Origin: Aureibaculum luteum
GTDB taxonomy: Bacteria > Bacteroidota > Bacteroidia > Flavobacteriales > Flavobacteriaceae
DNA: 64,000 nt
Direction of reading: 5' to 3'
NCBI RefSeq assembly: GCF_003449015.1
Contig: NZ_QRGD01000005.1
Span: 248,001 to 312,000, forward strand
Numbering within the stretch: position 1 is the first letter of the stretch; the number at the start of each line of letters is the position of its first letter. Both the position numbers and the translations under genes were made by a program. Shown one piece after another: positions 1-64,000 of the stretch. The notes beneath the pieces were generated by a model. That model did no database searches and was not told where the DNA came from. It worked only from the letters and a program-made list of their open reading frames with translations.

Positions 1-864
1 CAAAGGCGTGCAAAATTCTTCAAGTGTTTTTGTACTCGTATTAAATCTATAGATTTTACCTGAATTTGATTCTGACCAATAGGCGTTATAACTATTTTCA
101 CTCATTATTAAGATGCTATTTTTATATAAGTTAACGCTTTCATCTTCAACCGTTACTGTTTCTGCTATTGAATAATCAGCATTTAATTTAACAAACGAAG
201 CTTTTTCTGTTCGTTTTTCAGTGGCAATCCAAATAACATCATCTGCATCTCTTACAATACCTGAAATAGTTTCACTAAATTCTTGAAGCACCGAGATTTC
301 TTTAGAAAGAATATCCATTGCTTTTAGCTCATTACCATCAGCAATTAAAACATTGTTATTATCTAATAATAAAGCGGAATTACTTGGCAACATGTCTTCA
401 GAAATATCGTCAATGGCTTCACTTATACCCGTATTCATATCTACATGAGCTAAAAGGTATTTTTTACGCCTTCCACTACCTGAAGATCCTACAACCACTC
501 CTTTATCTTCTGAATACATTAAAAGATTACTTGGGTTATCCATTTCAGAAGTCGCTACAACTCGTTCTTCCTGTAATGTTTCTTCATTGAGTTGGGTTAT
601 AAAATTGGGTCCGCTTTGATTAACCAGATAGAGCTTATCATTAAAATTATGCATAGACAAAGCATCTCCATTTAATGATGTATACACATCTGGGGTATAA
701 ACATATGCAGTATCCAAATGTTCAAGAGAAGTTTTACCCGTTTCAAATGTTAATATGTACGTATTATCATAAGTTGGTATAACCAATGGGGCATCAGAAT
801 CTTCGGTACACGAAAACATAGTTAAAGCAAATAGAATTGCTGTGAAAATTGATAGTTTTTTCAT
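1..864 (-). CDS. BtuG-like surface lipoprotein, probable vitamin B12 binding (3' end cut by window edge)
   Basis: The reading frame is open from ATG at 864 to the window edge (288 codons seen), so the C-terminus is missing. Residues 1-19 form a lipoprotein signal ending in the lipobox TMFSC, which predicts a membrane-anchored lipoprotein. The rest consists of short beta-rich repeats such as NAYWSESNSGKIYRFNTST and GIVRDADDVIWIATEKR, typical of YncE/DUF5074-type beta-propellers. The gene lies directly behind a cobalamin riboswitch on the same strand. In Bacteroidota, BtuG is a surface beta-propeller lipoprotein that binds B12 very tightly and hands it to the TonB receptor BtuB, usually encoded beside it. 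The BtuG call rests on fold and riboswitch, not on residue-level identity. BtuB would be expected to the left of the window. Confidence 0.72.
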   Translation of the reverse strand, partial: MKKLSIFTAILFALTMFSCTEDSDAPLVIPTYDNTYILTFETGKTSLEHLDTAYVYTPDVYTSLNGDALSMHNFNDKLYLVNQSGPNFITQLNEETLQEERVVATSEMDNPSNLLMYSEDKGVVVGSSGSGRRKKYLLAHVDMNTGISEAIDDISEDMLPSNSALLLDNNNVLIADGNELKAMDILSKEISVLQEFSETISGIVRDADDVIWIATEKRTEKASFVKLNADYSIAETVTVEDESVNLYKNSILIMSENSYNAYWSESNSGKIYRFNTSTKTLEEFCTPL

Positions 865-993
865 TATATATATTTAAAAAGTTACTAAGTCAGGCAGCCT
901 TATAGTCAATTATAACTAGTAATAGTATGATTAATAAAAGGTGCTTCAAATTGTATTTTTACTCTTTATCCGAAAGTAGAAAATACTGAATGT

Positions 994-1187
994 AGTTTTG
1001 GCAGGTCTCCTGGCTCGCGTCTTGTTAAAACCTTCCCGTGTAAACAGTGGTGTAAGAATATAACAAGCATCTCTATATTAAGACGAAGCTTACAGTTGCG
1101 GGTACAGCTCAGGATTTTTCTTAAAATAAATCACCTGATTCCCTATTAATTTCGTTTTTATTATTACTAAAAATAAAAACCAAAACT
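994..1187 (-). promoter_or_regulatory. Cobalamin (B12) riboswitch
   Basis: Read on the minus strand, the element contains the hallmarks of the cobalamin aptamer: GTACCCGCAACTGTAAGC, then CCACTG, GGGAAGG and, near the 3' end, AGCCAGGAGACCTGCC, the conserved B12 box. The two ends pair: AGTTTTGG (1180-1187) with CCAAAACT (994-1001), giving the P1 helix. The 3' end lies about 130 nt before the ATG of the BtuG-like lipoprotein gene, in the same orientation. Repression of that gene by adenosyl- or other cobalamins is expected from known riboswitches of this class. It points away from the methyltransferase at 1626 and cannot control it. Confidence 0.95.
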
Positions 1188-1495
1188 GAGCAACAAAGGT
1201 ACTTCGTTTTGTGTTTTTAGACTACTATATTTTGAAGAAATTTCATTAAAAAAAGGACATTATTTGATGCCGTTTTTAGGGAACTGTGAATGTGTAAGTT
1301 AGTAACTTAATTATAGGAATAAAAAGAGAAAATTTAAGTTTCAGCTATAAAAGAAAATCATTACTTATTACATTATTTTTTTGCAAAACATTAAACTTCT
1401 ATATTTTCTAGCCAACGAGAACACCTCATAATAACTGCTTCTTTTTTTTACTCATTAAGGCTAACAAAAACCCTAATCTACTGACTATCTGATAC

Positions 1496-1503
1496 TAAAT
1501 TTG
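1496..1503 (+). promoter_or_regulatory. Candidate -7 box of methyltransferase promoter
   Basis: TAAATTTG matches the Bacteroidota -7 consensus TAnnTTTG and sits about 120 bp before the methyltransferase start. No convincing -33 TTTG is visible upstream. Apart from this box and the inverted repeat at 1537-1555, I see nothing else in the AT-rich stretch 1188-1625. Confidence 0.4.
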
Positions 1504-1536
1504 CACTTCTCAAGTTTTTGAACTAACTTACAATGC

Positions 1537-1555
1537 ACCAATATACCATATTGGT
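1537..1555. promoter_or_regulatory. Perfect inverted repeat upstream of methyltransferase
   Basis: ACCAATAT and ATATTGGT are perfect 8-bp arms around a 3-nt centre (ACC). The site lies downstream of the candidate -7 box and 70 bp before the methyltransferase ATG, a position that suits a repressor operator or a leader hairpin. No poly-T tract follows, so it is not an intrinsic terminator. Confidence 0.4.
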
Positions 1556-1625
1556 AGACTAAGACTATCGCAATTAGATCATTTAATATAAGTATTGAGA
1601 ACTTCTATCTTTAAGCCAAATCTTT

Positions 1626-2408
1626 ATGAAAAAATCTGAAATACAAGGCGAACTTTGGGGTAAATCACCAAACGGTTGGGCAGAAATTCAAGAGCCGCTA
1701 CACAAACCCTTTTGGGAAGCCATGCTCAATGCTACAAAAGTGGGCACAGGCACTAGCCTATTAGATGTAGGTTGTGGTTCTGGTTGGTCATGTGTGTTGG
1801 CTAATGAACGAGGAGCGGATGTTCATGGAATAGACGTCGCTGAAGGATTACTTTCTTTCGCAATGCAACATGTACCTGAAGCAGATTTCAAGCTTGCAGA
1901 TATCGAAAACCTACCGTATGAAGATAATATGTTCGACGTTGTTTTTGCTGCCAATTCATTACAGTATTCTGAAGATCGGATAGCAGCGTTAAAAGAACTT
2001 AAAAGAGTATGTAAACCCAATGGATGGATTATTGCTGGACTTTTTGGTGAACCTGAAAAAGTAGATTATCGAGTTGTCTTTAAAGCTGTGAAAGACACTA
2101 TGCCTGGACCGCCAAAAGGAGGTGGACCGTTTGAGCTTTCTATGCCTGGAAAGCTAGAGTCTCTTTTTAAGGTAGCAGGCCTAACGAATATTGAATCTGG
2201 AGAAGTAAACTGTCCCTTTGCATATGAAAATTTTGAATCGTTCTGGTATGGAAACATATCGGCAGGGCCATTTCAAGGAATGTTGCAAACGGTAAGTGAA
2301 AGCAAGTTAAAAGAAGCCGTCAAAGAAGCTGTAAATTGTTTCAGTCAAGACGATGGACGTATTATTATTCCTCAGAATAGCTTTAAATATGTAATGGCAA
2401 CTTTGTAA
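1626..2408 (+). CDS. Class I SAM-dependent methyltransferase
   Basis: A 260-residue soluble protein with the Rossmann SAM-binding glycine loop LLDVGCGSG (residues 45-53), an acidic residue at the end of the second strand (GIDVAEG), motif II region DIENLPYEDNMFDVV and the post-motif helix LKELKRVCKPNGWII, all typical of UbiE/Methyltransf_11-like enzymes. There is no signal peptide or membrane segment. The substrate cannot be deduced. It is monocistronic: a cobalamin riboswitch pointing the other way lies upstream and a strong bidirectional terminator lies downstream. It may be controlled by the inverted repeat at 1537-1555. Fold assignment is secure; the biological role is unknown. Confidence 0.85.
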   Translation: MKKSEIQGELWGKSPNGWAEIQEPLHKPFWEAMLNATKVGTGTSLLDVGCGSGWSCVLANERGADVHGIDVAEGLLSFAMQHVPEADFKLADIENLPYEDNMFDVVFAANSLQYSEDRIAALKELKRVCKPNGWIIAGLFGEPEKVDYRVVFKAVKDTMPGPPKGGGPFELSMPGKLESLFKVAGLTNIESGEVNCPFAYENFESFWYGNISAGPFQGMLQTVSESKLKEAVKEAVNCFSQDDGRIIIPQNSFKYVMATL

Positions 2409-2421
2409 CTAAAAAATAAAA

Positions 2422-2467
2422 AAAATAGTTTGCCGTTTATTGTAACCAATAGACCGCAAACTATTTT
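2422..2467. terminator. Bidirectional intrinsic terminator
   Basis: Arms AAAATAGTTTGC (2422-2433) and GCAAACTATTTT (2456-2467) are perfectly complementary and flanked by A-rich and T-rich tracts. It sits between the convergent methyltransferase and PPi-PEPCK genes and can serve both. Confidence 0.8.
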
Positions 2468-2498
2468 AATTTTAAACTATTCATTTATCAATAAAAGT

Positions 2499-5400
2499 CT
2501 ATTTTCTGAATAATGGATCTGCTCCAATAGTACCCACTAAGCTTTTTAGGTAGTCAGCTGAGCTCACCTCTTTAAGTGAGTTTTCGACTTTATGAAATTG
2601 CGTATTTAAATCCAATTCAGCAACCAGTAATGCATTGTTACTTTTTGCAATAAAACTTTCTAAATAGTCTTTTTGTTTTGTATAAAATTGGATATCCTTT
2701 TGTTGTTTGATTTTTAACCTTTCTTTATACCAATCACTATTGATGATATAATCTCTTTCAAAATAACCTCTCAACTCAGGATCACTCATCTCCTTACCTT
2801 CATAATGCCCATATGCCATCATATGTAATACTATTTTTAATGGCGGTATGGCAGATGCTATACTTCCATCTTCAAAATAGCGAATGGCTACTTTTTGTTG
2901 GGCCTCAACAATATTTGCAATACCATCTACATAATCTTCCAACCCTTGTAATTCAGGTTTTAACATCTTTTCATTAAATACAGCATTGGGTTCATCAAAC
3001 AATCGATTTAAACATCGTAAAGAAAACATACTCGTAATACGGTATCCTAACCTACTTGCCAATACTTTTTTACCATTATGCTCAAAATCTTCTAACTTTT
3101 CTAATGATCCATTTGCTATCAACGCTTTTGGATCCCTATCTTCAGGGACCAATCGTGCCCAAATTTCTGGGATTAACAAGCTAATATCATGGTCTACTTT
3201 ATTATCACCACCTACATAACCTGCAGCCGTACTAAATGCATTAGACTCCGTTAAAATATGAGATAATAAGGCATTGTTTAAGTCCGTTGTTGGCGTTAAC
3301 ATATTAAAGGGCCCTTTGGTTAAGGCTCCTTCGGAACCTGCACCTGTAGTAGAAGGAGACTTACCTGTTAAACTACAAATAAAATCCATGAATAACTCAG
3401 GCGTTTCCTGGTAATGAATTGGGTTATAAACTGCCAATGGCCGTATACCCGCTTTTTTATCTACAGGGTTATTTCTTCTTCCTGGTAATACCGCATTTAC
3501 GACATTAATTACAGGATCTTCTGATTTTATTTTTCGGCATAAACGAACACCTATTTCACCTAAATAACTTGCTTCCGTTTCATTGAAAAATATATTAGGC
3601 TCTAAATAACGTGGATTTTTAGTGGGCTCACCATCAACTATTCTAGTATGTGATGGTAGAGCAAAATATTCCTCCTCATTTGCACTCGTTACAACACTTA
3701 TAATTAGATCTTTTACCGGCTGTGTATATTTATCAAAATTGATGGTATCTTCATAAATTTCTACCGCATCTTTTTTCGTTAATAATTCGTAATTAGTTAA
3801 AAACACACCATCTGCAACCAAATCACGTTCAGCACCTTCGTCATATCCCCGTATAATTGCTTCATCAGGTCTTTGAAATAAGTGGGATTCACAATTGGCA
3901 ACTACTTTTAAACTTTTATTTGGATAAAGCGGATTTAAATCTTTAAACTGATTACGTGGTAACGTGATGGAAGCTGAAATATCATCTTCCATTTGAATTT
4001 TTGTTGACGCGGAAAAATCAGATCTTAATTTATTTAACATCCAAATCCCTTCTTGGTTAAATCCAATTCGGACGTAACTACCAACTACCTTATTATTGAA
4101 ATACCATAACCCAGTTCCTTTTTGCCCGTTTATAATTTGAACCGACATACAATCTTTCCAATTCAACCGCTCGTGATCTTGTCGATATAGCCTTTTTACA
4201 AATAAGACCAAAGACCTGATATGAACGGGAATAGTAGTAACAAATTCATTATATGCATCACTATTGTTTTTTGAGGGTGACAATAACTTTACAGCAGATC
4301 CTAAGGTTCTTCCTTTATCTAAAAAGGACCGTGAAGGTGGTAAGGTAGGATCGTAATTTTTCCAACGCTTTGAATAATTAAATTCAATAATTTCATCAGC
4401 CTTTTTAAAGTCCTCGTCAATATCAATAATGTTAAACGAATTATAAGTAATGGCGTTTAGCATAGATTTTGAAATCTCTGATTTTCCACCACCAGAAACG
4501 GTACAAGGCTTGTGACAAAATACACCTTCAGGTGAGGTGTTAACGATTCGCCACAAAGAAATCGCTTGATGTTTTTCTAATCTAAATTTATTACCTGTTG
4601 GATGTATATATGTTTTTACCGGTGATAAAATCAGTTTTTGTTTAGTATTATTATAGGTCCAAGTAATGCTATTGGTATTTGTATTGATATAGGCATCTTC
4701 AGGGATATAAACCAGGTTTGGATATTTCTTATCGATTGCATAATTTGAAGGTTGAATATCAATTCTGTCTCCCAATAAAGCTTTAACATCTTCAAAACTG
4801 AAGCTGTTACCAAATTTGGAATTAAACTTATTACCATCAACAATATCACCCATAACACCTCTAGGGAATGCAATGGCACCACCTGAATGCTCTTCTTCAA
4901 CTAAACCAAATAGGTTTGCAGAATAGCTGATTTGAGTTTTAATTTCTTTTTTAGAATATCCAAAATAATTGTCTGCAATAAGGGTGACTACAACTCCCCT
5001 ATCATCTCTACAAGTTATTTTAAAAGCCCCTCCATCATTGTACAATTCATTTTCATTTTCCCAGCACATTCCGTCATTTCTTTGACGTTCAGTAGCATTA
5101 TCAAAATGAGGCAATCCAACACCTTTTTTCTTAAGGAGTTTTAATTGCGGTGCTAGAATAACACAACCTGTATGTCCTGTCCAATGCTCTGTATCTAATG
5201 CAGCATCATTATGTGCTAAATTTGGATCTCCTGCATTACCGAAAATAGTTTCCACAAAATCTAAATTACTAACCAAGCTTCCTGGAGCAAAAAAGCGAAC
5301 CTCTAAACTCTTTTTTGATATAACACCTTTAACTTCTGGACAAACCACAGGTCTCATTAAAAACGAAACCATTAATTTGGCCTTTTCGTCTTGATTAGCA

Positions 5401-5978
5401 GTAAATGGTAATACTTTTAATTTGTCTGAAGGATTAAATGCTGCATTCAAAAAATGCTTAAATACAATTTTTGGTACTTCTTGCTTATCTAATGGAACTG
5501 GTAATGGCCCTTCTACAATATGAAAAGTACCTTTAGTTGTTCGTTTATCATTTATTGGATTGTTTAAAATACCTTGTTTAATTCTATACGAAGTGATATC
5601 TTCACTTTTAAATGAGTCTCCATTTGGTGGTAAACTCACTTCTCTAGCATGCCCTTTCTGATTTAAAATCAACGTATCGTTAGGTAAATGTATAGAGGCC
5701 CCTTCTAATTCTTCCGCCAAATAATCATTTAAAAAGTTTTGAATTCTAGCATCTGCAGGAGCCAAATGATCTGAAAGTAATCTAGATTTTTCACGAAAAT
5801 TTTGGATCAAACCATTCGTTAATTTTTGAAATTTCGGATTGCATAACTTATCTACAGAATTCTCATCATCATGATAAATAGGTTGACCAAGAGCTGATAA
5901 TTGTAGATTTATATATTGTATCGTATCTTTCCTACTCTGTTTAATTTGATCTTGATTCGATTGGCTTTCCCTACTCAT
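2499..5978 (-). CDS. PPi-type phosphoenolpyruvate carboxykinase
   Basis: A soluble protein of 1159 residues without signal peptide or membrane segments. It has a P-loop-like SGGGKSEISKS (from residue 495) in the place of the PEPCK kinase-1 motif, and blocks such as GHTGCVILAPQ, IADNYFGYSKKE, GKSPSTTGAGSEGALTKGPF (near residues 870-890) and a C-terminus with SLVGTIGADP. From memory these blocks and the length match the 130-kDa pyrophosphate-dependent PEPCKs of Propionibacterium freudenreichii and Entamoeba, a family unlike the ATP- and GTP-dependent enzymes. The known reaction is oxaloacetate + PPi to PEP + Pi + CO2, reversible, linking glycolysis and the TCA cycle while using PPi instead of a nucleotide. 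The gene stands alone and faces the methyltransferase. Many pipelines would call it hypothetical. Whether a classical ATP-PEPCK also exists lies outside this window. Confidence 0.85.
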   Translation of the reverse strand: MSRESQSNQDQIKQSRKDTIQYINLQLSALGQPIYHDDENSVDKLCNPKFQKLTNGLIQNFREKSRLLSDHLAPADARIQNFLNDYLAEELEGASIHLPNDTLILNQKGHAREVSLPPNGDSFKSEDITSYRIKQGILNNPINDKRTTKGTFHIVEGPLPVPLDKQEVPKIVFKHFLNAAFNPSDKLKVLPFTANQDEKAKLMVSFLMRPVVCPEVKGVISKKSLEVRFFAPGSLVSNLDFVETIFGNAGDPNLAHNDAALDTEHWTGHTGCVILAPQLKLLKKKGVGLPHFDNATERQRNDGMCWENENELYNDGGAFKITCRDDRGVVVTLIADNYFGYSKKEIKTQISYSANLFGLVEEEHSGGAIAFPRGVMGDIVDGNKFNSKFGNSFSFEDVKALLGDRIDIQPSNYAIDKKYPNLVYIPEDAYINTNTNSITWTYNNTKQKLILSPVKTYIHPTGNKFRLEKHQAISLWRIVNTSPEGVFCHKPCTVSGGGKSEISKSMLNAITYNSFNIIDIDEDFKKADEIIEFNYSKRWKNYDPTLPPSRSFLDKGRTLGSAVKLLSPSKNNSDAYNEFVTTIPVHIRSLVLFVKRLYRQDHERLNWKDCMSVQIINGQKGTGLWYFNNKVVGSYVRIGFNQEGIWMLNKLRSDFSASTKIQMEDDISASITLPRNQFKDLNPLYPNKSLKVVANCESHLFQRPDEAIIRGYDEGAERDLVADGVFLTNYELLTKKDAVEIYEDTINFDKYTQPVKDLIISVVTSANEEEYFALPSHTRIVDGEPTKNPRYLEPNIFFNETEASYLGEIGVRLCRKIKSEDPVINVVNAVLPGRRNNPVDKKAGIRPLAVYNPIHYQETPELFMDFICSLTGKSPSTTGAGSEGALTKGPFNMLTPTTDLNNALLSHILTESNAFSTAAGYVGGDNKVDHDISLLIPEIWARLVPEDRDPKALIANGSLEKLEDFEHNGKKVLASRLGYRITSMFSLRCLNRLFDEPNAVFNEKMLKPELQGLEDYVDGIANIVEAQQKVAIRYFEDGSIASAIPPLKIVLHMMAYGHYEGKEMSDPELRGYFERDYIINSDWYKERLKIKQQKDIQFYTKQKDYLESFIAKSNNALLVAELDLNTQFHKVENSLKEVSSADYLKSLVGTIGADPLFRK

Positions 5979-6311
5979 TTTTTTTAAGATTTAAGTTGTG
6001 CATTTTTAGAATAATAAACTAAGAACTTCTATGGCTATAAATATAGTCACTAAAAATTGGTTAACCAATTTTATGTCTTACAAAATTCGAGAAAAAACCT
6101 TAGAACAACTTCTGAAAAGAAAACATATTATATAATATGTTTATTTTCAAACAAGTTTATAAAAATTGAATAATTATTAAAGAATAGTTACGTATAAAAT
6201 AGTCAACGCTACTTTATTTCTTGTCATATAATGTGAACAGAGTGGATTAGAAATATCAAAAAACCTAGAATATCAATAAAAAGTAAAAAACAATATATTT
6301 ACACTATGAAT
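5979..6311. other. AT-rich intergenic region upstream of PPi-PEPCK
   Basis: A 333-bp AT-rich stretch that must carry the PPi-PEPCK promoter on the minus strand. I see no ORF with coding character, no clear -7/-33 pair and no strong hairpin. It is followed on the right by the first priA-derived repeat. Confidence 0.5.
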
Positions 6312-6351
6312 TAATAATTATCCAATCTTAATTAAACCGTATCGGTCTATA
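6312..6351 (-). pseudogene. priA 3'-end remnant 1 (last ~40 bp)
   Basis: Plus-strand sequence starting taataattatccaa and ending ccgtatcggtctata matches the last 41 bp of intact priA (13731-13771), with one deletion and two or three mismatches by eye. On the minus strand it still reads TATAGACCGATACGGTTTAA, the codons for YRPIRF. It lies between PPi-PEPCK and the 3' end of the type IX substrate gene and is the leftmost of five copies of this sequence. Confidence 0.8.
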
Positions 6352-6368
6352 GTAGAATAAGACCTCTA

Positions 6369-9300
6369 CTATTTCAATAAAGCAAAATTTCCAGATTTTA
6401 CAGTTCCATCACTAAAAACAAGTTTAAACCAATAATCGTCAGGCGGTTGTAATTTACCGTTATAAAAACCATCCCAATAATAATTTGTATTATTAAGTTG
6501 CTTTAGTAGTTTACCGAATCTATTAAAAATATGTAACGTATAATTTTGATTTATATCTCCATCTAGTTGCCAAGTATCATTTATACCATCGTTGTTTGGA
6601 CTGAAAAACTTTGGAGCATCTATGATAGTAATTTTTTCCGTCAAAAAACCACAACCTTTAACATCTTGCACATAAACAGTATAATTACCACCCAACAAAT
6701 CACTAAATCTATTATCTGTTTGGTAGGTTATATTATCTAAAGAATATTCAAAATCTCCATCACCAGAAACCATCACTTCAATATAATTATCGCCAAAACC
6801 GCCATAATTAATAGTTTCAATTTTGGGCAACGTAGAGCGCACAAAATTAAAAGAAAATGAATTTTGACATAATATTCCATTCTCTAATCGACTTACTGAA
6901 ATGGTATAACTACCTTCTTTTATGAGATCAACATCTTCTGAAGTTGATATCACTGTTCCGTCTTCATATGTCCATTTATAAACATCAAAGTTTGAGTCTA
7001 TTGATATGGGTAGTGATGGTTCTAAGTCACATAAAAAATAATCTTTTTCCAAATCAATTTCAGGTAATTCATTTACAATCAATCTAAAACTAGTTTCTGA
7101 ATAGCATCGATTATTTAATTCGTTTTCTACTTTAACATTAATAAGTTGGTTTTTTACAACTGTATTTTTATAGTTTCTCGGTAAAGGACTGGGTAAGGCA
7201 TTACCCGATTCATTAGAATAAGAAATTTTTAACCCTTGTTGATTACCTATTATATTAAACTCCAAAGTAGATGTGTCAAAATGGGCAAAACCATTGCCTT
7301 CATCACAAGCAAATAAATTAGCTAGTTGATTAATTTGAGGTTGCTCTGAAGTTTTTAAACTTAAATTGGTCTCCGTATAACATTTTGATTCCGAATTTGT
7401 AACTCTTACAATTATAATCTCTTGATTAGGCGAACTATTGGTATAAGGATTAGGTAATGGGCTTGGTAACAGATTACCTCCGCTATCAAAATAAGATACT
7501 TCCATTCCAGTTTGATTTCCTAAAACAGTTGCTTCAATATCAGAGGTGTCAAAATACTCTGAAACACCGTCTTTGTTATCATCGCATCCAACTAAATCAC
7601 TTAGAGTATTTGCAACCGGCGGACTATTTACGCCGATATCGAATTTAGTTTCATTATAACAATTTGTTATTGTATTTGTAACTCTTGCAGTAATAATTTC
7701 TTTGTTTATTATGGCATTTGAGTAATTTGACAATTCAGAATTTGGAATTAAACTTCCGCTCTGATTATAATAAATTACTGAAACATTGGTTTGACTACCC
7801 AAAATCTCATCGTTTAAAGCAGTTAAATCGAAACTTGCAAAACCATTGTTTCCGCTATTACATAAATAGGTATTATCTATTGTATTGGCCTCTGGTAATG
7901 GTTGCACAATTAAATCGAATGAAGTTTCTGAATAGCAACATAAAATAGCGTCATGTGCAACACGAACTGTTATTGTTTCCCTATCTTTTATCAAATTAGT
8001 TAAATGGGTAGGTAAAGGGTTTGTTAACTCTTTTCCGCTTCCATCAAAATAGGTTATTACTTTATCTGTTTGCCCGCCCAATACTTGAGATTCTATATTG
8101 GCAGTACTAAATGTAGTTGAAATTCCGGTACCAAATACGTCTTCACAAGCATAGATATTACTTATTGCATAGGCATTTGGTGGCTCAACTACATCTATTT
8201 TTTCCTCAATTACATAAACATTACTACTATTATCTGTAACAGTCGCAGTTACAGTATATTCACCGTCAACAGAAAAATCGTGCGTAGGAGAAAGATCGTT
8301 TGAAACATTCGATGCTCCAGATGCTGTATCTCCAAAATTCCACACAACGGTTGCTATATCTACAACATTTGTCAAACTAAATTCTTTTAAAAACTCAGAA
8401 CAAATGTTGGTGATATTCATATTATAAGGAATGGCTACGTTGTTGCTTTTACCAGTAACATTAATATAGAAGTTCGCATCTGGGTATCCAAAATCAGCAG
8501 TAGAAACATACTCATCAGGAGGGCTTCCATTCACGCAACCTCTTTGCCAAGATTCACTATTGTCTTTAGCAGAGCCTGCGATAAAAGCCACCCCATCTCC
8601 ATAAATTATCCCCTTATGTACTTCAACTAAAATTCTTTCAACACCTGCAGGAATTACTACTGGAGCATCAAAATCCACCTGAATAATTTGAGAATTACGA
8701 TTTATATTAGGGTTAAGACGTTGGTATTGACTACTACCTATCAAATCTGCTTCAGAAAAAGAGGCCGGAAAGTTACTGTCTATTTTATAAATATTAAAAC
8801 TTATCTCTGGTAAATAACCTGTTTTATTAATACCAACTTGCCCTGAATTAATGGTAAACTCCTCGTTCGTTGATACACCAAAGTCTTCTAAATCAAAAGT
8901 CCTCGCCCAGTATATATAACTTGATTTACATGAATATATATTCGTTTCTATAATATCATAACAAACATTATGAGACAACCTAGTGGTTGAACCCGAACTT
9001 TGTGTGTCCAGTAATTCCCCTGTCACATTTATGAAAAAATTTGCATTCGGAACAGGTAAATTAAGGCTTTCTGTAGGAGTATATGTATAAAGTTCTCGAC
9101 AACCTTGAAACCAAGAAATGTCATTGTCTTGTGCAGTACCAGCAATAAGGACTTTCTTGTAATCAGAATTATAAATATCGTCATATTGAGTAACTTCAAC
9201 TAAAATTCTTTCAACTCCAGCCGGAACAACAATGGGCGTACTAAAATCGATTTGAACAATTTCAGGAGAATCTCCTATAGCGGGAGCTAAAACCAAATTT

Positions 9301-9641
9301 CCGTAACTAAGTGTATTAAGAGTAGTATTAGGGAAATTTGAATCGATGCTATAAATATTAAACACTAACTTAGCACCTTCATAGGAATTACTAATAGCTA
9401 TTTGCCCAGATTTAATAATGAATTGATCAGTTGTAGTTATACCAAAATCAGAAAGTGTAAATGTTCTCGCCCAATATTCATCATAATCACAAGAAGGCAT
9501 CCCCGTTTCAATAGGTGTAGTTCCAATATTATGTGTTAAAGTTATTTGGGCATATGAAACAAAATTAAAGCTAAAAAACACAATCGTTAATAGCATTATT
9601 TTAAGTAGCATATTCATTTTTGAATTTAATTTATTACCCAT
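6369..9641 (-). CDS. Type IX secretion substrate with PKD domain and type B (gliding motility-type) C-terminal domain
   Basis: A secreted protein of about 1090 residues. After a signal peptide (cleavage near FNFVSYAQ) come two homologous beta-domains of about 190 residues, each with YWARTF, VPAGVERILVEV and a final FINVTG. Next is a PKD domain (WNFGD...DGEYTVTATVTD), then about four repeats of roughly 90 residues (for example NTIDNTYLCNSGNNGFASFD), and finally a domain with FFSPNNDGINDTWQLDGD that is the type B sorting signal (TIGR04131). It should be exported by the type IX system and anchored at or released from the surface, probably as an adhesin. Start alternatives are ATG 9677 (overlaps the porP stop), 9641 (chosen; 16 nt after the upstream stop) and 9617. 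It forms an operon with the PorP/SprF gene just upstream. Ligand unknown. Confidence 0.88.
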   Translation of the reverse strand: MGNKLNSKMNMLLKIMLLTIVFFSFNFVSYAQITLTHNIGTTPIETGMPSCDYDEYWARTFTLSDFGITTTDQFIIKSGQIAISNSYEGAKLVFNIYSIDSNFPNTTLNTLSYGNLVLAPAIGDSPEIVQIDFSTPIVVPAGVERILVEVTQYDDIYNSDYKKVLIAGTAQDNDISWFQGCRELYTYTPTESLNLPVPNANFFINVTGELLDTQSSGSTTRLSHNVCYDIIETNIYSCKSSYIYWARTFDLEDFGVSTNEEFTINSGQVGINKTGYLPEISFNIYKIDSNFPASFSEADLIGSSQYQRLNPNINRNSQIIQVDFDAPVVIPAGVERILVEVHKGIIYGDGVAFIAGSAKDNSESWQRGCVNGSPPDEYVSTADFGYPDANFYINVTGKSNNVAIPYNMNITNICSEFLKEFSLTNVVDIATVVWNFGDTASGASNVSNDLSPTHDFSVDGEYTVTATVTDNSSNVYVIEEKIDVVEPPNAYAISNIYACEDVFGTGISTTFSTANIESQVLGGQTDKVITYFDGSGKELTNPLPTHLTNLIKDRETITVRVAHDAILCCYSETSFDLIVQPLPEANTIDNTYLCNSGNNGFASFDLTALNDEILGSQTNVSVIYYNQSGSLIPNSELSNYSNAIINKEIITARVTNTITNCYNETKFDIGVNSPPVANTLSDLVGCDDNKDGVSEYFDTSDIEATVLGNQTGMEVSYFDSGGNLLPSPLPNPYTNSSPNQEIIIVRVTNSESKCYTETNLSLKTSEQPQINQLANLFACDEGNGFAHFDTSTLEFNIIGNQQGLKISYSNESGNALPSPLPRNYKNTVVKNQLINVKVENELNNRCYSETSFRLIVNELPEIDLEKDYFLCDLEPSLPISIDSNFDVYKWTYEDGTVISTSEDVDLIKEGSYTISVSRLENGILCQNSFSFNFVRSTLPKIETINYGGFGDNYIEVMVSGDGDFEYSLDNITYQTDNRFSDLLGGNYTVYVQDVKGCGFLTEKITIIDAPKFFSPNNDGINDTWQLDGDINQNYTLHIFNRFGKLLKQLNNTNYYWDGFYNGKLQPPDDYWFKLVFSDGTVKSGNFALLK

Positions 9642-9657
9642 GCTTATATAAATCATT

Positions 9658-10635
9658 CTAAAATATAGAATTAACATTAGGACACCCTGTTGCTCGTTGT
9701 TTTTTACAAAACATATTCATACCTAATGTAATTTGGTGAAAACCACTATTATCCAATACTACTTGATTGAGTTGATTGGTATACGTATATGATGCCATAT
9801 AACGTTTGTAATTAAACCCAACTATTGGTGTTATTTGTTTCAAATTTTCAACGGCATTTTTCTCTAAATTTTGTCTATACGATAATGCCGCCCAAATCTG
9901 CTTATTATTATCAATATTTTTATATGCTTTTAGATTCACATCTACAGAAAACTCGCTAGTTCTCTCAACCATTTGTAACATTACCGATGGTTCGAACTGT
10001 ACACTTTTTTCCTTTCCAAAATAGTAACCCAACGTTAATAAATAACTTCTTAAGTTTAACGAATCATAGCTGCTATTTTCTAATCCCTTAGTACTTAAAA
10101 GCAAATTTTTAACAGTAAAATAAGCATATGTATCCATAAAATGATATGCAGTACTAAAATCAGTATTAAAATAATTGGTTGACTCTATTATTTGACTATT
10201 TGAAGGGTCTGGAATAACTGATGTAAAACTGGATTGGTCAATTGTATTAATAACATAAGTAAATGACATACCAAAAGATAGTTGATTTAAGGCGTCATCT
10301 CTACCAAAATTAAGGTGATAAGCGTAACTACCTGCAATACCTTTTTGAGCATGAAAACCATTTTTATCATTAAATAATACACCTCCTAAAGCTGCTTTCT
10401 CACTTATTCTTGAATGAAAACTTAATGTTTGTAATGATGGTCCTTCAGAAATTCCATTCCACTGTTGGCGATGCGTTAATCTTAACTTTGCACAATTACC
10501 AATACCAGCAGCTGATGGATGAAGTAAAAAAACATTATCAGACAAATAATCTGTATAAATAGGAAACGTACTTTGAGAGAAAGAACCATAGGTAATAAAT
10601 GCAAAAAATAATATTAAAATTTTCTTGTTTAGCAA
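9658..10635 (-). CDS. PorP/SprF family type IX secretion system membrane protein
   Basis: A 325-residue protein with a signal peptide (MLNKKILILFFAFITYGSFS) followed by an outer-membrane beta-barrel pattern. The family hallmarks are the N-terminal block NVFLLHPSAAGI, LRLTHRQQWNGI and LGGVLFNDKNGFHAQKGI. Proteins of this family sit in the outer membrane and assist secretion of specific type B C-terminal-domain proteins, normally encoded next to them. Here the partner follows immediately on the same strand, so the pair is a dedicated substrate/porin-like module. The core type IX genes are not in this window. The pair sits between two priA-derived direct repeats. Confidence 0.9.
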   Translation of the reverse strand: MLNKKILILFFAFITYGSFSQSTFPIYTDYLSDNVFLLHPSAAGIGNCAKLRLTHRQQWNGISEGPSLQTLSFHSRISEKAALGGVLFNDKNGFHAQKGIAGSYAYHLNFGRDDALNQLSFGMSFTYVINTIDQSSFTSVIPDPSNSQIIESTNYFNTDFSTAYHFMDTYAYFTVKNLLLSTKGLENSSYDSLNLRSYLLTLGYYFGKEKSVQFEPSVMLQMVERTSEFSVDVNLKAYKNIDNNKQIWAALSYRQNLEKNAVENLKQITPIVGFNYKRYMASYTYTNQLNQVVLDNSGFHQITLGMNMFCKKQRATGCPNVNSIF

Positions 10636-10763
10636 CGTTTGGGTTTTATCAATGACAAAGATAAAATTATAACTAATTATTTGAATAAATATTATTTCTT
10701 TTAAGAAATTAGTAATGCAATATGCATATTTTAAAGGATTATTCTTAATCCCAAATCCATACT

Positions 10764-10918
10764 TAATAATTATCTACGTCTACATTAAACCGTATCGGTC
10801 TATAATTAGGTATAGACTGAAAGCTATTTTTTGTTTTATTGCTTTTAATCCGTTTATCGATTTATCTCGAGGTAACTTAATTTAAATGTTTTTAACACGT
10901 TAATCACGAATTCTTGAA
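10764..10918 (-). pseudogene. priA 3'-end remnant 2
   Basis: About 155 bp similar to the 3' end of priA. On the minus strand it reads SRIRD-stop-RVKNI-stop-IKLPRDKSIN, then a 7-nt deletion shifts the frame, and it ends YRPIRFNVDVDNY-stop, protein-identical to the PriA terminus but with synonymous differences (GAC GTA for GAT GTG). The mix of synonymous change and later stop codons suggests an allele that diverged as a working gene before it decayed. It separates the type IX pair from paralog A. The shared sequence continues rightward into the leader of paralog A. Confidence 0.85.
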
Positions 10919-11028
10919 ACTACAAAGAGCTTGGTATAATTTTTGTAGTTATAAAGTGAAATTAATTCAATAAAAAAATCTTACATTTTTATACGTGCAT
11001 ATCTAACATAATCAAAAAACATTAAATT

Positions 11029-11730
11029 ATGAAAATCAAGTTATTTTTAGCATTATTTATGGGGCTTACTATAGCAAGTTACTCTCAAATAGCATTGAAT
11101 CCTTCAGATGCACATGAACCACAAAAATATACGGTTATAACTAAAGAAAATGACACTATTTCTGTTTATGGCCCTAAAGTAAATATTGATTTTATAAATC
11201 GAGGATTTGAGGAATATGACAAAAAAGGGCAGCCAACAGGTGGTCAAATAAACCCTATTAATGATAGCAAAATACTATATAACGATAACGATGGAAAAAC
11301 AATAACTCTAAAATCAGTCACTTTACCAAAAAAAATAAGTGGTGTGTTTTTTGAAAATCCTTTTATGTTTTCATTAATAGAAAATTCAGAACAAGATTTA
11401 AAAAAAGGAAAAATAGATTTTTACGTTCTCCAATATACGAAAGAACCATTAATAGAATCACAATCAGACATAAACCAAGCAAGTAGTGAGGGTAGAAACT
11501 ATTACAAGCCAAAATACGCAATAAAAATTAAATACTATTTCAAAGATTCAAATGGCTTACATCAGATAGATTATAAAAGACAATTTAAACTTTACCCAGA
11601 AATATTAGGTAAAGAAGTATTTGAAAAAATGAAACAATCCAATAAAAGCAGGAAACAGTTTTTATTAGATTACTTTACAGAATATAATCGTAAAATAGAT
11701 ACATCTTTAGTAGCTAATGAGATGATTTAA
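11029..11730 (+). CDS. Secreted protein of unknown function, paralog A of a tandem triplet
   Basis: A 233-residue protein with a signal peptide (cleavage after TIASYSQ). The mature part begins with KYTVITKENDTISVYGP, has no Cys cluster, no membrane segment and no lipobox, and is rich in Lys, Tyr and Asn. I do not recognise a family. It is followed at 1.0-kb intervals by two paralogs; A and B are almost identical along their whole length. The leader (about 80 bp before ATG) is also conserved between the three copies, including the TTGGTATAAT stretch, so each copy probably has its own promoter. A periplasmic or surface role is inferred only from the signal peptide. Confidence 0.75.
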   Translation: MKIKLFLALFMGLTIASYSQIALNPSDAHEPQKYTVITKENDTISVYGPKVNIDFINRGFEEYDKKGQPTGGQINPINDSKILYNDNDGKTITLKSVTLPKKISGVFFENPFMFSLIENSEQDLKKGKIDFYVLQYTKEPLIESQSDINQASSEGRNYYKPKYAIKIKYYFKDSNGLHQIDYKRQFKLYPEILGKEVFEKMKQSNKSRKQFLLDYFTEYNRKIDTSLVANEMI

Positions 11731-11761
11731 TGTTATTTAATAGCTGAATTTTAAAGTAATC

Positions 11762-11919
11762 TAATCATTATCTATATTAAATCGTATTGGTCTATAATCA
11801 ATTATCGGCTGAAAACTAATTTTAATATTTTGTATACGGTTTTAGATACGTTTATCGATTTATCTTGGGGTAATTTAAATTAAAAAATACTTACGATATG
11901 TTAATTACGAATCCTTGAA
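11762..11919 (-). pseudogene. priA 3'-end remnant 3
   Basis: About 158 bp similar to the priA 3' end, starting 32 bp after the stop of paralog A. Minus-strand reading ends YRPIRFNIDND-stop, a plausible alternative PriA C-terminus that differs from the local one (YRPIRFNVDVDNY-stop). Its first ~53 bp (plus strand) are identical to remnant 4, while the remainder is more decayed. Confidence 0.85.
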
Positions 11920-12029
11920 ATAACATAGGATATGGTATAATTGTTGTAGTCATAAAATGAAATTAATTCAATAAAAAAACCTTACATTTTTATTCGTTCA
12001 TATCTAACATATTCAAAAAACTTTAAATT

Positions 12030-12731
12030 ATGAAAATTAAGTTATTTTTAGTATTATTTATGGGGCTTACTATAGCAAGTTACTCTCAAATAGCACTGAA
12101 CTCTTCAGATGCACATGAACCACAAAAATATATGGTTATAACTAAAGAAAATGATACAATTTCAGTATATGGTCCTACTGTAAATATTAATTTTCTAAAT
12201 CGAGGATTTGAGGAGTATGACAAGAAAGGGCAGCCAACAGGCGGTCAAATTACTCCTATTAATTTTATAAAAATACGATACAACGATAAGGATGGTAAAA
12301 CGACAACTCTAAAATCAGTCACTTTACCAAAAAAAGTAAAAGGTGTATTTCGTAAAAGTCCTTTTATGTTTTCATTAATAGAAAATTCAGAACAAGATTT
12401 AAATAAAGGAAAAATAGATTTTTACGTTCTCCAATATACAAAAGAACCTTTAATAGAATCACAATCAGACATAAACCAAGCAAGTAGTGAGGGTAGAAAC
12501 TATTACAAGCCAAAATACGCAATAAAAATTAGATATTATTTTAAAGATTCTAATGGTTTACATCAGATAGATACTAAAAGACAATTTAAACTTTACCCAG
12601 AAATATTAGGTAAAGAAGTATTTGAAAAAATGAAACAATCCAATAAAAGCAGGAAACAGTTTTTATTAGATTACTTTACAGAATATAATCGTAAAATAGA
12701 TACATCTTTAGTAGCTAATGATATGATTTAA
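12030..12731 (+). CDS. Secreted protein of unknown function, paralog B of a tandem triplet
   Basis: A 233-residue protein nearly identical to paralog A, starting exactly 1001 bp after it. Differences cluster in residues 45-115 (for example NFLNRG for DFIN RG and VFRKSPFMF for VFFENPFMF), while the signal peptide and the C-terminal 110 residues are close to invariant. The high identity and the 1-kb period show a recent duplication or gene conversion. It is bounded on both sides by priA-derived remnants. Function unknown. Confidence 0.75.
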   Translation: MKIKLFLVLFMGLTIASYSQIALNSSDAHEPQKYMVITKENDTISVYGPTVNINFLNRGFEEYDKKGQPTGGQITPINFIKIRYNDKDGKTTTLKSVTLPKKVKGVFRKSPFMFSLIENSEQDLNKGKIDFYVLQYTKEPLIESQSDINQASSEGRNYYKPKYAIKIRYYFKDSNGLHQIDTKRQFKLYPEILGKEVFEKMKQSNKSRKQFLLDYFTEYNRKIDTSLVANDMI

Positions 12732-12762
12732 TGTTATTAAATAGTTGAATTTAAAAGTAATC

Positions 12763-12918
12763 TAATCATTATCTATATTAAATCGTATTGGTCTATAATC
12801 AATTATCGGCTGAAAGCTATTTTTAATTTTTTGGATTACTGCTTTTGATAAGTTATCGATTTATCTTGGGGTAACTTAATTAAAATAGTTTTAATATGTT
12901 GATTTCTAATTCTTGAAA
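12763..12918 (-). pseudogene. priA 3'-end remnant 4 (mosaic)
   Basis: About 156 bp similar to the priA 3' end. The left part (to about 12814) is identical to remnant 3, whereas the right part (from about 12841) is almost identical to the intact local priA (13812-13890), with one 1-nt deletion that breaks the frame and a few substitutions. This mosaic indicates recombination between copies. Confidence 0.85.
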
Positions 12919-13028
12919 CAACAAGGAGCTTGGTATAATTTTTTTTGTCATAAAATGAAATTAATTAAAATAAAAAATCTTACATTTTTATTTGTTTATA
13001 TCTAACCTGCTCGAAAAACATTAAAATT

Positions 13029-13715
13029 ATGAAAACCAATTTATTTTTATACTTTTTTATCGGAATCACCACATTTAGTTTAGCTCAAGATTTATCGAAT
13101 TCCTCGAACGTATCTAATACTAAAATATATACGGTAATAACTGAAAAGAACGATACAATGTATGTTATTGGTCCAAAAAAATCATCGCTGAATTCCATAC
13201 ATAGAGGCTTTGATATTTATGATAGAAAAGGACAACAGACAGGTCGCATGATGATCCCGATTAATAATAAATATATATATTACAAAGATGAATATGGTAA
13301 TTCAATAAAACTAAAATCAGTTCCCTTAGAAAAAAAAATTAAAGGAGTGTTATTTAAGTCTCCTTTTATGTTTACTTTAATTGAAAATACCAAGCAAGAT
13401 TTAAAAAAAGGAAAAGTAGATTTTTACTATCTTCGATATACAAGACAACCAATGCAAGAAACAGATATAAGTATAGAAAATAGCACAGGTAGAAATCCCT
13501 ATAAATCAACATCCTTACCAAAAATTAACTATTATTTTAAAGATTCAAATGGTTTACATCAGATAGATTCTAAAAGACAATTTAAACTTTACCCAGAAAT
13601 ATTGGGTAAAGAAGTATTCAAAAAAATGAAACAATCCAATAAAAATAGGAAACAGTTTTTATTAGATTACTTTACTGAATACAATAAGAAAATAGATAAT
13701 TCAATTAAACAGTAG
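13029..13715 (+). CDS. Secreted protein of unknown function, paralog C of a tandem triplet
   Basis: A 228-residue protein with signal peptide (cleavage near FSLAQD). It shares KYTVIT-like start (IYTVITEKNDTMYVIGP), GFDIYDRKGQQTG and KSPFMFTLIENTKQDL with A and B but is clearly more diverged in the first 180 residues. From YYFKDSNGLHQID onward it is almost identical to A and B, which points to gene conversion of the 3' end or to selection on the C-terminus. Its stop lies 14 bp from the end of intact priA, with which it is convergent. Function unknown. Confidence 0.75.
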   Translation: MKTNLFLYFFIGITTFSLAQDLSNSSNVSNTKIYTVITEKNDTMYVIGPKKSSLNSIHRGFDIYDRKGQQTGRMMIPINNKYIYYKDEYGNSIKLKSVPLEKKIKGVLFKSPFMFTLIENTKQDLKKGKVDFYYLRYTRQPMQETDISIENSTGRNPYKSTSLPKINYYFKDSNGLHQIDSKRQFKLYPEILGKEVFKKMKQSNKNRKQFLLDYFTEYNKKIDNSIKQ

Positions 13716-13729
13716 TTTCACTTAATCTA

Positions 13730-16177
13730 TTAATAATTATCCACATCTACATTAAACCGTATCGGTCTATAACTTGGTATAGACTGAAAGCTATTTTTAA
13801 TTTTTTGTAGTACCGCTTTTGATAAGTTTATCGATTTATCTTGTGGTAACTTAATTAGAATAGTTTTAATATGTTGATTTCTAATTCTTGATATAGCAGG
13901 ACTCGTGGGTCCTAAAATATTAGTCCCAAACGTGTTATATAAAGACTTATACAACCAATCAGCTCCTGAATTTACTTTGATATAATCTCTGTGCTTTAAT
14001 GTAATTTTAACCATCCGTAATATGGGTGGGTACTTGTATTGATGACGTTCGTACAGTTGTTCTTTGTACATCGTAGCATAATCATTGGTTGTAACTTGTT
14101 GCAGTATTTGATGATACGGGTTAAAGGTTTGGATAGCAACTTTACCTCTTTTTTTGGCTCGCCCTGCCCTACCAGAAACTTGCACCAACAACTGAAAACT
14201 CTTTTCATGTGCCCTGAAATCTGGAAAGTTGAGCATATTATCAGCATTTAATACACCAACTAGCGAAACATTATCAAAATCTAAGCCTTTAGAAAGCATT
14301 TGTGTCCCAACTAAAATATCAATTTCACGAGATTGAAATGCCTCAATAATTTTATGATAACCGTATTTTCCACGTGTGGTATCCAAATCCATTCTCCCAA
14401 TTTTATGATTAGGAAATAATTCTTGTAATTCCAATTCAATTTGCTCTGTACCAAAACCTTTAGTGTCTAAGCTCGGATTTCCACAAGCTGAACATATTTT
14501 AGGTAGTGGCTTGTGATATCCACAATAATGACATTTTAATTCGCCACGTAATTTATGGTAGGTTAAACTGACATCGCAATTAGGGCATTGTGGAGAAACA
14601 CCGCAAGACTTACACTCTACTATTGGTGAAAATCCACGTCTATTTTGAAATAATATAACCTGTTCTTTTTCATCTAACGCTTCATTAATTAGCACCATTA
14701 GTCGTTCAGAAAAATGCTTGGTCATACGTTTTTTACGGTAGCCTTCTTTAATATCTACCAGTTCAACTTCTGGTAACATAACATTACCAAAACGTCGGTT
14801 GAGCTCTACCAACCCGTATTTTTTTTGTTCCGCATTGTAATAACTCTCTAAAGACGGAGTGGCACTTCCTAAAAGCACTTTCGCCTTATGCAAATTGGCC
14901 AGTACAATGGCTGCGTCTCTTGCATGATAACGTGGTGCTGGATCAAATTGTTTGTACGAAGTTTCATGTTCTTCATCTACAATGATCAACCCCAATTCTG
15001 AGAATGGTAAAAATATAGAAGATCTTGCACCTAAAATTAACTGTGCTTTATCTGATTTGTTTAAAATATTATTCCACACTTCTACCCTTTCGTTTAAGGA
15101 ATATTTAGAGTGAAATACAGCAATTTTATTTCCGAAATATTTTTGTAAGCGATCAATTAACTGAGTGGTTAATGCAATTTCTGGTACTAAATATAATACT
15201 TGTTTACCTTGCTTTAATACTTGGTCAATTAGTTTTACATAGATTTCCGTTTTACCACTTGACGTGATGCCATGCAATAAAACAACTTCGTTTTTTTCAA
15301 AACTTTTATTGAGTTCATTATAGCATTCTTCCTGAAATTCAGATAGTTCCTTGAAACTATCGGTAGCCTCTTTAAAGTTAACACGATCTGTTTGGATGGT
15401 ATAAATTTCAAACACTTCTTTTTCTGCCAATGCTTTTATTACCGCAGGTGATACCTTACTCACCTCTTTAAGTTGCTTCTGCTTTATTGGTTTTTTGGTA
15501 GCTCCATGTAATGAAAAATAAGTCATTACCGCATTGCGTTGCTGATTGGCTCTACTCAATTCTTCTAATAAATCCCCTAACTCTTTCTGATCATTATACC
15601 GTTCATTTAAGCGGATATACTTTATTAATTTAGGTGTGTATTGCTCTATAATTTCTTCCTGTAAAACAATTGCTTTCTTTTTGAGTAAATCATTTAAAAT
15701 GGGTAAAACACGTTTTTTATCTAGAATGGCACTAATTTTCTGAATAGGTAATACCTCTTGATGCTCTAACGCTTCTATGATTAAAAATTCATCATCCGTT
15801 AAGGAAGATTCCAACATGAATTCTTTATTTTTTATAACCTGTGTTTCACTTTCCAATAAAAATGTTGACGGTAATGCAGAACGCAATACTTCACCTAAAG
15901 AACACATATAATAATTGGCTATCCATTGCCAATGTTTCAATTGCTTTTTTGTAATAATCGGATACTCATCTAAAATTTGAAAAATATCCTTGGCTTGATA
16001 TGCCGTAGGTTCCTTTTGATGCACTTCTGCCACTATAGCCGTATATATTTTCGATTTTCCAAAAGGTACAGCCACACGCATACCTGGTTCTAAAAAATCC
16101 TTTTCAGCTTCCGTTATACTATACGTAAAGAGTTGCTGTAAGGGTATTGGTAATATGACGTTTACGAAGTTGTTCAA
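13730..16177 (-). CDS. priA: Primosomal protein N' (replication restart helicase PriA)
   Basis: An 815-residue DNA helicase that reloads the replisome at stalled forks. It shows the N-terminal 3'-end DNA-binding domain, Walker A GITSSGKTEIY (about residues 302-312), Walker B VDEEH (about 398-402), GSATPSLES, and the PriA zinc-binding domain CKSCGVSPQCPNCDVS followed by CHYCGYHKPLPKICSAC (about 517-560), then helicase motifs GTQMLSKGLDFDNV and QVSGRAGR. Length and order are normal for the family. It ends YRPIRFNVDVDNY. It stands alone; its 3' end is copied four more times at 6312-12918, and accessory genes are stacked against it. Confidence 0.97.
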   Translation of the reverse strand: MNNFVNVILPIPLQQLFTYSITEAEKDFLEPGMRVAVPFGKSKIYTAIVAEVHQKEPTAYQAKDIFQILDEYPIITKKQLKHWQWIANYYMCSLGEVLRSALPSTFLLESETQVIKNKEFMLESSLTDDEFLIIEALEHQEVLPIQKISAILDKKRVLPILNDLLKKKAIVLQEEIIEQYTPKLIKYIRLNERYNDQKELGDLLEELSRANQQRNAVMTYFSLHGATKKPIKQKQLKEVSKVSPAVIKALAEKEVFEIYTIQTDRVNFKEATDSFKELSEFQEECYNELNKSFEKNEVVLLHGITSSGKTEIYVKLIDQVLKQGKQVLYLVPEIALTTQLIDRLQKYFGNKIAVFHSKYSLNERVEVWNNILNKSDKAQLILGARSSIFLPFSELGLIIVDEEHETSYKQFDPAPRYHARDAAIVLANLHKAKVLLGSATPSLESYYNAEQKKYGLVELNRRFGNVMLPEVELVDIKEGYRKKRMTKHFSERLMVLINEALDEKEQVILFQNRRGFSPIVECKSCGVSPQCPNCDVSLTYHKLRGELKCHYCGYHKPLPKICSACGNPSLDTKGFGTEQIELELQELFPNHKIGRMDLDTTRGKYGYHKIIEAFQSREIDILVGTQMLSKGLDFDNVSLVGVLNADNMLNFPDFRAHEKSFQLLVQVSGRAGRAKKRGKVAIQTFNPYHQILQQVTTNDYATMYKEQLYERHQYKYPPILRMVKITLKHRDYIKVNSGADWLYKSLYNTFGTNILGPTSPAISRIRNQHIKTILIKLPQDKSINLSKAVLQKIKNSFQSIPSYRPIRFNVDVDNY

Positions 16178-16488
16178 AAATGTTTGTGGTTTTACTGTTT
16201 GTTATTACTTTTTGTAAATTAATTTCGGGTATTCATATTTGTGAATGTCACCTTGAGCGGAGTTGAGAAGTTAACCGTTTACTATCAAAACTTACCAACC
16301 ACAAAAAGCAAAGTTAAAATTTTAATTCTTAGAAAATTGTTCTCAATACAATTTTCTTCCGGACGCATCGCCAGAAAATCAATCGAACTATTGAAAGCAA
16401 TGGATTAAAAATTAGAAAAAATACAAATACTGGTATTATTTAAAATACTGTATCTTTATAAACATCAGGTAATCATTAAATTAATAAA
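16178..16488. other. Intergenic region between divergent priA and dienelactone hydrolase genes
   Basis: The 311 bp must contain both promoters. At 16247-16270 it holds gtcaccttgagcggagttga and four further bases, a sequence of the type often scattered in flavobacterial intergenic regions (from general knowledge, not checked). Otherwise nothing recognisable. Confidence 0.4.
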
Positions 16489-17376
16489 ATGAAGAATATA
16501 AAAAAAGAAGATATCAATCAAGAAGTTTTTGATTTGTACGATAGTTATGTACATAATAAGATTGACCGACGAAATTTTATGAATAAGCTTTCGGTATATG
16601 CCGTAGGTGGATTAACCCTTCCTTCATTATTAGCCTTTTTAATGCCGAAATATGTAGAAGCTCAGAAAGTAAATTTTAATGACCCTCGTCTAAAGTCAGA
16701 ATATGTTGAATATGAATCACCCAAAGGCGGTGGAAAAATGCGTGGTTTATTAACAAGACCTATTAAAAGCACTACGAAATTACCTGGAATAATAGTAGTA
16801 CACGAAAACAGAGGTCTTAATCCACATATTGAAGATGTAGCTCGTAGAGCTGCTCTTGAAGGCTTTATAGCTTTTGCACCAGATGCATTATTCCCTTTAG
16901 GAGGATATCCTGGTACTGATGATGAAGGTAGAGAACTACAACGAAAGAGAGACCGAAATGAAATGCTAGAGGATTTTATCTCTGCTTATGATTTATTAAA
17001 AGCCCACAAAGAATGTACGGGTAATGTTGGTGTTGTTGGTTTTTGTTTTGGTGGCTCCATTTCTAACATGATGGCTGTACATATTCCCGATTTAAAAGCT
17101 TCAGTTCCTTTTTATGGAGGGCAACCAGAAACTAAAGATGTACCAAAAATTAAGGCTCCATTACTCCTCCAATTTGCTGAATTAGACAAAAGGGTAAATG
17201 CAGGTTGGCCAGCTTATGAAGCTGCACTAAAAGAGCATAAAAAAACATATACGGCTCATATGTATAAAGGTGTAAATCATGGATTCCACAATGACACCAC
17301 TCCTAGGTATGATGAAACTGCAGCGAAACTTGCATGGAAACGTACGATTGCTTTTTTTAAGGAAAAGTTAATTTAA
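16489..17376 (+). CDS. Dienelactone hydrolase family protein with Tat signal
   Basis: A 295-residue alpha/beta hydrolase. The N-terminus carries a twin-arginine motif DRRNFMNKL (Arg27-Arg28) followed by a hydrophobic stretch [16 protein letters not shown], so export by the Tat pathway is predicted. The dienelactone hydrolase triad is visible: Cys in GFCFGGS (about residue 186), Asp in AELDKRV (about 233) and His in VNHGFHND (about 264). The reference enzyme hydrolyses dienelactones in chlorocatechol breakdown, but most exported homologues have unknown substrates. The Tat motif sits about 25 residues in, later than usual. It is monocistronic and divergent from priA. Confidence 0.88.
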
Positions 17377-17535
17377 GTTTCACCATTTTTAAACTAAAAT
17401 TTATCTTCTCTATTTTATCAATTTCATTTTAATTTTAACATTTAAAAATGAAAACAATTTGATAATTTAATTCTAAAAATAAATACTTCTTAAGTATATA
17501 CTGCACAGAGCCCTTATAAGACAAGGGTTCTGGAC

Positions 17536-17552
17536 TTTGGCACGATGCTTGT
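17536..17552 (+). promoter_or_regulatory. Sigma-54 (RpoN) -24/-12 promoter
   Basis: TTTGGCACGATGCTTGT matches the consensus TTGGCACG-N4-TTGC: the -24 half TTGGCACG is perfect and the -12 half is TTGT instead of TTGC. It lies about 60 bp before the ATG at 17611. An imperfect hairpin, AGAGCCCTT with AAGGGTTCT, sits just upstream (about 17508-17531). An RpoN-dependent activator would be needed. Confidence 0.7.
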
Positions 17553-17610
17553 AATTATCTTCACGGTAGTGTTAACCAAAACCTATTTAATAACCTTTAA
17601 CACTTTAATT

Positions 17611-18822
17611 ATGAAAAAAATTACATTATTACTCGTAACAGTCTTCGCACTGAGCCTTAGTCCGCAAATTTATGCTGCTGATGCAAACACTTATTTAGAT
17701 ACTCAAAACAGGAGAATTTATGAAAATAATAAATCCTTCACATTCATTGAAGAAGGAATTACATTTTCAATATTCCAAAATGGAGAGTTTGATTTTTATA
17801 TTAACCCAAGACGTGGTATGCATGTTGGAGTTGATTTAGACAATGTAAGTATCAGTTACAATTCAGGTTACAATTACGAGCCTTATGTACAATATGATGA
17901 TTATGGTGCTATAATTCAAATAGAAAACACGCCAATTTACTATGACTCTTATGGGCGTATAATCGAAGCAGGTGATGTAACTATTAATTACCGTTCTAGT
18001 AGAGTAAACCGAATAGGTAGCTTAAATATCTATTACAATTCTTACGGAGGGTATTCGTACCAAAGAGGCTATGTAAATGTATTTAATAGACATCATGTGT
18101 TTCACCCATTTCATAACTTTTTTGTACTACCATTTTTTAATAGATCGATACTAAGCTATAAGCCTTATAGAAATAGATATAGACCAACACGTTACAGCTA
18201 TTATTATGGTAAAAACAATCACAAAAGAAAGTATAATAGAAATTATAATAGTAACAGAGGATATAAAAAAATAAACTCTAGAGTAAGAACACGTAATTCT
18301 AGTGTTGCAAGATCAAAAGGAGTTAACAGTCGATCTACTAGTAAAAGAAATAACACCGTAACAAGAAGACAAACAGCTCAACGTAATACGGCGACTAGAA
18401 ACAATAGAAATAGCACCAGTTCTAATAGAACAACAAATAAAACACCTAAAAGAACAGTTGCACAAAACAGAAGTGTTACACCTCGTAATAGTAGAACTAT
18501 TAACACTCAAACAAGAAGTACAGTTCAGAATAGAAGTGAGAGAAAACCTGTACAACGTACAGTGAGAACACAGTCTCGTAAAGCAAATGAAAGAAGTATT
18601 TCTCAAAGAAATTCTTCAACAAAAAACAGAAGTTCAGTACAAAGAACAGAAAGAAAACCTGTACAACGTACTACAAGAACTCAAACAAGAAATACATCTA
18701 GTTCTTCTAGAACGGCATCGAAAAGATCTACTCCAACAAGGACTAAATCTACCGTACAGAGAAAAACAAGAACAGCATCTACGTCTCCAGTTAAGAGATC
18801 TTCTTCAAAAAGAAGGATGTAA
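17611..18822 (+). CDS. Exported protein with aromatic N-terminal half and long Arg/Ser/Thr/Asn-rich tail
   Basis: 403 residues from ATG 17611. An in-frame upstream ATG at 17545 lies inside the sigma-54 promoter and would hide the signal peptide, so I reject it. Residues 1-22 (MKKITLLLVTVFALSLSPQI...) are a signal peptide. Residues 23-180 are rich in Tyr/Asn/Gly with repeated IYYNSYG-like units. From about residue 185 to the end the protein is a low-complexity, strongly basic region built from units such as ERKPVQRT and RTQTRNTSSS. Such a tail should be disordered and could bind polyanions (LPS, polysaccharide, DNA). I do not recognise a family. A bidirectional terminator follows. Confidence 0.7.
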   Translation: MKKITLLLVTVFALSLSPQIYAADANTYLDTQNRRIYENNKSFTFIEEGITFSIFQNGEFDFYINPRRGMHVGVDLDNVSISYNSGYNYEPYVQYDDYGAIIQIENTPIYYDSYGRIIEAGDVTINYRSSRVNRIGSLNIYYNSYGGYSYQRGYVNVFNRHHVFHPFHNFFVLPFFNRSILSYKPYRNRYRPTRYSYYYGKNNHKRKYNRNYNSNRGYKKINSRVRTRNSSVARSKGVNSRSTSKRNNTVTRRQTAQRNTATRNNRNSTSSNRTTNKTPKRTVAQNRSVTPRNSRTINTQTRSTVQNRSERKPVQRTVRTQSRKANERSISQRNSSTKNRSSVQRTERKPVQRTTRTQTRNTSSSSRTASKRSTPTRTKSTVQRKTRTASTSPVKRSSSKRRM

Positions 18823-18855
18823 AAAGTAAGAAAAGGGAAAGTTGATGCAGAAAAA

Positions 18856-18877
18856 AGGCTTACCAATTGGTAAGCCT
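18856..18877. terminator. Bidirectional intrinsic terminator
   Basis: AGGCTTACCAA and TTGGTAAGCCT form a perfect 11-bp palindrome flanked by A6 on the left and T6 on the right. It lies between the Arg-rich protein gene and the convergent VOC gene. Confidence 0.9.
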
Positions 18878-18894
18878 TTTTTATCGTTTATTTT

Positions 18895-19311
18895 TTAATT
18901 GGTTTTAAAAACATCTTTTGTAACAGCAAATGTTTTAAACTCGACCATATAATCATTTGGGTCCTTTACAAAAAATGACGTGTGCTCTCCATTTTTACCT
19001 TTTAAGAATGTTATCTCTTCAAAAAGTTCTATGTGTTGCGACGTAATTCTTTTATATAATTTTTCCCAAACTTCATGAGTGACAATAATCCCAAAATGAA
19101 ATGATGGTAAAATTTTACCTTCAAAACTATAATTTTGAAAGCTAAAATCAAATTTACCCGATTTGGTAAACGTAATTTGATTGCCGTATAAATTGATATC
19201 TAACCAATTTTGAGCAACTCTACCTAAGTCAGCACCTAATTTATCTATATAGAAATTTCTCGTTGCTTCTATATCTAAACAAGGCAATGATAAATGAAAT
19301 GGTGCATTCAT
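18895..19311 (-). CDS. VOC family (glyoxalase/bleomycin-resistance fold) protein
   Basis: A 138-residue protein with the vicinal oxygen chelate pattern: HLSLPCLDIEATRNFYIDKLGADLGR at the start, a central SFHFGIIV strand with a His, and FFVKDPNDYMVEFKTF at the end with the usual metal-binding Glu. It is a single VOC module and probably dimerises. Members act as dioxygenases, isomerases or resistance proteins; no specific substrate can be named. It is separated by 75 bp from the acidic protein gene upstream on the same strand, so co-transcription with the polyamine operon is possible. Confidence 0.82.
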   Translation of the reverse strand: MNAPFHLSLPCLDIEATRNFYIDKLGADLGRVAQNWLDINLYGNQITFTKSGKFDFSFQNYSFEGKILPSFHFGIIVTHEVWEKLYKRITSQHIELFEEITFLKGKNGEHTSFFVKDPNDYMVEFKTFAVTKDVFKTN

Positions 19312-19385
19312 ATGATTCGGATTTAAAGTTAAATGGTAACTCGTTGTTCCACGAAAAAACGGGACTAACGAATGCTCATTAGAAA

Positions 19386-19766
19386 TTAATCATCGTCTTC
19401 ATCATCAGAATCCTTAGCTGAAGGCTCATCATCGTCATCGTCATCATCATCATCATCATCATCTCCATCAAATTCTAAATCTTCATCTCCAATCATATCA
19501 TCATCAATTATAGCATCATCATCATCGTCGTCATCGTCATCATCACTGGTATCAACATGATTTTCCATAGATTCTTCTAATCTGACACTAACTTTAACGA
19601 GATAAATAGTATCCTCTGTTTTTACTTCTACAGCTTCAATAGTTTCACCCGCTGCATTTTTAAAAACAACAATATCAGAATCACCATAGCCATCAGGGAA
19701 TTTCTCCACCAACATATTTAAAATGTCTTCCGTTAGTTTTTTAAAATCGACAATTACTCTTTTCAT
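19386..19766 (-). CDS. Small protein with hyperacidic poly-Asp tail
   Basis: 126 residues in two parts. Residues 1-68 form a compact conserved-looking domain (MKRVIVDFKKLTEDILNML, FPDGYGDSDIVVF, AVEVKTEDTIYLVKV). Residues 69-126 are almost entirely Asp/Glu, with runs of ten and twelve Asp, encoded by an ATC/GTC trinucleotide tract on the plus strand. Similar flavobacterial proteins are sometimes labelled DNA primase, but no primase motif is present. It lies 40 bp downstream of the deoxyhypusine synthase-like gene in the polyamine operon, so binding of polyamines or other cations by the tail is a reasonable guess. The tract could change length in frame by slippage. Confidence 0.7.
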   Translation of the reverse strand: MKRVIVDFKKLTEDILNMLVEKFPDGYGDSDIVVFKNAAGETIEAVEVKTEDTIYLVKVSVRLEESMENHVDTSDDDDDDDDDDAIIDDDMIGDEDLEFDGDDDDDDDDDDDDEPSAKDSDDEDDD

Positions 19767-19806
19767 GAGTTTTTTTATTTTTTATAGTTTTGAGGTTATA
19801 ATATTA

Positions 19807-20787
19807 TTACATATTTAGCAAATATGCAAATACTAATGGTGCAACAATTGTAGCATCGCTTTCAATAATAAACTTTGGTGTATCTATGTCTAATTTACCC
19901 CAAGTAATTTTTTCGTTAGGAACTGCTCCTGAATACGAACCATAACTTGTTGTTGAATCAGATATTTGACAAAAATAACTCCAAAAAGGCGTTTCTGGAC
20001 GCTCCATATCTTGATATAACATGGGTACTACACAAATCGGAAAATCACCGGCAATTCCACCACCTATTTGAAAGAAACCAATACCATTTTCAGAATTATC
20101 AGTATACCAGTCAGCCAAAAATGTCATATATTCAATACCACTTTTCATGGTACTTGCTTTTAATTCACCTTTTAACACATAAGATGCAAAAATATTGCCC
20201 ATGGTACTATCTTCCCAACCTGGACAAATAATCGGTAGATTTTTTTCAGCTGCCGCATACATCCATGAATCTTTCAAGTCAATTTCGTAATAGTCTTCTA
20301 AAACACCAGACAATAAAAGTTTATACATGTATTCATGCGGTAAGTATCGCTCACCAGCATCTTCTGCATCTTTCCAAATTTTAAAAATATGCTTTTGTAA
20401 CCTTCTAAAAGCTTCTTCTTCTGGTATACAAGTATCAGTAACCCTATTCAAGCCTTTTTCAAGTAAATCCCATTCATCTTGAGGCGTTAAATCTCTATAA
20501 TTAGGGACACGTTTATAATGCGAATGTGCTACCAAGTTCATAATATCTTCTTCCAAGTTTGCACCGGTACAAGAAATTATTTGCACTTTTTCTTGACGGA
20601 TAACTTCAGCAAATATTTTACCTAATTCAGCCGTACTCATTGCACCTGCCAAAGATACTAGCATTTTAGCACCTTTATTTAATTGGTCTTCGTAACCTTT
20701 TGCAGCATCCACCAAAGCGGCTGCGTTAAAGTGTAGATAATATTTTTCTACAAAATTTGATATAGGTCCTTTAATCATCGTCTTCAT
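19807..20787 (-). CDS. Deoxyhypusine synthase-like protein (probable polyamine aminopropyl/aminobutyl transferase)
   Basis: A 326-residue member of the deoxyhypusine synthase family. True DHS transfers the aminobutyl group of spermidine to eIF5A using NAD and a lysine-imine intermediate; bacteria lack eIF5A, and bacterial relatives are thought to act on free polyamines (homospermidine synthase-like). Family features seen: LVSLAGAMSTAELG, ISCTGANLEEDIMN, and IGGGIAGDFPI near residue 243. In DHS the last region is GGGVPKHHI with the catalytic Lys; here no Lys is present at that place. It overlaps agmatinase by 17 bp, so it is translated with speB, after putrescine formation. The exact product is uncertain. 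Confidence 0.8.
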   Translation of the reverse strand: MKTMIKGPISNFVEKYYLHFNAAALVDAAKGYEDQLNKGAKMLVSLAGAMSTAELGKIFAEVIRQEKVQIISCTGANLEEDIMNLVAHSHYKRVPNYRDLTPQDEWDLLEKGLNRVTDTCIPEEEAFRRLQKHIFKIWKDAEDAGERYLPHEYMYKLLLSGVLEDYYEIDLKDSWMYAAAEKNLPIICPGWEDSTMGNIFASYVLKGELKASTMKSGIEYMTFLADWYTDNSENGIGFFQIGGGIAGDFPICVVPMLYQDMERPETPFWSYFCQISDSTTSYGSYSGAVPNEKITWGKLDIDTPKFIIESDATIVAPLVFAYLLNM

Positions 20788-21709
20788 CTATAAAGTTAGC
20801 AATATTATTTTTTAATGCTATAGCATCATCATTCAATTCATCAAAATCGTCAACATCAAGGTCAGCGAATTTATAACTTAACATTTTATAATACAATTTA
20901 GCAGCTAAAAAATCTGAAGATTTATCATCTTCGTTAGGACAAAGCTCAACGATATCAAAACCAACGACGTTTTTTTCTTTAAAAACTTGCTTTAAAAAAT
21001 CTAATGTTTCGTACCATAACAATCCTCCTGGCTCTGGTGTACCAGTACTTGGCATAATTGACGGATCAAAAGCATCTAAATCAAATGTAATAAAAACATT
21101 CTCAGTCATTAAATCTATTACATTTTGTGCCCAATATTCATTAGTTACCATTTCATGGGCAAAAAATGTTTTCTCGGTATCCATAACCGTTTTCTCAAGA
21201 ACATCCATACTACGGATTCCTACTTGAATTAAGTTGGTATTTTGACTAGCTTCATAAACAGCACAAGCATGATTAAATTTAGTACCTTCATACTCAGGTC
21301 TTAAATCGGCATGAGCGTCAATATGCAATACAGTTAAGCTATTAAAACATTCGTTAAAAGCTCTAATTGTACCAATAGAAATAGAATGCTCACCACCAAA
21401 AATGGTTACGAATTTATTCTTATTGATATACTTTTTAACAGTTTGGTGTACCTCATCCACCATTGCTTCTGGCGAACTATCTTCTGTGACCGCCTCAGCC
21501 AAGAAAACACCTTGTTTGTACACTTCTGAATCTGTTTCAATATCGTACAGTTCCATGTTTTCTGATGCTTCTAAGAAAGCGTCAGGACCTTTGTTTGCAC
21601 CTTTTTGCCATGTGCTTGTTCCATCATAAGGAACAGGAATTAATACCACTTGTGCTTTTTCAAGTTTTGAATATTCCTGTGGAATTCCAGCATACGTTTT
21701 GTTACTCAT
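20771..21709 (-). CDS. speB: Agmatinase (ureohydrolase family)
   Basis: 312 residues with the arginase/agmatinase manganese-binding motifs in order: GGEHSISIG (about residues 105-113), HIDAHADLRPE (about 128-138) and FDLDAFDPSIMPSTGTPEPG (about 205). It converts agmatine to putrescine and urea. It overlaps speA by 8 bp upstream and the DHS-like gene by 17 bp downstream, so the three are one operon. The C-terminus is extended and acidic (DDDAIALKN...DEDDD), an unusual small feature that echoes the acidic protein encoded last in the operon. Confidence 0.93.
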   Translation of the reverse strand: MSNKTYAGIPQEYSKLEKAQVVLIPVPYDGTSTWQKGANKGPDAFLEASENMELYDIETDSEVYKQGVFLAEAVTEDSSPEAMVDEVHQTVKKYINKNKFVTIFGGEHSISIGTIRAFNECFNSLTVLHIDAHADLRPEYEGTKFNHACAVYEASQNTNLIQVGIRSMDVLEKTVMDTEKTFFAHEMVTNEYWAQNVIDLMTENVFITFDLDAFDPSIMPSTGTPEPGGLLWYETLDFLKQVFKEKNVVGFDIVELCPNEDDKSSDFLAAKLYYKMLSYKFADLDVDDFDELNDDAIALKNNIANFIDEDDD

Positions 21710-23099
21710 AATAGCCTAAAATTTTTAAAAAATCTGTGTGTGTTTGTTGTTGTGAAAATAATTTAGTTGTGATGTTTCCATCGCTGTCTTTATCAATTAA
21801 TATATGTTTAGGTTGCGGAATTAAACAGTGTTGTAATCCTCCAAAACCTCCTATTGATTGTTGGTATGCTCCTGTATTAAAAAAACCAATATATAACGGT
21901 TTATCATCTCTATACACAGGCATGTAAATGGCGTTAATATGTTGTTCTGAATTGTAATAATCATCACTATCACAAGTTAATCCTCCCAATAAAACCCTTT
22001 CATAATTAGAATTCCATCTGTTAATAGGTAACATTACAAAACGTTTATTTATGGCCCAAGAATCTGGTAACGTTGTAATAAATGACGAATCAATCATATT
22101 CCAATTCTCCCTATCATTTTGTTTTTTCTGATACAATACTTTGTAAATAGCACCTCCACTCTCTCCTACTGTAAAACTACCAAATTCTGTAAAGATATTA
22201 GGTACATCAACTTCAGCTTCCTGACAGGTTAAATTAATTTGATTTACAATTTCATCAATCATATATTCATAATCAAAATCAAATGCTAGCGAGTTTTTAA
22301 TTGGAAAGCCTCCACCTATATTTAAACTGTCTAACGTTGGACAAATCTTTTTTAAGCTAACATAAACTTTCAAACATTTTAACAACTCATTCCAATAATA
22401 GGCATTATCTCTAATACCAGTATTGATAAAAAAATGAAGCATTTTTAACGATACCTTCGGATTGTCTTGTATTTGATTTTTGTAAAAAGGTACAATATTT
22501 TTATACCCAATACCCAATCTACTTGTATAAAATTCAAATTTAGGCTCTTCTTCAGAAGCAATTCTAATACCCACTTTAAATTTACCGTCTATTTCTTCAC
22601 TTAGTAAACTTATTTCCTCATAATTATCAATAATAGGAATACAGTTTTCATGTCCACTATTAATTAATCGTGCAATATTTAATACGTATTGTTCACGTTT
22701 AAATCCGTTACAAAGGATGTAATCCGTGTCTTTGATTTTACCATTTTCTATTAGTTTTTCAACAATATTAATATCAAAGGCAGAGGACGTCTCTATATGA
22801 ATGTCGTTTTTTAAAGCTTCGTTCAGAACAAAATTAAAGTGTGAACTTTTTGTACAATAACAATAATGGTATTTACCTTTATAATTATGTTTTTCAAAGG
22901 CTTTTGCAAACCAACTTTTTGCGGTATTAATGTTCTCTGAAATTTTTGGTAAATAGCTGAATTTTAAAGGAGATCCGTACTCTTCTACCAATTTCATTAA
23001 ATCGATATCATGAAAAAGTAATTGGTCTTTATCTACTTTAAATTCTTGTTGAGGGAAATCAAATGTCTGATTTATTAAATCAATATATTTTGTATTCAT
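21702..23099 (-). CDS. speA: Arginine decarboxylase (fold type III, PLP)
   Basis: 465 residues, the compact form seen in Bacteroidota rather than the ~650-residue E. coli SpeA. The PLP lysine lies in YCTKSSHF (about residue 83); SLNIGGGFPI, FTEFGSFTVGESG and GLTCDSDDYY are the other alanine racemase-fold/decarboxylase landmarks. It makes agmatine from arginine, the first step of the putrescine route completed by the next gene, speB. The 240 nt in front of the gene contain a strong hairpin and a 26-codon ORF that may regulate it. Specificity for arginine rather than a diamino acid is supported mainly by the speB neighbour. Confidence 0.9.
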   Translation of the reverse strand: MNTKYIDLINQTFDFPQQEFKVDKDQLLFHDIDLMKLVEEYGSPLKFSYLPKISENINTAKSWFAKAFEKHNYKGKYHYCYCTKSSHFNFVLNEALKNDIHIETSSAFDINIVEKLIENGKIKDTDYILCNGFKREQYVLNIARLINSGHENCIPIIDNYEEISLLSEEIDGKFKVGIRIASEEEPKFEFYTSRLGIGYKNIVPFYKNQIQDNPKVSLKMLHFFINTGIRDNAYYWNELLKCLKVYVSLKKICPTLDSLNIGGGFPIKNSLAFDFDYEYMIDEIVNQINLTCQEAEVDVPNIFTEFGSFTVGESGGAIYKVLYQKKQNDRENWNMIDSSFITTLPDSWAINKRFVMLPINRWNSNYERVLLGGLTCDSDDYYNSEQHINAIYMPVYRDDKPLYIGFFNTGAYQQSIGGFGGLQHCLIPQPKHILIDKDSDGNITTKLFSQQQTHTDFLKILGYYE

Positions 23100-23157
23100 T
23101 CTTAGTTTTAAATTTTTATATTATTTATTCTTCAAGTTAAAAAAAATAATATAAAAA

Positions 23158-23238
23158 TTAGACAAGAATATACATATAGCCTTTCGCTAAGCGAATAAAC
23201 TTCAGATTATTAAATCCGAGATAGGAAGAAGAAACCAT
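23158..23238 (-). CDS. Possible 26-residue leader peptide of the speA operon
   Basis: On the minus strand ATG at 23238 opens a 26-codon frame ending in TAA at 23158-23160, 58 nt before the speA start. It begins MVSSSYLGFNNLKF and ends GYMYILV. An A-rich GACGAAAAAATT precedes the ATG, as in many genes here. A palindrome, TTCGCTAAGCGAA (23183-23195), lies within the frame, and a 12-bp hairpin lies 28 nt upstream of it. Position and size resemble the ornithine-sensing leader peptide of enterobacterial speF, but I see no sequence similarity. A 26-codon ORF can occur by chance, so this is a candidate only. Confidence 0.3.
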   Translation of the reverse strand: MVSSSYLGFNNLKFIRLAKGYMYILV

Positions 23239-23265
23239 AATTTTTTCGTCGTACAAACGTTGCAC

Positions 23266-23300
23266 ATTACAATCTAACTTCTTCAAACTTAGATTGTAAT
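23266..23300 (-). promoter_or_regulatory. Hairpin in the speA leader region
   Basis: ATTACAATCTAA and TTAGATTGTAAT form a perfect 12-bp stem with an 11-nt loop, about 170 nt before the speA ATG and just upstream of the candidate leader ORF. No T-tract follows on the minus strand, so it is more likely an operator or an RNA structure than a terminator. Confidence 0.5.
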
Positions 23301-23392
23301 CGAAAAATGGAAAACTGATCACTTAGTTTTTATAGTACAGCAAATGTAGAAAAAAAATGAAATAATTGACAAAAAATTATTTTATTTTAATA

Positions 23393-24040
23393 TTAATTAT
23401 TCTCTAACTTATTTTTGAACACAAACATCAGTATTATGGGGATTGCAAGGACAATTGTAATGGTCTTATTTTGCATAAAAACCTCTGGATATAAAGCCAA
23501 TGTTAATACAAACCCTCCTACGGCTCCACCTAAATGAGCACTATGACCTGTATTACCCAATTGTTTTTTCATACCATACATAGAATACAGTAAATACCCT
23601 ACACCAAATACATACCCAGGAATATCAAAAAACGGGAAGAAAATAAAAGTCAACCTCATATCAGGATTTAGCATAATACCCGCGTAGATAATCCCCATGA
23701 CCGCACCAGAAGCACCAACGGCACTATAATAAGGATCTTTTTTATGAAAACTCAATGCTAAAGTGCTACCCGCTAACAAACTTCCTAAATAAATAATTAC
23801 AAATTTAAAAACGCCCAATTGATCAATTACAGGATCAGCAAAAATATAAAGAGCAAACATGTTAAAAAACAAATGAGCTTGGTCTACATGCAAGAACCCC
23901 GAAGTAAACAGACGAACCTGCTCGCCGTTTAAAATGGGACCAATTTGAAATTTATAACGTTCAAAAAACGATCTATCAGAAAATCCTTTTAAAGAAATTA
24001 ATACATTTATGACTATTAATGCGACTACAGCGTAATTCAT
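23393..24040 (-). CDS. Rhomboid family intramembrane serine protease
   Basis: A 215-residue polytopic membrane protein with about six transmembrane segments. The catalytic serine is in AVGASGAVMG (about residue 109) and the histidine in HSAHLGGAVGG (about residue 166), both inside predicted helices. HVDQAHLFFNMFALYIF is the conserved helix 2 region. Rhomboids cleave membrane-anchored substrates within the membrane; the target is unknown. It is divergent from the acyltransferase gene and probably monocistronic. Confidence 0.92.
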   Translation of the reverse strand: MNYAVVALIVINVLISLKGFSDRSFFERYKFQIGPILNGEQVRLFTSGFLHVDQAHLFFNMFALYIFADPVIDQLGVFKFVIIYLGSLLAGSTLALSFHKKDPYYSAVGASGAVMGIIYAGIMLNPDMRLTFIFFPFFDIPGYVFGVGYLLYSMYGMKKQLGNTGHSAHLGGAVGGFVLTLALYPEVFMQNKTITIVLAIPIILMFVFKNKLENN

Positions 24041-24123
24041 TTGTATTTATAATTTGTTCAAAGATAAATTATATAACGATATTTGTCGCAAAATAAATTT
24101 GATAATTTTATTTTTGCTCACCC

Positions 24124-24163
24124 GCAATTACTTAAATAATTGCGACCTCTCCACAGGAGAGGT
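24124..24163. repeat. Pair of adjacent palindromes (repetitive extragenic type)
   Basis: Two perfect hairpins stand side by side: GCAATTA/TAATTGC (24124-24143) and ACCTCTCC/GGAGAGGT with loop ACA (24145-24163). They lie between divergent genes, 50 bp before the acyltransferase start. The second resembles palindromes common between flavobacterial genes; no second copy is in this window. Confidence 0.5.
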
Positions 24164-24210
24164 AAATAGGAAACATCGGTGCAATCATCGAAGAATTATT
24201 TATATTGATT

Positions 24211-25104
24211 ATGCAATTATTAAGTTATATTCTTGTCTATCCTTTTATATGGCTATTGTCTATATTACCCTTCAGAGTTTTACATTTTATCTCTGATGGA
24301 TTCTATTATTTACTTTACTATATCATTGGATATCGAAAAAAAGTTGTTTTCGATAATTTAAAATTAGTTTTTCCTAAAAAGTCTGATGAAGAAATTATGC
24401 GTATTGCTAAAAAATCTTACAGACATTTTGTAGATGTTTTTGTTGAAATAATAAAACTGTTTACAATTTCGAAAAAACAATTGGCAAAAAGATATAAAAT
24501 TGGCAATATTGATGTGCTGAAAGACCTTGAAAAACGAAATAAAAGTAGTCTTTTAATGGGTGGACATTATGCCAATTGGGAATGGATCTTTTTATTAAAT
24601 ACGCAAGTTAGTTTTAATGGCTATGCCGTTTATAAAAAGATAAATAATAAATACTTCGATAAAAAAATAATAGAAACGAGAGGTCGATTTAACACGAACT
24701 TGGTCAACACCAAAAACATCTTTTCTGTGATGAATAAAAACACCGAAGAGAATAGATTATCTCTTTATGGTTTTTTAGGTGATCAATCGCCGCAAGTTTC
24801 TAAAGCACATTATTGGTCGCACTTTTTAGGTGTAGACAATTTACCAATACACACAGGTGCTGAGCACTTGGCAAAAAAATATGATCTTCCTGTGGTGTTT
24901 TTTAAAACCAAACGTGTAAAACGTGGGTACTATGAGGTTAATTTTGAATTGATTACTGATAAACCACAAACATTTAAAGATTACGACATCACAGATATTT
25001 ACTTAAGAAAAGTTGAAGAACAAGTTAAAGAATACCCAGAATTTTATTTTTGGACGCATAAAAGGTTTAAACATCAGGGAAAAAATTTGCTAAAAGAAAA
25101 TTAG
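24211..25104 (+). CDS. Lysophospholipid/lipid A acyltransferase (LpxL/HtrB family)
   Basis: 297 residues from ATG 24211 (an ATG two codons earlier is also possible). An N-terminal hydrophobic segment anchors it to the inner membrane. The family motif HxxxxE/D appears as GGHYANWEW (about residues 115-123), followed by GDQSPQ and HTGAEHLAKKYDLPVV, typical of late acyltransferases of lipid A synthesis, which add a secondary acyl chain to Kdo-lipid IVA or a related lipid. In Bacteroidota the same family also includes enzymes for other lipids, so the acceptor is not certain. It stands alone, divergent from the rhomboid gene. Confidence 0.88.
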   Translation: MQLLSYILVYPFIWLLSILPFRVLHFISDGFYYLLYYIIGYRKKVVFDNLKLVFPKKSDEEIMRIAKKSYRHFVDVFVEIIKLFTISKKQLAKRYKIGNIDVLKDLEKRNKSSLLMGGHYANWEWIFLLNTQVSFNGYAVYKKINNKYFDKKIIETRGRFNTNLVNTKNIFSVMNKNTEENRLSLYGFLGDQSPQVSKAHYWSHFLGVDNLPIHTGAEHLAKKYDLPVVFFKTKRVKRGYYEVNFELITDKPQTFKDYDITDIYLRKVEEQVKEYPEFYFWTHKRFKHQGKNLLKEN

Positions 25105-25170
25105 GACTAAAAGAAGTCTAGAGTCTGCGGTTTTAAATAAATACAAATAAGCATCTAAAAAAATTAAAAA

Positions 25171-25198
25171 ACACCCCTAAAGTCCCCTCAAGGGGACA
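25171..25198. repeat. Short palindromic intergenic repeat, copy 1
   Basis: acacccctaaagtcccctca followed by aggggaca. The core TCCCCTCAAGGGGA is a near-perfect palindrome. This copy lies between convergent genes; related copies are at 26731-26803, 36486-36513 and 52652-52680. Confidence 0.65.
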
Positions 25199-25208
25199 AT
25201 TACATCTA

Positions 25209-26687
25209 TTAAACCTCAAACCATTTCTCTACCAATTGCTTTTCATATTGGTCACTACCTATAAATTCAAATTCATTGGAAACGGCATTGTAATTATAAT
25301 CGTTTTTCCATTCATTAAAATTAAGACATAATTCCTTAATACTTTCACAAACGTAATTAACCTCATCATTGGTAATGGTTGGATGTATTGACATTCTAAT
25401 CCATCCTGGACGTTCAATTAAACAGCCTTCTTCAATTTTTGCTTTGTACTGTTCAGAAGTTGGCAAATCTATATGTAATAAAATATGACCATAAGTTCCA
25501 GCACAAGAACAACCACCTCTGGTTTGAATTCCGAATTTATCGTTTAATAACTTAACACCAAGATTATAATGTAAATCGTCTATAAAAAAGGAAAAAATAC
25601 CCAATCTATCCTCATGTTCTGCGGCCAATACATGTAAGTTATCTATCTCTTTTAGTTTTTCAAAAACTATTTCATTAATCTCATGCTCACGAGCTAATAT
25701 TTTTTCAGAACTCATTTTTTCCTTTAACTGAATAGATAATGCTATTCTTATGGTTTGCAAAAAACCAGGAGTTCCTCCATCTTCCCTTAATTCTATATCT
25801 TCAATATACCTATGATCTCCCCACGGGTTGGTATAGGTAACTGTACCTCCGCCAGGGTTATCAGGCACCGTATTGTGATACAATTCATCGCAAAAAATTA
25901 ACACACCAGAAGTACCCGGACCACCTAAAAATTTATGTGGTGAAAAAAGTACAGCATCTAACTTTTCCGCTTCATCTTCCGGATGCATGTTTATTGACAC
26001 ATAAGGAGCTGAACAAGCAAAATCGACAAAACAATAACCACCATAAGCATGAATAATTTTTGCCATTCTATGATAATCTGTTCTAATTCCAGTAACATTA
26101 GAACATGCCGTAATTGAAGCTATTTTTATTTTTCTCTCCTTGTATTTTTCTAATAATTTTTCAAAACTTTTAAAACAAACCAACCCTTTTTCTTCACAAG
26201 GAATTACCTCAACATCTGCAATGGTTTCCAACCAAGAAGTATGGTTAGAATGATGTTCCATATGTGTTATAAAAACAATAGGTTTTAAATCTTCTGGTAC
26301 GTTTGTAAAATCACGCATACTTTCTGGAACACGCAATCCTAAAATACGTTGAAATTTATTAATTACACCTGTCATTCCTGTTCCTGATGTAATTAAACAA
26401 TCTGAACTCTTCGCATTCACATGTTGTTTAATAATAGCTCTTGCTTTATGATAAGCATGTGTCATTGCGGAACCTGTTATTGAAGTTTCCGTATGCGTAT
26501 TGGCCACAAAAGGACCAAATTCATTCATTATTTTTTCTTCAATAGGTCTATATAATCTACCACTAGCCGTCCAGTCCGTATAAATAACTTTCTTTTTACC
26601 ATACGGTGATTCAAAGTATTGGTCTACTCCAATAATATGTTTTCTGAACTGTTGAAAATAAGACTCTAAAGAAGATTTATTACTCAT
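25209..26687 (-). CDS. Class V-fold PLP-dependent aminotransferase / cysteine desulfurase-like protein
   Basis: 492 residues from ATG 26687; the longer frame to 26723 adds only MIIINTKIKCNP. The PLP lysine lies in FSPHKFLGGPGTSG (about residue 255), with TDWTASGRLYRPIE at the N-terminus, SGTGMTGVIN and HMEHHSNHTSW for the cofactor pocket, and GGCSCAGTYGHILL in the C-terminal region that in cysteine desulfurases carries the sulfur-accepting Cys. It is longer than NifS/SufS (about 400). The presence of two Cys in this loop fits a sulfur- or selenium-transfer role, but the substrate is not known. Palindromic repeats lie on both sides. Confidence 0.82.
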   Translation of the reverse strand: MSNKSSLESYFQQFRKHIIGVDQYFESPYGKKKVIYTDWTASGRLYRPIEEKIMNEFGPFVANTHTETSITGSAMTHAYHKARAIIKQHVNAKSSDCLITSGTGMTGVINKFQRILGLRVPESMRDFTNVPEDLKPIVFITHMEHHSNHTSWLETIADVEVIPCEEKGLVCFKSFEKLLEKYKERKIKIASITACSNVTGIRTDYHRMAKIIHAYGGYCFVDFACSAPYVSINMHPEDEAEKLDAVLFSPHKFLGGPGTSGVLIFCDELYHNTVPDNPGGGTVTYTNPWGDHRYIEDIELREDGGTPGFLQTIRIALSIQLKEKMSSEKILAREHEINEIVFEKLKEIDNLHVLAAEHEDRLGIFSFFIDDLHYNLGVKLLNDKFGIQTRGGCSCAGTYGHILLHIDLPTSEQYKAKIEEGCLIERPGWIRMSIHPTITNDEVNYVCESIKELCLNFNEWKNDYNYNAVSNEFEFIGSDQYEKQLVEKWFEV

Positions 26688-26730
26688 TGGATTACATTTA
26701 ATTTTAGTGTTTATTATAATCAATTAAAAA

Positions 26731-26803
26731 ACACCCTTATTTAGCTTGGCTGGTATCTTCAAAACAAAATATATTTTGTTTCTCGATAATCCTCAAGGGG
26801 ACA
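26731..26803. repeat. Short palindromic intergenic repeat, copy 2 (interrupted)
   Basis: The left part acaccctt (26731-26738) and the right part cctcaaggggaca (26791-26803) match the element at 25171-25198, but about 50 bp of unrelated AT-rich sequence separates them. It lies between glmM and the class V aminotransferase gene. Confidence 0.45.
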
Positions 26804-26874
26804 ATACTCATGAAAATTATTTTAATACAAAGATGGTTAATCGCATTTTTACGCTTCAATCCTCTTTTGTAAAC

Positions 26875-28266
26875 TTATATTCCAGCAATCGTTGCTATTT
26901 CATCCATAACTCTCTTTGCAAGCTGATCTGCATTGTTTTGAGAACCACTTTCTGTATAAATTCTAATGATAGGCTCTGTATTTGACTTTCTCAGATGCAC
27001 CCATTCGTTAGCAAAATCAATTTTCACACCATCTATCGTATTTACATCTTCGTCTTTATATTTATCAGCCATTTGAGCTAGAATAGCATCAACATCTAAT
27101 TGAGGAGTAAGTTGTATTTTATTTTTACTCATAAAATAACTCGGGTAACTTTCTCTTAATGCTTTACAACTCATTTTTGATTTCGCTAAATGTGATAAGA
27201 ATAAGGCTACTCCAACCAATGAATCTCTACCATAATGAGATGCAGGATAAATTATACCTCCATTACCTTCACCACCAATAATAGCATTGGTATCTTTCAT
27301 TAATTCAACTACATTTACTTCACCAACCGCACTTGCTTTATAAGTGCCACCGTGTTTTTCAGTGACATCACGTAAGGCTCTTGATGAGGATAGGTTTGAC
27401 ACTGTATTTCCTTTTGCCAATCCTAAAACATAATCTGCACAAGCTACTAAGGTATATTCTTCACCAAACATAGATCCATCTTCACAAACCAAAGCTAATC
27501 TATCTACATCAGGATCTACAACAATTCCTAAATCGGCATTTTCTTTAACTACTAATTCTGATATATCAACTAAATGTGCAGGTAATGGCTCTGGATTATG
27601 AGGAAACTGTCCGTTAGGTTCACAGTATAACTTTACACATTCTACTCCTAGCCTTTCCAATAAATTAGGAATTACAATTCCTCCCGTAGAATTAACAGCA
27701 TCAACAACTACTTTAAATTTTGCATTTTTAATAGCATCAACATCAACAAAATCGAGTTTTAATACCTCTTCAATATGTTTATCCATATAACCAGACAACT
27801 TCGTATACGTACCTAAATCATCTACTTCAGCAAACGTATACCCATCAGAATCTGCAATATTTAAAATTTCAGCACCATCAGCAGCATTTAAAAATTCACC
27901 TTTCTCATTCAATAATTTTAAAGCATTCCATTGTTTTGGATTGTGAGAAGCCGTTAAGATAATTCCTCCATTTGCTTTTTCAAGCGGAACAGCAACCTCT
28001 ACAGTCGGTGTTGTTGATAAACCTAAATCTATCACATTAATTCCCATTCCCACCAAAGTGTTAGCCACCAAGCTACTTACCATTTTACCTGAAATACGAG
28101 CATCTCTACCCACTACAACTGTCAAGTTTTTCGAATTGTTATTCCTCTTTATTAACCAACTGCCATATGAAGCCGCAAATTTTACGGCGTCAACAGGTGT
28201 TAAATTATCATTTACTGTACCTCCGATAGTACCTCTAATTCCTGAAATTGATTTTATTAAACTCAC
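26875..28266 (-). CDS. glmM: Phosphoglucosamine mutase
   Basis: 463 residues of the alpha-D-phosphohexomutase superfamily. The phosphoserine loop is LTASHNPKQWNALKLL (Ser about residue 102), the metal-binding loop VDPDVDRL (about 251), the sugar-binding GGEGNGGIIYP and the phosphate-binding RKSNTEPIIRIY at the C-terminus. The GEGNGG form of the sugar loop and the RKSNTEP loop fit GlmM-like enzymes rather than phosphoglucomutase. It makes glucosamine-1-phosphate for UDP-GlcNAc, hence peptidoglycan and LPS. Some Bacteroidota carry more than one paralog, so the substrate is a strong but not absolute inference. Confidence 0.88.
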   Translation of the reverse strand: MSLIKSISGIRGTIGGTVNDNLTPVDAVKFAASYGSWLIKRNNNSKNLTVVVGRDARISGKMVSSLVANTLVGMGINVIDLGLSTTPTVEVAVPLEKANGGIILTASHNPKQWNALKLLNEKGEFLNAADGAEILNIADSDGYTFAEVDDLGTYTKLSGYMDKHIEEVLKLDFVDVDAIKNAKFKVVVDAVNSTGGIVIPNLLERLGVECVKLYCEPNGQFPHNPEPLPAHLVDISELVVKENADLGIVVDPDVDRLALVCEDGSMFGEEYTLVACADYVLGLAKGNTVSNLSSSRALRDVTEKHGGTYKASAVGEVNVVELMKDTNAIIGGEGNGGIIYPASHYGRDSLVGVALFLSHLAKSKMSCKALRESYPSYFMSKNKIQLTPQLDVDAILAQMADKYKDEDVNTIDGVKIDFANEWVHLRKSNTEPIIRIYTESGSQNNADQLAKRVMDEIATIAGI

Positions 28267-28370
28267 AAGCTATTTTTTTGATTTTTACAAAGATAATGGA
28301 AATTGAAACATTCGTGAATAAAAGATATAAAATGTTGATTTTATAACGAAAGTGACACTGAGAAAGTAAT

Positions 28371-29270
28371 TTAAGTTTTAGAAACTACAGTAGTTTTATG
28401 CTTCTTTTTTAATTTAATAACACCATTTAGAATAACCGTTACTAATATAAGTAATGCTCCATAATAGAAATTTGTAGTCATTATTTCTTTCTCTCTAAAA
28501 ATAATAATGGCAAGGATAATTCCGTAAATAGGTTCTAAATTTATACTTAACATCATTGTAAAAGGACTTACACTTTTTAATACTTGGTTTGATGCGGCAA
28601 AGGCATAGGCCGTACAAACGGAAGCTAAAAGCAATAAATAAAGCCAATCTCTACTAGAAAGCACAAAGAATTGACCATCAATAGTTCCATTAACTAACAA
28701 AACAATTCCAATAAAAATGGAAGCAAAAAACAACTCATAAAAAGAAATAATCGTTGCCGAATTATTCTTAATTAAATTGGAATTTAAAATTGAAAAACAA
28801 GCCGATAAAAAAGAGGATAATAATGCGATTACAATACCTATAAAATATTGACCTTCTGCATTAAAAATTACGACAAGCCCAACTATTGCTAATAGTGAAA
28901 ACAGCAATTCATAGGGTATTAGTTTTTTCTTAAATACTGTCCATTGAATTAAAGTAACAAACAAAGCTCCCGTTGACATGGCTGCTAAAGCTATGGAAAT
29001 GGTTGCTATTTTAATGGCATAAAAAAAAGTTATCCAATGTATTGCAATCAATACTCCTCCAAAAATGTATCTTATTAACACAGAAAAAGGAACTTGAATC
29101 TTTACTTTCTTTAACCGAATAAAAACATATAAAAATAATGTAGCCAAGGTTACTCTAAACCAAACCAATGGAATGGCATCAATACTTATTAAAGCACCAA
29201 GTATAGCTGTAAATCCCCAAATAAAAATTATAAAGTGAAGATGAAAATAATTTTTAGTAATAGCATTCAT
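28371..29270 (-). CDS. EamA/DMT family transporter
   Basis: 299 residues with ten predicted transmembrane helices in two EamA repeats (for example HFIIFIWGFTAILGALI and YLLLLASVCTAYAFAASNQVL...SINLEPIYGIILA). The PIYG/EP signature at the end of the second repeat is typical of drug/metabolite exporters. It overlaps the LptF/G-type permease gene by one base (stop/start), so they are co-transcribed. The solute is unknown. Confidence 0.88.
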   Translation of the reverse strand: MNAITKNYFHLHFIIFIWGFTAILGALISIDAIPLVWFRVTLATLFLYVFIRLKKVKIQVPFSVLIRYIFGGVLIAIHWITFFYAIKIATISIALAAMSTGALFVTLIQWTVFKKKLIPYELLFSLLAIVGLVVIFNAEGQYFIGIVIALLSSFLSACFSILNSNLIKNNSATIISFYELFFASIFIGIVLLVNGTIDGQFFVLSSRDWLYLLLLASVCTAYAFAASNQVLKSVSPFTMMLSINLEPIYGIILAIIIFREKEIMTTNFYYGALLILVTVILNGVIKLKKKHKTTVVSKT

Positions 29271-30355
29271 TATTTCTTAGCCTTAAAATAGAGATAGACT
29301 GCAACAATTCCGAATAAAATATTAGGTATCCACACCATGAATAATGGATTATACGTTGCTGAAGCTCCCAACACTTCGGTTACTTTCATAAAAAACACAT
29401 ATAGGAACATTAAACTAACACCAACTGCTAAATTAATACCAATACCTCCTCTTCTTTTTCTAGAGGCCAAGGAAACCGCAATAACCGTTAATATTATGGA
29501 AGAGACTGGTAATGTGGTTCTAGAATACAATTCAACTTTGTATTTATTCAGATTTTTAACACCTCTGTTTTCAGATTCTTTTATATGTGCATATAATTCA
29601 GGAGATGCCATTTCAATAGCCAAATAGTCGACATACAATAGGTCTTTAGGCATAAAATTAAAAGTGGTATCGAGCTTTCTACCAGATTCAATACTATCAT
29701 TTTTTTTACCAATCCAACGTTTCGTATAATTAGTTATGGTATAAGTACTATCCTTTGTATTCCATTTAATAGTTCTACCGGTTAGTATATATTTTAAATT
29801 AAGACCATCAAAGTGTTGATAAGAAAAATTAGTTCCGTGGTTTCTAGAAAAAGTAAAACGCTTAAAGTAAACAATATCATTTTCTGACAATTGTAAATTC
29901 GCTTCGTTTACATATGTTTTGGTTTTTTTCTCCCTACGTATATAGGCTTCATCAAAATCTTCAAGAGTTTTATTGGATTTATTCAATAAAAAATGGTTGG
30001 CAGTTAAAGATATAAGTGCAATTAAAATGGCACCTAATAAATAGGGTTTTAAAAATCTTTTATAGGGAATACCTGCACTATGAATAGCTACAATTTCTGT
30101 ATTAGAAGCTAATTTTGAAGTAAATAATATGGTGGAAATAAAAAGTGCCAATGGCATAAATGTATTTCCATAATTGATAATAAAAGGAATATAATAATTG
30201 CTAATAATTTCTCCTACACCTAAGTCCGCATGATCTAAAAATTTACTATACTTTTCTGAAATATCTATAGCAACAGTTATAGGTATCAAAATTAGTAATG
30301 TAAAAATAAAAGTGGTAAAGTACTTTTTTAGTATGTATTTATCCAGAATTCTCAT
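29270..30355 (-). CDS. LptF/LptG family (YjgP/YjgQ) LPS export permease
   Basis: 361 residues with six transmembrane helices, three at each end, and a central periplasmic beta-jellyroll (about residues 100-260), as in LptF/LptG. The start MRILDKYILKKYFTTFIFTL and the helix with FISTILFTSKLASNTEIVAIHSAGIPYKRFL are family hallmarks. LptF and LptG form the inner-membrane part of the LPS transporter with LptB. Only one of the two is here; the partner must be elsewhere. It follows tgt on the same strand and is coupled to the EamA gene. Confidence 0.9.
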   Translation of the reverse strand: MRILDKYILKKYFTTFIFTLLILIPITVAIDISEKYSKFLDHADLGVGEIISNYYIPFIINYGNTFMPLALFISTILFTSKLASNTEIVAIHSAGIPYKRFLKPYLLGAILIALISLTANHFLLNKSNKTLEDFDEAYIRREKKTKTYVNEANLQLSENDIVYFKRFTFSRNHGTNFSYQHFDGLNLKYILTGRTIKWNTKDSTYTITNYTKRWIGKKNDSIESGRKLDTTFNFMPKDLLYVDYLAIEMASPELYAHIKESENRGVKNLNKYKVELYSRTTLPVSSIILTVIAVSLASRKRRGGIGINLAVGVSLMFLYVFFMKVTEVLGASATYNPLFMVWIPNILFGIVAVYLYFKAKK

Positions 30356-30510
30356 CTCAACCTAATAGCTATCTTAAAGTTAAAATTTTTGTCAATCTAA
30401 ATTTCTTCAGATTCTAATAAAATGAGATGTTGACTATTTACAATTCTGAATTAAATTCAAAATAACCTTCTAAAAGGCGAAAACAAACCTGCTCTTTTTA
30501 TTATTTTATA

Positions 30511-31641
30511 TTATAATCTTTTATCCATTTGTTTTACCATCTTATTTTTCCAAGTGGTAAAATCTCCTGCTAAGATATGTTTTCTAGCTTCACGAACCAA
30601 CCACATATAAAATCCTAAATTGTGTATGGTTGCAATTTGCTTCGCTAAATATTCTTTTGCAACAAACAAATGACGTAAATAAGCTTTAGAATATTCAGTA
30701 TCAACAAATGTAATATTCATTTCGTCTATGGGAGAAAAATCATCTTCCCATTTTTTGTTTTTTATATTAATACTACCGTGTGCCGTAAATAACATACCAT
30801 TTCTAGCATTTCTTGTTGGCATTACACAATCAAACATATCAACACCTAAAGCTATATTTTCTAAAATATTTATAGGTGTACCAACGCCCATTAAATAACG
30901 TGGTTTATCTTCAGGCAACACACTACAAACAATATCTGTCATTTCATACAATTCTTCAGCCGGCTCACCTACAGAGAGTCCACCAATGGCGTTACCTTCA
31001 GCTCCCATTGAAGCGATAAACTCAGCAGATTGTTTTCGTAAATCTTTATATGTACTCCCTTGAACAATTGGAAAAAATGCCTGCTTAAAGTCGTAAATTT
31101 CCGGTGTTTTCACTAAATGATTGATACATCGTTTTAACCAACGATGCGTCATATGCATTGAATTCTTAGCATAATTATATTCACAAGGATACGGTGTACA
31201 TTCGTCAAATGCCATGATTATATCAGCACCTATACTTCGCTGAATATCCATTGATGATTCTGGGGTGAAAAAATGCATTGAACCGTCTATATGCGATTTA
31301 AACTTGACACCCTTTTCATTAATCTTATTATTACCAGAAAGCGAATACACCTGATACCCTCCACTATCTGTTAAAATGGGTCTATCCCAATTCATGAATT
31401 TATGCAAACCACCTGCTTTTTCTAAGATTTTAGTACCTGGGCGTAAATACAAATGATATGTGTTTCCTAAAATTATATCAGCATTAATATCTTTTTTAAG
31501 CTCTTGTTGATGAACACCTTTTACAGATGCCACAGTACCCACAGGCATAAAAATAGGGGTTTCTATTACCCCATGATCAGTTGTAATGGTACCTGCTCTT
31601 GCTTTGGAAGTAGTATCAGTTATTTTTAAATCAAACTTCAT
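30511..31641 (-). CDS. tgt: tRNA-guanine (queuine) transglycosylase
   Basis: 376 residues, normal length for bacterial Tgt, which swaps guanine 34 for preQ1 in GUN-anticodon tRNAs. Seen: GTVASVKGV, ILGNTYHLYLRPG, DSGGYQVYSLSG, AFDECTPYPC, GGLSVGEPAEELY and FDCVMPTRNARNG (with the nucleophilic Asp). The region that carries the structural zinc in E. coli Tgt (three Cys and a His) reads DEMNITFVDTEYSKAYLRHL here, without the three Cys; the His of TIHNLGFY is kept. The same may hold for related flavobacteria. It is probably first in an operon with the LptF/G permease. Confidence 0.95.
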   Translation of the reverse strand: MKFDLKITDTTSKARAGTITTDHGVIETPIFMPVGTVASVKGVHQQELKKDINADIILGNTYHLYLRPGTKILEKAGGLHKFMNWDRPILTDSGGYQVYSLSGNNKINEKGVKFKSHIDGSMHFFTPESSMDIQRSIGADIIMAFDECTPYPCEYNYAKNSMHMTHRWLKRCINHLVKTPEIYDFKQAFFPIVQGSTYKDLRKQSAEFIASMGAEGNAIGGLSVGEPAEELYEMTDIVCSVLPEDKPRYLMGVGTPINILENIALGVDMFDCVMPTRNARNGMLFTAHGSINIKNKKWEDDFSPIDEMNITFVDTEYSKAYLRHLFVAKEYLAKQIATIHNLGFYMWLVREARKHILAGDFTTWKNKMVKQMDKRL

Positions 31642-31772
31642 GCTTATTTTTTGATTGGCGTATAATGATTAACGGCTTTTGACTTTTTACTATTCATTTC
31701 ACATGTATACATTACACATGTTATGCATTAAGCTATTTTAAAAATAACCTTAACCGATTATTTAAATCTAAC

Positions 31773-32867
31773 TTAAACGTTAAACCTAAAATGCATTACA
31801 TCACCATCTTGAACTACATATTCTTTACCTTCTATAGATAACTTTCCTGCTTCTTTCACTTTCGCTTCGCTACCATATGCTACAAAATCGTCATATTTCA
31901 TAACCTCTGCACGAATAAAACCTTTTTCAAAATCAGTATGAATTACACCTGCTGCTTGTGGTGCAGTACTTCCAACTAAGATGGTCCATGCTCTTACTTC
32001 TTTAACTCCTGCTGTGAAATACGTTTGTAAATTCAATAGTTTATAGGCAGCTCTAATTAATTTAGATGCACCTGCCTCATCGAGACCTAAATCATCTAAG
32101 AACATTTCTCGTTCTTCATAAGAATCTAGTTCCGTAATATCTGCTTCTGTTGCTACAGCTAAAATAATTACCTCAGCATCTTCATTGGCAATTGCTTTTT
32201 TTACTGATTCTACATATGCATTTCCATCTTTAGCAGAAGCTTCATCTACATTACAAACATAAAGAATAGGCTTGTCTGTCAGTAATTGTAAAGGTTTAAT
32301 AAATTCTTCTCGCTCTTCTGAGGTTAATTCAACAGCTCGAACAGAAACAGCTGCTTCCAATGATTTCTTCACTTTATTTAATGCAATTTCTTCTTTTTGA
32401 GCTTCTTTATTTCCTGTTTTAGCCGTACGTTTTACTTTTTCAAGCTTTTTATCAACCGTTTCAAGATCTTTCAATTGTAATTCAATATCTATCGTTTCTT
32501 TATCACGAATTGGATCAACGGTAGTATCAACATGGATGATATTGTCATTATCAAAACAACGTAATACGTGAATAATTGCATCTGTTTCTCTAATATTACC
32601 TAAGAACTGATTCCCTAACCCTTCCCCTTTACTTGCTCCACGAACCAATCCTGCAATATCAACTATCTCAACGGTTGCTGGTAAAACACGTTCTGGATTA
32701 ACGAGTTCTTCTAATTTTTCTAAACGTTTATCTGGAACGTTTACAACACCAATATTTGGTTCTATAGTACAAAATGGAAAATTGGCACTTTGTGCCTTTG
32801 CATTCGATAAACAATTGAAAAGTGTGGATTTACCTACATTTGGAAGCCCTACGATACCTGCCTTCAT
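31773..32867 (-). CDS. ychF: Redox-regulated ATPase YchF (Obg-like P-loop protein)
   Basis: 364 residues with GLPNVGKSTLFN (G1), the DIAGLVRGASKGEGLGNQFL G3 region and a C-terminal TGS-like domain ending in QDGDVMHFRFNV. YchF binds ATP rather than GTP because the NKxD motif is changed; here YVCNVDE is in that position. It associates with ribosomes and takes part in stress and redox responses. Highly conserved single gene, transcribed alone. Confidence 0.96.
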   Translation of the reverse strand: MKAGIVGLPNVGKSTLFNCLSNAKAQSANFPFCTIEPNIGVVNVPDKRLEKLEELVNPERVLPATVEIVDIAGLVRGASKGEGLGNQFLGNIRETDAIIHVLRCFDNDNIIHVDTTVDPIRDKETIDIELQLKDLETVDKKLEKVKRTAKTGNKEAQKEEIALNKVKKSLEAAVSVRAVELTSEEREEFIKPLQLLTDKPILYVCNVDEASAKDGNAYVESVKKAIANEDAEVIILAVATEADITELDSYEEREMFLDDLGLDEAGASKLIRAAYKLLNLQTYFTAGVKEVRAWTILVGSTAPQAAGVIHTDFEKGFIRAEVMKYDDFVAYGSEAKVKEAGKLSIEGKEYVVQDGDVMHFRFNV

Positions 32868-33048
32868 AACTTATTATTTCTAAAAATTCGAGGTGCAAAT
32901 ATAGGGTTAAGTTTTTATAAAAAACAAAATGCAAATTCTAAATAAAACTTAAAAACATCTTTTACGCATTGAAAAGGTAGTGTTACTCATTATCAATTGG
33001 ATACTATAATGATATAATAGACTTTTGATCACATTAAAACATGAAAAA

Positions 33049-33579
33049 ATGAGAAATATATTTTTTATCCTTTTAGCTGTTGGCCAATTATCAAATGCAC
33101 AACAACAAATTTCTACCCCACCGTCAAGAGTTAGTTTTGACGATTTTAAAGCCTTAGTAAATAAAGTTGAAAATCACCGAGCAGAACGTTTAATAAATCT
33201 TGATGATTTTTTAGCGATGAGTACACATGAAAATGTAGTACTATTAGATACGCGTTCAGATAGACGTTATGAACAAAAACATATTAAAGGGGCTATTCAC
33301 TTAGATTTTACAGACTTTACCCATAAAAATCTGAGAAATTTAATACCTGATACCAATACAAAAATATTAATATATTGCAACAATAATATTGACAATGACC
33401 TCATTCATTTTGCTACAAAAATGGTATTACCCGTTAAAGAAAAGAACTTAGCATTAGCTCTAAATATACCCACTTACATTAACCTTTACGGCTATGGCTA
33501 TAAAAATGTTTATGAATTATCTGAACTTGTAGCTATTAAAGATTCCCGAATTGAATTTGAAGGAACAGCTCTAAAATAA
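33049..33579 (+). CDS. Exported rhodanese-like domain protein
   Basis: 176 residues from ATG 33049; the upstream in-frame TTG at 33025 is less likely because MRNIFFILLAVGQLSNAQ is then the signal peptide at the right place. The rhodanese fold shows in VVLLDTRSDRRYEQKHIKGAIHLDF and KILIYCNNN, whose Cys is the expected sulfur carrier. The loop after the Cys lacks the usual Arg, so classical thiosulfate sulfurtransferase activity is doubtful. It probably acts in the periplasm in sulfur or redox chemistry. Monocistronic. Confidence 0.82.
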   Translation: MRNIFFILLAVGQLSNAQQQISTPPSRVSFDDFKALVNKVENHRAERLINLDDFLAMSTHENVVLLDTRSDRRYEQKHIKGAIHLDFTDFTHKNLRNLIPDTNTKILIYCNNNIDNDLIHFATKMVLPVKEKNLALALNIPTYINLYGYGYKNVYELSELVAIKDSRIEFEGTALK

Positions 33580-33657
33580 ATCTATTAGACGATTACCTCA
33601 TTGACATAACGTTTGAATTCACTTCAAAAAAACACCAATAGGTAACTGAACACATCG

Positions 33658-34008
33658 TTACTCCGGATGCATAAAACGTTGCTTCTCTAACAATGTTTCT
33701 TCGCTTTCTACATGTTCATCATCAGGTATACAGCAATCTACGGGGCAAACTGCCGCACATTGAGGTTCATCATGAAACCCTTTACACTCGGTGCATTTAT
33801 CTGGTACTATAAAATATATTTCATCACTTACAGGCTCCTGATCTTCACCTGCATTTACCTTTTTTCCATTAGGTAAAACCACATCACCATCAAGCAACGT
33901 ACCATCTTTATAACGCCAATCTTCGGCTCCTTCGTAAATTGCAGTATTTGGACACTCAGGTTCACAAGCCCCACAATTTATACATTCGTCAGTTATTATA
34001 ATTGCCAT
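33658..34008 (-). CDS. 4Fe-4S dicluster ferredoxin
   Basis: 116 residues with two cluster motifs: [19 protein letters not shown] near the N-terminus and [20 protein letters not shown] later, the second with the long spacer typical of Alv/Chr-type ferredoxins. A charged insertion of about 40 residues lies between them. It is a small cytosolic electron carrier. It is divergent from the LuxC-type acyl-CoA reductase gene; the two often occur as neighbours in Bacteroidota as far as I recall, but a functional link is not shown. Confidence 0.93.
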
Positions 34009-34230
34009 TTGTTTTTTTACTTTAAATTTGCTACAAAGTTACAAAATTCTTGTTTAAAAAGAAGTGTGGTATTTTAACTTAGTTGTTGCTAATTTTTTTA
34101 GCGGATTAAGCCAAAAATATTTTCAGAATAATAGCTTTACTATTTTTTTACGCAGTGTTGGGTAGAGAAAACAAGGCTAAGGTTACAAAAATCATACTTA
34201 TTTTTATACACAAACGATAAAAAACTGAAA

Positions 34231-35289
34231 ATGATATTAGAAAAAAGAATCAATGCTTTTGTTGAATTAGGGAAATTTTTAAGTCAATTTTCTCAAGATA
34301 AAATGGAGAAAAAGGAGAATGTAATGCTTAATGATCTCTTTTTTGATGCCGTTAAACTTCAAATAAACAGAGCTCAAGAATTTAATAGTTGGTTTACAAA
34401 AGAAAATGTACTTTATGGAATAGAAAGTTGGACTAAATTACTGAATTTAGAAACCTTAACAAATTGGACTTCTTCGTATAATTTGACTAACGGCAATCCT
34501 AAAACGATAGCCGTAATTATGGCAGGAAACATTCCTCTAGTTGGTTTTCATGATTTTTTATCTGTATTAATCTCAGGGCATGCTATTCGTATTAAACAAT
34601 CATCGAATGATAAGCATTTACTGCCTCTATTGGCCAAATATTTAGAATATGTTGAACCCGAATTTAAAGGAACTATAGATTTTACGGATGGTAAACTAAC
34701 CGATTTTGATGCGACTATAGCGACAGGAAGTAATAATACAGCTAGGTATTTTGAATATTATTTTGGTAATAAACCTCATATTATAAGAAACAATAGAAAT
34801 AGTGTTGCTGTAATTACGGAAAACGACAGTTTAGATGAATTAAAAGGTATTGGAGAAGATATTTTTAGGTATTTCGGCTTAGGATGTAGAAGTATTTCTA
34901 AATTATATGTACCAAAAGGTTATAATTTTGATCCTTTTTTTAACGCTATTTTTGAATATAAGGACATTATCAATTATAAAAAATACGAAAACAATTATGA
35001 TTATAATAAGGCTGTATATCTAATGAGTGAATTTGATATCTTAGAAAATGGCTTTTTTATGATAAAGGAAGATAATAGCTACTCCTCGCCTATTGCTACA
35101 GCATTCTATGAGTATTATGACGATTTAACTTCTTTACAACTTAAACTTGAGGCGGATAAAGATCAAATACAATGTGTGGTTAGTAATACCATAGAAAACG
35201 CCGTAAAGTTTGGAGAAACACAACAACCTAGCTTAACCGATTATGCAGATGGCATTGATACGTTGCAATTTTTGAGTGCTTTAGCTTAG
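34231..35289 (+). CDS. LuxC-type acyl-CoA reductase
   Basis: 352 residues of the LuxC/acyl-CoA reductase family (aldehyde dehydrogenase-like fold). Seen: IAVIMAGNIPLVGFHDFL (cofactor-binding start), SGHAIRIKQSSND, ATGSNNTARYFEYYFG and FGLGCRSISKLYVP, whose Cys is in the place of the catalytic thiol. In luminous bacteria LuxC makes fatty aldehyde; no lux genes are near, so here the product and partner are unknown. The gene starts at ATG 34231 and is divergent from the ferredoxin gene. Confidence 0.85.
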   Translation: MILEKRINAFVELGKFLSQFSQDKMEKKENVMLNDLFFDAVKLQINRAQEFNSWFTKENVLYGIESWTKLLNLETLTNWTSSYNLTNGNPKTIAVIMAGNIPLVGFHDFLSVLISGHAIRIKQSSNDKHLLPLLAKYLEYVEPEFKGTIDFTDGKLTDFDATIATGSNNTARYFEYYFGNKPHIIRNNRNSVAVITENDSLDELKGIGEDIFRYFGLGCRSISKLYVPKGYNFDPFFNAIFEYKDIINYKKYENNYDYNKAVYLMSEFDILENGFFMIKEDNSYSSPIATAFYEYYDDLTSLQLKLEADKDQIQCVVSNTIENAVKFGETQQPSLTDYADGIDTLQFLSALA

Positions 35290-35293
35290 GACT

Positions 35294-35734
35294 CTAACGC
35301 TTTCTGAAAATACTAATAGTAAGATTAATTAAAAACATAATCTGGGCAAACACAACTCCTAAGACAGCAAACTTTCGTAAGTTTTGATATAACATAATAT
35401 ACCTTGCATTAGCATTTAAATCATTTGAATAAAAACTAGGAGATTGAGGAACGAAAAATAAAATTAATAGACCTATTACTGTTAAAAAAACATGCGTTAT
35501 CGTAAGAAAGTTCAAGGGTTTAAACGTATTACTGTGATACGATAAATAATACCCTAAACCAACAAGGTACAAATACAAGCAAAGTGGTATTAAAACAAAA
35601 TATAACTGAAAAATAAAATAAGAATCATAGATGTTAATGTCTAAAGCTTCTTCTCTATTTAAGAAACCATAAATTAAAATAAGAGGAATCAATCCCCAAA
35701 ACAATAAAGGCACTTTTTTAATAAACTTACTCAA
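35294..35734 (-). CDS. Four-helix membrane protein, unknown function
   Basis: 146 residues with four predicted transmembrane segments (about residues 9-25, 42-65, 78-97, 120-143). The segment DINIYDSYFIFQLYFVLIP loosely recalls the helix of haem-copper oxidase subunit I around DTYY...HFH, but the haem-ligand histidines are absent. It overlaps folE by 8 bp, so it is translated with it. I do not recognise a named family. Confidence 0.6.
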   Translation of the reverse strand: MSKFIKKVPLLFWGLIPLILIYGFLNREEALDINIYDSYFIFQLYFVLIPLCLYLYLVGLGYYLSYHSNTFKPLNFLTITHVFLTVIGLLILFFVPQSPSFYSNDLNANARYIMLYQNLRKFAVLGVVFAQIMFLINLTISIFRKR

Positions 35735-36422
35735 AGCTTGTTTCTAACTTAATATAGTCTAGAAACTCACGTTTGGTGGCAGCCTCTTTAAATTTACCTC
35801 CAAATTCAGAAGTTACAGTACTACTTGCTACATCGCGAATACCACGTGAATTTACACATAAGTGTTTGGCGTCAATAACACAAGCAACATCTTCTGTATT
35901 TAATGCTCTTTGCAGTTCTTGAACAATCTGCATTGTTAAACGTTCTTGTACTTGTGGTCGTTTTGCAAAATAATCTACAATACGGTTCATTTTTGATAAG
36001 CCAATTACATTTCCATTTGAAATATAAGCGACATGGGCTCTACCAACTATTGGTAATAAGTGATGTTCACAGGTAGAGTATACCGTAATATTTTTTTCTA
36101 CCAACATTTCGCCATACTTGTAATTGTTATCAAAAGTAGACGCCTTTGGCATATTTTTAGGGTTTAAGCCCGAAAAAATTTCTTGAACAAACATTTTAGC
36201 CACTCGTCGTGGCGTGCCTTTTATGCTATCGTCAGTTAGATCCATACCTAAGGTATGTAAAATCTGAGCCATATTCTCTTCAATAGCTAGCATTTTATCA
36301 GTATCAGATACTTCAAAAGCATCATCGCGTAGAGGTGTTGTTGCTGTAGTTGCAATATGATTATCACCTATTTCGTCTTCCATAATTTCGGAATTAATTT
36401 TACCGTTTTTTCCTTCAAACAT
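35727..36422 (-). CDS. folE: GTP cyclohydrolase I
   Basis: 231 residues from ATG 36422 (an upstream ATG at 36446 adds eight residues). The zinc site is CEHHLLPIVGRAHVAY with the third ligand Cys in EDVACVIDAKHLCV; NRIVDYFAKRPQVQERLT is the typical substrate-side helix. It turns GTP into dihydroneopterin triphosphate for folate. The N-terminal 35 residues are an acidic extension. It is followed by a membrane protein gene with overlapping ends and preceded by hisS, separated by a palindromic repeat. Confidence 0.95.
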   Translation of the reverse strand: MFEGKNGKINSEIMEDEIGDNHIATTATTPLRDDAFEVSDTDKMLAIEENMAQILHTLGMDLTDDSIKGTPRRVAKMFVQEIFSGLNPKNMPKASTFDNNYKYGEMLVEKNITVYSTCEHHLLPIVGRAHVAYISNGNVIGLSKMNRIVDYFAKRPQVQERLTMQIVQELQRALNTEDVACVIDAKHLCVNSRGIRDVASSTVTSEFGGKFKEAATKREFLDYIKLETSFE

Positions 36423-36485
36423 TTTCTTTAATCTTTTAATTATCAATATTGGAATGAAATATATTTATCCTTTCGGATTGTAAAA

Positions 36486-36513
36486 ACACTCCTAAATTCC
36501 CCTCAAGGGGACA
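36486..36513. repeat. Short palindromic intergenic repeat, copy 3
   Basis: acactcctaaattcccctca followed by aggggaca, matching copy 1 with few changes. It lies between hisS and folE. Confidence 0.65.
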
Positions 36514-36521
36514 CTGCAAAT

Positions 36522-37895
36522 TTACGAATTCTTTACTGCTTTAAGTAAGGTTTCAAAATTACAAGAACTTTGATCTCCACTTTTCATATTTTTTAAAGTA
36601 TACTTACTTTCTTTTAATTCAGATTCACCAACGAGAACGACAAAATTAATATCACGCTTATTGGCATAATTCATCTGTTTCTTCAGTTTGGCAGTGTCTG
36701 GATACAACTCTGATTTTACGTCATTTTCACGCAATTTTTTAATCGTTTCTAAACAATAAAAAGCCTCATTTTCTCCAAAATTGATGAATAAAATCCTTGG
36801 TTTAGGCAATTCAACTTTTTTAAATAAACCTAATTCTTCCAACACTAGATAAATCCGATCTAATCCAAATGAGATTCCTATCCCACTCATATTTTTTAAT
36901 CCGAATATTCCAGTTAAATCATCATATCTTCCACCACCGCCAATAGATCCCATCTTCACTTGGTCTGCAGCAACTTCAAAAATGGCTCCTGTATAATAAT
37001 TCAACCCTCTTGCCAACGTAACATCAAGATTTAAACTACTGGTATTTAAACCTAGTTTTGCTACATTATTAATAACAAACTCTAGTTCAGAAACACCTTG
37101 CAAACCTTGGTCGGAATCTTTTAAAATAACTTTCAATTCTTTTAACATAGAATCATTATCTCCTTGCAATTGCAATAAAGGATCTACTTTTTTAATGGCT
37201 TCCTCTGTTATGCCTTTACCTAGCATTTCTTTAATGACACCGTCTTTACCAATTTTATCTAACTTATCTAGAGCAACTGTAAAATCAATCAATTTATCAG
37301 AAGCACCAATAACCTCTGCAATACCAGAAAGTATTTTTCGGTTGTTTATTTTTATAATGGTATTTTTTAATCCTAGTTTGGTAAAAATGTCATCATACAA
37401 TTGTACAAATTCTACTTCTTGCCATAATGAAGTGCTTCCCACTACATCGGCATCACATTGATAAAACTCTCTAAAACGTCCTTTTTGAGGTCTATCTGCA
37501 CGCCAAACGGGCTGCATTTGATAACGTTTAAAAGGAAATTCAATTTCGTTTTGGTGTTGTACAACATATCTGGCAAAAGGCACTGTAAGATCGTACCGAA
37601 GTGCTTTTTCGGAGATAGAAGTTGTTAAAGCATTACTATTTTTCTCAGTTAAAGCCGTCTCATTTGCTTTAGATAAATAATCGCCTGAATTCAATATCTT
37701 AAAAATCAATCGATCTCCTTCTTCGCCATACTTTCCCATGAGTGTTGAAGAGTTTTCAAAACTCGGTGTTTCAATAGGTTGAAATCCGTAATTCTCAAAT
37801 GCTTGTTTAATAACACTAAAAATATAGTTTCGTTGTGTAACTTCCGTTGGTGAAAAATCTCTTGTCCCTTTAGGTATGCTTGGTTTTTGTGCCAT
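36522..37895 (-). CDS. hisS: Histidyl-tRNA synthetase
   Basis: 457 residues of a class II synthetase. Motif 1 begins near [11 protein letters not shown], motif 2 is [20 protein letters not shown], the histidine-specific motifs are [17 protein letters not shown] and GGGRYDDL, and motif 3 is [19 protein letters not shown]. The C-terminal anticodon-binding domain covers about residues 365-457. It charges tRNA-His. The start [18 protein letters not shown] is typical. Confidence 0.97.
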
Positions 37896-38089
37896 TAATT
37901 TTTTTAATAAGCTGCAAATATCTGAAATTAATGCTGAATTTAAGATTGAAAGTTGAATAGTTTTACTTGAAATTATTCCACAGAGATAGTATGAGTTTCA
38001 CAAAGGTTTATAAAAATAAGTAAAAATATACTTTATTGCACATAAAAGACTGCCTACTGCTACTGCCAACGGTCTACTTTCTTAAAGTC

Positions 38090-38560
38090 TTAAAATCTAT
38101 CGAATTTCGTTTTTTCTTCAAAACTCAATTTGACTTCCTGTTTAAAGATTTCTTTTTTGGGAAATTTTAAATACATAATGACGGCCATAAGTATAGAAAC
38201 GAATAAAAAGATGATATTATTCGATTGAAAAGCTGCAACAATAGCAATAAGTGCGGGGGCCTCTAACCAAGCACCTTTTACAATAGTTGCGATTTGGTAT
38301 TGTGCTAATTTAGAATTTAAAGTATTATTTGGTGAAATTCTTTTAACCATAGATTGGTATACAGAATCACTAAAAAAGATACTACCAACAGCCATAATCG
38401 GTACCACTATTGTAAAAATATTGGTAATATCTATATCGTATACTGGTGTATCAATTAGGATAAAAGCAACAACTGAGAATACTACTATACCTGCAATTAA
38501 AGCTCCATAAATAATTTGTAATGTTTTAAAAATACCGTTTTGTTGTGCACTGTTATCCAT
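38090..38560 (-). CDS. Four-helix membrane protein, unknown function
   Basis: 156 residues with four predicted transmembrane helices (about 13-33, 43-62, 92-112, 115-132) and a charged C-terminal tail (KEIFKQEVKLSFEEKTKF). It overlaps the upstream DUF4126 gene by 8 bp, so the two are translated together and their products may interact in the membrane. No motif gives a function. Confidence 0.65.
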   Translation of the reverse strand: MDNSAQQNGIFKTLQIIYGALIAGIVVFSVVAFILIDTPVYDIDITNIFTIVVPIMAVGSIFFSDSVYQSMVKRISPNNTLNSKLAQYQIATIVKGAWLEAPALIAIVAAFQSNNIIFLFVSILMAVIMYLKFPKKEIFKQEVKLSFEEKTKFDRF

Positions 38561-39125
38561 CTATCTGTTTTTTTGGCTTAAACCATTTGAATACTTTAAA
38601 TAATAACCACAATATAATAATTACAAAAACTATGGCTAAAACTGGAGCCACAAAAGCTAAAACAGCCATAATTATTGAGGTACCTGATTCAACTGTTGAC
38701 ACTATGGGGTTCGCAATACCACCAGTGGTAGCTGTTGCTGTTAATCTTGCCGTACTTGTAGATGCTTTAATAGCAGTAGCCGTTCCTCCACCTGCAATAA
38801 TTGCCAAAGACCATGTTATTATTGGGTCTAAATCGGCCGCTGTTGATAACATTACTGCGGTACCTGCAACGGCTGCCAAAGGCACAGCAACAACATCTAA
38901 TAAATTATCTAACCAAGGAATAAGGTAGGCACCAATTTCAACCACAGTTGCAATACCCAACGTAATCATAGCCGCAGAACTACCTATCCATTCCCAATTT
39001 TCATTTAAGGGAATAATCTGATAATACGAAGCTAAACTCAATGCGAAAAGTGGTACAAATATTCTAAAACCCACCGAAGCCGCCAGGCCAATACCTAATA
39101 GAATACTAAAAATTGTTTCGGGCAT
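38553..39125 (-). CDS. DUF4126 domain membrane protein
   Basis: 190 residues, about five transmembrane helices, unusually rich in Ala/Thr/Ile. GLAASVGFRIFVPLFALSLA, the segment GAYLIPWLDNLLDVVAVPLA and STARLTATATTGGIANPIVS are typical of DUF4126 as I know it. Function unknown. It is first of a two-gene unit with the 156-residue membrane protein. The upstream region has two GC-rich palindromes that may regulate it. Confidence 0.8.
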   Translation of the reverse strand: MPETIFSILLGIGLAASVGFRIFVPLFALSLASYYQIIPLNENWEWIGSSAAMITLGIATVVEIGAYLIPWLDNLLDVVAVPLAAVAGTAVMLSTAADLDPIITWSLAIIAGGGTATAIKASTSTARLTATATTGGIANPIVSTVESGTSIIMAVLAFVAPVLAIVFVIIILWLLFKVFKWFKPKKQIDG

Positions 39126-39179
39126 TTACATTTTATTATAACACAAAGATAGTTACAATTATTTTTCCATCATAACATA

Positions 39180-39214
39180 GGGGATTTTTCCCCTTTTTGC
39201 TCTAGGGTTTTCCC
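39180..39214. promoter_or_regulatory. Two GC-rich palindromes between divergent genes, candidate operators
   Basis: GGGGATTTTTCCCC (39180-39193) and GGGTTTTCCC (39205-39214) are palindromes with similar G-run/T-run/C-run design, 25 bp apart start to start. They are striking in a genome this AT-rich and lie between DUF4126 (minus) and the 50-residue protein (plus). The first is followed by T5 and could also end plus-strand transcription, but no gene lies upstream on that strand. Confidence 0.4.
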
Positions 39215-39254
39215 CCAATTTGATTACTTCACTTTTCTATTAAACGAACATGCC

Positions 39255-39262
39255 TTAATTTT
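39255..39262 (+). promoter_or_regulatory. Candidate -7 box of the 50-residue protein gene
   Basis: TAATTTTG matches TAnnTTTG exactly and lies 19 bp before the ATG at 39282. No clear -33 element at normal spacing. Confidence 0.4.
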
Positions 39263-39281
39263 GAGTTCAAACAAAACGACT

Positions 39282-39434
39282 ATGCCTCACTTTCGTCATA
39301 ACTTCGATAAAAACGAAGATTCAGAACCTTATGGTCCCCAATTCTGGGATAAGGTTGTAAAAGCCCTATTTATAGCAGGTGTATCTTTAATACTTATAAT
39401 GATCACTTTAAAATGGTCTGGTCTTATAAATTAA
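39282..39434 (+). CDS. Small single-pass membrane protein (50 residues), unknown function
   Basis: ATG 39282 opens a 50-codon frame ending in TAA at 39434. The protein starts MPHFRHNFDKNEDSEPYGP, a polar acidic stretch, followed by WDKVVKALFIAGVSLILIMI, one transmembrane helix, and a short tail WSGLIN. A TAnnTTTG box is 19 bp upstream. The split into a polar head and a clean helix makes chance unlikely. Nothing gives a function. Confidence 0.6.
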   Translation: MPHFRHNFDKNEDSEPYGPQFWDKVVKALFIAGVSLILIMITLKWSGLIN

Positions 39435-39629
39435 TTAGACCTACTTTGAAAACCCATCTCGTTTAAATTTTTTAATCACCTAATAAGTCAATAACTTTGT
39501 AACTTAAATAAGTTAGAACAAACATTGGCGTTTCAAAACTCTTGATATCATAAAGTTTCTAAGTGAGCTTAACAATGCCTGGAAACATTTAGCTTATTTA
39601 TAATAAGAATATTATAAAACATTGAATGA

Positions 39630-40202
39630 ATGAAAATATATACAAAAACTGGAGACAAAGGGCAAACTTCACTTTATGGAGGCACCCGTGTACCTAAATA
39701 TCATTTACGTATTGAAGCTTATGGTACTGTTGATGAATTAAATTCGCACATTGGCTTGTTAAAAGATCAAAAAATTACGGAACCTACAGCTAAAACACTA
39801 CTAAAAGTTCAAAATGAATTGTTTACACTTGGTGCTATGTTAGCCACGCCTCCTGAAAAGGAAACTTTAAAAAATGGTAAGGAACGTTTAAATATTCCAA
39901 AAATTACAGCGTCTGACATCCAATATTTGGAAAATGAAATAGATACAATGCAGCAATCATTACCCCAAATGACTCATTTTGTATTACCGGGCGGTCACCA
40001 AACTGTGTCATTTTGTCATATAGCTCGATGCATTTGTCGTCGTGCTGAGCGTTTATCTGTTCAGCTCAATGAAAATGACCCTATTAATGATCATATAATC
40101 ATGTATCTAAATAGACTATCAGACTACCTTTTTGTATTGGCACGGAAATTGACTTACGATAATCATGTTGAGGAGATACCTTGGCTACCTAGTAAAAATT
40201 AG
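39630..40202 (+). CDS. PduO-type cob(I)alamin adenosyltransferase
   Basis: 190 residues of the PduO/ATR family. The ATP-binding start KIYTKTGDKGQTSLYGGTR, the helix EAYGTVDELNSHIGLL, and CHIARCICRRAERLSVQL with the conserved RRAER are all present. It transfers the adenosyl group of ATP to cob(I)alamin to make coenzyme B12. This fits an organism that takes up B12, as the riboswitch-controlled lipoprotein at the window start suggests. No riboswitch precedes this gene. Confidence 0.95.
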   Translation: MKIYTKTGDKGQTSLYGGTRVPKYHLRIEAYGTVDELNSHIGLLKDQKITEPTAKTLLKVQNELFTLGAMLATPPEKETLKNGKERLNIPKITASDIQYLENEIDTMQQSLPQMTHFVLPGGHQTVSFCHIARCICRRAERLSVQLNENDPINDHIIMYLNRLSDYLFVLARKLTYDNHVEEIPWLPSKN

Positions 40203-40399
40203 TTTAGAAAGCCTATTTGGATTTCTAGTAAAAAAAAATGGCAACATCAACCTGTATTCGTTATTAAAACCAATTAAGTTGATGATAATTTATTAAGATT
40301 AAAGAACGTTCTTTTATAATTTGAAAAATAATACATAAAAAACTTGCTTTTGTGCTTAAAAAAATTACTTTTGCAAAATATTAAAATTATATTACAATT

Positions 40400-40621
40400 A
40401 TGTATTGGACTTTAGAATTGGCATCTTACTTAAGTGATGCTCCTTGGCCAGCCACCAAAGACGAGTTAGTTGATTACGCTATCAGAACTGGTGCACCGCT
40501 TGAAGTTGTTGAAAACTTGCAAGCAATTGAAGACGAAGATGATTCTTACGAGTCTATTCAAGAAATATGGTCGGACTATCCAACGGATGAAGATTTCCTA
40601 TGGAATGAAGATGAATATTAA
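40400..40621 (+). CDS. DUF2795 domain protein
   Basis: 73 residues, small and acidic. The helical part WTLELASYLSDAPWPATKDE followed by LVDYAIRTGAPLEVVENLQA is the DUF2795 pattern; the C-terminal third (EDEDDSYESIQEIWSDY...EDFLWNEDEY) is strongly acidic. The family is small and of unknown function. A strong terminator follows at once, so it is monocistronic or last of a unit. Confidence 0.85.
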   Translation: MYWTLELASYLSDAPWPATKDELVDYAIRTGAPLEVVENLQAIEDEDDSYESIQEIWSDYPTDEDFLWNEDEY

Positions 40622-40628
40622 AAAATCT

Positions 40629-40649
40629 AAAGTCTCGTAATGAGACTTT
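40629..40649 (+). terminator. Intrinsic terminator after DUF2795 gene
   Basis: AAAGTCTC and GAGACTTT form an 8-bp stem with a 5-nt loop, followed by a run of T residues. Confidence 0.9.
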
Positions 40650-40709
40650 TTTTTTGGTTTTTATTCACCTTTTTATATAAAAATTAACTATCTATAAAAC
40701 ACAGATTCT

Positions 40710-40717
40710 TATATTTG
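40710..40717 (+). promoter_or_regulatory. Candidate -7 box of the 53-residue membrane protein gene
   Basis: TATATTTG matches TAnnTTTG exactly and lies 15 bp before the ATG at 40733. Confidence 0.4.
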
Positions 40718-40732
40718 TGTAAAGTATTGACT

Positions 40733-40894
40733 ATGAGTAAAATCGAAATTTTTGGTTTGATAATTATAACCGTAGGTCTATTATCAATTTACCTTTTTGA
40801 CAATGATGGCATCGATTTTATTTCAGGTTTATTAATTGGATTAGGTTTAGGTCTAAGTTTTTCTAGACTGATTAAATCTAAAAAAATTAATTGA
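40733..40894 (+). CDS. Small two-helix membrane protein (53 residues), unknown function
   Basis: ATG 40733 opens a 53-codon frame ending in TGA at 40894. Two hydrophobic segments, IFGLIIITVGLLSIYLF and FISGLLIGLGLGLSFS, are joined by DNDGID; the C-terminus SRLIKSKKIN is basic. A -7-like TATATTTG lies just upstream. It lies 66 bp before secA on the same strand and could be co-transcribed. No family recognised. Confidence 0.6.
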   Translation: MSKIEIFGLIIITVGLLSIYLFDNDGIDFISGLLIGLGLGLSFSRLIKSKKIN

Positions 40895-40960
40895 TAGTAT
40901 AAGAATTACAATAAAAAACACATCAAAATATTGATTTAGTTCAATATAAAATAGAAACAT

Positions 40961-43900
40961 ATGAGTATTTTAAATTCAGTCCTTAAAGTCTTTGTGGGCG
41001 ATAAAAAGAAAAAAGACTTAAAAGAATTACAACCTATAGTAACTAACGTTAGGGCTTTTGAAAGCCAAATGGAAAAACTTTCTATTGATGAATTAAGGGG
41101 TAAGACTTTAGAATTTAAACAAAAAATAAAGGAGGCTCGAAAACCCTTTGATGATAAAATAGCTGAATTAAATATTGAGATTGAAACCTCTAATATAGAT
41201 CGTAAAGAAGAAATCTATAAAGAAATTGATTTACTAAATGAAGATGCTTATCAAGCTTCTGAAGGAGTATTATTAGATGTTCAGCCTGAAGCATTTGCTG
41301 TAATTAAAGAAACTTCAAAGCGTTTGGTAAACAACACAACGCTAAAAGTAAAAGCAACACCATTTGATAGAGAAATATCTGCCGATAACGATTACGTTGT
41401 CTTGGAGGATGATTATGCTATTTGGAGTAACTCTTGGGATGCTGCTGGGAAACCAATTACTTGGGACATGATTCATTATGATGTACAGTTGATTGGTGGT
41501 TCGGTATTACATCAAGGTAAAATTGCTGAAATGATGACGGGTGAAGGTAAAACATTAGTTGCCACATTAGCCATATACCTTAACGCTCTTACTGGAAACG
41601 GTGTACACGTAGTTACGGTAAATGATTATTTAGCCAAACGTGATGCTGCATGGATGGGACCTTTATTTGAATTTCATGGTTTAAGTATTGATTGTATCGA
41701 TTACCACAAACCTAATTCTGATGCCAGAAGAAAGGCCTATAACGCTGACATTACTTATGGTACAAATAACGAATTTGGTTTTGATTACTTGCGTGATAAT
41801 ATGGCACATGCACCGAAAGATTTAGTGCAACGCCCACATAACTTTGCCATTATTGATGAGGTAGATTCAGTTTTAATTGATGATGCTCGTACTCCATTAA
41901 TTATTTCAGGTGCTACACCTCAAGGTGATAGACATGAATTTAATGAGTTAAAACCAAAGGTTAATGATATTGTAAGTAAACAGAGAACTTTTCTAACTGG
42001 TGTTTTAGCTGATGCTAAAAAAATGATTGCAGAAGGTAATGAAAAAGAAGGTGCTATTCATTTATTAAGAGTATTCAGAGGTTTACCAAAAAATAAAGCA
42101 TTAATAAAATATTTAAGTCAAGAAGGTATAAAACAATTACTGCAAAAGACTGAAAATCATTTTATGCAGGATAACAATAAAGAAATGCCAAAAATTGATG
42201 AGGCTCTTTATTTTGTTATTGATGAAAAAAATAATTCTATAGAGTTAACAGATAAGGGTATTGAGCAATTATCAGGTACAAAAGATAAAGAAGATAATTT
42301 CTTTTTACTACCTGACCTTGGTATGGAAATTGCCCGAATTGAGAAGGAAAATGAAACTCCTGAAGATATTGCCAAAGGCAAAGAAGAATTGTTTAGAGAT
42401 TTTAGTATAAAAAGTGAGCGTATCCATACGTTAAATCAACTTTTAAAGGCCTATACCCTATTTGAAAAAGATATAGAGTATGTAATCATGGACAACAAAA
42501 TTAAAATTGTTGATGAGCAAACGGGTCGTGTTATGGATGGTCGTCGTTATTCTGACGGACTACACCAAGCACTTGAAGCAAAAGAGAATGTTAAAATTGA
42601 GGATGCAACGCAAACGTATGCAACTGTTACGCTGCAAAATTATTTTAGAATGTACAACAAGCTTTCTGGTATGACAGGTACTGCCGTAACTGAAGCTGGT
42701 GAGTTTTGGGAAATTTACAAATTAGATGTGGTTGAAATACCAACTAATGTTCCTTTAGTGCGTAAGGATAAAGAGGATTTAATTTACAAAACTAAACGCG
42801 AAAAATACAATGCTGTCATTGATGAAATTGTAAGATTAGTTGAAGAAAAAAGACCTGTATTAGTAGGTACAACCTCTGTTGAAATTTCTGAATTATTAGG
42901 TAGAATGTTAACCATCAGAAAAATACCTCATAATGTATTAAATGCAAAATTGCATAAGAAAGAAGCTGATATTGTTGCCGAAGCAGGTAATCCTGGTGTA
43001 GTAACAATTGCAACAAACATGGCTGGTCGTGGTACGGATATTAAATTGTCTGCTGAAGTTAAAGCATCAGGTGGTTTGGCCATTGTTGGTACTGAACGAC
43101 ATGATTCTCGTCGTGTAGATAGACAATTACGTGGTAGAGCTGGTCGTCAAGGTGATCCAGGATCTTCTCAATTTTATGTTTCTTTAGAGGATAATTTAAT
43201 GCGATTATTTGGCTCGGAACGTGTTGCCAAAATGATGGATAGAATGGGATTGAAAGAAGGTGAAATGATTCAACATTCTATGATTTCAAAATCTATTGAA
43301 CGAGCTCAGAAAAAAGTAGAAGAAAACAACTTTGGTATTAGAAAAAGATTGTTAGAATATGATGATATTATGAACTCTCAACGTGAAGTGGTTTATAAAC
43401 GTCGTCGTCATGCATTGTATGGAGAACGTTTACAGGTTGATATTGTAAATATGGTTTATGATACCTGTGAAACTATTGTAATAGATAACAAAGCTTCTAA
43501 TGATTATTCCAATTTTGAATTTGAACTAATTCGTTTTTCTTCAAGCTCTTCTCCGTTTACAAAAGAAGAATTTGAAACGAAACCAGAGCAAGATTTAATT
43601 GACGAACTGTTTAGAATTATTTATAAACACTATCAAAATAAAGTTGAGCGTAACGCTGAAGCTGTATTCCCTGTGATTAAAGATGTTTACGAAAAACAAG
43701 GCAATCAATATGAACGTATAGCAGTACCTTTTACGGATGGTGTTAAAACTCTAAATGTGGTTACTAATCTTAAAGAAGCTTATGAATCGCAAGGAAAAGG
43801 ATTAGTTTCCGATTTTGAAAAAAATATTTCATTAGCTATTATAGATGAAACCTGGAAAGATCATTTACGTCAAATGGATGAGCTAAAACAGTCCGTTCAG

Positions 43901-44299
43901 AATGCCACTTACGAACAAAAAGATCCACTTTTAGTGTATAAATTTGAGGCGTTTGAATTGTTTAAAAAAATGTTGACTAAGGTAAATAAAGAAGTGTTGT
44001 CATTCTTATTTAAAGGAGAATTACCAAATCAAAATGCTCAAGAAATTTCTCAAGCTAAAGAGCAAAAACGAGAAAAAGTACAAGTTAGCAAAGCGGATTA
44101 TAACAGTCCTACTCAAGATACAAGCACCAATCAAACACAAGAACAACATGTTACCGAAACTATTGTACGTCAAGAACGTAAAATAGGAAGAAATGAGCGT
44201 GTTACCATCAAACATGTAATGAATGGTGAAAGTAAAGAAGTTAAATTTAAGCAAGCTATTCCTTTAATTGAAAAAGGAGAATGGGTATTGGTTGAATAG
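40961..44299 (+). CDS. secA: Preprotein translocase ATPase SecA
   Basis: 1112 residues, longer than E. coli SecA (901) as usual in Bacteroidota, mainly through insertions in the DEAD motor region (about residues 325-455). Walker A is [14 protein letters not shown], Walker [16 protein letters not shown], and [12 protein letters not shown] and [14 protein letters not shown] are motifs V and VI. It drives post-translational export through SecYEG. The C-terminus ends [10 protein letters not shown] without the zinc-binding Cys motif that docks SecB in proteobacteria. The stop codon is inside the first unit of a 7-bp tandem repeat. Confidence 0.98.
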
Positions 44300-44342
44300 A
44301 GAATAGAGAATAGAGAATAGAGAATAGAGAATAGAGAATAGA
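44294..44342 (+). repeat. Heptanucleotide tandem repeat (GAATAGA)7
   Basis: Seven perfect head-to-tail copies of GAATAGA. The secA stop codon TAG (44297-44299) lies in the first copy, so changes in copy number do not alter SecA but change the spacing to the next gene. Confidence 0.97.
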
Positions 44343-44372
44343 GAAAAAAATAAAAACATTAAATAGTACAAT

Positions 44373-44801
44373 ATGAAATGTCCAATTGATGGTTCAGAAT
44401 TAGAAAAAAGAATGCATGAAAATACTGTAGAAGTAGATGCGTGTAACGAATGTGGAGGTATTTGGCTTGATGCTAATGAATTAGAAAAAATTCAGGACGT
44501 TAAAATAAATGATTACAAGGAAGAATTAGCTCGCATACCTGATTATGTAGGTAAATCTATATTGATGGCAAAATCTAAAGATCAGCCTTTACTAAATTGT
44601 CCAAAATGTGATAGAGAAATGGAACGTAGAGAATATGGCTATTGTTCTCAAATCTATATAGATTCTTGTGTTAATGGTCACGGCATTTGGCTTGACAAAA
44701 GCGAACTAAAAGATTTAGAAGTATTTTATGAAAGATCAAGAATGGAAGCTCCTGAAATTCGAAGAGGTTTTTTCAGCAGTCTTTCAGATTTTTTTAAATA
44801 G
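44373..44801 (+). CDS. Double zinc-ribbon (zf-TFIIB) protein
   Basis: 142 residues with two zinc ribbons of the TFIIB type. The first is MKCPIDGSELEKR...CNECGGIWLDANELEKI, the second CPKCDREMERREYGY...IDSCVNGHGIWLDKSELKDL, where one Cys is replaced by the NGH variant. Such proteins are small, cytosolic and of unknown function. It follows secA by 73 bp, with the heptamer repeat between, and is closed by an intrinsic terminator, so read-through from secA is likely. Confidence 0.88.
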   Translation: MKCPIDGSELEKRMHENTVEVDACNECGGIWLDANELEKIQDVKINDYKEELARIPDYVGKSILMAKSKDQPLLNCPKCDREMERREYGYCSQIYIDSCVNGHGIWLDKSELKDLEVFYERSRMEAPEIRRGFFSSLSDFFK

Positions 44802-44827
44802 ACCTATTTCTTCTTATTAAAAAAAAA

Positions 44828-44852
44828 ATCCAATGTCAAAGTACATTGGATT
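44828..44852 (+). terminator. Intrinsic terminator after zinc-ribbon gene
   Basis: AATCCAATGT and ACATTGGATT form a perfect 10-bp stem with a 5-nt loop, followed by T-rich sequence. A-rich sequence on the left makes it possibly bidirectional. Confidence 0.9.
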
Positions 44853-44855
44853 TTT

Positions 44856-45105
44856 TTTTGTTTCCGTTTCAACGAACTTTTTAATAATATATATTTCTTT
44901 TGGAACTTCATATTTATTGAGTCTCTTTAAATTTACTATTGACTGCTCTTTTGAATCGCACTAGACAATCAAAGCAGCATTTGGGATTTTAATTTCAATA
45001 ATCAATACGAACTTCTCCTCAAGTAATTCATCTAGAATACAAACTGAAAAAATCTGCATAGACAATCTATTGGATAAATTATTCTATATTAGCTCATTAG
45101 AATAA
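44856..45105 (-). pseudogene. Decayed menE 3' fragment
   Basis: On the minus strand this otherwise gene-free stretch reads ELI-stop-NNLSNRLSMQIFSV, ILDELLEEKFVLIIE, a stop, then VNLKRLNKYEVPKEIYIIKK and FVETETKKN. Intact MenE (51573-52646) has EQIEEKLAKIIHQRFFV, VPDDILGEKLILIIE, ITTLRYLTKFEVPKEVYFID and NFIFTETKKINRK in the same order. It therefore is a remnant of the last ~85 codons of an o-succinylbenzoate-CoA ligase gene, lacking the final ten or so, with at least two in-frame stops. Similarity to the local MenE is only moderate (about half the residues by eye). It has the same orientation as intact menE and bounds the four-gene TonB cluster on its left. Confidence 0.8.
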
Positions 45106-45124
45106 ATAGATATTATTTTTTAAT

Positions 45125-45862
45125 ATGAATTATACCTTTATTGGTCGTTACCTATTGTTTTTTATTATTTTATGTAATAGCACAATTACTTTAGCACAGC
45201 CTAATCTTGACGAAAAAAACTACTATAATTGGTTTGACAAAAGCATAGGTCAAGAGAATACAGATTTATTCAATGGAGAACTTTATACTAAAACGTATAG
45301 AACTGAAAATAAAAATCATAACTTTTTTATAAATGATGACTTTATTACTGGAACAATAGCGTTTAAAAATCAAAATTTTTATGATATATCAATAAAGTAT
45401 GATATTTATAACGATGAGATCATAGCCAAACTTAAAAACTCATCTGGAAATTATAGTCACGTTCAACTTAACAAAGGTTTTGTTAATGCCTTTACTATTC
45501 ATGAGAAGAATTTTTATTTTTTGAATGTTAAAAATGAATACTTTGAACTAACTGGTTTCTATGAAGTTACAAAAATTGGTAGCCAATTCGTTTTTTACAC
45601 GAAACACTATAAGCAAAAAGAAGAATATATCAAGGGAAATCTTATCTACGATAATTTTTTAAAAAAAGAGAAGAACTTTTTGCTTTATAACACGGTTTAT
45701 TACGAAGTTAATAATAAAAAAGATCTAAAAAACACCTTCCCAAGTCTAAAAAAAGAAATTAACCTCCTTTACAAAAAAAATAAACATTTGAAAAAATCAA
45801 GTAAGAATACTTTTTTTAAAAAAATAATCCAACAAATTGAAAATTATATAGAAGAAGAGTAA
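45125..45862 (+). CDS. Secreted protein of unknown function, first gene of TonB receptor cluster
   Basis: 245 residues with a signal peptide (RYLLFFIILCNSTITLAQ). The mature part is Lys/Asn/Tyr-rich beta-type sequence (for example NGELYTKTYRTENKNHNFF) with a strongly basic C-terminus containing LYKKNKHLKKSSKN. Its stop is followed immediately by the ATG of the TonB receptor gene, so translation is coupled. I do not recognise a family. It probably works with the receptor at the cell envelope. Confidence 0.7.
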   Translation: MNYTFIGRYLLFFIILCNSTITLAQPNLDEKNYYNWFDKSIGQENTDLFNGELYTKTYRTENKNHNFFINDDFITGTIAFKNQNFYDISIKYDIYNDEIIAKLKNSSGNYSHVQLNKGFVNAFTIHEKNFYFLNVKNEYFELTGFYEVTKIGSQFVFYTKHYKQKEEYIKGNLIYDNFLKKEKNFLLYNTVYYEVNNKKDLKNTFPSLKKEINLLYKKNKHLKKSSKNTFFKKIIQQIENYIEEE

Positions 45863-48622
45863 ATGAAAAAATTAACTTTAATCGTTTTAATATTAAATTT
45901 TCACATTGCAGTAGCCCAAAATGCTTCTGAAAAAATTACCATTGATTATGGTAACAAAAGTATTACTGATGTTTTAAAAGTAATTGAAGAAAAAACCAAT
46001 TATCGTTTTTATTATATTGACAGTTGGTTTAATGACAATTATAGAATCTCAGGAAAATATTCCAACACAACACTCTCTTCAATTTTAGATGATATTTTTG
46101 AGCAAACATTAATCAATTATTTTATAACGAAAAAAAATAAAATCATTTTAACTCAAAACAATATTATTTACGATAAACTACCAAGTGATCCATTAAAAAA
46201 GGATAAAAATGAATTTTCAGAATCTAAAGGAAAAAAACCAGTTTTTATTTCTCAAAATAGAACAAACAACACTACTAACTTAAAAACCATTAGAATAGGT
46301 AAACAGAATAAAAATGATGGTTTGCAGGAGTTTATTCTTACTGGTAAAGTTGTGCATTCAGAATCTAAAATGCCAATTCCTAATTTGGTTTTTAGCGTAC
46401 CTAATCATAATATAAATACAATTACAGATTTAGATGGTAATTATTCTATAAAACTGCCAATTGGTATCAATTATGTAAGGTTAAAATCAATTGGTATGTT
46501 AGATATTAGGGCTAAAATTATTATCTATAATAATGGTGTTTATAATTTTAGTATGGCCGATAATCCAGAAATTTTAGATGAAGTTGTTATAGATGTAAAT
46601 AAAGATAAAAACATAAGACAATCAATAACTGGAATTACTCAAATTCAAATTGAAAGTACAAAAACAATCCCGTTAGTTTTAGGAGAAAGAGATGTTTTAA
46701 AGGTGGCTACTACCCTACCGGGAATTTCTACTGCCGGTGAAGCAGCGGCTGGTTACAATGTTAGAGGAGGTAGAACCGACCAAAATTTAATGCTATTAGA
46801 CGATGCTGTAATTTATAACCCCACTCATTTTTTTGGGATATTTTCGGCGTTGAATCCATATACTACAGGAAGTTTAGATATTTATAAAGGAAATATTCCT
46901 GCAAAATATGGAGGTAGATTGTCTTCTGTTTTTGATATTAATACTAAAAAAGGAAATACTAAGAAATTTAAAGGAGAAGGTTCTATTGGTCCGGTAACGG
47001 GTAACTTAACTTTTGAAACTCCAATTGTTAAAGAAAAATCATCTTTAATTGTTGGAGCAAGAGCAACATATTCAGATTGGCTTTTAAAAGCTACTAATGA
47101 AAAAAAATTAGAAAATAGCAATGCCTCTTTTTATGATGCCATACTTAAGTACACACATACTTTTAATGAGAACAATGACCTTTCTGCTACCGCATATTAC
47201 AGTTCAGATGATTTTAGCATTGCATCAGATTCTGTTTATGGCTATAGTAATATGTTACTTTCATTGAGATGGAACCATAAATTTGATACAAAAAATAAAG
47301 CCAGTCTCATTTTAGCACATAGTAAATATAACTTTAATATTGATTATGAAAGTAGCAATGGAAATAGCAACTTTGATTTTGCTTATAAAGTTCAAGAAAC
47401 GGAACTTAAGCTATTAATGTCTTACAAACCAAATAGTAAGCATACTTTTGATTATGGATTGTCAGGAAAATTATACAATAACAAACCAGGTAAAAAAACA
47501 CCAAATGGAGGTAATTCAATTGTAATACCAACAACCATTGACCAAGAAAGAGCATTAGAATCGGCATTGTTTGTTTCTGATGACTATAATATAAATGATG
47601 ATTTTACAATTAATGCAGGTTTAAGATACTCTAATTATGCCTTTTTAGGCAAAGCAAGTCAAATAGCGTATGCTGATGATTTACCCAGAAATGAAGCTAC
47701 TGGAATAGATACTTTAAATTATAAAAAAAATGAAGTTGTAAAAAACTATGGAGGTCCTGAAATTCGGCTATCAGCTCGATACTCTTTAAGTCCAAGTCTT
47801 TCAATAAAAGCTAGTTACAATAATAACTATCAATTTATTCACACCTTATCTAATAACACAACAGCCTCGCCAACAGATACATGGAAACTTTCTGATTATA
47901 ATATAAAACCTCAAAGGGCTAATCAATATGCACTTGGTCTGTATAAAAACATTGAGGGAAACATGTATGAATTAAGCCTAGAAGCTTATTATAAAAAAAT
48001 TAAAAATACTTTAGATTATAAGGTTGGGGCAGAATTGTTATTAAACAATTCTATAGAAACAGAAATTTTACAAGGAGATGGAAAAGCCTATGGCGTTGAG
48101 TTTTTACTTAAAAAAACAAAAGGTAATCTAAACGGATGGATAGGTTATACCTATTCTAAATCTTTGGTTAAACTAAACAGTAACTTTAGTGAGAACCGTG
48201 TTAATAATGGTAATTATTTTGATTCTAATTTTGATAAGCCACACGATTTAAGTATTGTGGCTAACTACAAATTGACAAAACGATACAGTTTTTCAGCAAA
48301 CTTTGTTTATCAAACTGGTAGACCCATTACATATCCAATAGGTCAATATCAATTTGAAGGCGAAGATTATGTTTTTTACAGTGAAAGAAACAAATTCAGA
48401 ATACCAGATTATTACAGATTAGATTTAGGTATTAATATTGAAGGCAATCATAAAATTAAAAAATTGGCTCATAGTTTTTGGAACATTTCTGTTTACAATG
48501 TCTTAGGAAGAAACAATCCTTTTTCAGTATATTTTGTGACAGAAGACGGAGCTATAAAAGGTTATAAAAGTTCTATTTTCTCTGTACCAGTACCTACAAT
48601 TACTTATAATTTTAAATTTTAA
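45863..48622 (+). CDS. TonB-dependent outer-membrane receptor with STN and carboxypeptidase-regulatory-like domains
   Basis: 919 residues. Signal peptide to about 18 (FHIAVAQN), then a secretin/TonB N-terminal (STN) domain (about 22-95, KITIDYGNKSITDVLKVIEE), a CarboxypepD_reg-like domain (about 157-240, FILTGKVVHSESKMPIPNL), the TonB plug (GYNVRGGRTDQNLMLLDDA, PAKYGGRLSSVFDI) and a beta-barrel ending in ITYNFKF. The STN domain often pairs with an anti-sigma factor/ECF sigma, but no fecI/fecR is nearby. With the DUF4249 lipoprotein behind it, it forms a receptor-lipoprotein pair analogous to SusCD; the ligand is unknown. Confidence 0.92.
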   Translation: MKKLTLIVLILNFHIAVAQNASEKITIDYGNKSITDVLKVIEEKTNYRFYYIDSWFNDNYRISGKYSNTTLSSILDDIFEQTLINYFITKKNKIILTQNNIIYDKLPSDPLKKDKNEFSESKGKKPVFISQNRTNNTTNLKTIRIGKQNKNDGLQEFILTGKVVHSESKMPIPNLVFSVPNHNINTITDLDGNYSIKLPIGINYVRLKSIGMLDIRAKIIIYNNGVYNFSMADNPEILDEVVIDVNKDKNIRQSITGITQIQIESTKTIPLVLGERDVLKVATTLPGISTAGEAAAGYNVRGGRTDQNLMLLDDAVIYNPTHFFGIFSALNPYTTGSLDIYKGNIPAKYGGRLSSVFDINTKKGNTKKFKGEGSIGPVTGNLTFETPIVKEKSSLIVGARATYSDWLLKATNEKKLENSNASFYDAILKYTHTFNENNDLSATAYYSSDDFSIASDSVYGYSNMLLSLRWNHKFDTKNKASLILAHSKYNFNIDYESSNGNSNFDFAYKVQETELKLLMSYKPNSKHTFDYGLSGKLYNNKPGKKTPNGGNSIVIPTTIDQERALESALFVSDDYNINDDFTINAGLRYSNYAFLGKASQIAYADDLPRNEATGIDTLNYKKNEVVKNYGGPEIRLSARYSLSPSLSIKASYNNNYQFIHTLSNNTTASPTDTWKLSDYNIKPQRANQYALGLYKNIEGNMYELSLEAYYKKIKNTLDYKVGAELLLNNSIETEILQGDGKAYGVEFLLKKTKGNLNGWIGYTYSKSLVKLNSNFSENRVNNGNYFDSNFDKPHDLSIVANYKLTKRYSFSANFVYQTGRPITYPIGQYQFEGEDYVFYSERNKFRIPDYYRLDLGINIEGNHKIKKLAHSFWNISVYNVLGRNNPFSVYFVTEDGAIKGYKSSIFSVPVPTITYNFKF

Positions 48623-48638
48623 AATGAGATTATATTAA

Positions 48639-49838
48639 ATGAAAAAATTAAAAAAACATACCTTAATATTACTATTAACCTTAGGTTTTATTACTAATTC
48701 ATGTATAGACACATTTGATGTAAAAACTATAGGGTTTGAAAATGCACTTGTGGTTGAAGCTTTAATTACCAATGAATTTAAGATACACCAAATTAAACTA
48801 TCAAGTTCATTCACTTTTGAAGAAGTAAATCCCCAGGCAATAACCAATGCTGTTGTTTACATAACCGATGATAAAGGAGGCCGAATTGATTTTGTTGAAA
48901 CCTTTATTTCAGGTGAATATAATTCTAATATACCATTTGCTGCCGAAGCTGGTAAAATCTACCAATTGTTCATTACAACTTCTGATAACAACACGTATGA
49001 ATCTAAAGCAATACCATTGTCTGCTATTTCTCAAATAGATAGTGTTTATGTAGAACGTGGTAAAAATAATTTTAACGAAAATGGTGTTTCTATCTTTATA
49101 GATAGTTACGACCCTACAGGCGGTTCTAATTATTATAGATATGAATATGAAGAAACCTATAAAATAATTGCCCCAAAATGGTCACAATTTGACTTAATTA
49201 TGACGTCTAGTACTCCACCATATCAATTTGATTTTCTTCCAAAAAATACAGAAAAAAGAATATGTTATAAAACCGAGTTTTCAACCGGAATAACTTTAAC
49301 TGAAACAACTGATTTACTCGAAGATAGAGTAGGAAAATTCAAAATAAGGTTTATAAATAATGAGAATCCAATTATTTCGCACCGATACAGTATATTAGTA
49401 AAGCAATATGTACAATCAATTGATACCTACACCTATTTTAAAACCCTAAAGAAGTTCTCTACACCTCAGAATGGTATTGCTCAAAATCAACCAGGATTTT
49501 TTGAAGGTAATATGCGTTCATCAAATGATAGTGATAGAAAAATTATTGGAATTTTTGATGTCTCTTCAGTATCTGAAAAAAGAATGTATTTTAATTATAA
49601 AGATTTATTTGTTGGTGAAAATTTACCACCCTATTTTTCGACGTGTGGCTCAACCAAACCATCAATTATACCTGAAGAGAATAGTCCACCAGATTTGGTG
49701 ACAGAATTAGAAAATGGTGGAGTAAACTTTTATCTAGAAACAGGAGACGCTACTGCTCCCTACGAATTAGTACCGTCTGCTTGTGGAGATTGCACGTTAA
49801 TAGGAACAAATGTTAAACCAGACTTTTGGTATGAATAA
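48639..49838 (+). CDS. DUF4249 family lipoprotein
   Basis: 399 residues with a lipoprotein signal ending in FITNSC (lipobox Cys about residue 22). The mature protein starts IDTFDVKTIGFENALVVEAL and continues with the beta-sandwich pattern of DUF4249, including AAEAGKIYQLFITTSDNNTY, FFEGNMRSSNDSDRKIIGIF and the C-terminal Cys pair SACGDCTLIG. In Bacteroidota these proteins are encoded right behind a TonB receptor, as here (16 bp spacing), and probably capture its ligand at the surface. Confidence 0.88.
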   Translation: MKKLKKHTLILLLTLGFITNSCIDTFDVKTIGFENALVVEALITNEFKIHQIKLSSSFTFEEVNPQAITNAVVYITDDKGGRIDFVETFISGEYNSNIPFAAEAGKIYQLFITTSDNNTYESKAIPLSAISQIDSVYVERGKNNFNENGVSIFIDSYDPTGGSNYYRYEYEETYKIIAPKWSQFDLIMTSSTPPYQFDFLPKNTEKRICYKTEFSTGITLTETTDLLEDRVGKFKIRFINNENPIISHRYSILVKQYVQSIDTYTYFKTLKKFSTPQNGIAQNQPGFFEGNMRSSNDSDRKIIGIFDVSSVSEKRMYFNYKDLFVGENLPPYFSTCGSTKPSIIPEENSPPDLVTELENGGVNFYLETGDATAPYELVPSACGDCTLIGTNVKPDFWYE

Positions 49839-51564
49839 ATATTTTTACATAACTATATTTACTTTGGGTATTTGTTTTAACAAAATAAATGCTCAGGAAA
49901 TTGAGCAGCCAATTATCCCTCTGGAACATGTTTTCGTACATTTTAACACCAGTTTTTTAGTCTCTGGTGAAAACATATATTATAAATTATATTGCATAAA
50001 TACCAACACCGAAAAATTAAGTACCCTGAGTAAAATAGCATATTTAGAGTTAATTGACAACGATTTAAAGTCCATTTTCAAACACAAAATCAAATTAGAA
50101 AATGGCGTTAGTTCTGGAGATTTTTTTATACCTGCTGACATTGCATCTGGTAACTATAAATTAATAGCATATACGCATTGGATGCGTAATTGGTCAAATA
50201 ATATTTTTAAAAATGATATGTTTATAATTAATCCATTTGAAAAAAATAGACCTGATATTTTTGTTAAAAATGATTCCCTAGATATAATCACTAACCATAC
50301 GCTAATTGACCCATTGCAAACCATTTCGGGAATTAGAAATACTAATAATTATGTAACATTATCTGTTTTAAAAAAGAAATATGGATTAAGAGAAAAGGTC
50401 GAATTAAATATTAGCAATTCAGATCCAATAAATAATTTGGGTAACTATTCAATTTCTGTTGCTAAAATTGATTCTATTTTTATACCCCGCATGTTTACTT
50501 CCGTAAATTATGCCAAATTATTTGAATCTAAAAACCGGAATAAAATAACCTTTTTACCAGAACTAAGAGGTGAACTTATTAGTGGTAAAGTTCTAAATAT
50601 TAATAAGGAGCCCGTTTCTAATAGTATCGTAGCTATTTCATTACCAGGAAAAAATTTTCAGCTTAAAATTGCAACAACAAATAATAATGGCTCTTTCTAC
50701 ACCTATTTAAATAATAACTATCCAAACAATAGTGCCATCTTTCAAATATTGGATATGCAAAACGAAGAATATAATTTATATGTTGACAAACACACTCCTT
50801 TAGTGTTAAAAGACCTAGAGTTTTCAAAATTTAAAGTTACTCCAGCAATGAGAAAAATAATAATCAATCGTAGTGTTCAAAATCAAATTGAAAATTCATA
50901 TTCATCAATTAAATTAGATTATGAAGATAGTATTTTTCATATAGAGCCTTTTTATAAATCAAAAATTACACAGACCTACCGGTTAGATGACTACACCCGA
51001 TTTCCTTCAGTAAAAGAAACAGCAATAGAAATTATGTCTAATGTTTTTGTTAGACAACATAATAAGAAAAGTACAATGCATGTTATCTTTTCCGAAAACC
51101 AGATAAACTTCAAATTATTACCTATGATTATTATAGATGGCATTTTAGTACAAAATCATGAGGAAGCACTTGCGTATAATCCGAATAATATAGACAAAAT
51201 ACACGTTATTCAATCGCAATATGTTTATGGATCTAAAATATATCAAGGTATTATTTCAATTGAAACAAAACAGGGTAATTATAAAACCTTGGCACAAAGT
51301 AATTCTGTAAAAGAAATTAATCTTTTTAAACCATTAGTTAAAAAGCACTACTATAAACAAGTCTATGATAATAAATCAAACTTCGATAGAATACCAGATT
51401 ATAGAAATATTTTATTTTGGGAACCTTATCTAACGTTGCCTAAAAAAAATAATCAACTTTCTTTCTACGCATCTGACATTACGGGATATTATCAGATTAG
51501 ACTTGAAGGATTTAATGAAGATGGCTCTCCTATTAGCTTACAAGAAATAATAAAAGTGAATTGA
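49831..51564 (+). CDS. Exported protein with MG2-like domain and C-terminal TonB plug-like module
   Basis: 577 residues from ATG 49831, overlapping the DUF4249 stop by 8 bp; the longer frame from 49810 adds MLNQTFG and would place the signal peptide (MNKYFYITIFTLGICFNKIN) too far in. Residues 25-140 resemble a macroglobulin MG2 domain (FLVSGENIYYKLYC, GDFFIPADIASGNYKLIAYT). About residues 250-300 look like a CarboxypepD_reg repeat (GKVLNINKEPVSNSIVAISL). Near 420-490, MIIIDGILVQNHEEALAYNP...IYQGIISIETKQG matches a TonB plug, but no barrel follows. Such proteins occur beside TonB/DUF4249 pairs; the role is unknown. Confidence 0.75.
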   Translation: MNKYFYITIFTLGICFNKINAQEIEQPIIPLEHVFVHFNTSFLVSGENIYYKLYCINTNTEKLSTLSKIAYLELIDNDLKSIFKHKIKLENGVSSGDFFIPADIASGNYKLIAYTHWMRNWSNNIFKNDMFIINPFEKNRPDIFVKNDSLDIITNHTLIDPLQTISGIRNTNNYVTLSVLKKKYGLREKVELNISNSDPINNLGNYSISVAKIDSIFIPRMFTSVNYAKLFESKNRNKITFLPELRGELISGKVLNINKEPVSNSIVAISLPGKNFQLKIATTNNNGSFYTYLNNNYPNNSAIFQILDMQNEEYNLYVDKHTPLVLKDLEFSKFKVTPAMRKIIINRSVQNQIENSYSSIKLDYEDSIFHIEPFYKSKITQTYRLDDYTRFPSVKETAIEIMSNVFVRQHNKKSTMHVIFSENQINFKLLPMIIIDGILVQNHEEALAYNPNNIDKIHVIQSQYVYGSKIYQGIISIETKQGNYKTLAQSNSVKEINLFKPLVKKHYYKQVYDNKSNFDRIPDYRNILFWEPYLTLPKKNNQLSFYASDITGYYQIRLEGFNEDGSPISLQEIIKVN

Positions 51565-51572
51565 GATAATGC

Positions 51573-52646
51573 TTATTTTTTGATTTCAACTGAATTAAGA
51601 GTAGCCTTTCTATTAATTTTTTTTGTTTCAGTAAAAATGAAATTATCAATAAAATATACTTCTTTCGGTACTTCAAATTTTGTTAAATACCGTAAAGTGG
51701 TAATTTGATCAATTACTTTATTTTCTTTTTTCTCACATTCAATAATCAATATCAGCTTCTCTCCTAGTATATCATCTGGAACACCTGCTACAAAAAAACG
51801 TTGATGAATTATTTTTGCTAATTTTTCCTCAATTTGTTCAGGGATTAACTTTATACCTCCAGAATTAATAACATTATCAGCACGCCCTAACCATTTAAAT
51901 TCATTTTTAGTAATAATTTCAACCAAATCATTGGTAGTTATTATTTCATCAGAAATTTCAGGTGCCTCAATTTCCAAACATCCTCTTGAATTTTTTGAGA
52001 TAGTAACCTTATCAAGAGTTTCGTAATTAGAGGACTTCAAAGCTACTCCTTGTAGGGATGGATTATTTAGCCTTTTTACAGCAATATGTGTAATGGTCTC
52101 TGTCATACCATAGGTAGCGAATATTTCTGTTGAAACCGATTGTAAATTTTCAAACAGATTATTATCTACTGCACCACCGCCTATAATAAGTTTTTTTACT
52201 TTATCCAAATACTCTAGCGAATGATGGACTTGTAAAGGCACCATTGCACAGAAATCATAAGTTCTATCAATTTGTTGTAACGGACTAGAACTTGCCTCTA
52301 TCACGTCTAAATGCCATCCTAACGTCAAAGCTCTTACCAACATCATTTTTCCTGCAATATAATCTGTAGAAAGACATAATAAAGCCGTTGTATTTTCTCG
52401 TAAATCAAAAAAAGTACCTGTAGCTATGGCACTATTGACCATATATTCCTTCTTTAACTTTATGCTTTTAGGAGTTCCTGTAGAACCAGAAGTTTGAACG
52501 TTTACAGTTTTACTTTCATCAAACCAATCTTCTAAAAAAGTAGTAATACTTGAAGATATATTTTTTGAAAATGACATCAATTCTTCCTTCGAAACAAAAG
52601 ATGTTCCGTTGAGTTTAAAGTTTTTATGGTAGTTATTGTTGTGCAT
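51573..52646 (-). CDS. menE: o-Succinylbenzoate-CoA ligase (AMP-binding enzyme of menaquinone synthesis)
   Basis: 357 residues, shorter than usual acyl-CoA ligases, as seen in Bacteroidota MenE. The AMP-binding P-loop is VQTSGSTGTPKSIKLKK, followed by ATYGMTETITHIAV, KWLGRADNVINSGGIKL and the catalytic Lys near the end in TKKINRKATL. It activates o-succinylbenzoate with CoA. menC lies 1 kb away and menA 6 kb away on the same strand, which supports the assignment. Its 3' end abuts the accessory TonB cluster (8 bp gap), and a diverged copy of that end lies on the other side of the cluster. Confidence 0.88.
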   Translation of the reverse strand: MHNNNYHKNFKLNGTSFVSKEELMSFSKNISSSITTFLEDWFDESKTVNVQTSGSTGTPKSIKLKKEYMVNSAIATGTFFDLRENTTALLCLSTDYIAGKMMLVRALTLGWHLDVIEASSSPLQQIDRTYDFCAMVPLQVHHSLEYLDKVKKLIIGGGAVDNNLFENLQSVSTEIFATYGMTETITHIAVKRLNNPSLQGVALKSSNYETLDKVTISKNSRGCLEIEAPEISDEIITTNDLVEIITKNEFKWLGRADNVINSGGIKLIPEQIEEKLAKIIHQRFFVAGVPDDILGEKLILIIECEKKENKVIDQITTLRYLTKFEVPKEVYFIDNFIFTETKKINRKATLNSVEIKK

Positions 52647-52651
52647 TAGAT

Positions 52652-52680
52652 AAACGCCCCTTCAATCCCCTTAAGGAGAT
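52652..52680. repeat. Short palindromic intergenic repeat, copy 4 (degenerate)
   Basis: aaacgccccttcaatcccct followed by taaggagat resembles copies 1-3 with more changes in the palindrome. It lies between the CPBP gene and menE. Confidence 0.5.
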
Positions 52681-52682
52681 CA

Positions 52683-53624
52683 CTAATCGATTAAAACTGG
52701 TTCTTCAACTTTACCAAATAATTTTTCTTTCCAATTTGTCCAGCCATATTTTTTTGAAAAAATGAATAACAAAATGGGATATATAATAAATACAGGTAAA
52801 TATGTATTTAAACCCAAAGACGGTTCCGAAGTATCTATATATAGAGCATCTGTCTGAAATACGGACCAATTGGTTGTTATTAAAAATGCCGCGATAATAT
52901 TATTTGAAGCATGTAAACCTAATGCAAGTTCAGTTCCTTCATCCATTAAGGTAGAAATTCCATAAAGGAAACCTGTTCCAATATAAAATACCATAATCCC
53001 AAATCCTAATTTTTCAACTTCCGGATTCATTCCGTGTAAAAGGCCGAACGCAGTAGAAGTCACTATTAACGGAAACCACCTATTCTTAGCTAACACTCCT
53101 AAGCCTTGCATTAAATAGCCTCTAAATACCAATTCTTCAGCACTTGTTTGAAATGGTAATAATAAAAAGGAAACCAATACCAATGTAAAAAACGGTATAG
53201 GTTTAAAATTCCATACAAAATCATCTGGAGATAAATACACACCAACTAAAGACATTACCAAAACTATACCTCCCCAAAGTATAAATGCAAACCAAAATCG
53301 TTTCCAATCAATTTCAGAACGAGAAGTAATCAAGCTTTTGAAGCTACGCTTATGCACAAATCTTACAAAAAAGTATAAAATAAAGAGAGCCACGATAAAG
53401 GTAAAAATCATCAATCCTAAAAATAAATTGTTGTCAATACCTGCTTTCATGAAATTATCCGCAGCTTCTTTTCTAAACAAATCCATATCGCCATCTACAG
53501 CAAAATATCCTGCAACCATTAATGGAATACTTGCAAACTGAATACCTACAAAAATTGAAACAAATGTAAGTACATACATCCACCAATCATTTCTTCCTTT
53601 ATATGCTTGTTGTATAAAATTCAT
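52683..53624 (-). CDS. CPBP family intramembrane glutamic endopeptidase
   Basis: 313 residues with about eight transmembrane helices. The catalytic motifs of the CPBP/Rce1-like family are present: EELVFRGYL (EExxxR), FGLLHGM with the second-motif His, and LHASNNIIAAFL. It is a membrane protease of the CAAX-protease-like family; bacterial members act in bacteriocin self-immunity or envelope processing, with most substrates unknown. It lies between menC and menE, a placement also common in flavobacteria from memory. Confidence 0.92.
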   Translation of the reverse strand: MNFIQQAYKGRNDWWMYVLTFVSIFVGIQFASIPLMVAGYFAVDGDMDLFRKEAADNFMKAGIDNNLFLGLMIFTFIVALFILYFFVRFVHKRSFKSLITSRSEIDWKRFWFAFILWGGIVLVMSLVGVYLSPDDFVWNFKPIPFFTLVLVSFLLLPFQTSAEELVFRGYLMQGLGVLAKNRWFPLIVTSTAFGLLHGMNPEVEKLGFGIMVFYIGTGFLYGISTLMDEGTELALGLHASNNIIAAFLITTNWSVFQTDALYIDTSEPSLGLNTYLPVFIIYPILLFIFSKKYGWTNWKEKLFGKVEEPVLID

Positions 53625-53653
53625 CTTTCAATTTTGATTTTCAAAAATAAGAG

Positions 53654-54688
53654 TTAAAAACTAAACTGCCATTTTAAATTAGGGTTATAATGAAGCTTTC
53701 CATTTTTAACTTGCAAAGGTGATTCAAAATTGTTGGTAAATAATCCTCCTGTACCCAACCCTTGCGGCATTGTTGTATTTAAGCTATATGTAAACTGAGC
53801 AATGGAATTTAGTCCAATATTACTTTCAAGTGCCGAAGTAATCCACCACAACACATTGTATTGATTTGATATTTCAATCCAATCTTTACTCCCTTGAAAA
53901 CCTCCAATTAAGCTGGGTTTTAAAATAATATATTGAGGCTTAATAGTTTCCAATAAATTTTGCTTTTCTACTGAATTGAATACTCCTATCAATTCTTCAT
54001 CTAATGCAATGGGTAGAAGTGTTTTATCACACAAAGAAGCCATTTCTTGCCACTGCCCTGCTTTAATAGGCTGTTCAATGGAATGTAAATCAAATTCTGA
54101 TAATCTATGTAACTTTTCTAATGCATTTTGAGGTGTAAAAGCTCCATTTGCATCTACTCTTAACTCGATATCAGATGCCTTAAACTCTTTTCTAATAGAT
54201 TTTAAAAGTTCTATTTCGGCATCAAAATCAATAGCCCCAATTTTTAATTTTAGCGTAGTGAATCCTGCCGCTAATTTTTCTAAAATTTGTTGCTTCATAA
54301 AATGAGCAGTACCCATCCAAATTAAGCCATTTATAGCTATTGAAGCGTTACCTTTTGTAAATTCGGAGGGGAACAACATAAATTTATTCTTATTTTGAAT
54401 CGAGCTTAATGCTTGTTCTAATCCAAATTGAATGGAAGGAAACTCAGATAATTCTTTTATTAGTATGTCCTTTTCTAAATTTATATTATTACAAAGCCAT
54501 TGCAGTTTTTCTTCATAATCTGGTCTGTCATCTGCACTTAACCCCTTAAAAAGACCACACTCCCCTATGCCATTCTGACCCTCTTTATTTATGAATAAAA
54601 AATAAGTTTCTTTGGTATGCAATATCCCGCGAGAAGTACCGCTGGCCTGCTTAAAATTGAGAATGTATTTTTTATAATTTGCCTTCAT
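53654..54688 (-). CDS. menC: o-Succinylbenzoate synthase
   Basis: 344 residues from ATG 54688. A longer frame to 54733 would run almost into the tRNA gene, so I choose the internal ATG before KANYKKYILNFKQASG. It belongs to the enolase/mandelate racemase superfamily: the acid-base Lys in TTLKLKIGAIDFD, metal ligands in RVDANGAF, SIEQPIKAG and ALDEEL, and the second Lys in IILKPSLIGG. It dehydrates SHCHC to o-succinylbenzoate, the substrate of MenE encoded two genes downstream. Confidence 0.9.
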   Translation of the reverse strand: MKANYKKYILNFKQASGTSRGILHTKETYFLFINKEGQNGIGECGLFKGLSADDRPDYEEKLQWLCNNINLEKDILIKELSEFPSIQFGLEQALSSIQNKNKFMLFPSEFTKGNASIAINGLIWMGTAHFMKQQILEKLAAGFTTLKLKIGAIDFDAEIELLKSIRKEFKASDIELRVDANGAFTPQNALEKLHRLSEFDLHSIEQPIKAGQWQEMASLCDKTLLPIALDEELIGVFNSVEKQNLLETIKPQYIILKPSLIGGFQGSKDWIEISNQYNVLWWITSALESNIGLNSIAQFTYSLNTTMPQGLGTGGLFTNNFESPLQVKNGKLHYNPNLKWQFSF

Positions 54689-54735
54689 TTTCTGTATTAA
54701 AAACAACAAATATATACTATTTTTGTAAGGCAATT

Positions 54736-54807
54736 GCCCTCGTAGTTCAATGGATAGAATAGAAGTTTCCTAAACTTTAGATCCAAGTTCGATTCTTGGC
54801 GAGGGTA
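54736..54807 (+). tRNA. tRNA-Arg (anticodon CCT)
   Basis: A complete cloverleaf: acceptor arm GCCCTCG with CGAGGGT, D arm with AATGGATAG, anticodon loop TTCCTAA (anticodon CCT, arginine AGG), and T arm with GTTCGATTC. The CCA end is not encoded. It is divergent from menC, 47 bp from its chosen start. Confidence 0.95.
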
Positions 54808-54904
54808 CTAATTTTTCATAAGACTTGAGATATAAACCATCCGATTTGAGACTGCATTGCATTTCTTAAAATAGTTAAATCCCAAAACAATTAGCATAAA
54901 GCAT

Positions 54905-55585
54905 TTACAATTCTATAACACCACCTATTTCTAGTAAAATCAACTCTTTATCCTTATCAGCGAATTTTTTCACAGCTATTTTATGGTCAATTTTTATATA
55001 ACCAAAAGTATCGAAGTGACAACCTAAAATTTTATCACATTCCACAAAATCGGAAGCAACAATGGCACTTTCTGTGCCCATTGTAAAATTATCACCAACG
55101 GGTAAAATAGCTAAATCTAGTTTTCCGATGACCATAGGGATCAATTTCATGTCATATGTTAACGCAGTATCTCCAGCTATATAAACTTTATGATTTGCTG
55201 TTTCTAGGACAAAGCCCGCCGGATTACCACCATAACTACCATCGGGAAAAGAACTTGTATGAATGGCATTAACCATATGTAGTTTTCCAAAATCGAATTG
55301 CCAAGTACCTCCATGATTCATAGGGTGCCCTTTAATACCTTTAGCTTCAAAGTGATTTACAATTTCAAAATTTGAAATAATATTCGCACCAGTATTTTTT
55401 GCGATGGCTTCTACATCTAAAATATGATCGCCATGGGCATGGGTTAGTAAAATATAGTCCGCTTTTAATGCATTAATATCGATGTTTTTAGCCAATTCAT
55501 TACCTGTAATAAATGGGTCAACAATAATTGTTTTTCCTTGTGTTTCAATGCTTAAAGTAGCATGTCCGAGATACGTGATTTTCAT
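54905..55585 (-). CDS. Metal-dependent hydrolase, metallo-beta-lactamase fold (UPF0173/YtkL-like)
   Basis: 226 residues from ATG 55585; the frame continues upstream to 55648, but MKITYLGHATLSIETQGKTI is the standard family start. The zinc motif is LTHAHGDHILDVEA, with further ligands in HTSSFPDGSYGG, IAGDTALTYDM and CHFDTFGYI. The family hydrolyses unknown, probably ester or phosphodiester, substrates. It follows the copper-type TonB receptor gene on the same strand. Confidence 0.9.
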   Translation of the reverse strand: MKITYLGHATLSIETQGKTIIVDPFITGNELAKNIDINALKADYILLTHAHGDHILDVEAIAKNTGANIISNFEIVNHFEAKGIKGHPMNHGGTWQFDFGKLHMVNAIHTSSFPDGSYGGNPAGFVLETANHKVYIAGDTALTYDMKLIPMVIGKLDLAILPVGDNFTMGTESAIVASDFVECDKILGCHFDTFGYIKIDHKIAVKKFADKDKELILLEIGGVIEL

Positions 55586-55669
55586 TATGTATATATATGA
55601 GATAATGCAATTTACAAAAAAACTGTAATTAAAATTACTTCTAATCACAGTTTGACATTATAAAAAAAG

Positions 55670-57943
55670 TTAAAATTTATAGTTCACTTTTACAGTAAAA
55701 TTCCTACCAGGTTCAAATATTCTTCCTGAAAGCAAATCAGAATTTTGATATGAAAAATTCAGATGTTCATAATACGTTGTATCAAATATATTTAAAACAG
55801 ATGCTCCTACGGTTAAATTTTCAATCGGTACAAAACCAATACTAAAATCGAATGTAGCAAAGTCGTTAGAAGCTGTTTCCATAAAACTTTCTGATGTTCT
55901 AATTTGAGCTGCAACAAATCTAGAATTTAAACGAGTCCAAAATTTTTCCTTTTCGTACTGTAAACCAGCATGTGCAGTTAGTGGAGTAATTTGAGGCAAT
56001 GGTTCTTCATATTCCTCATTTTGTGCATATGTATAAGAAATATCTGTTGTGAATTTAAAGTCTTTATTAATCTCATAGTTGAAATAAAACTCAAATCCAG
56101 ATTGGGTAGCCTCATCTATATTTATAAACCGTTTTGCAAATGTAGGTTGAGCACTAGGCATGAATTTACGCGAAATATTTTCGTCTACTACAGGTACAAT
56201 ATAATCTGTAATTAGGGAATAGAAAACACTAGCTCCAACTTCAATTTTATCAAATCTCTTGTTAAAGGAAATTTCAATTTGATTATTAATTTCAGGATCT
56301 AAATTTGGATTTCCTACATATTCATAGGGATCTACTCCTACGCTAAAATGGTTAATATAGCGTTCTATCATCGAAGCTGTTCTTACCCCTCGTCCTAAAG
56401 CAATTTGCACTTGAGCATCTTCTGATTTATATTTCAGTGAAACGGTACCACTTATATTCGTTTCGTTAGAATCACCAATTTCACCTCCATATAATTGTAA
56501 AAAGTCTAATTCCGCATCATTTATAGATGCATTTACAAAATCGGAACGCAATCCTGCTGTTAAGGTAAAAAGATTCGTTAGTCTATACTTACCTTCAACA
56601 AAAACGCCAAAATCATTCAATTTAGAATCTTGCCATATTTTATCCGTAAAAATTTTAGGAGTTGCTAAAGTATTTCCGTTCATTATCTTAACTGTTCTTT
56701 CCCTGTCTCCCTCTCTTCCTATAAGGTTAGCATCTACACCTGTATAAATAAAAAGATTATCATTTGGTGTTAATACCAATTCTGTTTTCCCCCCATAAGT
56801 TGTTGAAAACACGTTTGAAGCTGCCTCTGTCATTTTAAAACTAGGCCTATTTTCATTGGTCATTAAATGATCTACATCAGAATAAAACCCTTTAACTGAA
56901 AATGAACTAATTAGGTCTGATATATCTGTAACTTTATAATCTAGTCCTGCTAAAAAGCTATCATCATAAGGAGAATCCATAGGTAATCCGGCATGTTTTA
57001 TATCTCTACCAAATGACTGCCTCCAACTTAATTGAATACGTTGCTTTTCTGTTGGATTATAACCTAATTTCACGGAATAATCTGTTGATTTAAATGATGA
57101 TGGAACAACTGTACCATCACCGTCTTCGTAATCGCCATAATCACGATACTCACCATTTAAGGAAATATCGAATTGATCTGTTTTATAGCTGATACTTCCT
57201 CTTGTAGATAGGTTATCTCCATTAGTTTCATAACCAGCTTCAACATCACCATGAATACCATTTGCTAAGGTATTTGGATTTCTAGAAACTAAGTTTACAA
57301 TACCCCCAAAGTTAGGACCAAATCGCATTGTATAAGGACCTTTTACGACTTCTATTCTTTCAATTTCATCGGAAATAATATGCGTAGTAATTGGGTCCAT
57401 TCTATTTGGGCAAGCATTTAAAATTTTCATACCACCATCCAGCTGAACATTCAATTGTTCATACTTAAATGCTCTAAAAAATGGTTCTGAAGCATATGCT
57501 CCCCTTTTTTGAATACCAAAGCCTGGTATGTCTCTAAATAAGTCACTAACATTTCTGGGTTGTGTAGTACTTTTAACATGATCTACAACAACTTTAGATT
57601 GCGATAAATCTTTTAGAACATCGGCCTCTACTATTATATTCTCTAAATTTATATGTTTTACATCTAGATATATAAACAACTTGCTAGTTTCAATAATTAT
57701 CTCTTTTGATTCAAAACTCAAATGCCGAATTATGAGTACATCACCAATTTTAGCACTTATGGTGAAATTTCCATCAATATCAGAATTTACTATTTCATTT
57801 GGTTTTTTAATTTGAATAGAGGCATTTTCAATGGGTTTATTGGTTATTGCTTCTACTACTTTTCCTTTTATTATGGATTGTTGACACCATAATGCATTAG
57901 TTGATGATACTAAAAATAGTATCATTATAAAATATATTTTCAT
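55670..57943 (-). CDS. TonB-dependent receptor of the copper-receptor (OprC/NosA) type
   Basis: 757 residues. After a signal peptide comes a CarboxypepD_reg-like domain (KGKVVEAITNKPIENASIQI), then the TonB plug with FRDIPGFGIQKRGAYASEP and VVKGPYTMRFGPNFGGIVNL, and a barrel ending in TVKVNYKF. The plug loop NACPNRMDPIT has the Cys-x3-Met arrangement that binds copper in the Pseudomonas receptor OprC, which supports copper as cargo. The gene upstream encodes a small exported Cys-motif protein. Start is ATG 57943; the MBL gene follows by about 85 bp. The metal assignment is inference from that motif. Confidence 0.87.
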   Translation of the reverse strand: MKIYFIMILFLVSSTNALWCQQSIIKGKVVEAITNKPIENASIQIKKPNEIVNSDIDGNFTISAKIGDVLIIRHLSFESKEIIIETSKLFIYLDVKHINLENIIVEADVLKDLSQSKVVVDHVKSTTQPRNVSDLFRDIPGFGIQKRGAYASEPFFRAFKYEQLNVQLDGGMKILNACPNRMDPITTHIISDEIERIEVVKGPYTMRFGPNFGGIVNLVSRNPNTLANGIHGDVEAGYETNGDNLSTRGSISYKTDQFDISLNGEYRDYGDYEDGDGTVVPSSFKSTDYSVKLGYNPTEKQRIQLSWRQSFGRDIKHAGLPMDSPYDDSFLAGLDYKVTDISDLISSFSVKGFYSDVDHLMTNENRPSFKMTEAASNVFSTTYGGKTELVLTPNDNLFIYTGVDANLIGREGDRERTVKIMNGNTLATPKIFTDKIWQDSKLNDFGVFVEGKYRLTNLFTLTAGLRSDFVNASINDAELDFLQLYGGEIGDSNETNISGTVSLKYKSEDAQVQIALGRGVRTASMIERYINHFSVGVDPYEYVGNPNLDPEINNQIEISFNKRFDKIEVGASVFYSLITDYIVPVVDENISRKFMPSAQPTFAKRFINIDEATQSGFEFYFNYEINKDFKFTTDISYTYAQNEEYEEPLPQITPLTAHAGLQYEKEKFWTRLNSRFVAAQIRTSESFMETASNDFATFDFSIGFVPIENLTVGASVLNIFDTTYYEHLNFSYQNSDLLSGRIFEPGRNFTVKVNYKF

Positions 57944-58118
57944 TAATTTATGTTTTAGCTTTTATTAATCAATTACTCTGATTATTACATATGAGATTTT
58001 ATAATTAAAAAAAAATCATACAGCAATACACCATTCTAATACAGACAATATCTTTAAAAAAAAGATTGAGAATACTGTAAAAAATTGTTTGTAAACGGAA
58101 ATGGATAATTGTAACTAT

Positions 58119-58505
58119 TTAAACTAAAAACTCTGGAGGTTGAAATTGAATTTCAATGTATTTCTTAATTTTTCCAATTTTATTTGAAAACAAATTATTT
58201 CGTGTTAAAAATACAAATGCATTTAGCTTAGAATGATCATTTTCATGAGAAGTTATAGGAAATTTATCAAAATCAATTACTGGTAATCCTGATGGTTTGT
58301 CCTGATTATCACTAGGAAGTGTTTTCTTTATTTCTTTGGCAAGATGACATTTACCATTACATTTAAGCTCTGGTTCGTCTTTATTAATACACAATACCTT
58401 GGCTATATAATCATAATTCAAATTATAGTCAATTACCGGAACAATGGGTCTAATCAATGCTCCAACGTATAAAAAGATAAAAAGATATGTATATATTAAT
58501 TTCAC
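58119..58505 (-). CDS. Small exported protein with CNGKCH motif, probable metal binding
   Basis: 128 residues. The N-terminal hydrophobic segment (LIYTYLFIFLYVGALIRPIV) is a signal peptide or anchor. The mature part has CINKDEPELKCNGKCHLAKE, a compact Cys-x9-Cys-x3-Cys-His cluster suited to bind copper or another soft metal; the remainder lacks Cys. It precedes the copper-type TonB receptor by 175 bp on the same strand and is probably co-transcribed. A role in handing copper over at the envelope is inferred. Confidence 0.7.
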   Translation of the reverse strand: MKLIYTYLFIFLYVGALIRPIVPVIDYNLNYDYIAKVLCINKDEPELKCNGKCHLAKEIKKTLPSDNQDKPSGLPVIDFDKFPITSHENDHSKLNAFVFLTRNNLFSNKIGKIKKYIEIQFQPPEFLV

Positions 58506-58563
58506 TTACTTCCTTTAATGATACAAAAATAATATTTTTGATATGCGTAAAGAATGACTTTTA

Positions 58564-59469
58564 TCATAAAGTTTGAGACAATCCAAAAAGAATGGCGAAT
58601 AAAAAAGTACTTAAGGCTAATTTCTTTAACTCAGGGTCTAGTTTAGTGGCATCTTTATTATGATATACGGTAAGTAAATGATTGGAAATAGGTATAAATG
58701 CAATTAAAAATATAAATTGTACAGGTGATTTATAATGAATAACTACGTAAAATAATGCCGTTAGAAATGCTACAATTAACAAACTATAATGGTAATACTT
58801 AGCTAATTTTTCTCCCATTTTAACAACTAACGTTTTTTTATTTGCCTTTGTGTCAGATATGCGATCACGAAGGTTATTCAAATTTAACACCCCAACACTT
58901 AATAAACCAATAGAAATTGCTGGAAGAAAAACGAACCATTGAATCTGTTTCGTATATAAAAAACAACTCCCTACGACGCTTAATAAACCAAAAAATAAAA
59001 AGACAAAAACATCTCCGAATCCACTGTATCCATAAGCCTTTTTACCCATAGTATATTTTATAGCTGCTGCGATACTTGCCAAACCCAAAAGAAGAAATAA
59101 CAGAAAATAGTAGAAATGTTCTTTACCGAAAGCGAAATACAACAAAACCACAGCAATAAAAAAAGTAATAACTCCAGTAATTTTAATGGCATTTAACATT
59201 TCTTTCGGAGTAATAACACCACTTTGTAATGCTCTTTGCGGGCCTTTTCTATCTGAATTATCAGTCCCTTTTACTCCATCACCATAATCATTTGCGAAAT
59301 TTGATAATACTTGAAAACCAATTGTTGTTACTAATGCCAAGAGACATATTTTCCAATCGAAATATCCCTGAGCATACCCCAAAAAACTTCCTACAATTAT
59401 TCCAGAAAGTGATAAAGGTAATGTTCGTAAACGAGCGGCTTTTAAAAAAGCTGTAGATTTTGGATTCAA
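58564..59469 (-). CDS. menA: 1,4-dihydroxy-2-naphthoate polyprenyltransferase
   Basis: 301 residues, about eight to nine transmembrane helices, UbiA superfamily. The first prenyl-diphosphate Asp motif is NFANDYGDGVKGTDNSDRKG and the second NLRDRISDTKANKKT. MenA joins the naphthoate head group to the polyprenyl tail, making demethylmenaquinone at the inner membrane. The menC and menE genes on the same strand, 4-8 kb downstream, support menA over ubiA. The copper receptor pair lies between. Confidence 0.95.
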   Translation of the reverse strand: MNPKSTAFLKAARLRTLPLSLSGIIVGSFLGYAQGYFDWKICLLALVTTIGFQVLSNFANDYGDGVKGTDNSDRKGPQRALQSGVITPKEMLNAIKITGVITFFIAVVLLYFAFGKEHFYYFLLFLLLGLASIAAAIKYTMGKKAYGYSGFGDVFVFLFFGLLSVVGSCFLYTKQIQWFVFLPAISIGLLSVGVLNLNNLRDRISDTKANKKTLVVKMGEKLAKYYHYSLLIVAFLTALFYVVIHYKSPVQFIFLIAFIPISNHLLTVYHNKDATKLDPELKKLALSTFLFAILFGLSQTL

Positions 59470-59581
59470 AAGATTAATGATTAAAATATAGAAATTTAAG
59501 GTTCAAAAGAATTTCAGACTTAAGCTTATGACTACAAACTTAAAGAATATAAAAATTAACAATTTTGTTAAGGACTAATTA

Positions 59582-60184
59582 CTATTTTAAATATTGTGTT
59601 TCCTCACTTAACTCTAAGGCCTCTCGGATATTTACCGGGTCTCCATAAGATTGTGCGATAATAAAACAATCCGTAAAACCTAATCTTTTTAAATCCTCTT
59701 TCAAGACTATTGCTTCAGAATAACTCACAAAATTCCCTATAGCGTACTTGTTTAAATCTCCATCAACAAATTCTTTCATATGTGCTAAATCATCTGAAAA
59801 TAGCTTTGCTTTAAAATTAGCAAAAGCACCAATTTGTATACTATAAACTATGGTTTCACCCACTATACCTTGGGCATTTTCTTTAACCTGGATTACAGCT
59901 TTTTTTGCTTCTTTTAAAGTATGCAGTGTATCATTATCAATAAGCGATAGATTATTTTTTATTAAATATTTATTATCGAATTCATTCGTTTTGGGTAAAA
60001 AAGACCATAAAAAAAGTATTAAAGCTAATAAGCCAAATAAGCCTAAAATAACTCTGTGTTTTCTTAGTATTGAATTATTCTCCTCTTCTTCTTTGAGAAG
60101 GTTATTTAACTTATTTATGGTTTGGTTCGCTTTATCAACCTCCTCATAAATATTCACTAAGTTTTTATCTTTAATATATGGCAT
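59582..60184 (-). CDS. Membrane-anchored SPOR domain protein
   Basis: 200 residues: a cytoplasmic N-terminal coiled coil (about 10-40, VDKANQTINKLNNLLKEEEE), one transmembrane helix (about 46-65, VILGLFGLLALILFLWSF) and a periplasmic SPOR-like domain at the C-terminus (VYSIQIGAFANFKAKLF...YSEAIVLKEDLKRLGFTDCF). SPOR domains bind denuded peptidoglycan glycans at division sites. It follows the CCG iron-sulfur protein gene on the same strand (18 bp spacing). Confidence 0.8.
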   Translation of the reverse strand: MPYIKDKNLVNIYEEVDKANQTINKLNNLLKEEEENNSILRKHRVILGLFGLLALILFLWSFLPKTNEFDNKYLIKNNLSLIDNDTLHTLKEAKKAVIQVKENAQGIVGETIVYSIQIGAFANFKAKLFSDDLAHMKEFVDGDLNKYAIGNFVSYSEAIVLKEDLKRLGFTDCFIIAQSYGDPVNIREALELSEETQYLK

Positions 60185-60202
60185 AATTAGTTTAGGTTTA
60201 GA

Positions 60203-60982
60203 TTATAGATCTTGTGCATTTGCAATAAGTTCTACAATATCTAATACTTCTATATCATTTTCTTTCTCTTTGCTCTTGATCCCGTCTGTCATCATTGTAT
60301 TACAAAACGGACAACCTGTAGCAATAATATCAGGTTTTATTTCTAAGGCTTCTTCCGTACGTTCTACATTAATATCTTTAGTTCCTTTTTCAGGTTCTTT
60401 AAACATTTGGGCTCCACCAGCTCCACAACATAAACCATTACTTTTACAACGTTTCATCTCAACCAATTCAACTTCTAACTTTCGAATTAGTTCTCTTGGT
60501 GCTTCATAAACACAATTGGCTCTACCTAAATAACAAGGGTCATGAAAAGTGATTCGCTTTCCTTTATAAGAACCTCCTTCAATTGAAATTTTACCTTCAT
60601 CTAATAAAGATTTTAAAAACTGAGTATGATGCATCACCTCATATTTACCACCTAACTGTGGATACTCATTTTTTATGGTATTAAAACAATGGGGACAAGC
60701 GGTAACAACCTTTTTTATTTCATAGGCATTCATAACCTCAATATTGGTCATGGCTTGCATTTGGAAAAGAAATTCGTTTCCTGCTCGTTTTGCAGGATCT
60801 CCAGTACAACCTTCTTCTGTACCCAATACAGCAAAATTTACCTCGGCCTTATTTAAAATTTTAACAAAAGCTTTGGTGATTTTTTTTGCTCTATCATCAA
60901 AACTACCTGCACATCCCACCCAAAATAAAACTTCGGGTTGTATGCCTTGGGCTGTCAGTTCAGCCATGGTAGGTACATTCAT
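60203..60982 (-). CDS. CCG-domain iron-sulfur oxidoreductase subunit (HdrB/LutA-like)
   Basis: 259 residues with two cysteine-rich CCG domains: the first with WVGCAGSFDD and TACPHCFNTIKNEYP, the second with FHDPCYLGR, GLCCGAGGAQMF and ATGCPFCNTMM. Such domains bind noncubane 4Fe-4S clusters in heterodisulfide reductase subunit B, lactate and glycolate oxidases. The partner is the membrane iron-sulfur protein just upstream (180 bp), which supplies ferredoxin-type clusters. The electron donor and acceptor are unknown. Confidence 0.9.
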   Translation of the reverse strand: MNVPTMAELTAQGIQPEVLFWVGCAGSFDDRAKKITKAFVKILNKAEVNFAVLGTEEGCTGDPAKRAGNEFLFQMQAMTNIEVMNAYEIKKVVTACPHCFNTIKNEYPQLGGKYEVMHHTQFLKSLLDEGKISIEGGSYKGKRITFHDPCYLGRANCVYEAPRELIRKLEVELVEMKRCKSNGLCCGAGGAQMFKEPEKGTKDINVERTEEALEIKPDIIATGCPFCNTMMTDGIKSKEKENDIEVLDIVELIANAQDL

Positions 60983-61162
60983 AATATACTATTTAGAGTT
61001 ACTAAATCTTAAGTTTTAAGCAAAATATTTACTTAATAATTAAGAGTTTATTTTTAATTTTTCCCGTCATCCAAGACTTGAATGGTTACTTTTTTATATA
61101 ACAAATCAGTAAAATTTATTCTTTAATGATCCGTTTTTTTTGTAAAATGAATTTGCTATTCG

Positions 61163-62473
61163 CTAATTTTCATCTTTCCAATTTAATCTATCTAATTGAT
61201 TATACTGCCACGGGGCAGCATTATTCTCTATGTTAGTCATCATTACATTCAATTCTTGAGGAGCAGCTGATTTTTCCATTACCTTAAATCTTCGCATATC
61301 AATAATGATTGATAAAGGGTCAATATTTACAGGACATTCTTCTACACATGCATTACACGAGGTACACGCCCAAATTTCTTCATCAGAAATTGTTGTAAAT
61401 AGACTTTTATCATCTAACTTAAATTTTCCATTAGTGTCAATGTTTTTTCCCACTTCTTCTAACCTATCTCTAGTCTTCATCATAATCGCTCTAGGCGATA
61501 ATTCCTTACCTGTAATATTAGCAGGGCATACAGAAGTACATCTACCACATTCTGTACAAGTGTAAGCATTTAGTAACTGGACCCAATTTAAATCAAAAAC
61601 ATCTTCAGCTCCAAATTTTTCTGGCATACTATCATCATTAACCTCACTTTCATCTGGTGCGGCAAAAGGATCTACATTCGGGTCTAACATCATCTTAACT
61701 TCATCAGTTACCGATTGTAAGTTATTAAATTCTCCTAAAGGATTCAAATTAGCATAATAGGTATTAGGAAAAGCCAATAAAATATGTAAATGCTTTGAAT
61801 AGTATAAATAATTCAAGAAAACTAAAATTCCGGCGATATGCAGCCACCAACTTGTTCTCTCAATAACATGTAATGTTTCAGGGTTAAAACCACTAAATAA
61901 GGGTGCTATAAACTGACTGATAACATTGCCAGAATTAGCTTGTTGAAAACCAGTATCAGCAGCATTCATTGTTAAAAACAATGTCATCAAAATCATTTCA
62001 AAATACAAAATGTATAAGGCATCATTTTTAGGAAAGCCTTTCATTTCCTTATTCCAAAATCTAGGAATACGAATAACCATTCTACGAATCCAAAAAATAA
62101 TTACTGAAATTAAAACCAAAAGAGCTAGAATTTCAAAAATTCCAATTAACAATCCGTAAAAGCCACCTAAAAATGATAAAACCCTGTGAGTACCAAAAAG
62201 TCCATCAATAATAATTTCTAAAACTTCAATATTAATAATGATAAAACCGACATAAACAATGATGTGAAGAATTCCTGCAATAGGGCGTCTTACCATTTTA
62301 GATTGCCCTAAAGCAATATTCATCATATTCTTTAAGCGTAAACTAGCATTATCTGTTCTATCAACAGCTTTGCCTAATTTAATATTACGCACTAATTTTT
62401 TTACGTTTTTAGCAAAAAAACCAATACCAATTATTAATAAAATGGCAAAAAGTATGTTAGGTAAGTACTGCAC
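61163..62473 (-). CDS. Membrane-bound 4Fe-4S dicluster protein (HdrD/DsrK-like electron-transfer subunit)
   Basis: 436 residues starting at a GTG codon (62471-62473). The N-terminal 250 residues hold about six transmembrane helices with several His residues, like a haem-bearing membrane anchor of the NarI type. The C-terminal part carries two 4Fe-4S motifs: CTECGRCTSVCPANITGK and CTSCNACVEECPVNIDP. With the CCG protein encoded next it should form a quinone-linked redox complex. The substrate is unknown. Confidence 0.88.
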   Translation of the reverse strand: MQYLPNILFAILLIIGIGFFAKNVKKLVRNIKLGKAVDRTDNASLRLKNMMNIALGQSKMVRRPIAGILHIIVYVGFIIINIEVLEIIIDGLFGTHRVLSFLGGFYGLLIGIFEILALLVLISVIIFWIRRMVIRIPRFWNKEMKGFPKNDALYILYFEMILMTLFLTMNAADTGFQQANSGNVISQFIAPLFSGFNPETLHVIERTSWWLHIAGILVFLNYLYYSKHLHILLAFPNTYYANLNPLGEFNNLQSVTDEVKMMLDPNVDPFAAPDESEVNDDSMPEKFGAEDVFDLNWVQLLNAYTCTECGRCTSVCPANITGKELSPRAIMMKTRDRLEEVGKNIDTNGKFKLDDKSLFTTISDEEIWACTSCNACVEECPVNIDPLSIIIDMRRFKVMEKSAAPQELNVMMTNIENNAAPWQYNQLDRLNWKDEN

Positions 62474-62785
62474 TTAGATCGTAATGTTGTTTTATATGTT
62501 TCTATTTTTAGGTTTAAAATGTCAAAAACACAAGTGCAAAATTTCAATAAACTGACATTTTATAACATCAAATTTAAAGATTATAATATTGAATATCAAC
62601 ACCGTAAGCGTTGACTGCTCATGTATTCAACATGTAGTAAAACTAATGAATAATATTTACGATATGTAGTTTACTCCCAATTAGTTATTAACTATGTCTT
62701 AACAACTTTTTATTGCTTGCAATAAGTAGACCTTAGTACCAGTAAAATTGAAGGTTTTAGTTATACACAATAAGTGAAAATTCTA
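62474..62785. other. Intergenic region between MCE protein and iron-sulfur protein genes
   Basis: 312 bp of AT-rich sequence. It must carry the promoter of the iron-sulfur operon on the minus strand, but I see no clear -7/-33 pair, no strong hairpin and no ORF with coding character. Confidence 0.4.
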
Positions 62786-63736
62786 CTACTTAATTTCTTC
62801 AACTTCGGGTGTATAAGCTTTTGCTTTTTTTCCAAATAATGAAAAATGAACAAATCTTTTAGGGTTAACTTTTAGTTCAAAAAGTAATTCTTCCATTTCT
62901 TTTGAAGCCGCCTCTAGATTATTATATAGACCTTCATCTTTAAGTAATTTACCTATAGAACCATTACCATCTTCAATATTTGTTAGAATACCATTAAACT
63001 TAGTAATAGTACCTTGTAATTTCTGAACGGTCTGTTTAATTTGCGACTCATTTAAGGAGTCAGTTAAACTAACCAAATTATGAGATGCTATGGTGGCGTT
63101 TGTTAAAATAGAATCTACTTTACCGTTTTCCGCCAACATATTATCTAATGATCTTGAGGCCGTTTTAAATGTAGATAATATTGAATTTAAAGAAGTAATA
63201 GCTTCTTTTATTTCTAACTGTTTTTTAGGATTAAGAATAGCATTAACACCTATCAAAAGTGTATCAGCATTAGTTAAAAAACTAGTAACCTTAGATTGTA
63301 ATGGTGCAATTTGATCATTCAATGCACCTAAAATACCAGCTTCTATATTACCTGCTAATGTGTCACCAGAAACAGCATTACTACCACCATATGCAGGAAG
63401 TATTTTTATGGATTTACCACTTATAAAGTCGGGACTATAAATTTCGGCAATACTATTTTTAGTAAATGCAAAATCATTCTCTAAAGAAAAATTAACAACG
63501 AGTACACCTACTTTTTCAGGATGAAAATAAATCCGATCAACTACACCAACCTTTAACCCATTAATAGTGACTGGAGCTGAAACAGAAAGTCCTTGAACAT
63601 TTTCGTATTCTACATAAAACTTTCTACCACTCTCAAAAAGATTATTCCCTTTTATAAAGTTAAACCCCCAAACAAAAAGTGCAATGGTTAGCACTGCAAT
63701 TATTCCTGTTTTTAATTCTCTAGAAATTTTAACCAT
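62786..63736 (-). CDS. MCE/MlaD family lipid-transport protein
   Basis: 316 residues. One N-terminal transmembrane helix (IIAVLTIALFVWGFNFIKG), then a single MCE domain (about 35-120, YVEYENVQGLSVSAPVTING and GKSIKILPAYGG), then a long helical tail (about 130-300) with coiled-coil character. MlaD-type proteins are the periplasmic lipid-binding part of ABC systems that move phospholipids between the membranes. The ATPase and permease are not in this window. It follows an amidase gene on the same strand. Confidence 0.9.
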   Translation of the reverse strand: MVKISRELKTGIIAVLTIALFVWGFNFIKGNNLFESGRKFYVEYENVQGLSVSAPVTINGLKVGVVDRIYFHPEKVGVLVVNFSLENDFAFTKNSIAEIYSPDFISGKSIKILPAYGGSNAVSGDTLAGNIEAGILGALNDQIAPLQSKVTSFLTNADTLLIGVNAILNPKKQLEIKEAITSLNSILSTFKTASRSLDNMLAENGKVDSILTNATIASHNLVSLTDSLNESQIKQTVQKLQGTITKFNGILTNIEDGNGSIGKLLKDEGLYNNLEAASKEMEELLFELKVNPKRFVHFSLFGKKAKAYTPEVEEIK

Positions 63737-63800
63737 AAATTATTTAATAAGAAGCAATATTACTAATTATTTCCGTGAGTAGAAAGTTAAGCGTGAATTT

Positions 63801-64000
63801 TTACTTCGATGCTAAGGCATCCTTTACTGAAATCTTTTTCTCATTTTTAAAGGCCACAATAAATGCTCCTTTAAATCCTTTAGCCTTCGCTTCTGTTCTT
63901 AAGTCCACTGCTTTATTATAATCAGAGGTTAAGCCATAATAATATTTATGATGTGCCCCTACCCTAACTCTCTCTATACCTTTTAAGCCTTTAAAATTAT
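63801..64000 (-). CDS. C-terminal end of a probable N-acetylmuramoyl-L-alanine amidase (partial)
   Basis: The minus strand is open from the window edge to TAA at 63801-63803 (about 66 codons seen). The visible part starts FKGLKGIERVRVGAHHKYYY, has a SPOR-like tail (DYNKAVDLRTEAKAKGFKGA) and ends KKISVKDALASK. From memory this tail is typical of flavobacterial amidases encoded upstream of mlaD, but the catalytic domain lies outside the window, so the call is tentative. Confidence 0.55.
   Translation of the reverse strand, partial: NFKGLKGIERVRVGAHHKYYYGLTSDYNKAVDLRTEAKAKGFKGAFIVAFKNEKKISVKDALASK

Follow-up and report, generated by a model that had tools for sequence, protein, structure and literature searches.

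How genes come to pile up directly behind a housekeeping gene is the question raised by the priA locus of the marine flavobacterium Aureibaculum, where new genes appear to have been added repeatedly just behind priA. Several of these additions appear to have left a scrap of the old priA end, by which the order of arrival can be partly read. The window analyzed here, a stretch of 64,000 nucleotides from Aureibaculum luteum, lies inside one 371-kb contig of a 5.1-Mb draft genome of 48 contigs (the host genome, G000). Distances (d) are given in bases downstream of the priA stop codon, with the window position being 13730 - d.

Intact priA occupies positions 13730..16177 of the minus strand and encodes Pfam PriA domains, including PF18074 (PriA_C), and its 3' end (13730 to about 13892) is both the repeated sequence and the proposed stacking site. 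The original prediction had reported copies of this tail at 6312, 10764, 11762, and 12763, and a search of the host genome with the priA tail returned, besides intact priA, four strong partial matches, all at this one place and all in the orientation of priA. The remaining matches in the host genome had E values of 0.018 or worse, and the best E value in a control with reversed tails was 3.3e-4. All four remnants lie on the minus strand. R1 (about 6311..6351; 93%, E = 2.5e-10) consists of the last ~42 bp of a priA gene, followed by the flank that trails intact priA in the related genome G009. R2 (10763..10924; 81%, E = 1.3e-39) has a divergent 5' part and a native-like 3' part, R3 (11763..11925; 78%, E = 3.6e-28) is divergent throughout, and R4 (12762..12919; 89%, E = 6e-49) has a native-like 5' part and a divergent 3' part. 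R2 and R3 are disrupted by nonsense and frameshift changes; R4 is readable as PriA apart from a single 1-nucleotide deletion, and it may have been the working priA end until paralog C arrived. The claim that R2 ends identically to PriA at the protein level is correct for the last 13 residues only, since R2 ends in SFQSIPNYRPIRFNVDVDNY and a stop where the window PriA has SIPSY, a position that reads SIPNY in G009 and G007. The alternative PriA end ascribed to R3 and R4 was confirmed as NIDND followed by a stop, but two codons present in all 15 Aureibaculum priA genes examined are missing from it.

In addition to the four reported remnants, a fifth, R0, was recovered when the regions downstream of priA in 15 Aureibaculum genomes were compared with the tails of these genes; it lies just left of the window (window positions -397 to -341, contig positions 247603-247659, d14071-14127), where it adjoins a gene for a 511-aa protein. 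The remnants start about 160, 57, or 42 bp upstream of the stop codon, and about 100 bp upstream in a further case from another genus (G087, described below). These variable starts speak more for events driven by homology than for events at one fixed point, although the overlap of the R2 and R4 switch points, described below, would fit a fixed point.

The cargo nearest to priA consists of three genes on the plus strand, paralogs A (11029..11730, 233 aa), B (12030..12731, 233 aa), and C (13029..13715, 228 aa), which are ~1-kb tandem paralogs with one common junction, and A to C are the only part of the locus that has the form of a tandem duplication. Paralog C is of unknown family and is probably secreted, having a signal-like N terminus as judged by eye. 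Comparison of A with B finds differences in 43 of 233 codons, 22 of which are synonymous, and the C protein is 61 to 62% identical to both. The segment upstream of C (12917..13028, plus strand) is 84 to 85% identical to those of A and B, and the homology of the three upstream segments up to the priA-tail junction indicates that this junction probably arose once. The DNA of C is 86 to 96% identical to that of A over window positions 11542-11691 and far less so elsewhere, a local similarity that suggests gene conversion. No Pfam match above the cut-off was obtained for A to C, nor any NCBIfam or PADLOC match for A and C, and the predicted fold of C had a mean pLDDT of 36. Relatives of A to C were found in 5 of 396 other genomes of the family (G364, G044, G291, G047, and, doubtfully, G292), one of them with internal stop codons, and no convincing priA scrap was found near the homologs in these five genomes, the best match (E = 9.7e-5) being on the opposite strand. 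A scan of genome contigs with paralog C as the query found no relative. Between R1 and R2 lies a pair of minus-strand genes related to the type IX secretion system (T9SS), one (9658..10635) encoding a PorP/SprF family protein (PF11751, TIGR03519) and the other (6369..9677) a 1102-aa secreted protein with a T9SS type B sorting domain (TIGR04131, PF13585), whose full-length relatives, at 49 to 59% identity, are scattered over genomes of the family.

The closest relatives of the host genome by PriA, G009 (98%) and G007 (97%), reveal how this cargo is layered. In G009, the priA end and its 3' flank align with R1 and the flank of R1, with the similarity beginning inside the last ~42 bp of priA; d7420 of the host genome is aligned to d1 of G009, and the next 10.9 kb are 92.8% identical. 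It follows that about 7.4 kb, comprising paralogs A to C, the type IX genes, and an additional priA end, is present here and absent in G009, which is thus an empty site at whose counterpart this DNA was added at the priA end with a duplication of ~42 bp. The addition is bordered on both sides by direct repeats of the priA end, namely, R1 and priA itself. This empty site together with R1 displays what an addition anchored in a core gene entails, a homologous end in the anchor gene and an old end that has been displaced, and G087 offers a parallel. The stretch that trails R1 in the window directly follows intact priA in G009, where a gene encoding a 1159-aa protein starts 329 bp behind priA. This gene (2499..5978, minus strand, in the window) is part of the older layer. 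Its product could be assigned to no family in Pfam (E up to 1), NCBIfam, or PADLOC; among 15 Aureibaculum priA loci, 4 encode it, and in two of these (G009 and G011) the gene immediately follows priA. R0 is older as well, as it is common to both genomes, lying at d6650-6701 in G009 and adjoining the same 511-aa gene. The two R0 copies are identical at 44 of 57 positions and have their best matches in the tails of G016, G010, and G006; neither the host tail nor the G009 tail matches R0 at E 0.01, and the G007 tail weakly matches the R0 of the host genome. G007 has four other genes at the place of the 7.4-kb addition, with no remnant detectable there, and by eye these look like genes for an outer-membrane protein, a carbonic anhydrase, a SulP transporter, and a TetR-type regulator. 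The alignment of G007 to the host genome breaks at the start of R0 and resumes just past the region of the 511-aa gene (G007 d9329; host d14071-15910), as if R0 and this gene had been gained or lost as one piece.

The interval behind priA varies across the genus. The first ORF behind priA belongs to 12 families among 15 Aureibaculum loci. The same fixed island in close relatives, which was to count against repeated insertion, is not what was observed. Gene order was surveyed in loci with at least 3 kb downstream, after removal of four duplicates of genus genomes and of loci shorter than 3 kb. Outside Aureibaculum, rpsF follows on the same strand in 161 of 177 loci, at less than 1.5 kb from priA in 156 of these 161 and at a median of 936 bp; in Aureibaculum, it was found in 8 of 14 loci, never within 1.5 kb (0/8) and at 1.8 to 22.8 kb. 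A LytTR-type gene was present within 3 kb behind priA in 106 of 175 loci of a first survey. Remnants occur in only 2 of the 15 Aureibaculum loci, and the cargo of the others, G007 included, has no detectable tail. The claim of repeated insertion at the priA 3' end with no integrase nearby is supported by the empty site in G009, the older R0, the different cargo in G007, and the variation across the genus.

No tyrosine integrase (PF00589) was found in the interval or within 50 kb of priA on the genus contigs examined; among the 15 genomes with a priA match, the priA contig of 8 carries none, several of these contigs being short. The nearest PF00589 match in the host genome lies about 40 kb beyond R0 and 55 kb from priA, and the predicted lack of an integrase therefore holds for this class of enzymes. 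The PF00589 search detected no integrase in the inserted DNA, as an integrase-borne island would have, or beside the array, as an integron would have. Tyrosine integrases are present in all 17 genomes of the genus. Genes of the ComEC and DprA types are present, and they were also found in 10 and 11 of 14 control genomes, respectively, a frequency that gives them little weight as evidence.

The tails themselves record part of the history. With the tails of the window priA, G009, and G007 as native references and with 2000 permutations for each contrast, R4 has 2/108 and then 12/48 mismatches to the native sequence (0 of 2000 permutations), and R2 has the reverse arrangement, 18/87 and then 1/69 (4 of 2000). 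R3 has 29/154 mismatches in an even spread, the observed contrast being reached by 1667 of 2000 permutations. At R3-specific sites, R4 is native at 21 of 22 in columns 9 to 108, and in columns 115 to 160 R4 is R3-like at 11/11 and R2 is native at 11/11. The switch points fall in columns 109 to 114 for R4 and 100 to 114 for R2, and these intervals overlap. In its 5' part, R2 carries the R3-specific state at 6 of 22 sites (a CGT codon and a stop codon are among them) and the native one at 15, in addition to many changes of its own; two of the six R3-specific states also occur elsewhere in Aureibaculum. A copy decaying in place would accumulate changes in both of its halves; the two halves of R4 must therefore have had different histories, and the contrasts show this for R2 also. 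R3 may be an incoming tail, with R4 and R2 being products of crossovers between an R3-type tail and native priA; gene conversion is another account, and decay followed by gene conversion from priA fits the 5' half of R2 too.

A tree built from the final 162 bp joins R2 to G009 (support, 47) and R3 to R4 (100) and places the latter pair between the group of the window, G009, and G007 and the other Aureibaculum (84 and 85); this tree is short, with many low supports and one misplaced outgroup. The grouping of all remnants with the local priA, which had been named as grounds for rejecting an import, was half observed. When 17 genus genomes were searched for a donor with R3 and its adjoining DNA as the query, the matches outside the host genome were all to resident priA ends (8 genomes). 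The window priA is 96.2% identical to that of G009 in the last 160 bp and 95.3% identical in the rest of the gene, and the tail shows no rise in divergence that would point to an import of the present end. No clear import tract was found in priA, identity being patchy along 17 kb upstream. The idea of foreign tails is partly supported; a foreign origin of the tails is plausible, not proven. Along 13730-31000, identity among the host genome, G009, and G007 shifts strongly between 400-bp stretches and the closest pair changes, which could reflect either frequent recombination among these species or uneven constraint. Within the same region are a 425-aa ORF (17545-18822, plus strand) whose second half is of low complexity and rich in Arg, Ser, and Thr and a 126-aa ORF (19386-19766, minus strand) with a very long aspartate run.

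Across the whole survey, displaced priA tails (E <1e-5) were found in 3 of 215 loci (209 distinct by the 400 bp around the stop codon, 194 with at least 3 kb downstream), namely, those of the host genome, G009, which shares R0, and G087. In G087, the order over d1-1800 is priA, LytTR gene 1, a priA remnant, LytTR gene 2, and rpsF. LytTR 2 is at a tree distance of 0.07 from the orthologs of relatives and LytTR 1 at 0.42, and the remnant is 90% identical over 48 bp to the priA tails of relatives and 76% identical over 62 bp to its own tail. G087 is a case of the same additive pattern in a second, independent lineage. Its PriA end is divergent, a feature given no weight since 3 of 17 others compared diverge about as much. 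In a control for other genes (2307 ORFs), a 3'-tail copy outside other ORFs of at least 150 aa was found for seven entries, namely, the host priA twice (in the genome and in the window), the G087 priA, and four other genes, and 5'-end copies were found for four genes; the host priA alone has more than one 3'-tail copy. The control set consisted of 184 partly overlapping loci, nearly all centered on priA, and does not give a genome-wide rate.

We consider it probable that the priA 3' end is an integrase-free stacking site in this Aureibaculum lineage, at which incoming priA tails entered in the order proposed here. Stacking at the priA end is well supported, with ordinary (RecA-type) recombination as the likeliest mechanism. 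An incoming segment with a priA tail beside its cargo would recombine inside the end of the resident priA, presumably by a single crossover or by one homologous and one illegitimate end; the incoming tail would complete priA, and the old tail would be pushed outward along with older cargo. A block including the 1159-aa gene would have entered at the outset and left R0. The pair of the PorP/SprF and T9SS proteins would have entered after the split from G009 and left R1. A unit of the secreted-protein gene and a divergent priA tail would then have crossed with the native tail, yielding the hybrid R2 and a hybrid priA end. Duplication of this unit would have followed, with R3 being the divergent tail that separates A and B, and with the arrival of C the hybrid end would have been displaced as R4. 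The repeats, the empty site of G009, the older remnant common to both genomes, the differing cargo of relatives, and the mosaics of R2 and R4 are direct observations; the type of recombination, the order of these last three steps, and a donor outside the species are inferred.

A possible, though less probable, account is that most of the locus arose internally: a single gene inserted behind priA was the start, exchanges among the local tails (unequal crossing-over and gene conversion) then produced A to C and the three long remnants, and R1 and R0 are unrelated older insertions. The ~1-kb tandem paralogs with their single upstream junction, the restriction of high C/A identity to one short stretch, which suggests conversion, the grouping of R2 with G009, and the ordinary window priA tail are all consistent with such an origin. 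However, there are four tails for three genes, and R2 requires an insertion that displaced it; in addition, R3 and the 3' part of R4 are unlike all native tails, and the almost unchanged 5' part of R4 shows that the divergence of its 3' part is not decay in place. Tandem duplication had already been considered as an alternative that would explain A to C and not R1, and this assessment is upheld and extends to R0 and R2, which it also leaves unexplained.

It is unlikely that a site-specific recombinase acts in trans at a short core in the priA tail, with the units being nonautonomous cargo. The overlap of the R2 and R4 switch points, the start of R0 at the CAG that ends the same block, and the direct repeats that bound each addition would fit such an enzyme, but any PF00589 match on the contigs examined is more than 50 kb from priA, the remnants begin at no single point, and two switch intervals would overlap by chance about one time in seven by our estimate. 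Slightly more doubtful still is the idea that the ~1-kb unit of gene and priA tail is a portable cassette needing no integrase, which would be excised as a circle between tails and reenter at the priA end of a relative by a single crossover, with R3 being its own tail and R2 and R4 being integration junctions. The homology for reentry would travel with such a unit, in the way that the attachment site travels with an integron cassette; we grade this reading lower because the link of the R2 5' part to R3 (the 6 of 22 shared states) is weaker. An assembly artefact or chance similarity is very improbable. The assembly is a draft in 48 contigs, and tandem repeats of ~1 kb are hard to resolve, but the copies differ by several to over 20% and all lie within one 371-kb contig, R0 is also present in the single-contig genome of G009, and E values reach 6e-49, the lowest value in the control being 3.3e-4.

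Stacking at the priA end, the reading that we prefer, has counterparts among known systems. In the minimal mobile elements of Neisseria, strains carry different gene cassettes between the same conserved genes, and the priA site is similar in that differing cassettes lie between the same conserved flanking genes; displaced partial copies of a flanking gene are, to our knowledge, absent from the minimal mobile element idea. In integron cassette arrays, new units enter beside a fixed gene and push the older ones back, with a repeat after each unit. The priA site shares this entry beside a fixed gene, the shift of older units, and the repeat per unit, but it has no integrase nearby, and its repeat is a decaying piece of a core gene. 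The nearest published model found is that of the type VI secretion system (T6SS) clusters of Vibrio cholerae, in which sequential displacement builds arrays of immunity genes (Kirchberger et al. 2017, PMC5361080). Its authors propose homology-facilitated illegitimate recombination with no specific integration site, and integron arrays are compared with this displacement. Both systems have a conserved upstream anchor, additions behind the anchor, and older genes that are retained and shifted downstream. In V. cholerae, as described there, the anchor is a region of the secretion cluster and the cargo consists of effector and immunity genes, whereas here the anchor is a housekeeping gene and the scraps are its own 3' end; no toxin or immunity gene was recognized in the cargo at the priA site. 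Hotspots without mobile elements beside recombining core genes have also been described (2017, PMC5635113), and the priA site resembles these in having variable cargo between fixed core genes (here priA and rpsF) and no integrase. The model given there is a double recombination that replaces content, whereas here content was added and duplicated gene ends were left. A search of the open literature for priA as a genomic-island or insertion site gave nothing relevant as judged by title. The priA site is a well-preserved variant of integrase-free, core-gene-anchored gene accumulation, and what sets it apart from the published models is the succession of scraps that derive from the end of the housekeeping gene itself, together with the hybrid tails.

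With its empty site, its layers of different age, and its hybrid ends, the locus provides a readable record of gene pile-up beside a housekeeping gene without visible mobile-element machinery, and the units of gene and tail offer a concrete, testable design for integrase-free cassettes. The interval behind priA is nearly constant in the other Flavobacteriaceae surveyed, and its comparison with that of Aureibaculum could show what turns a frozen place in the genome into a hotspot.
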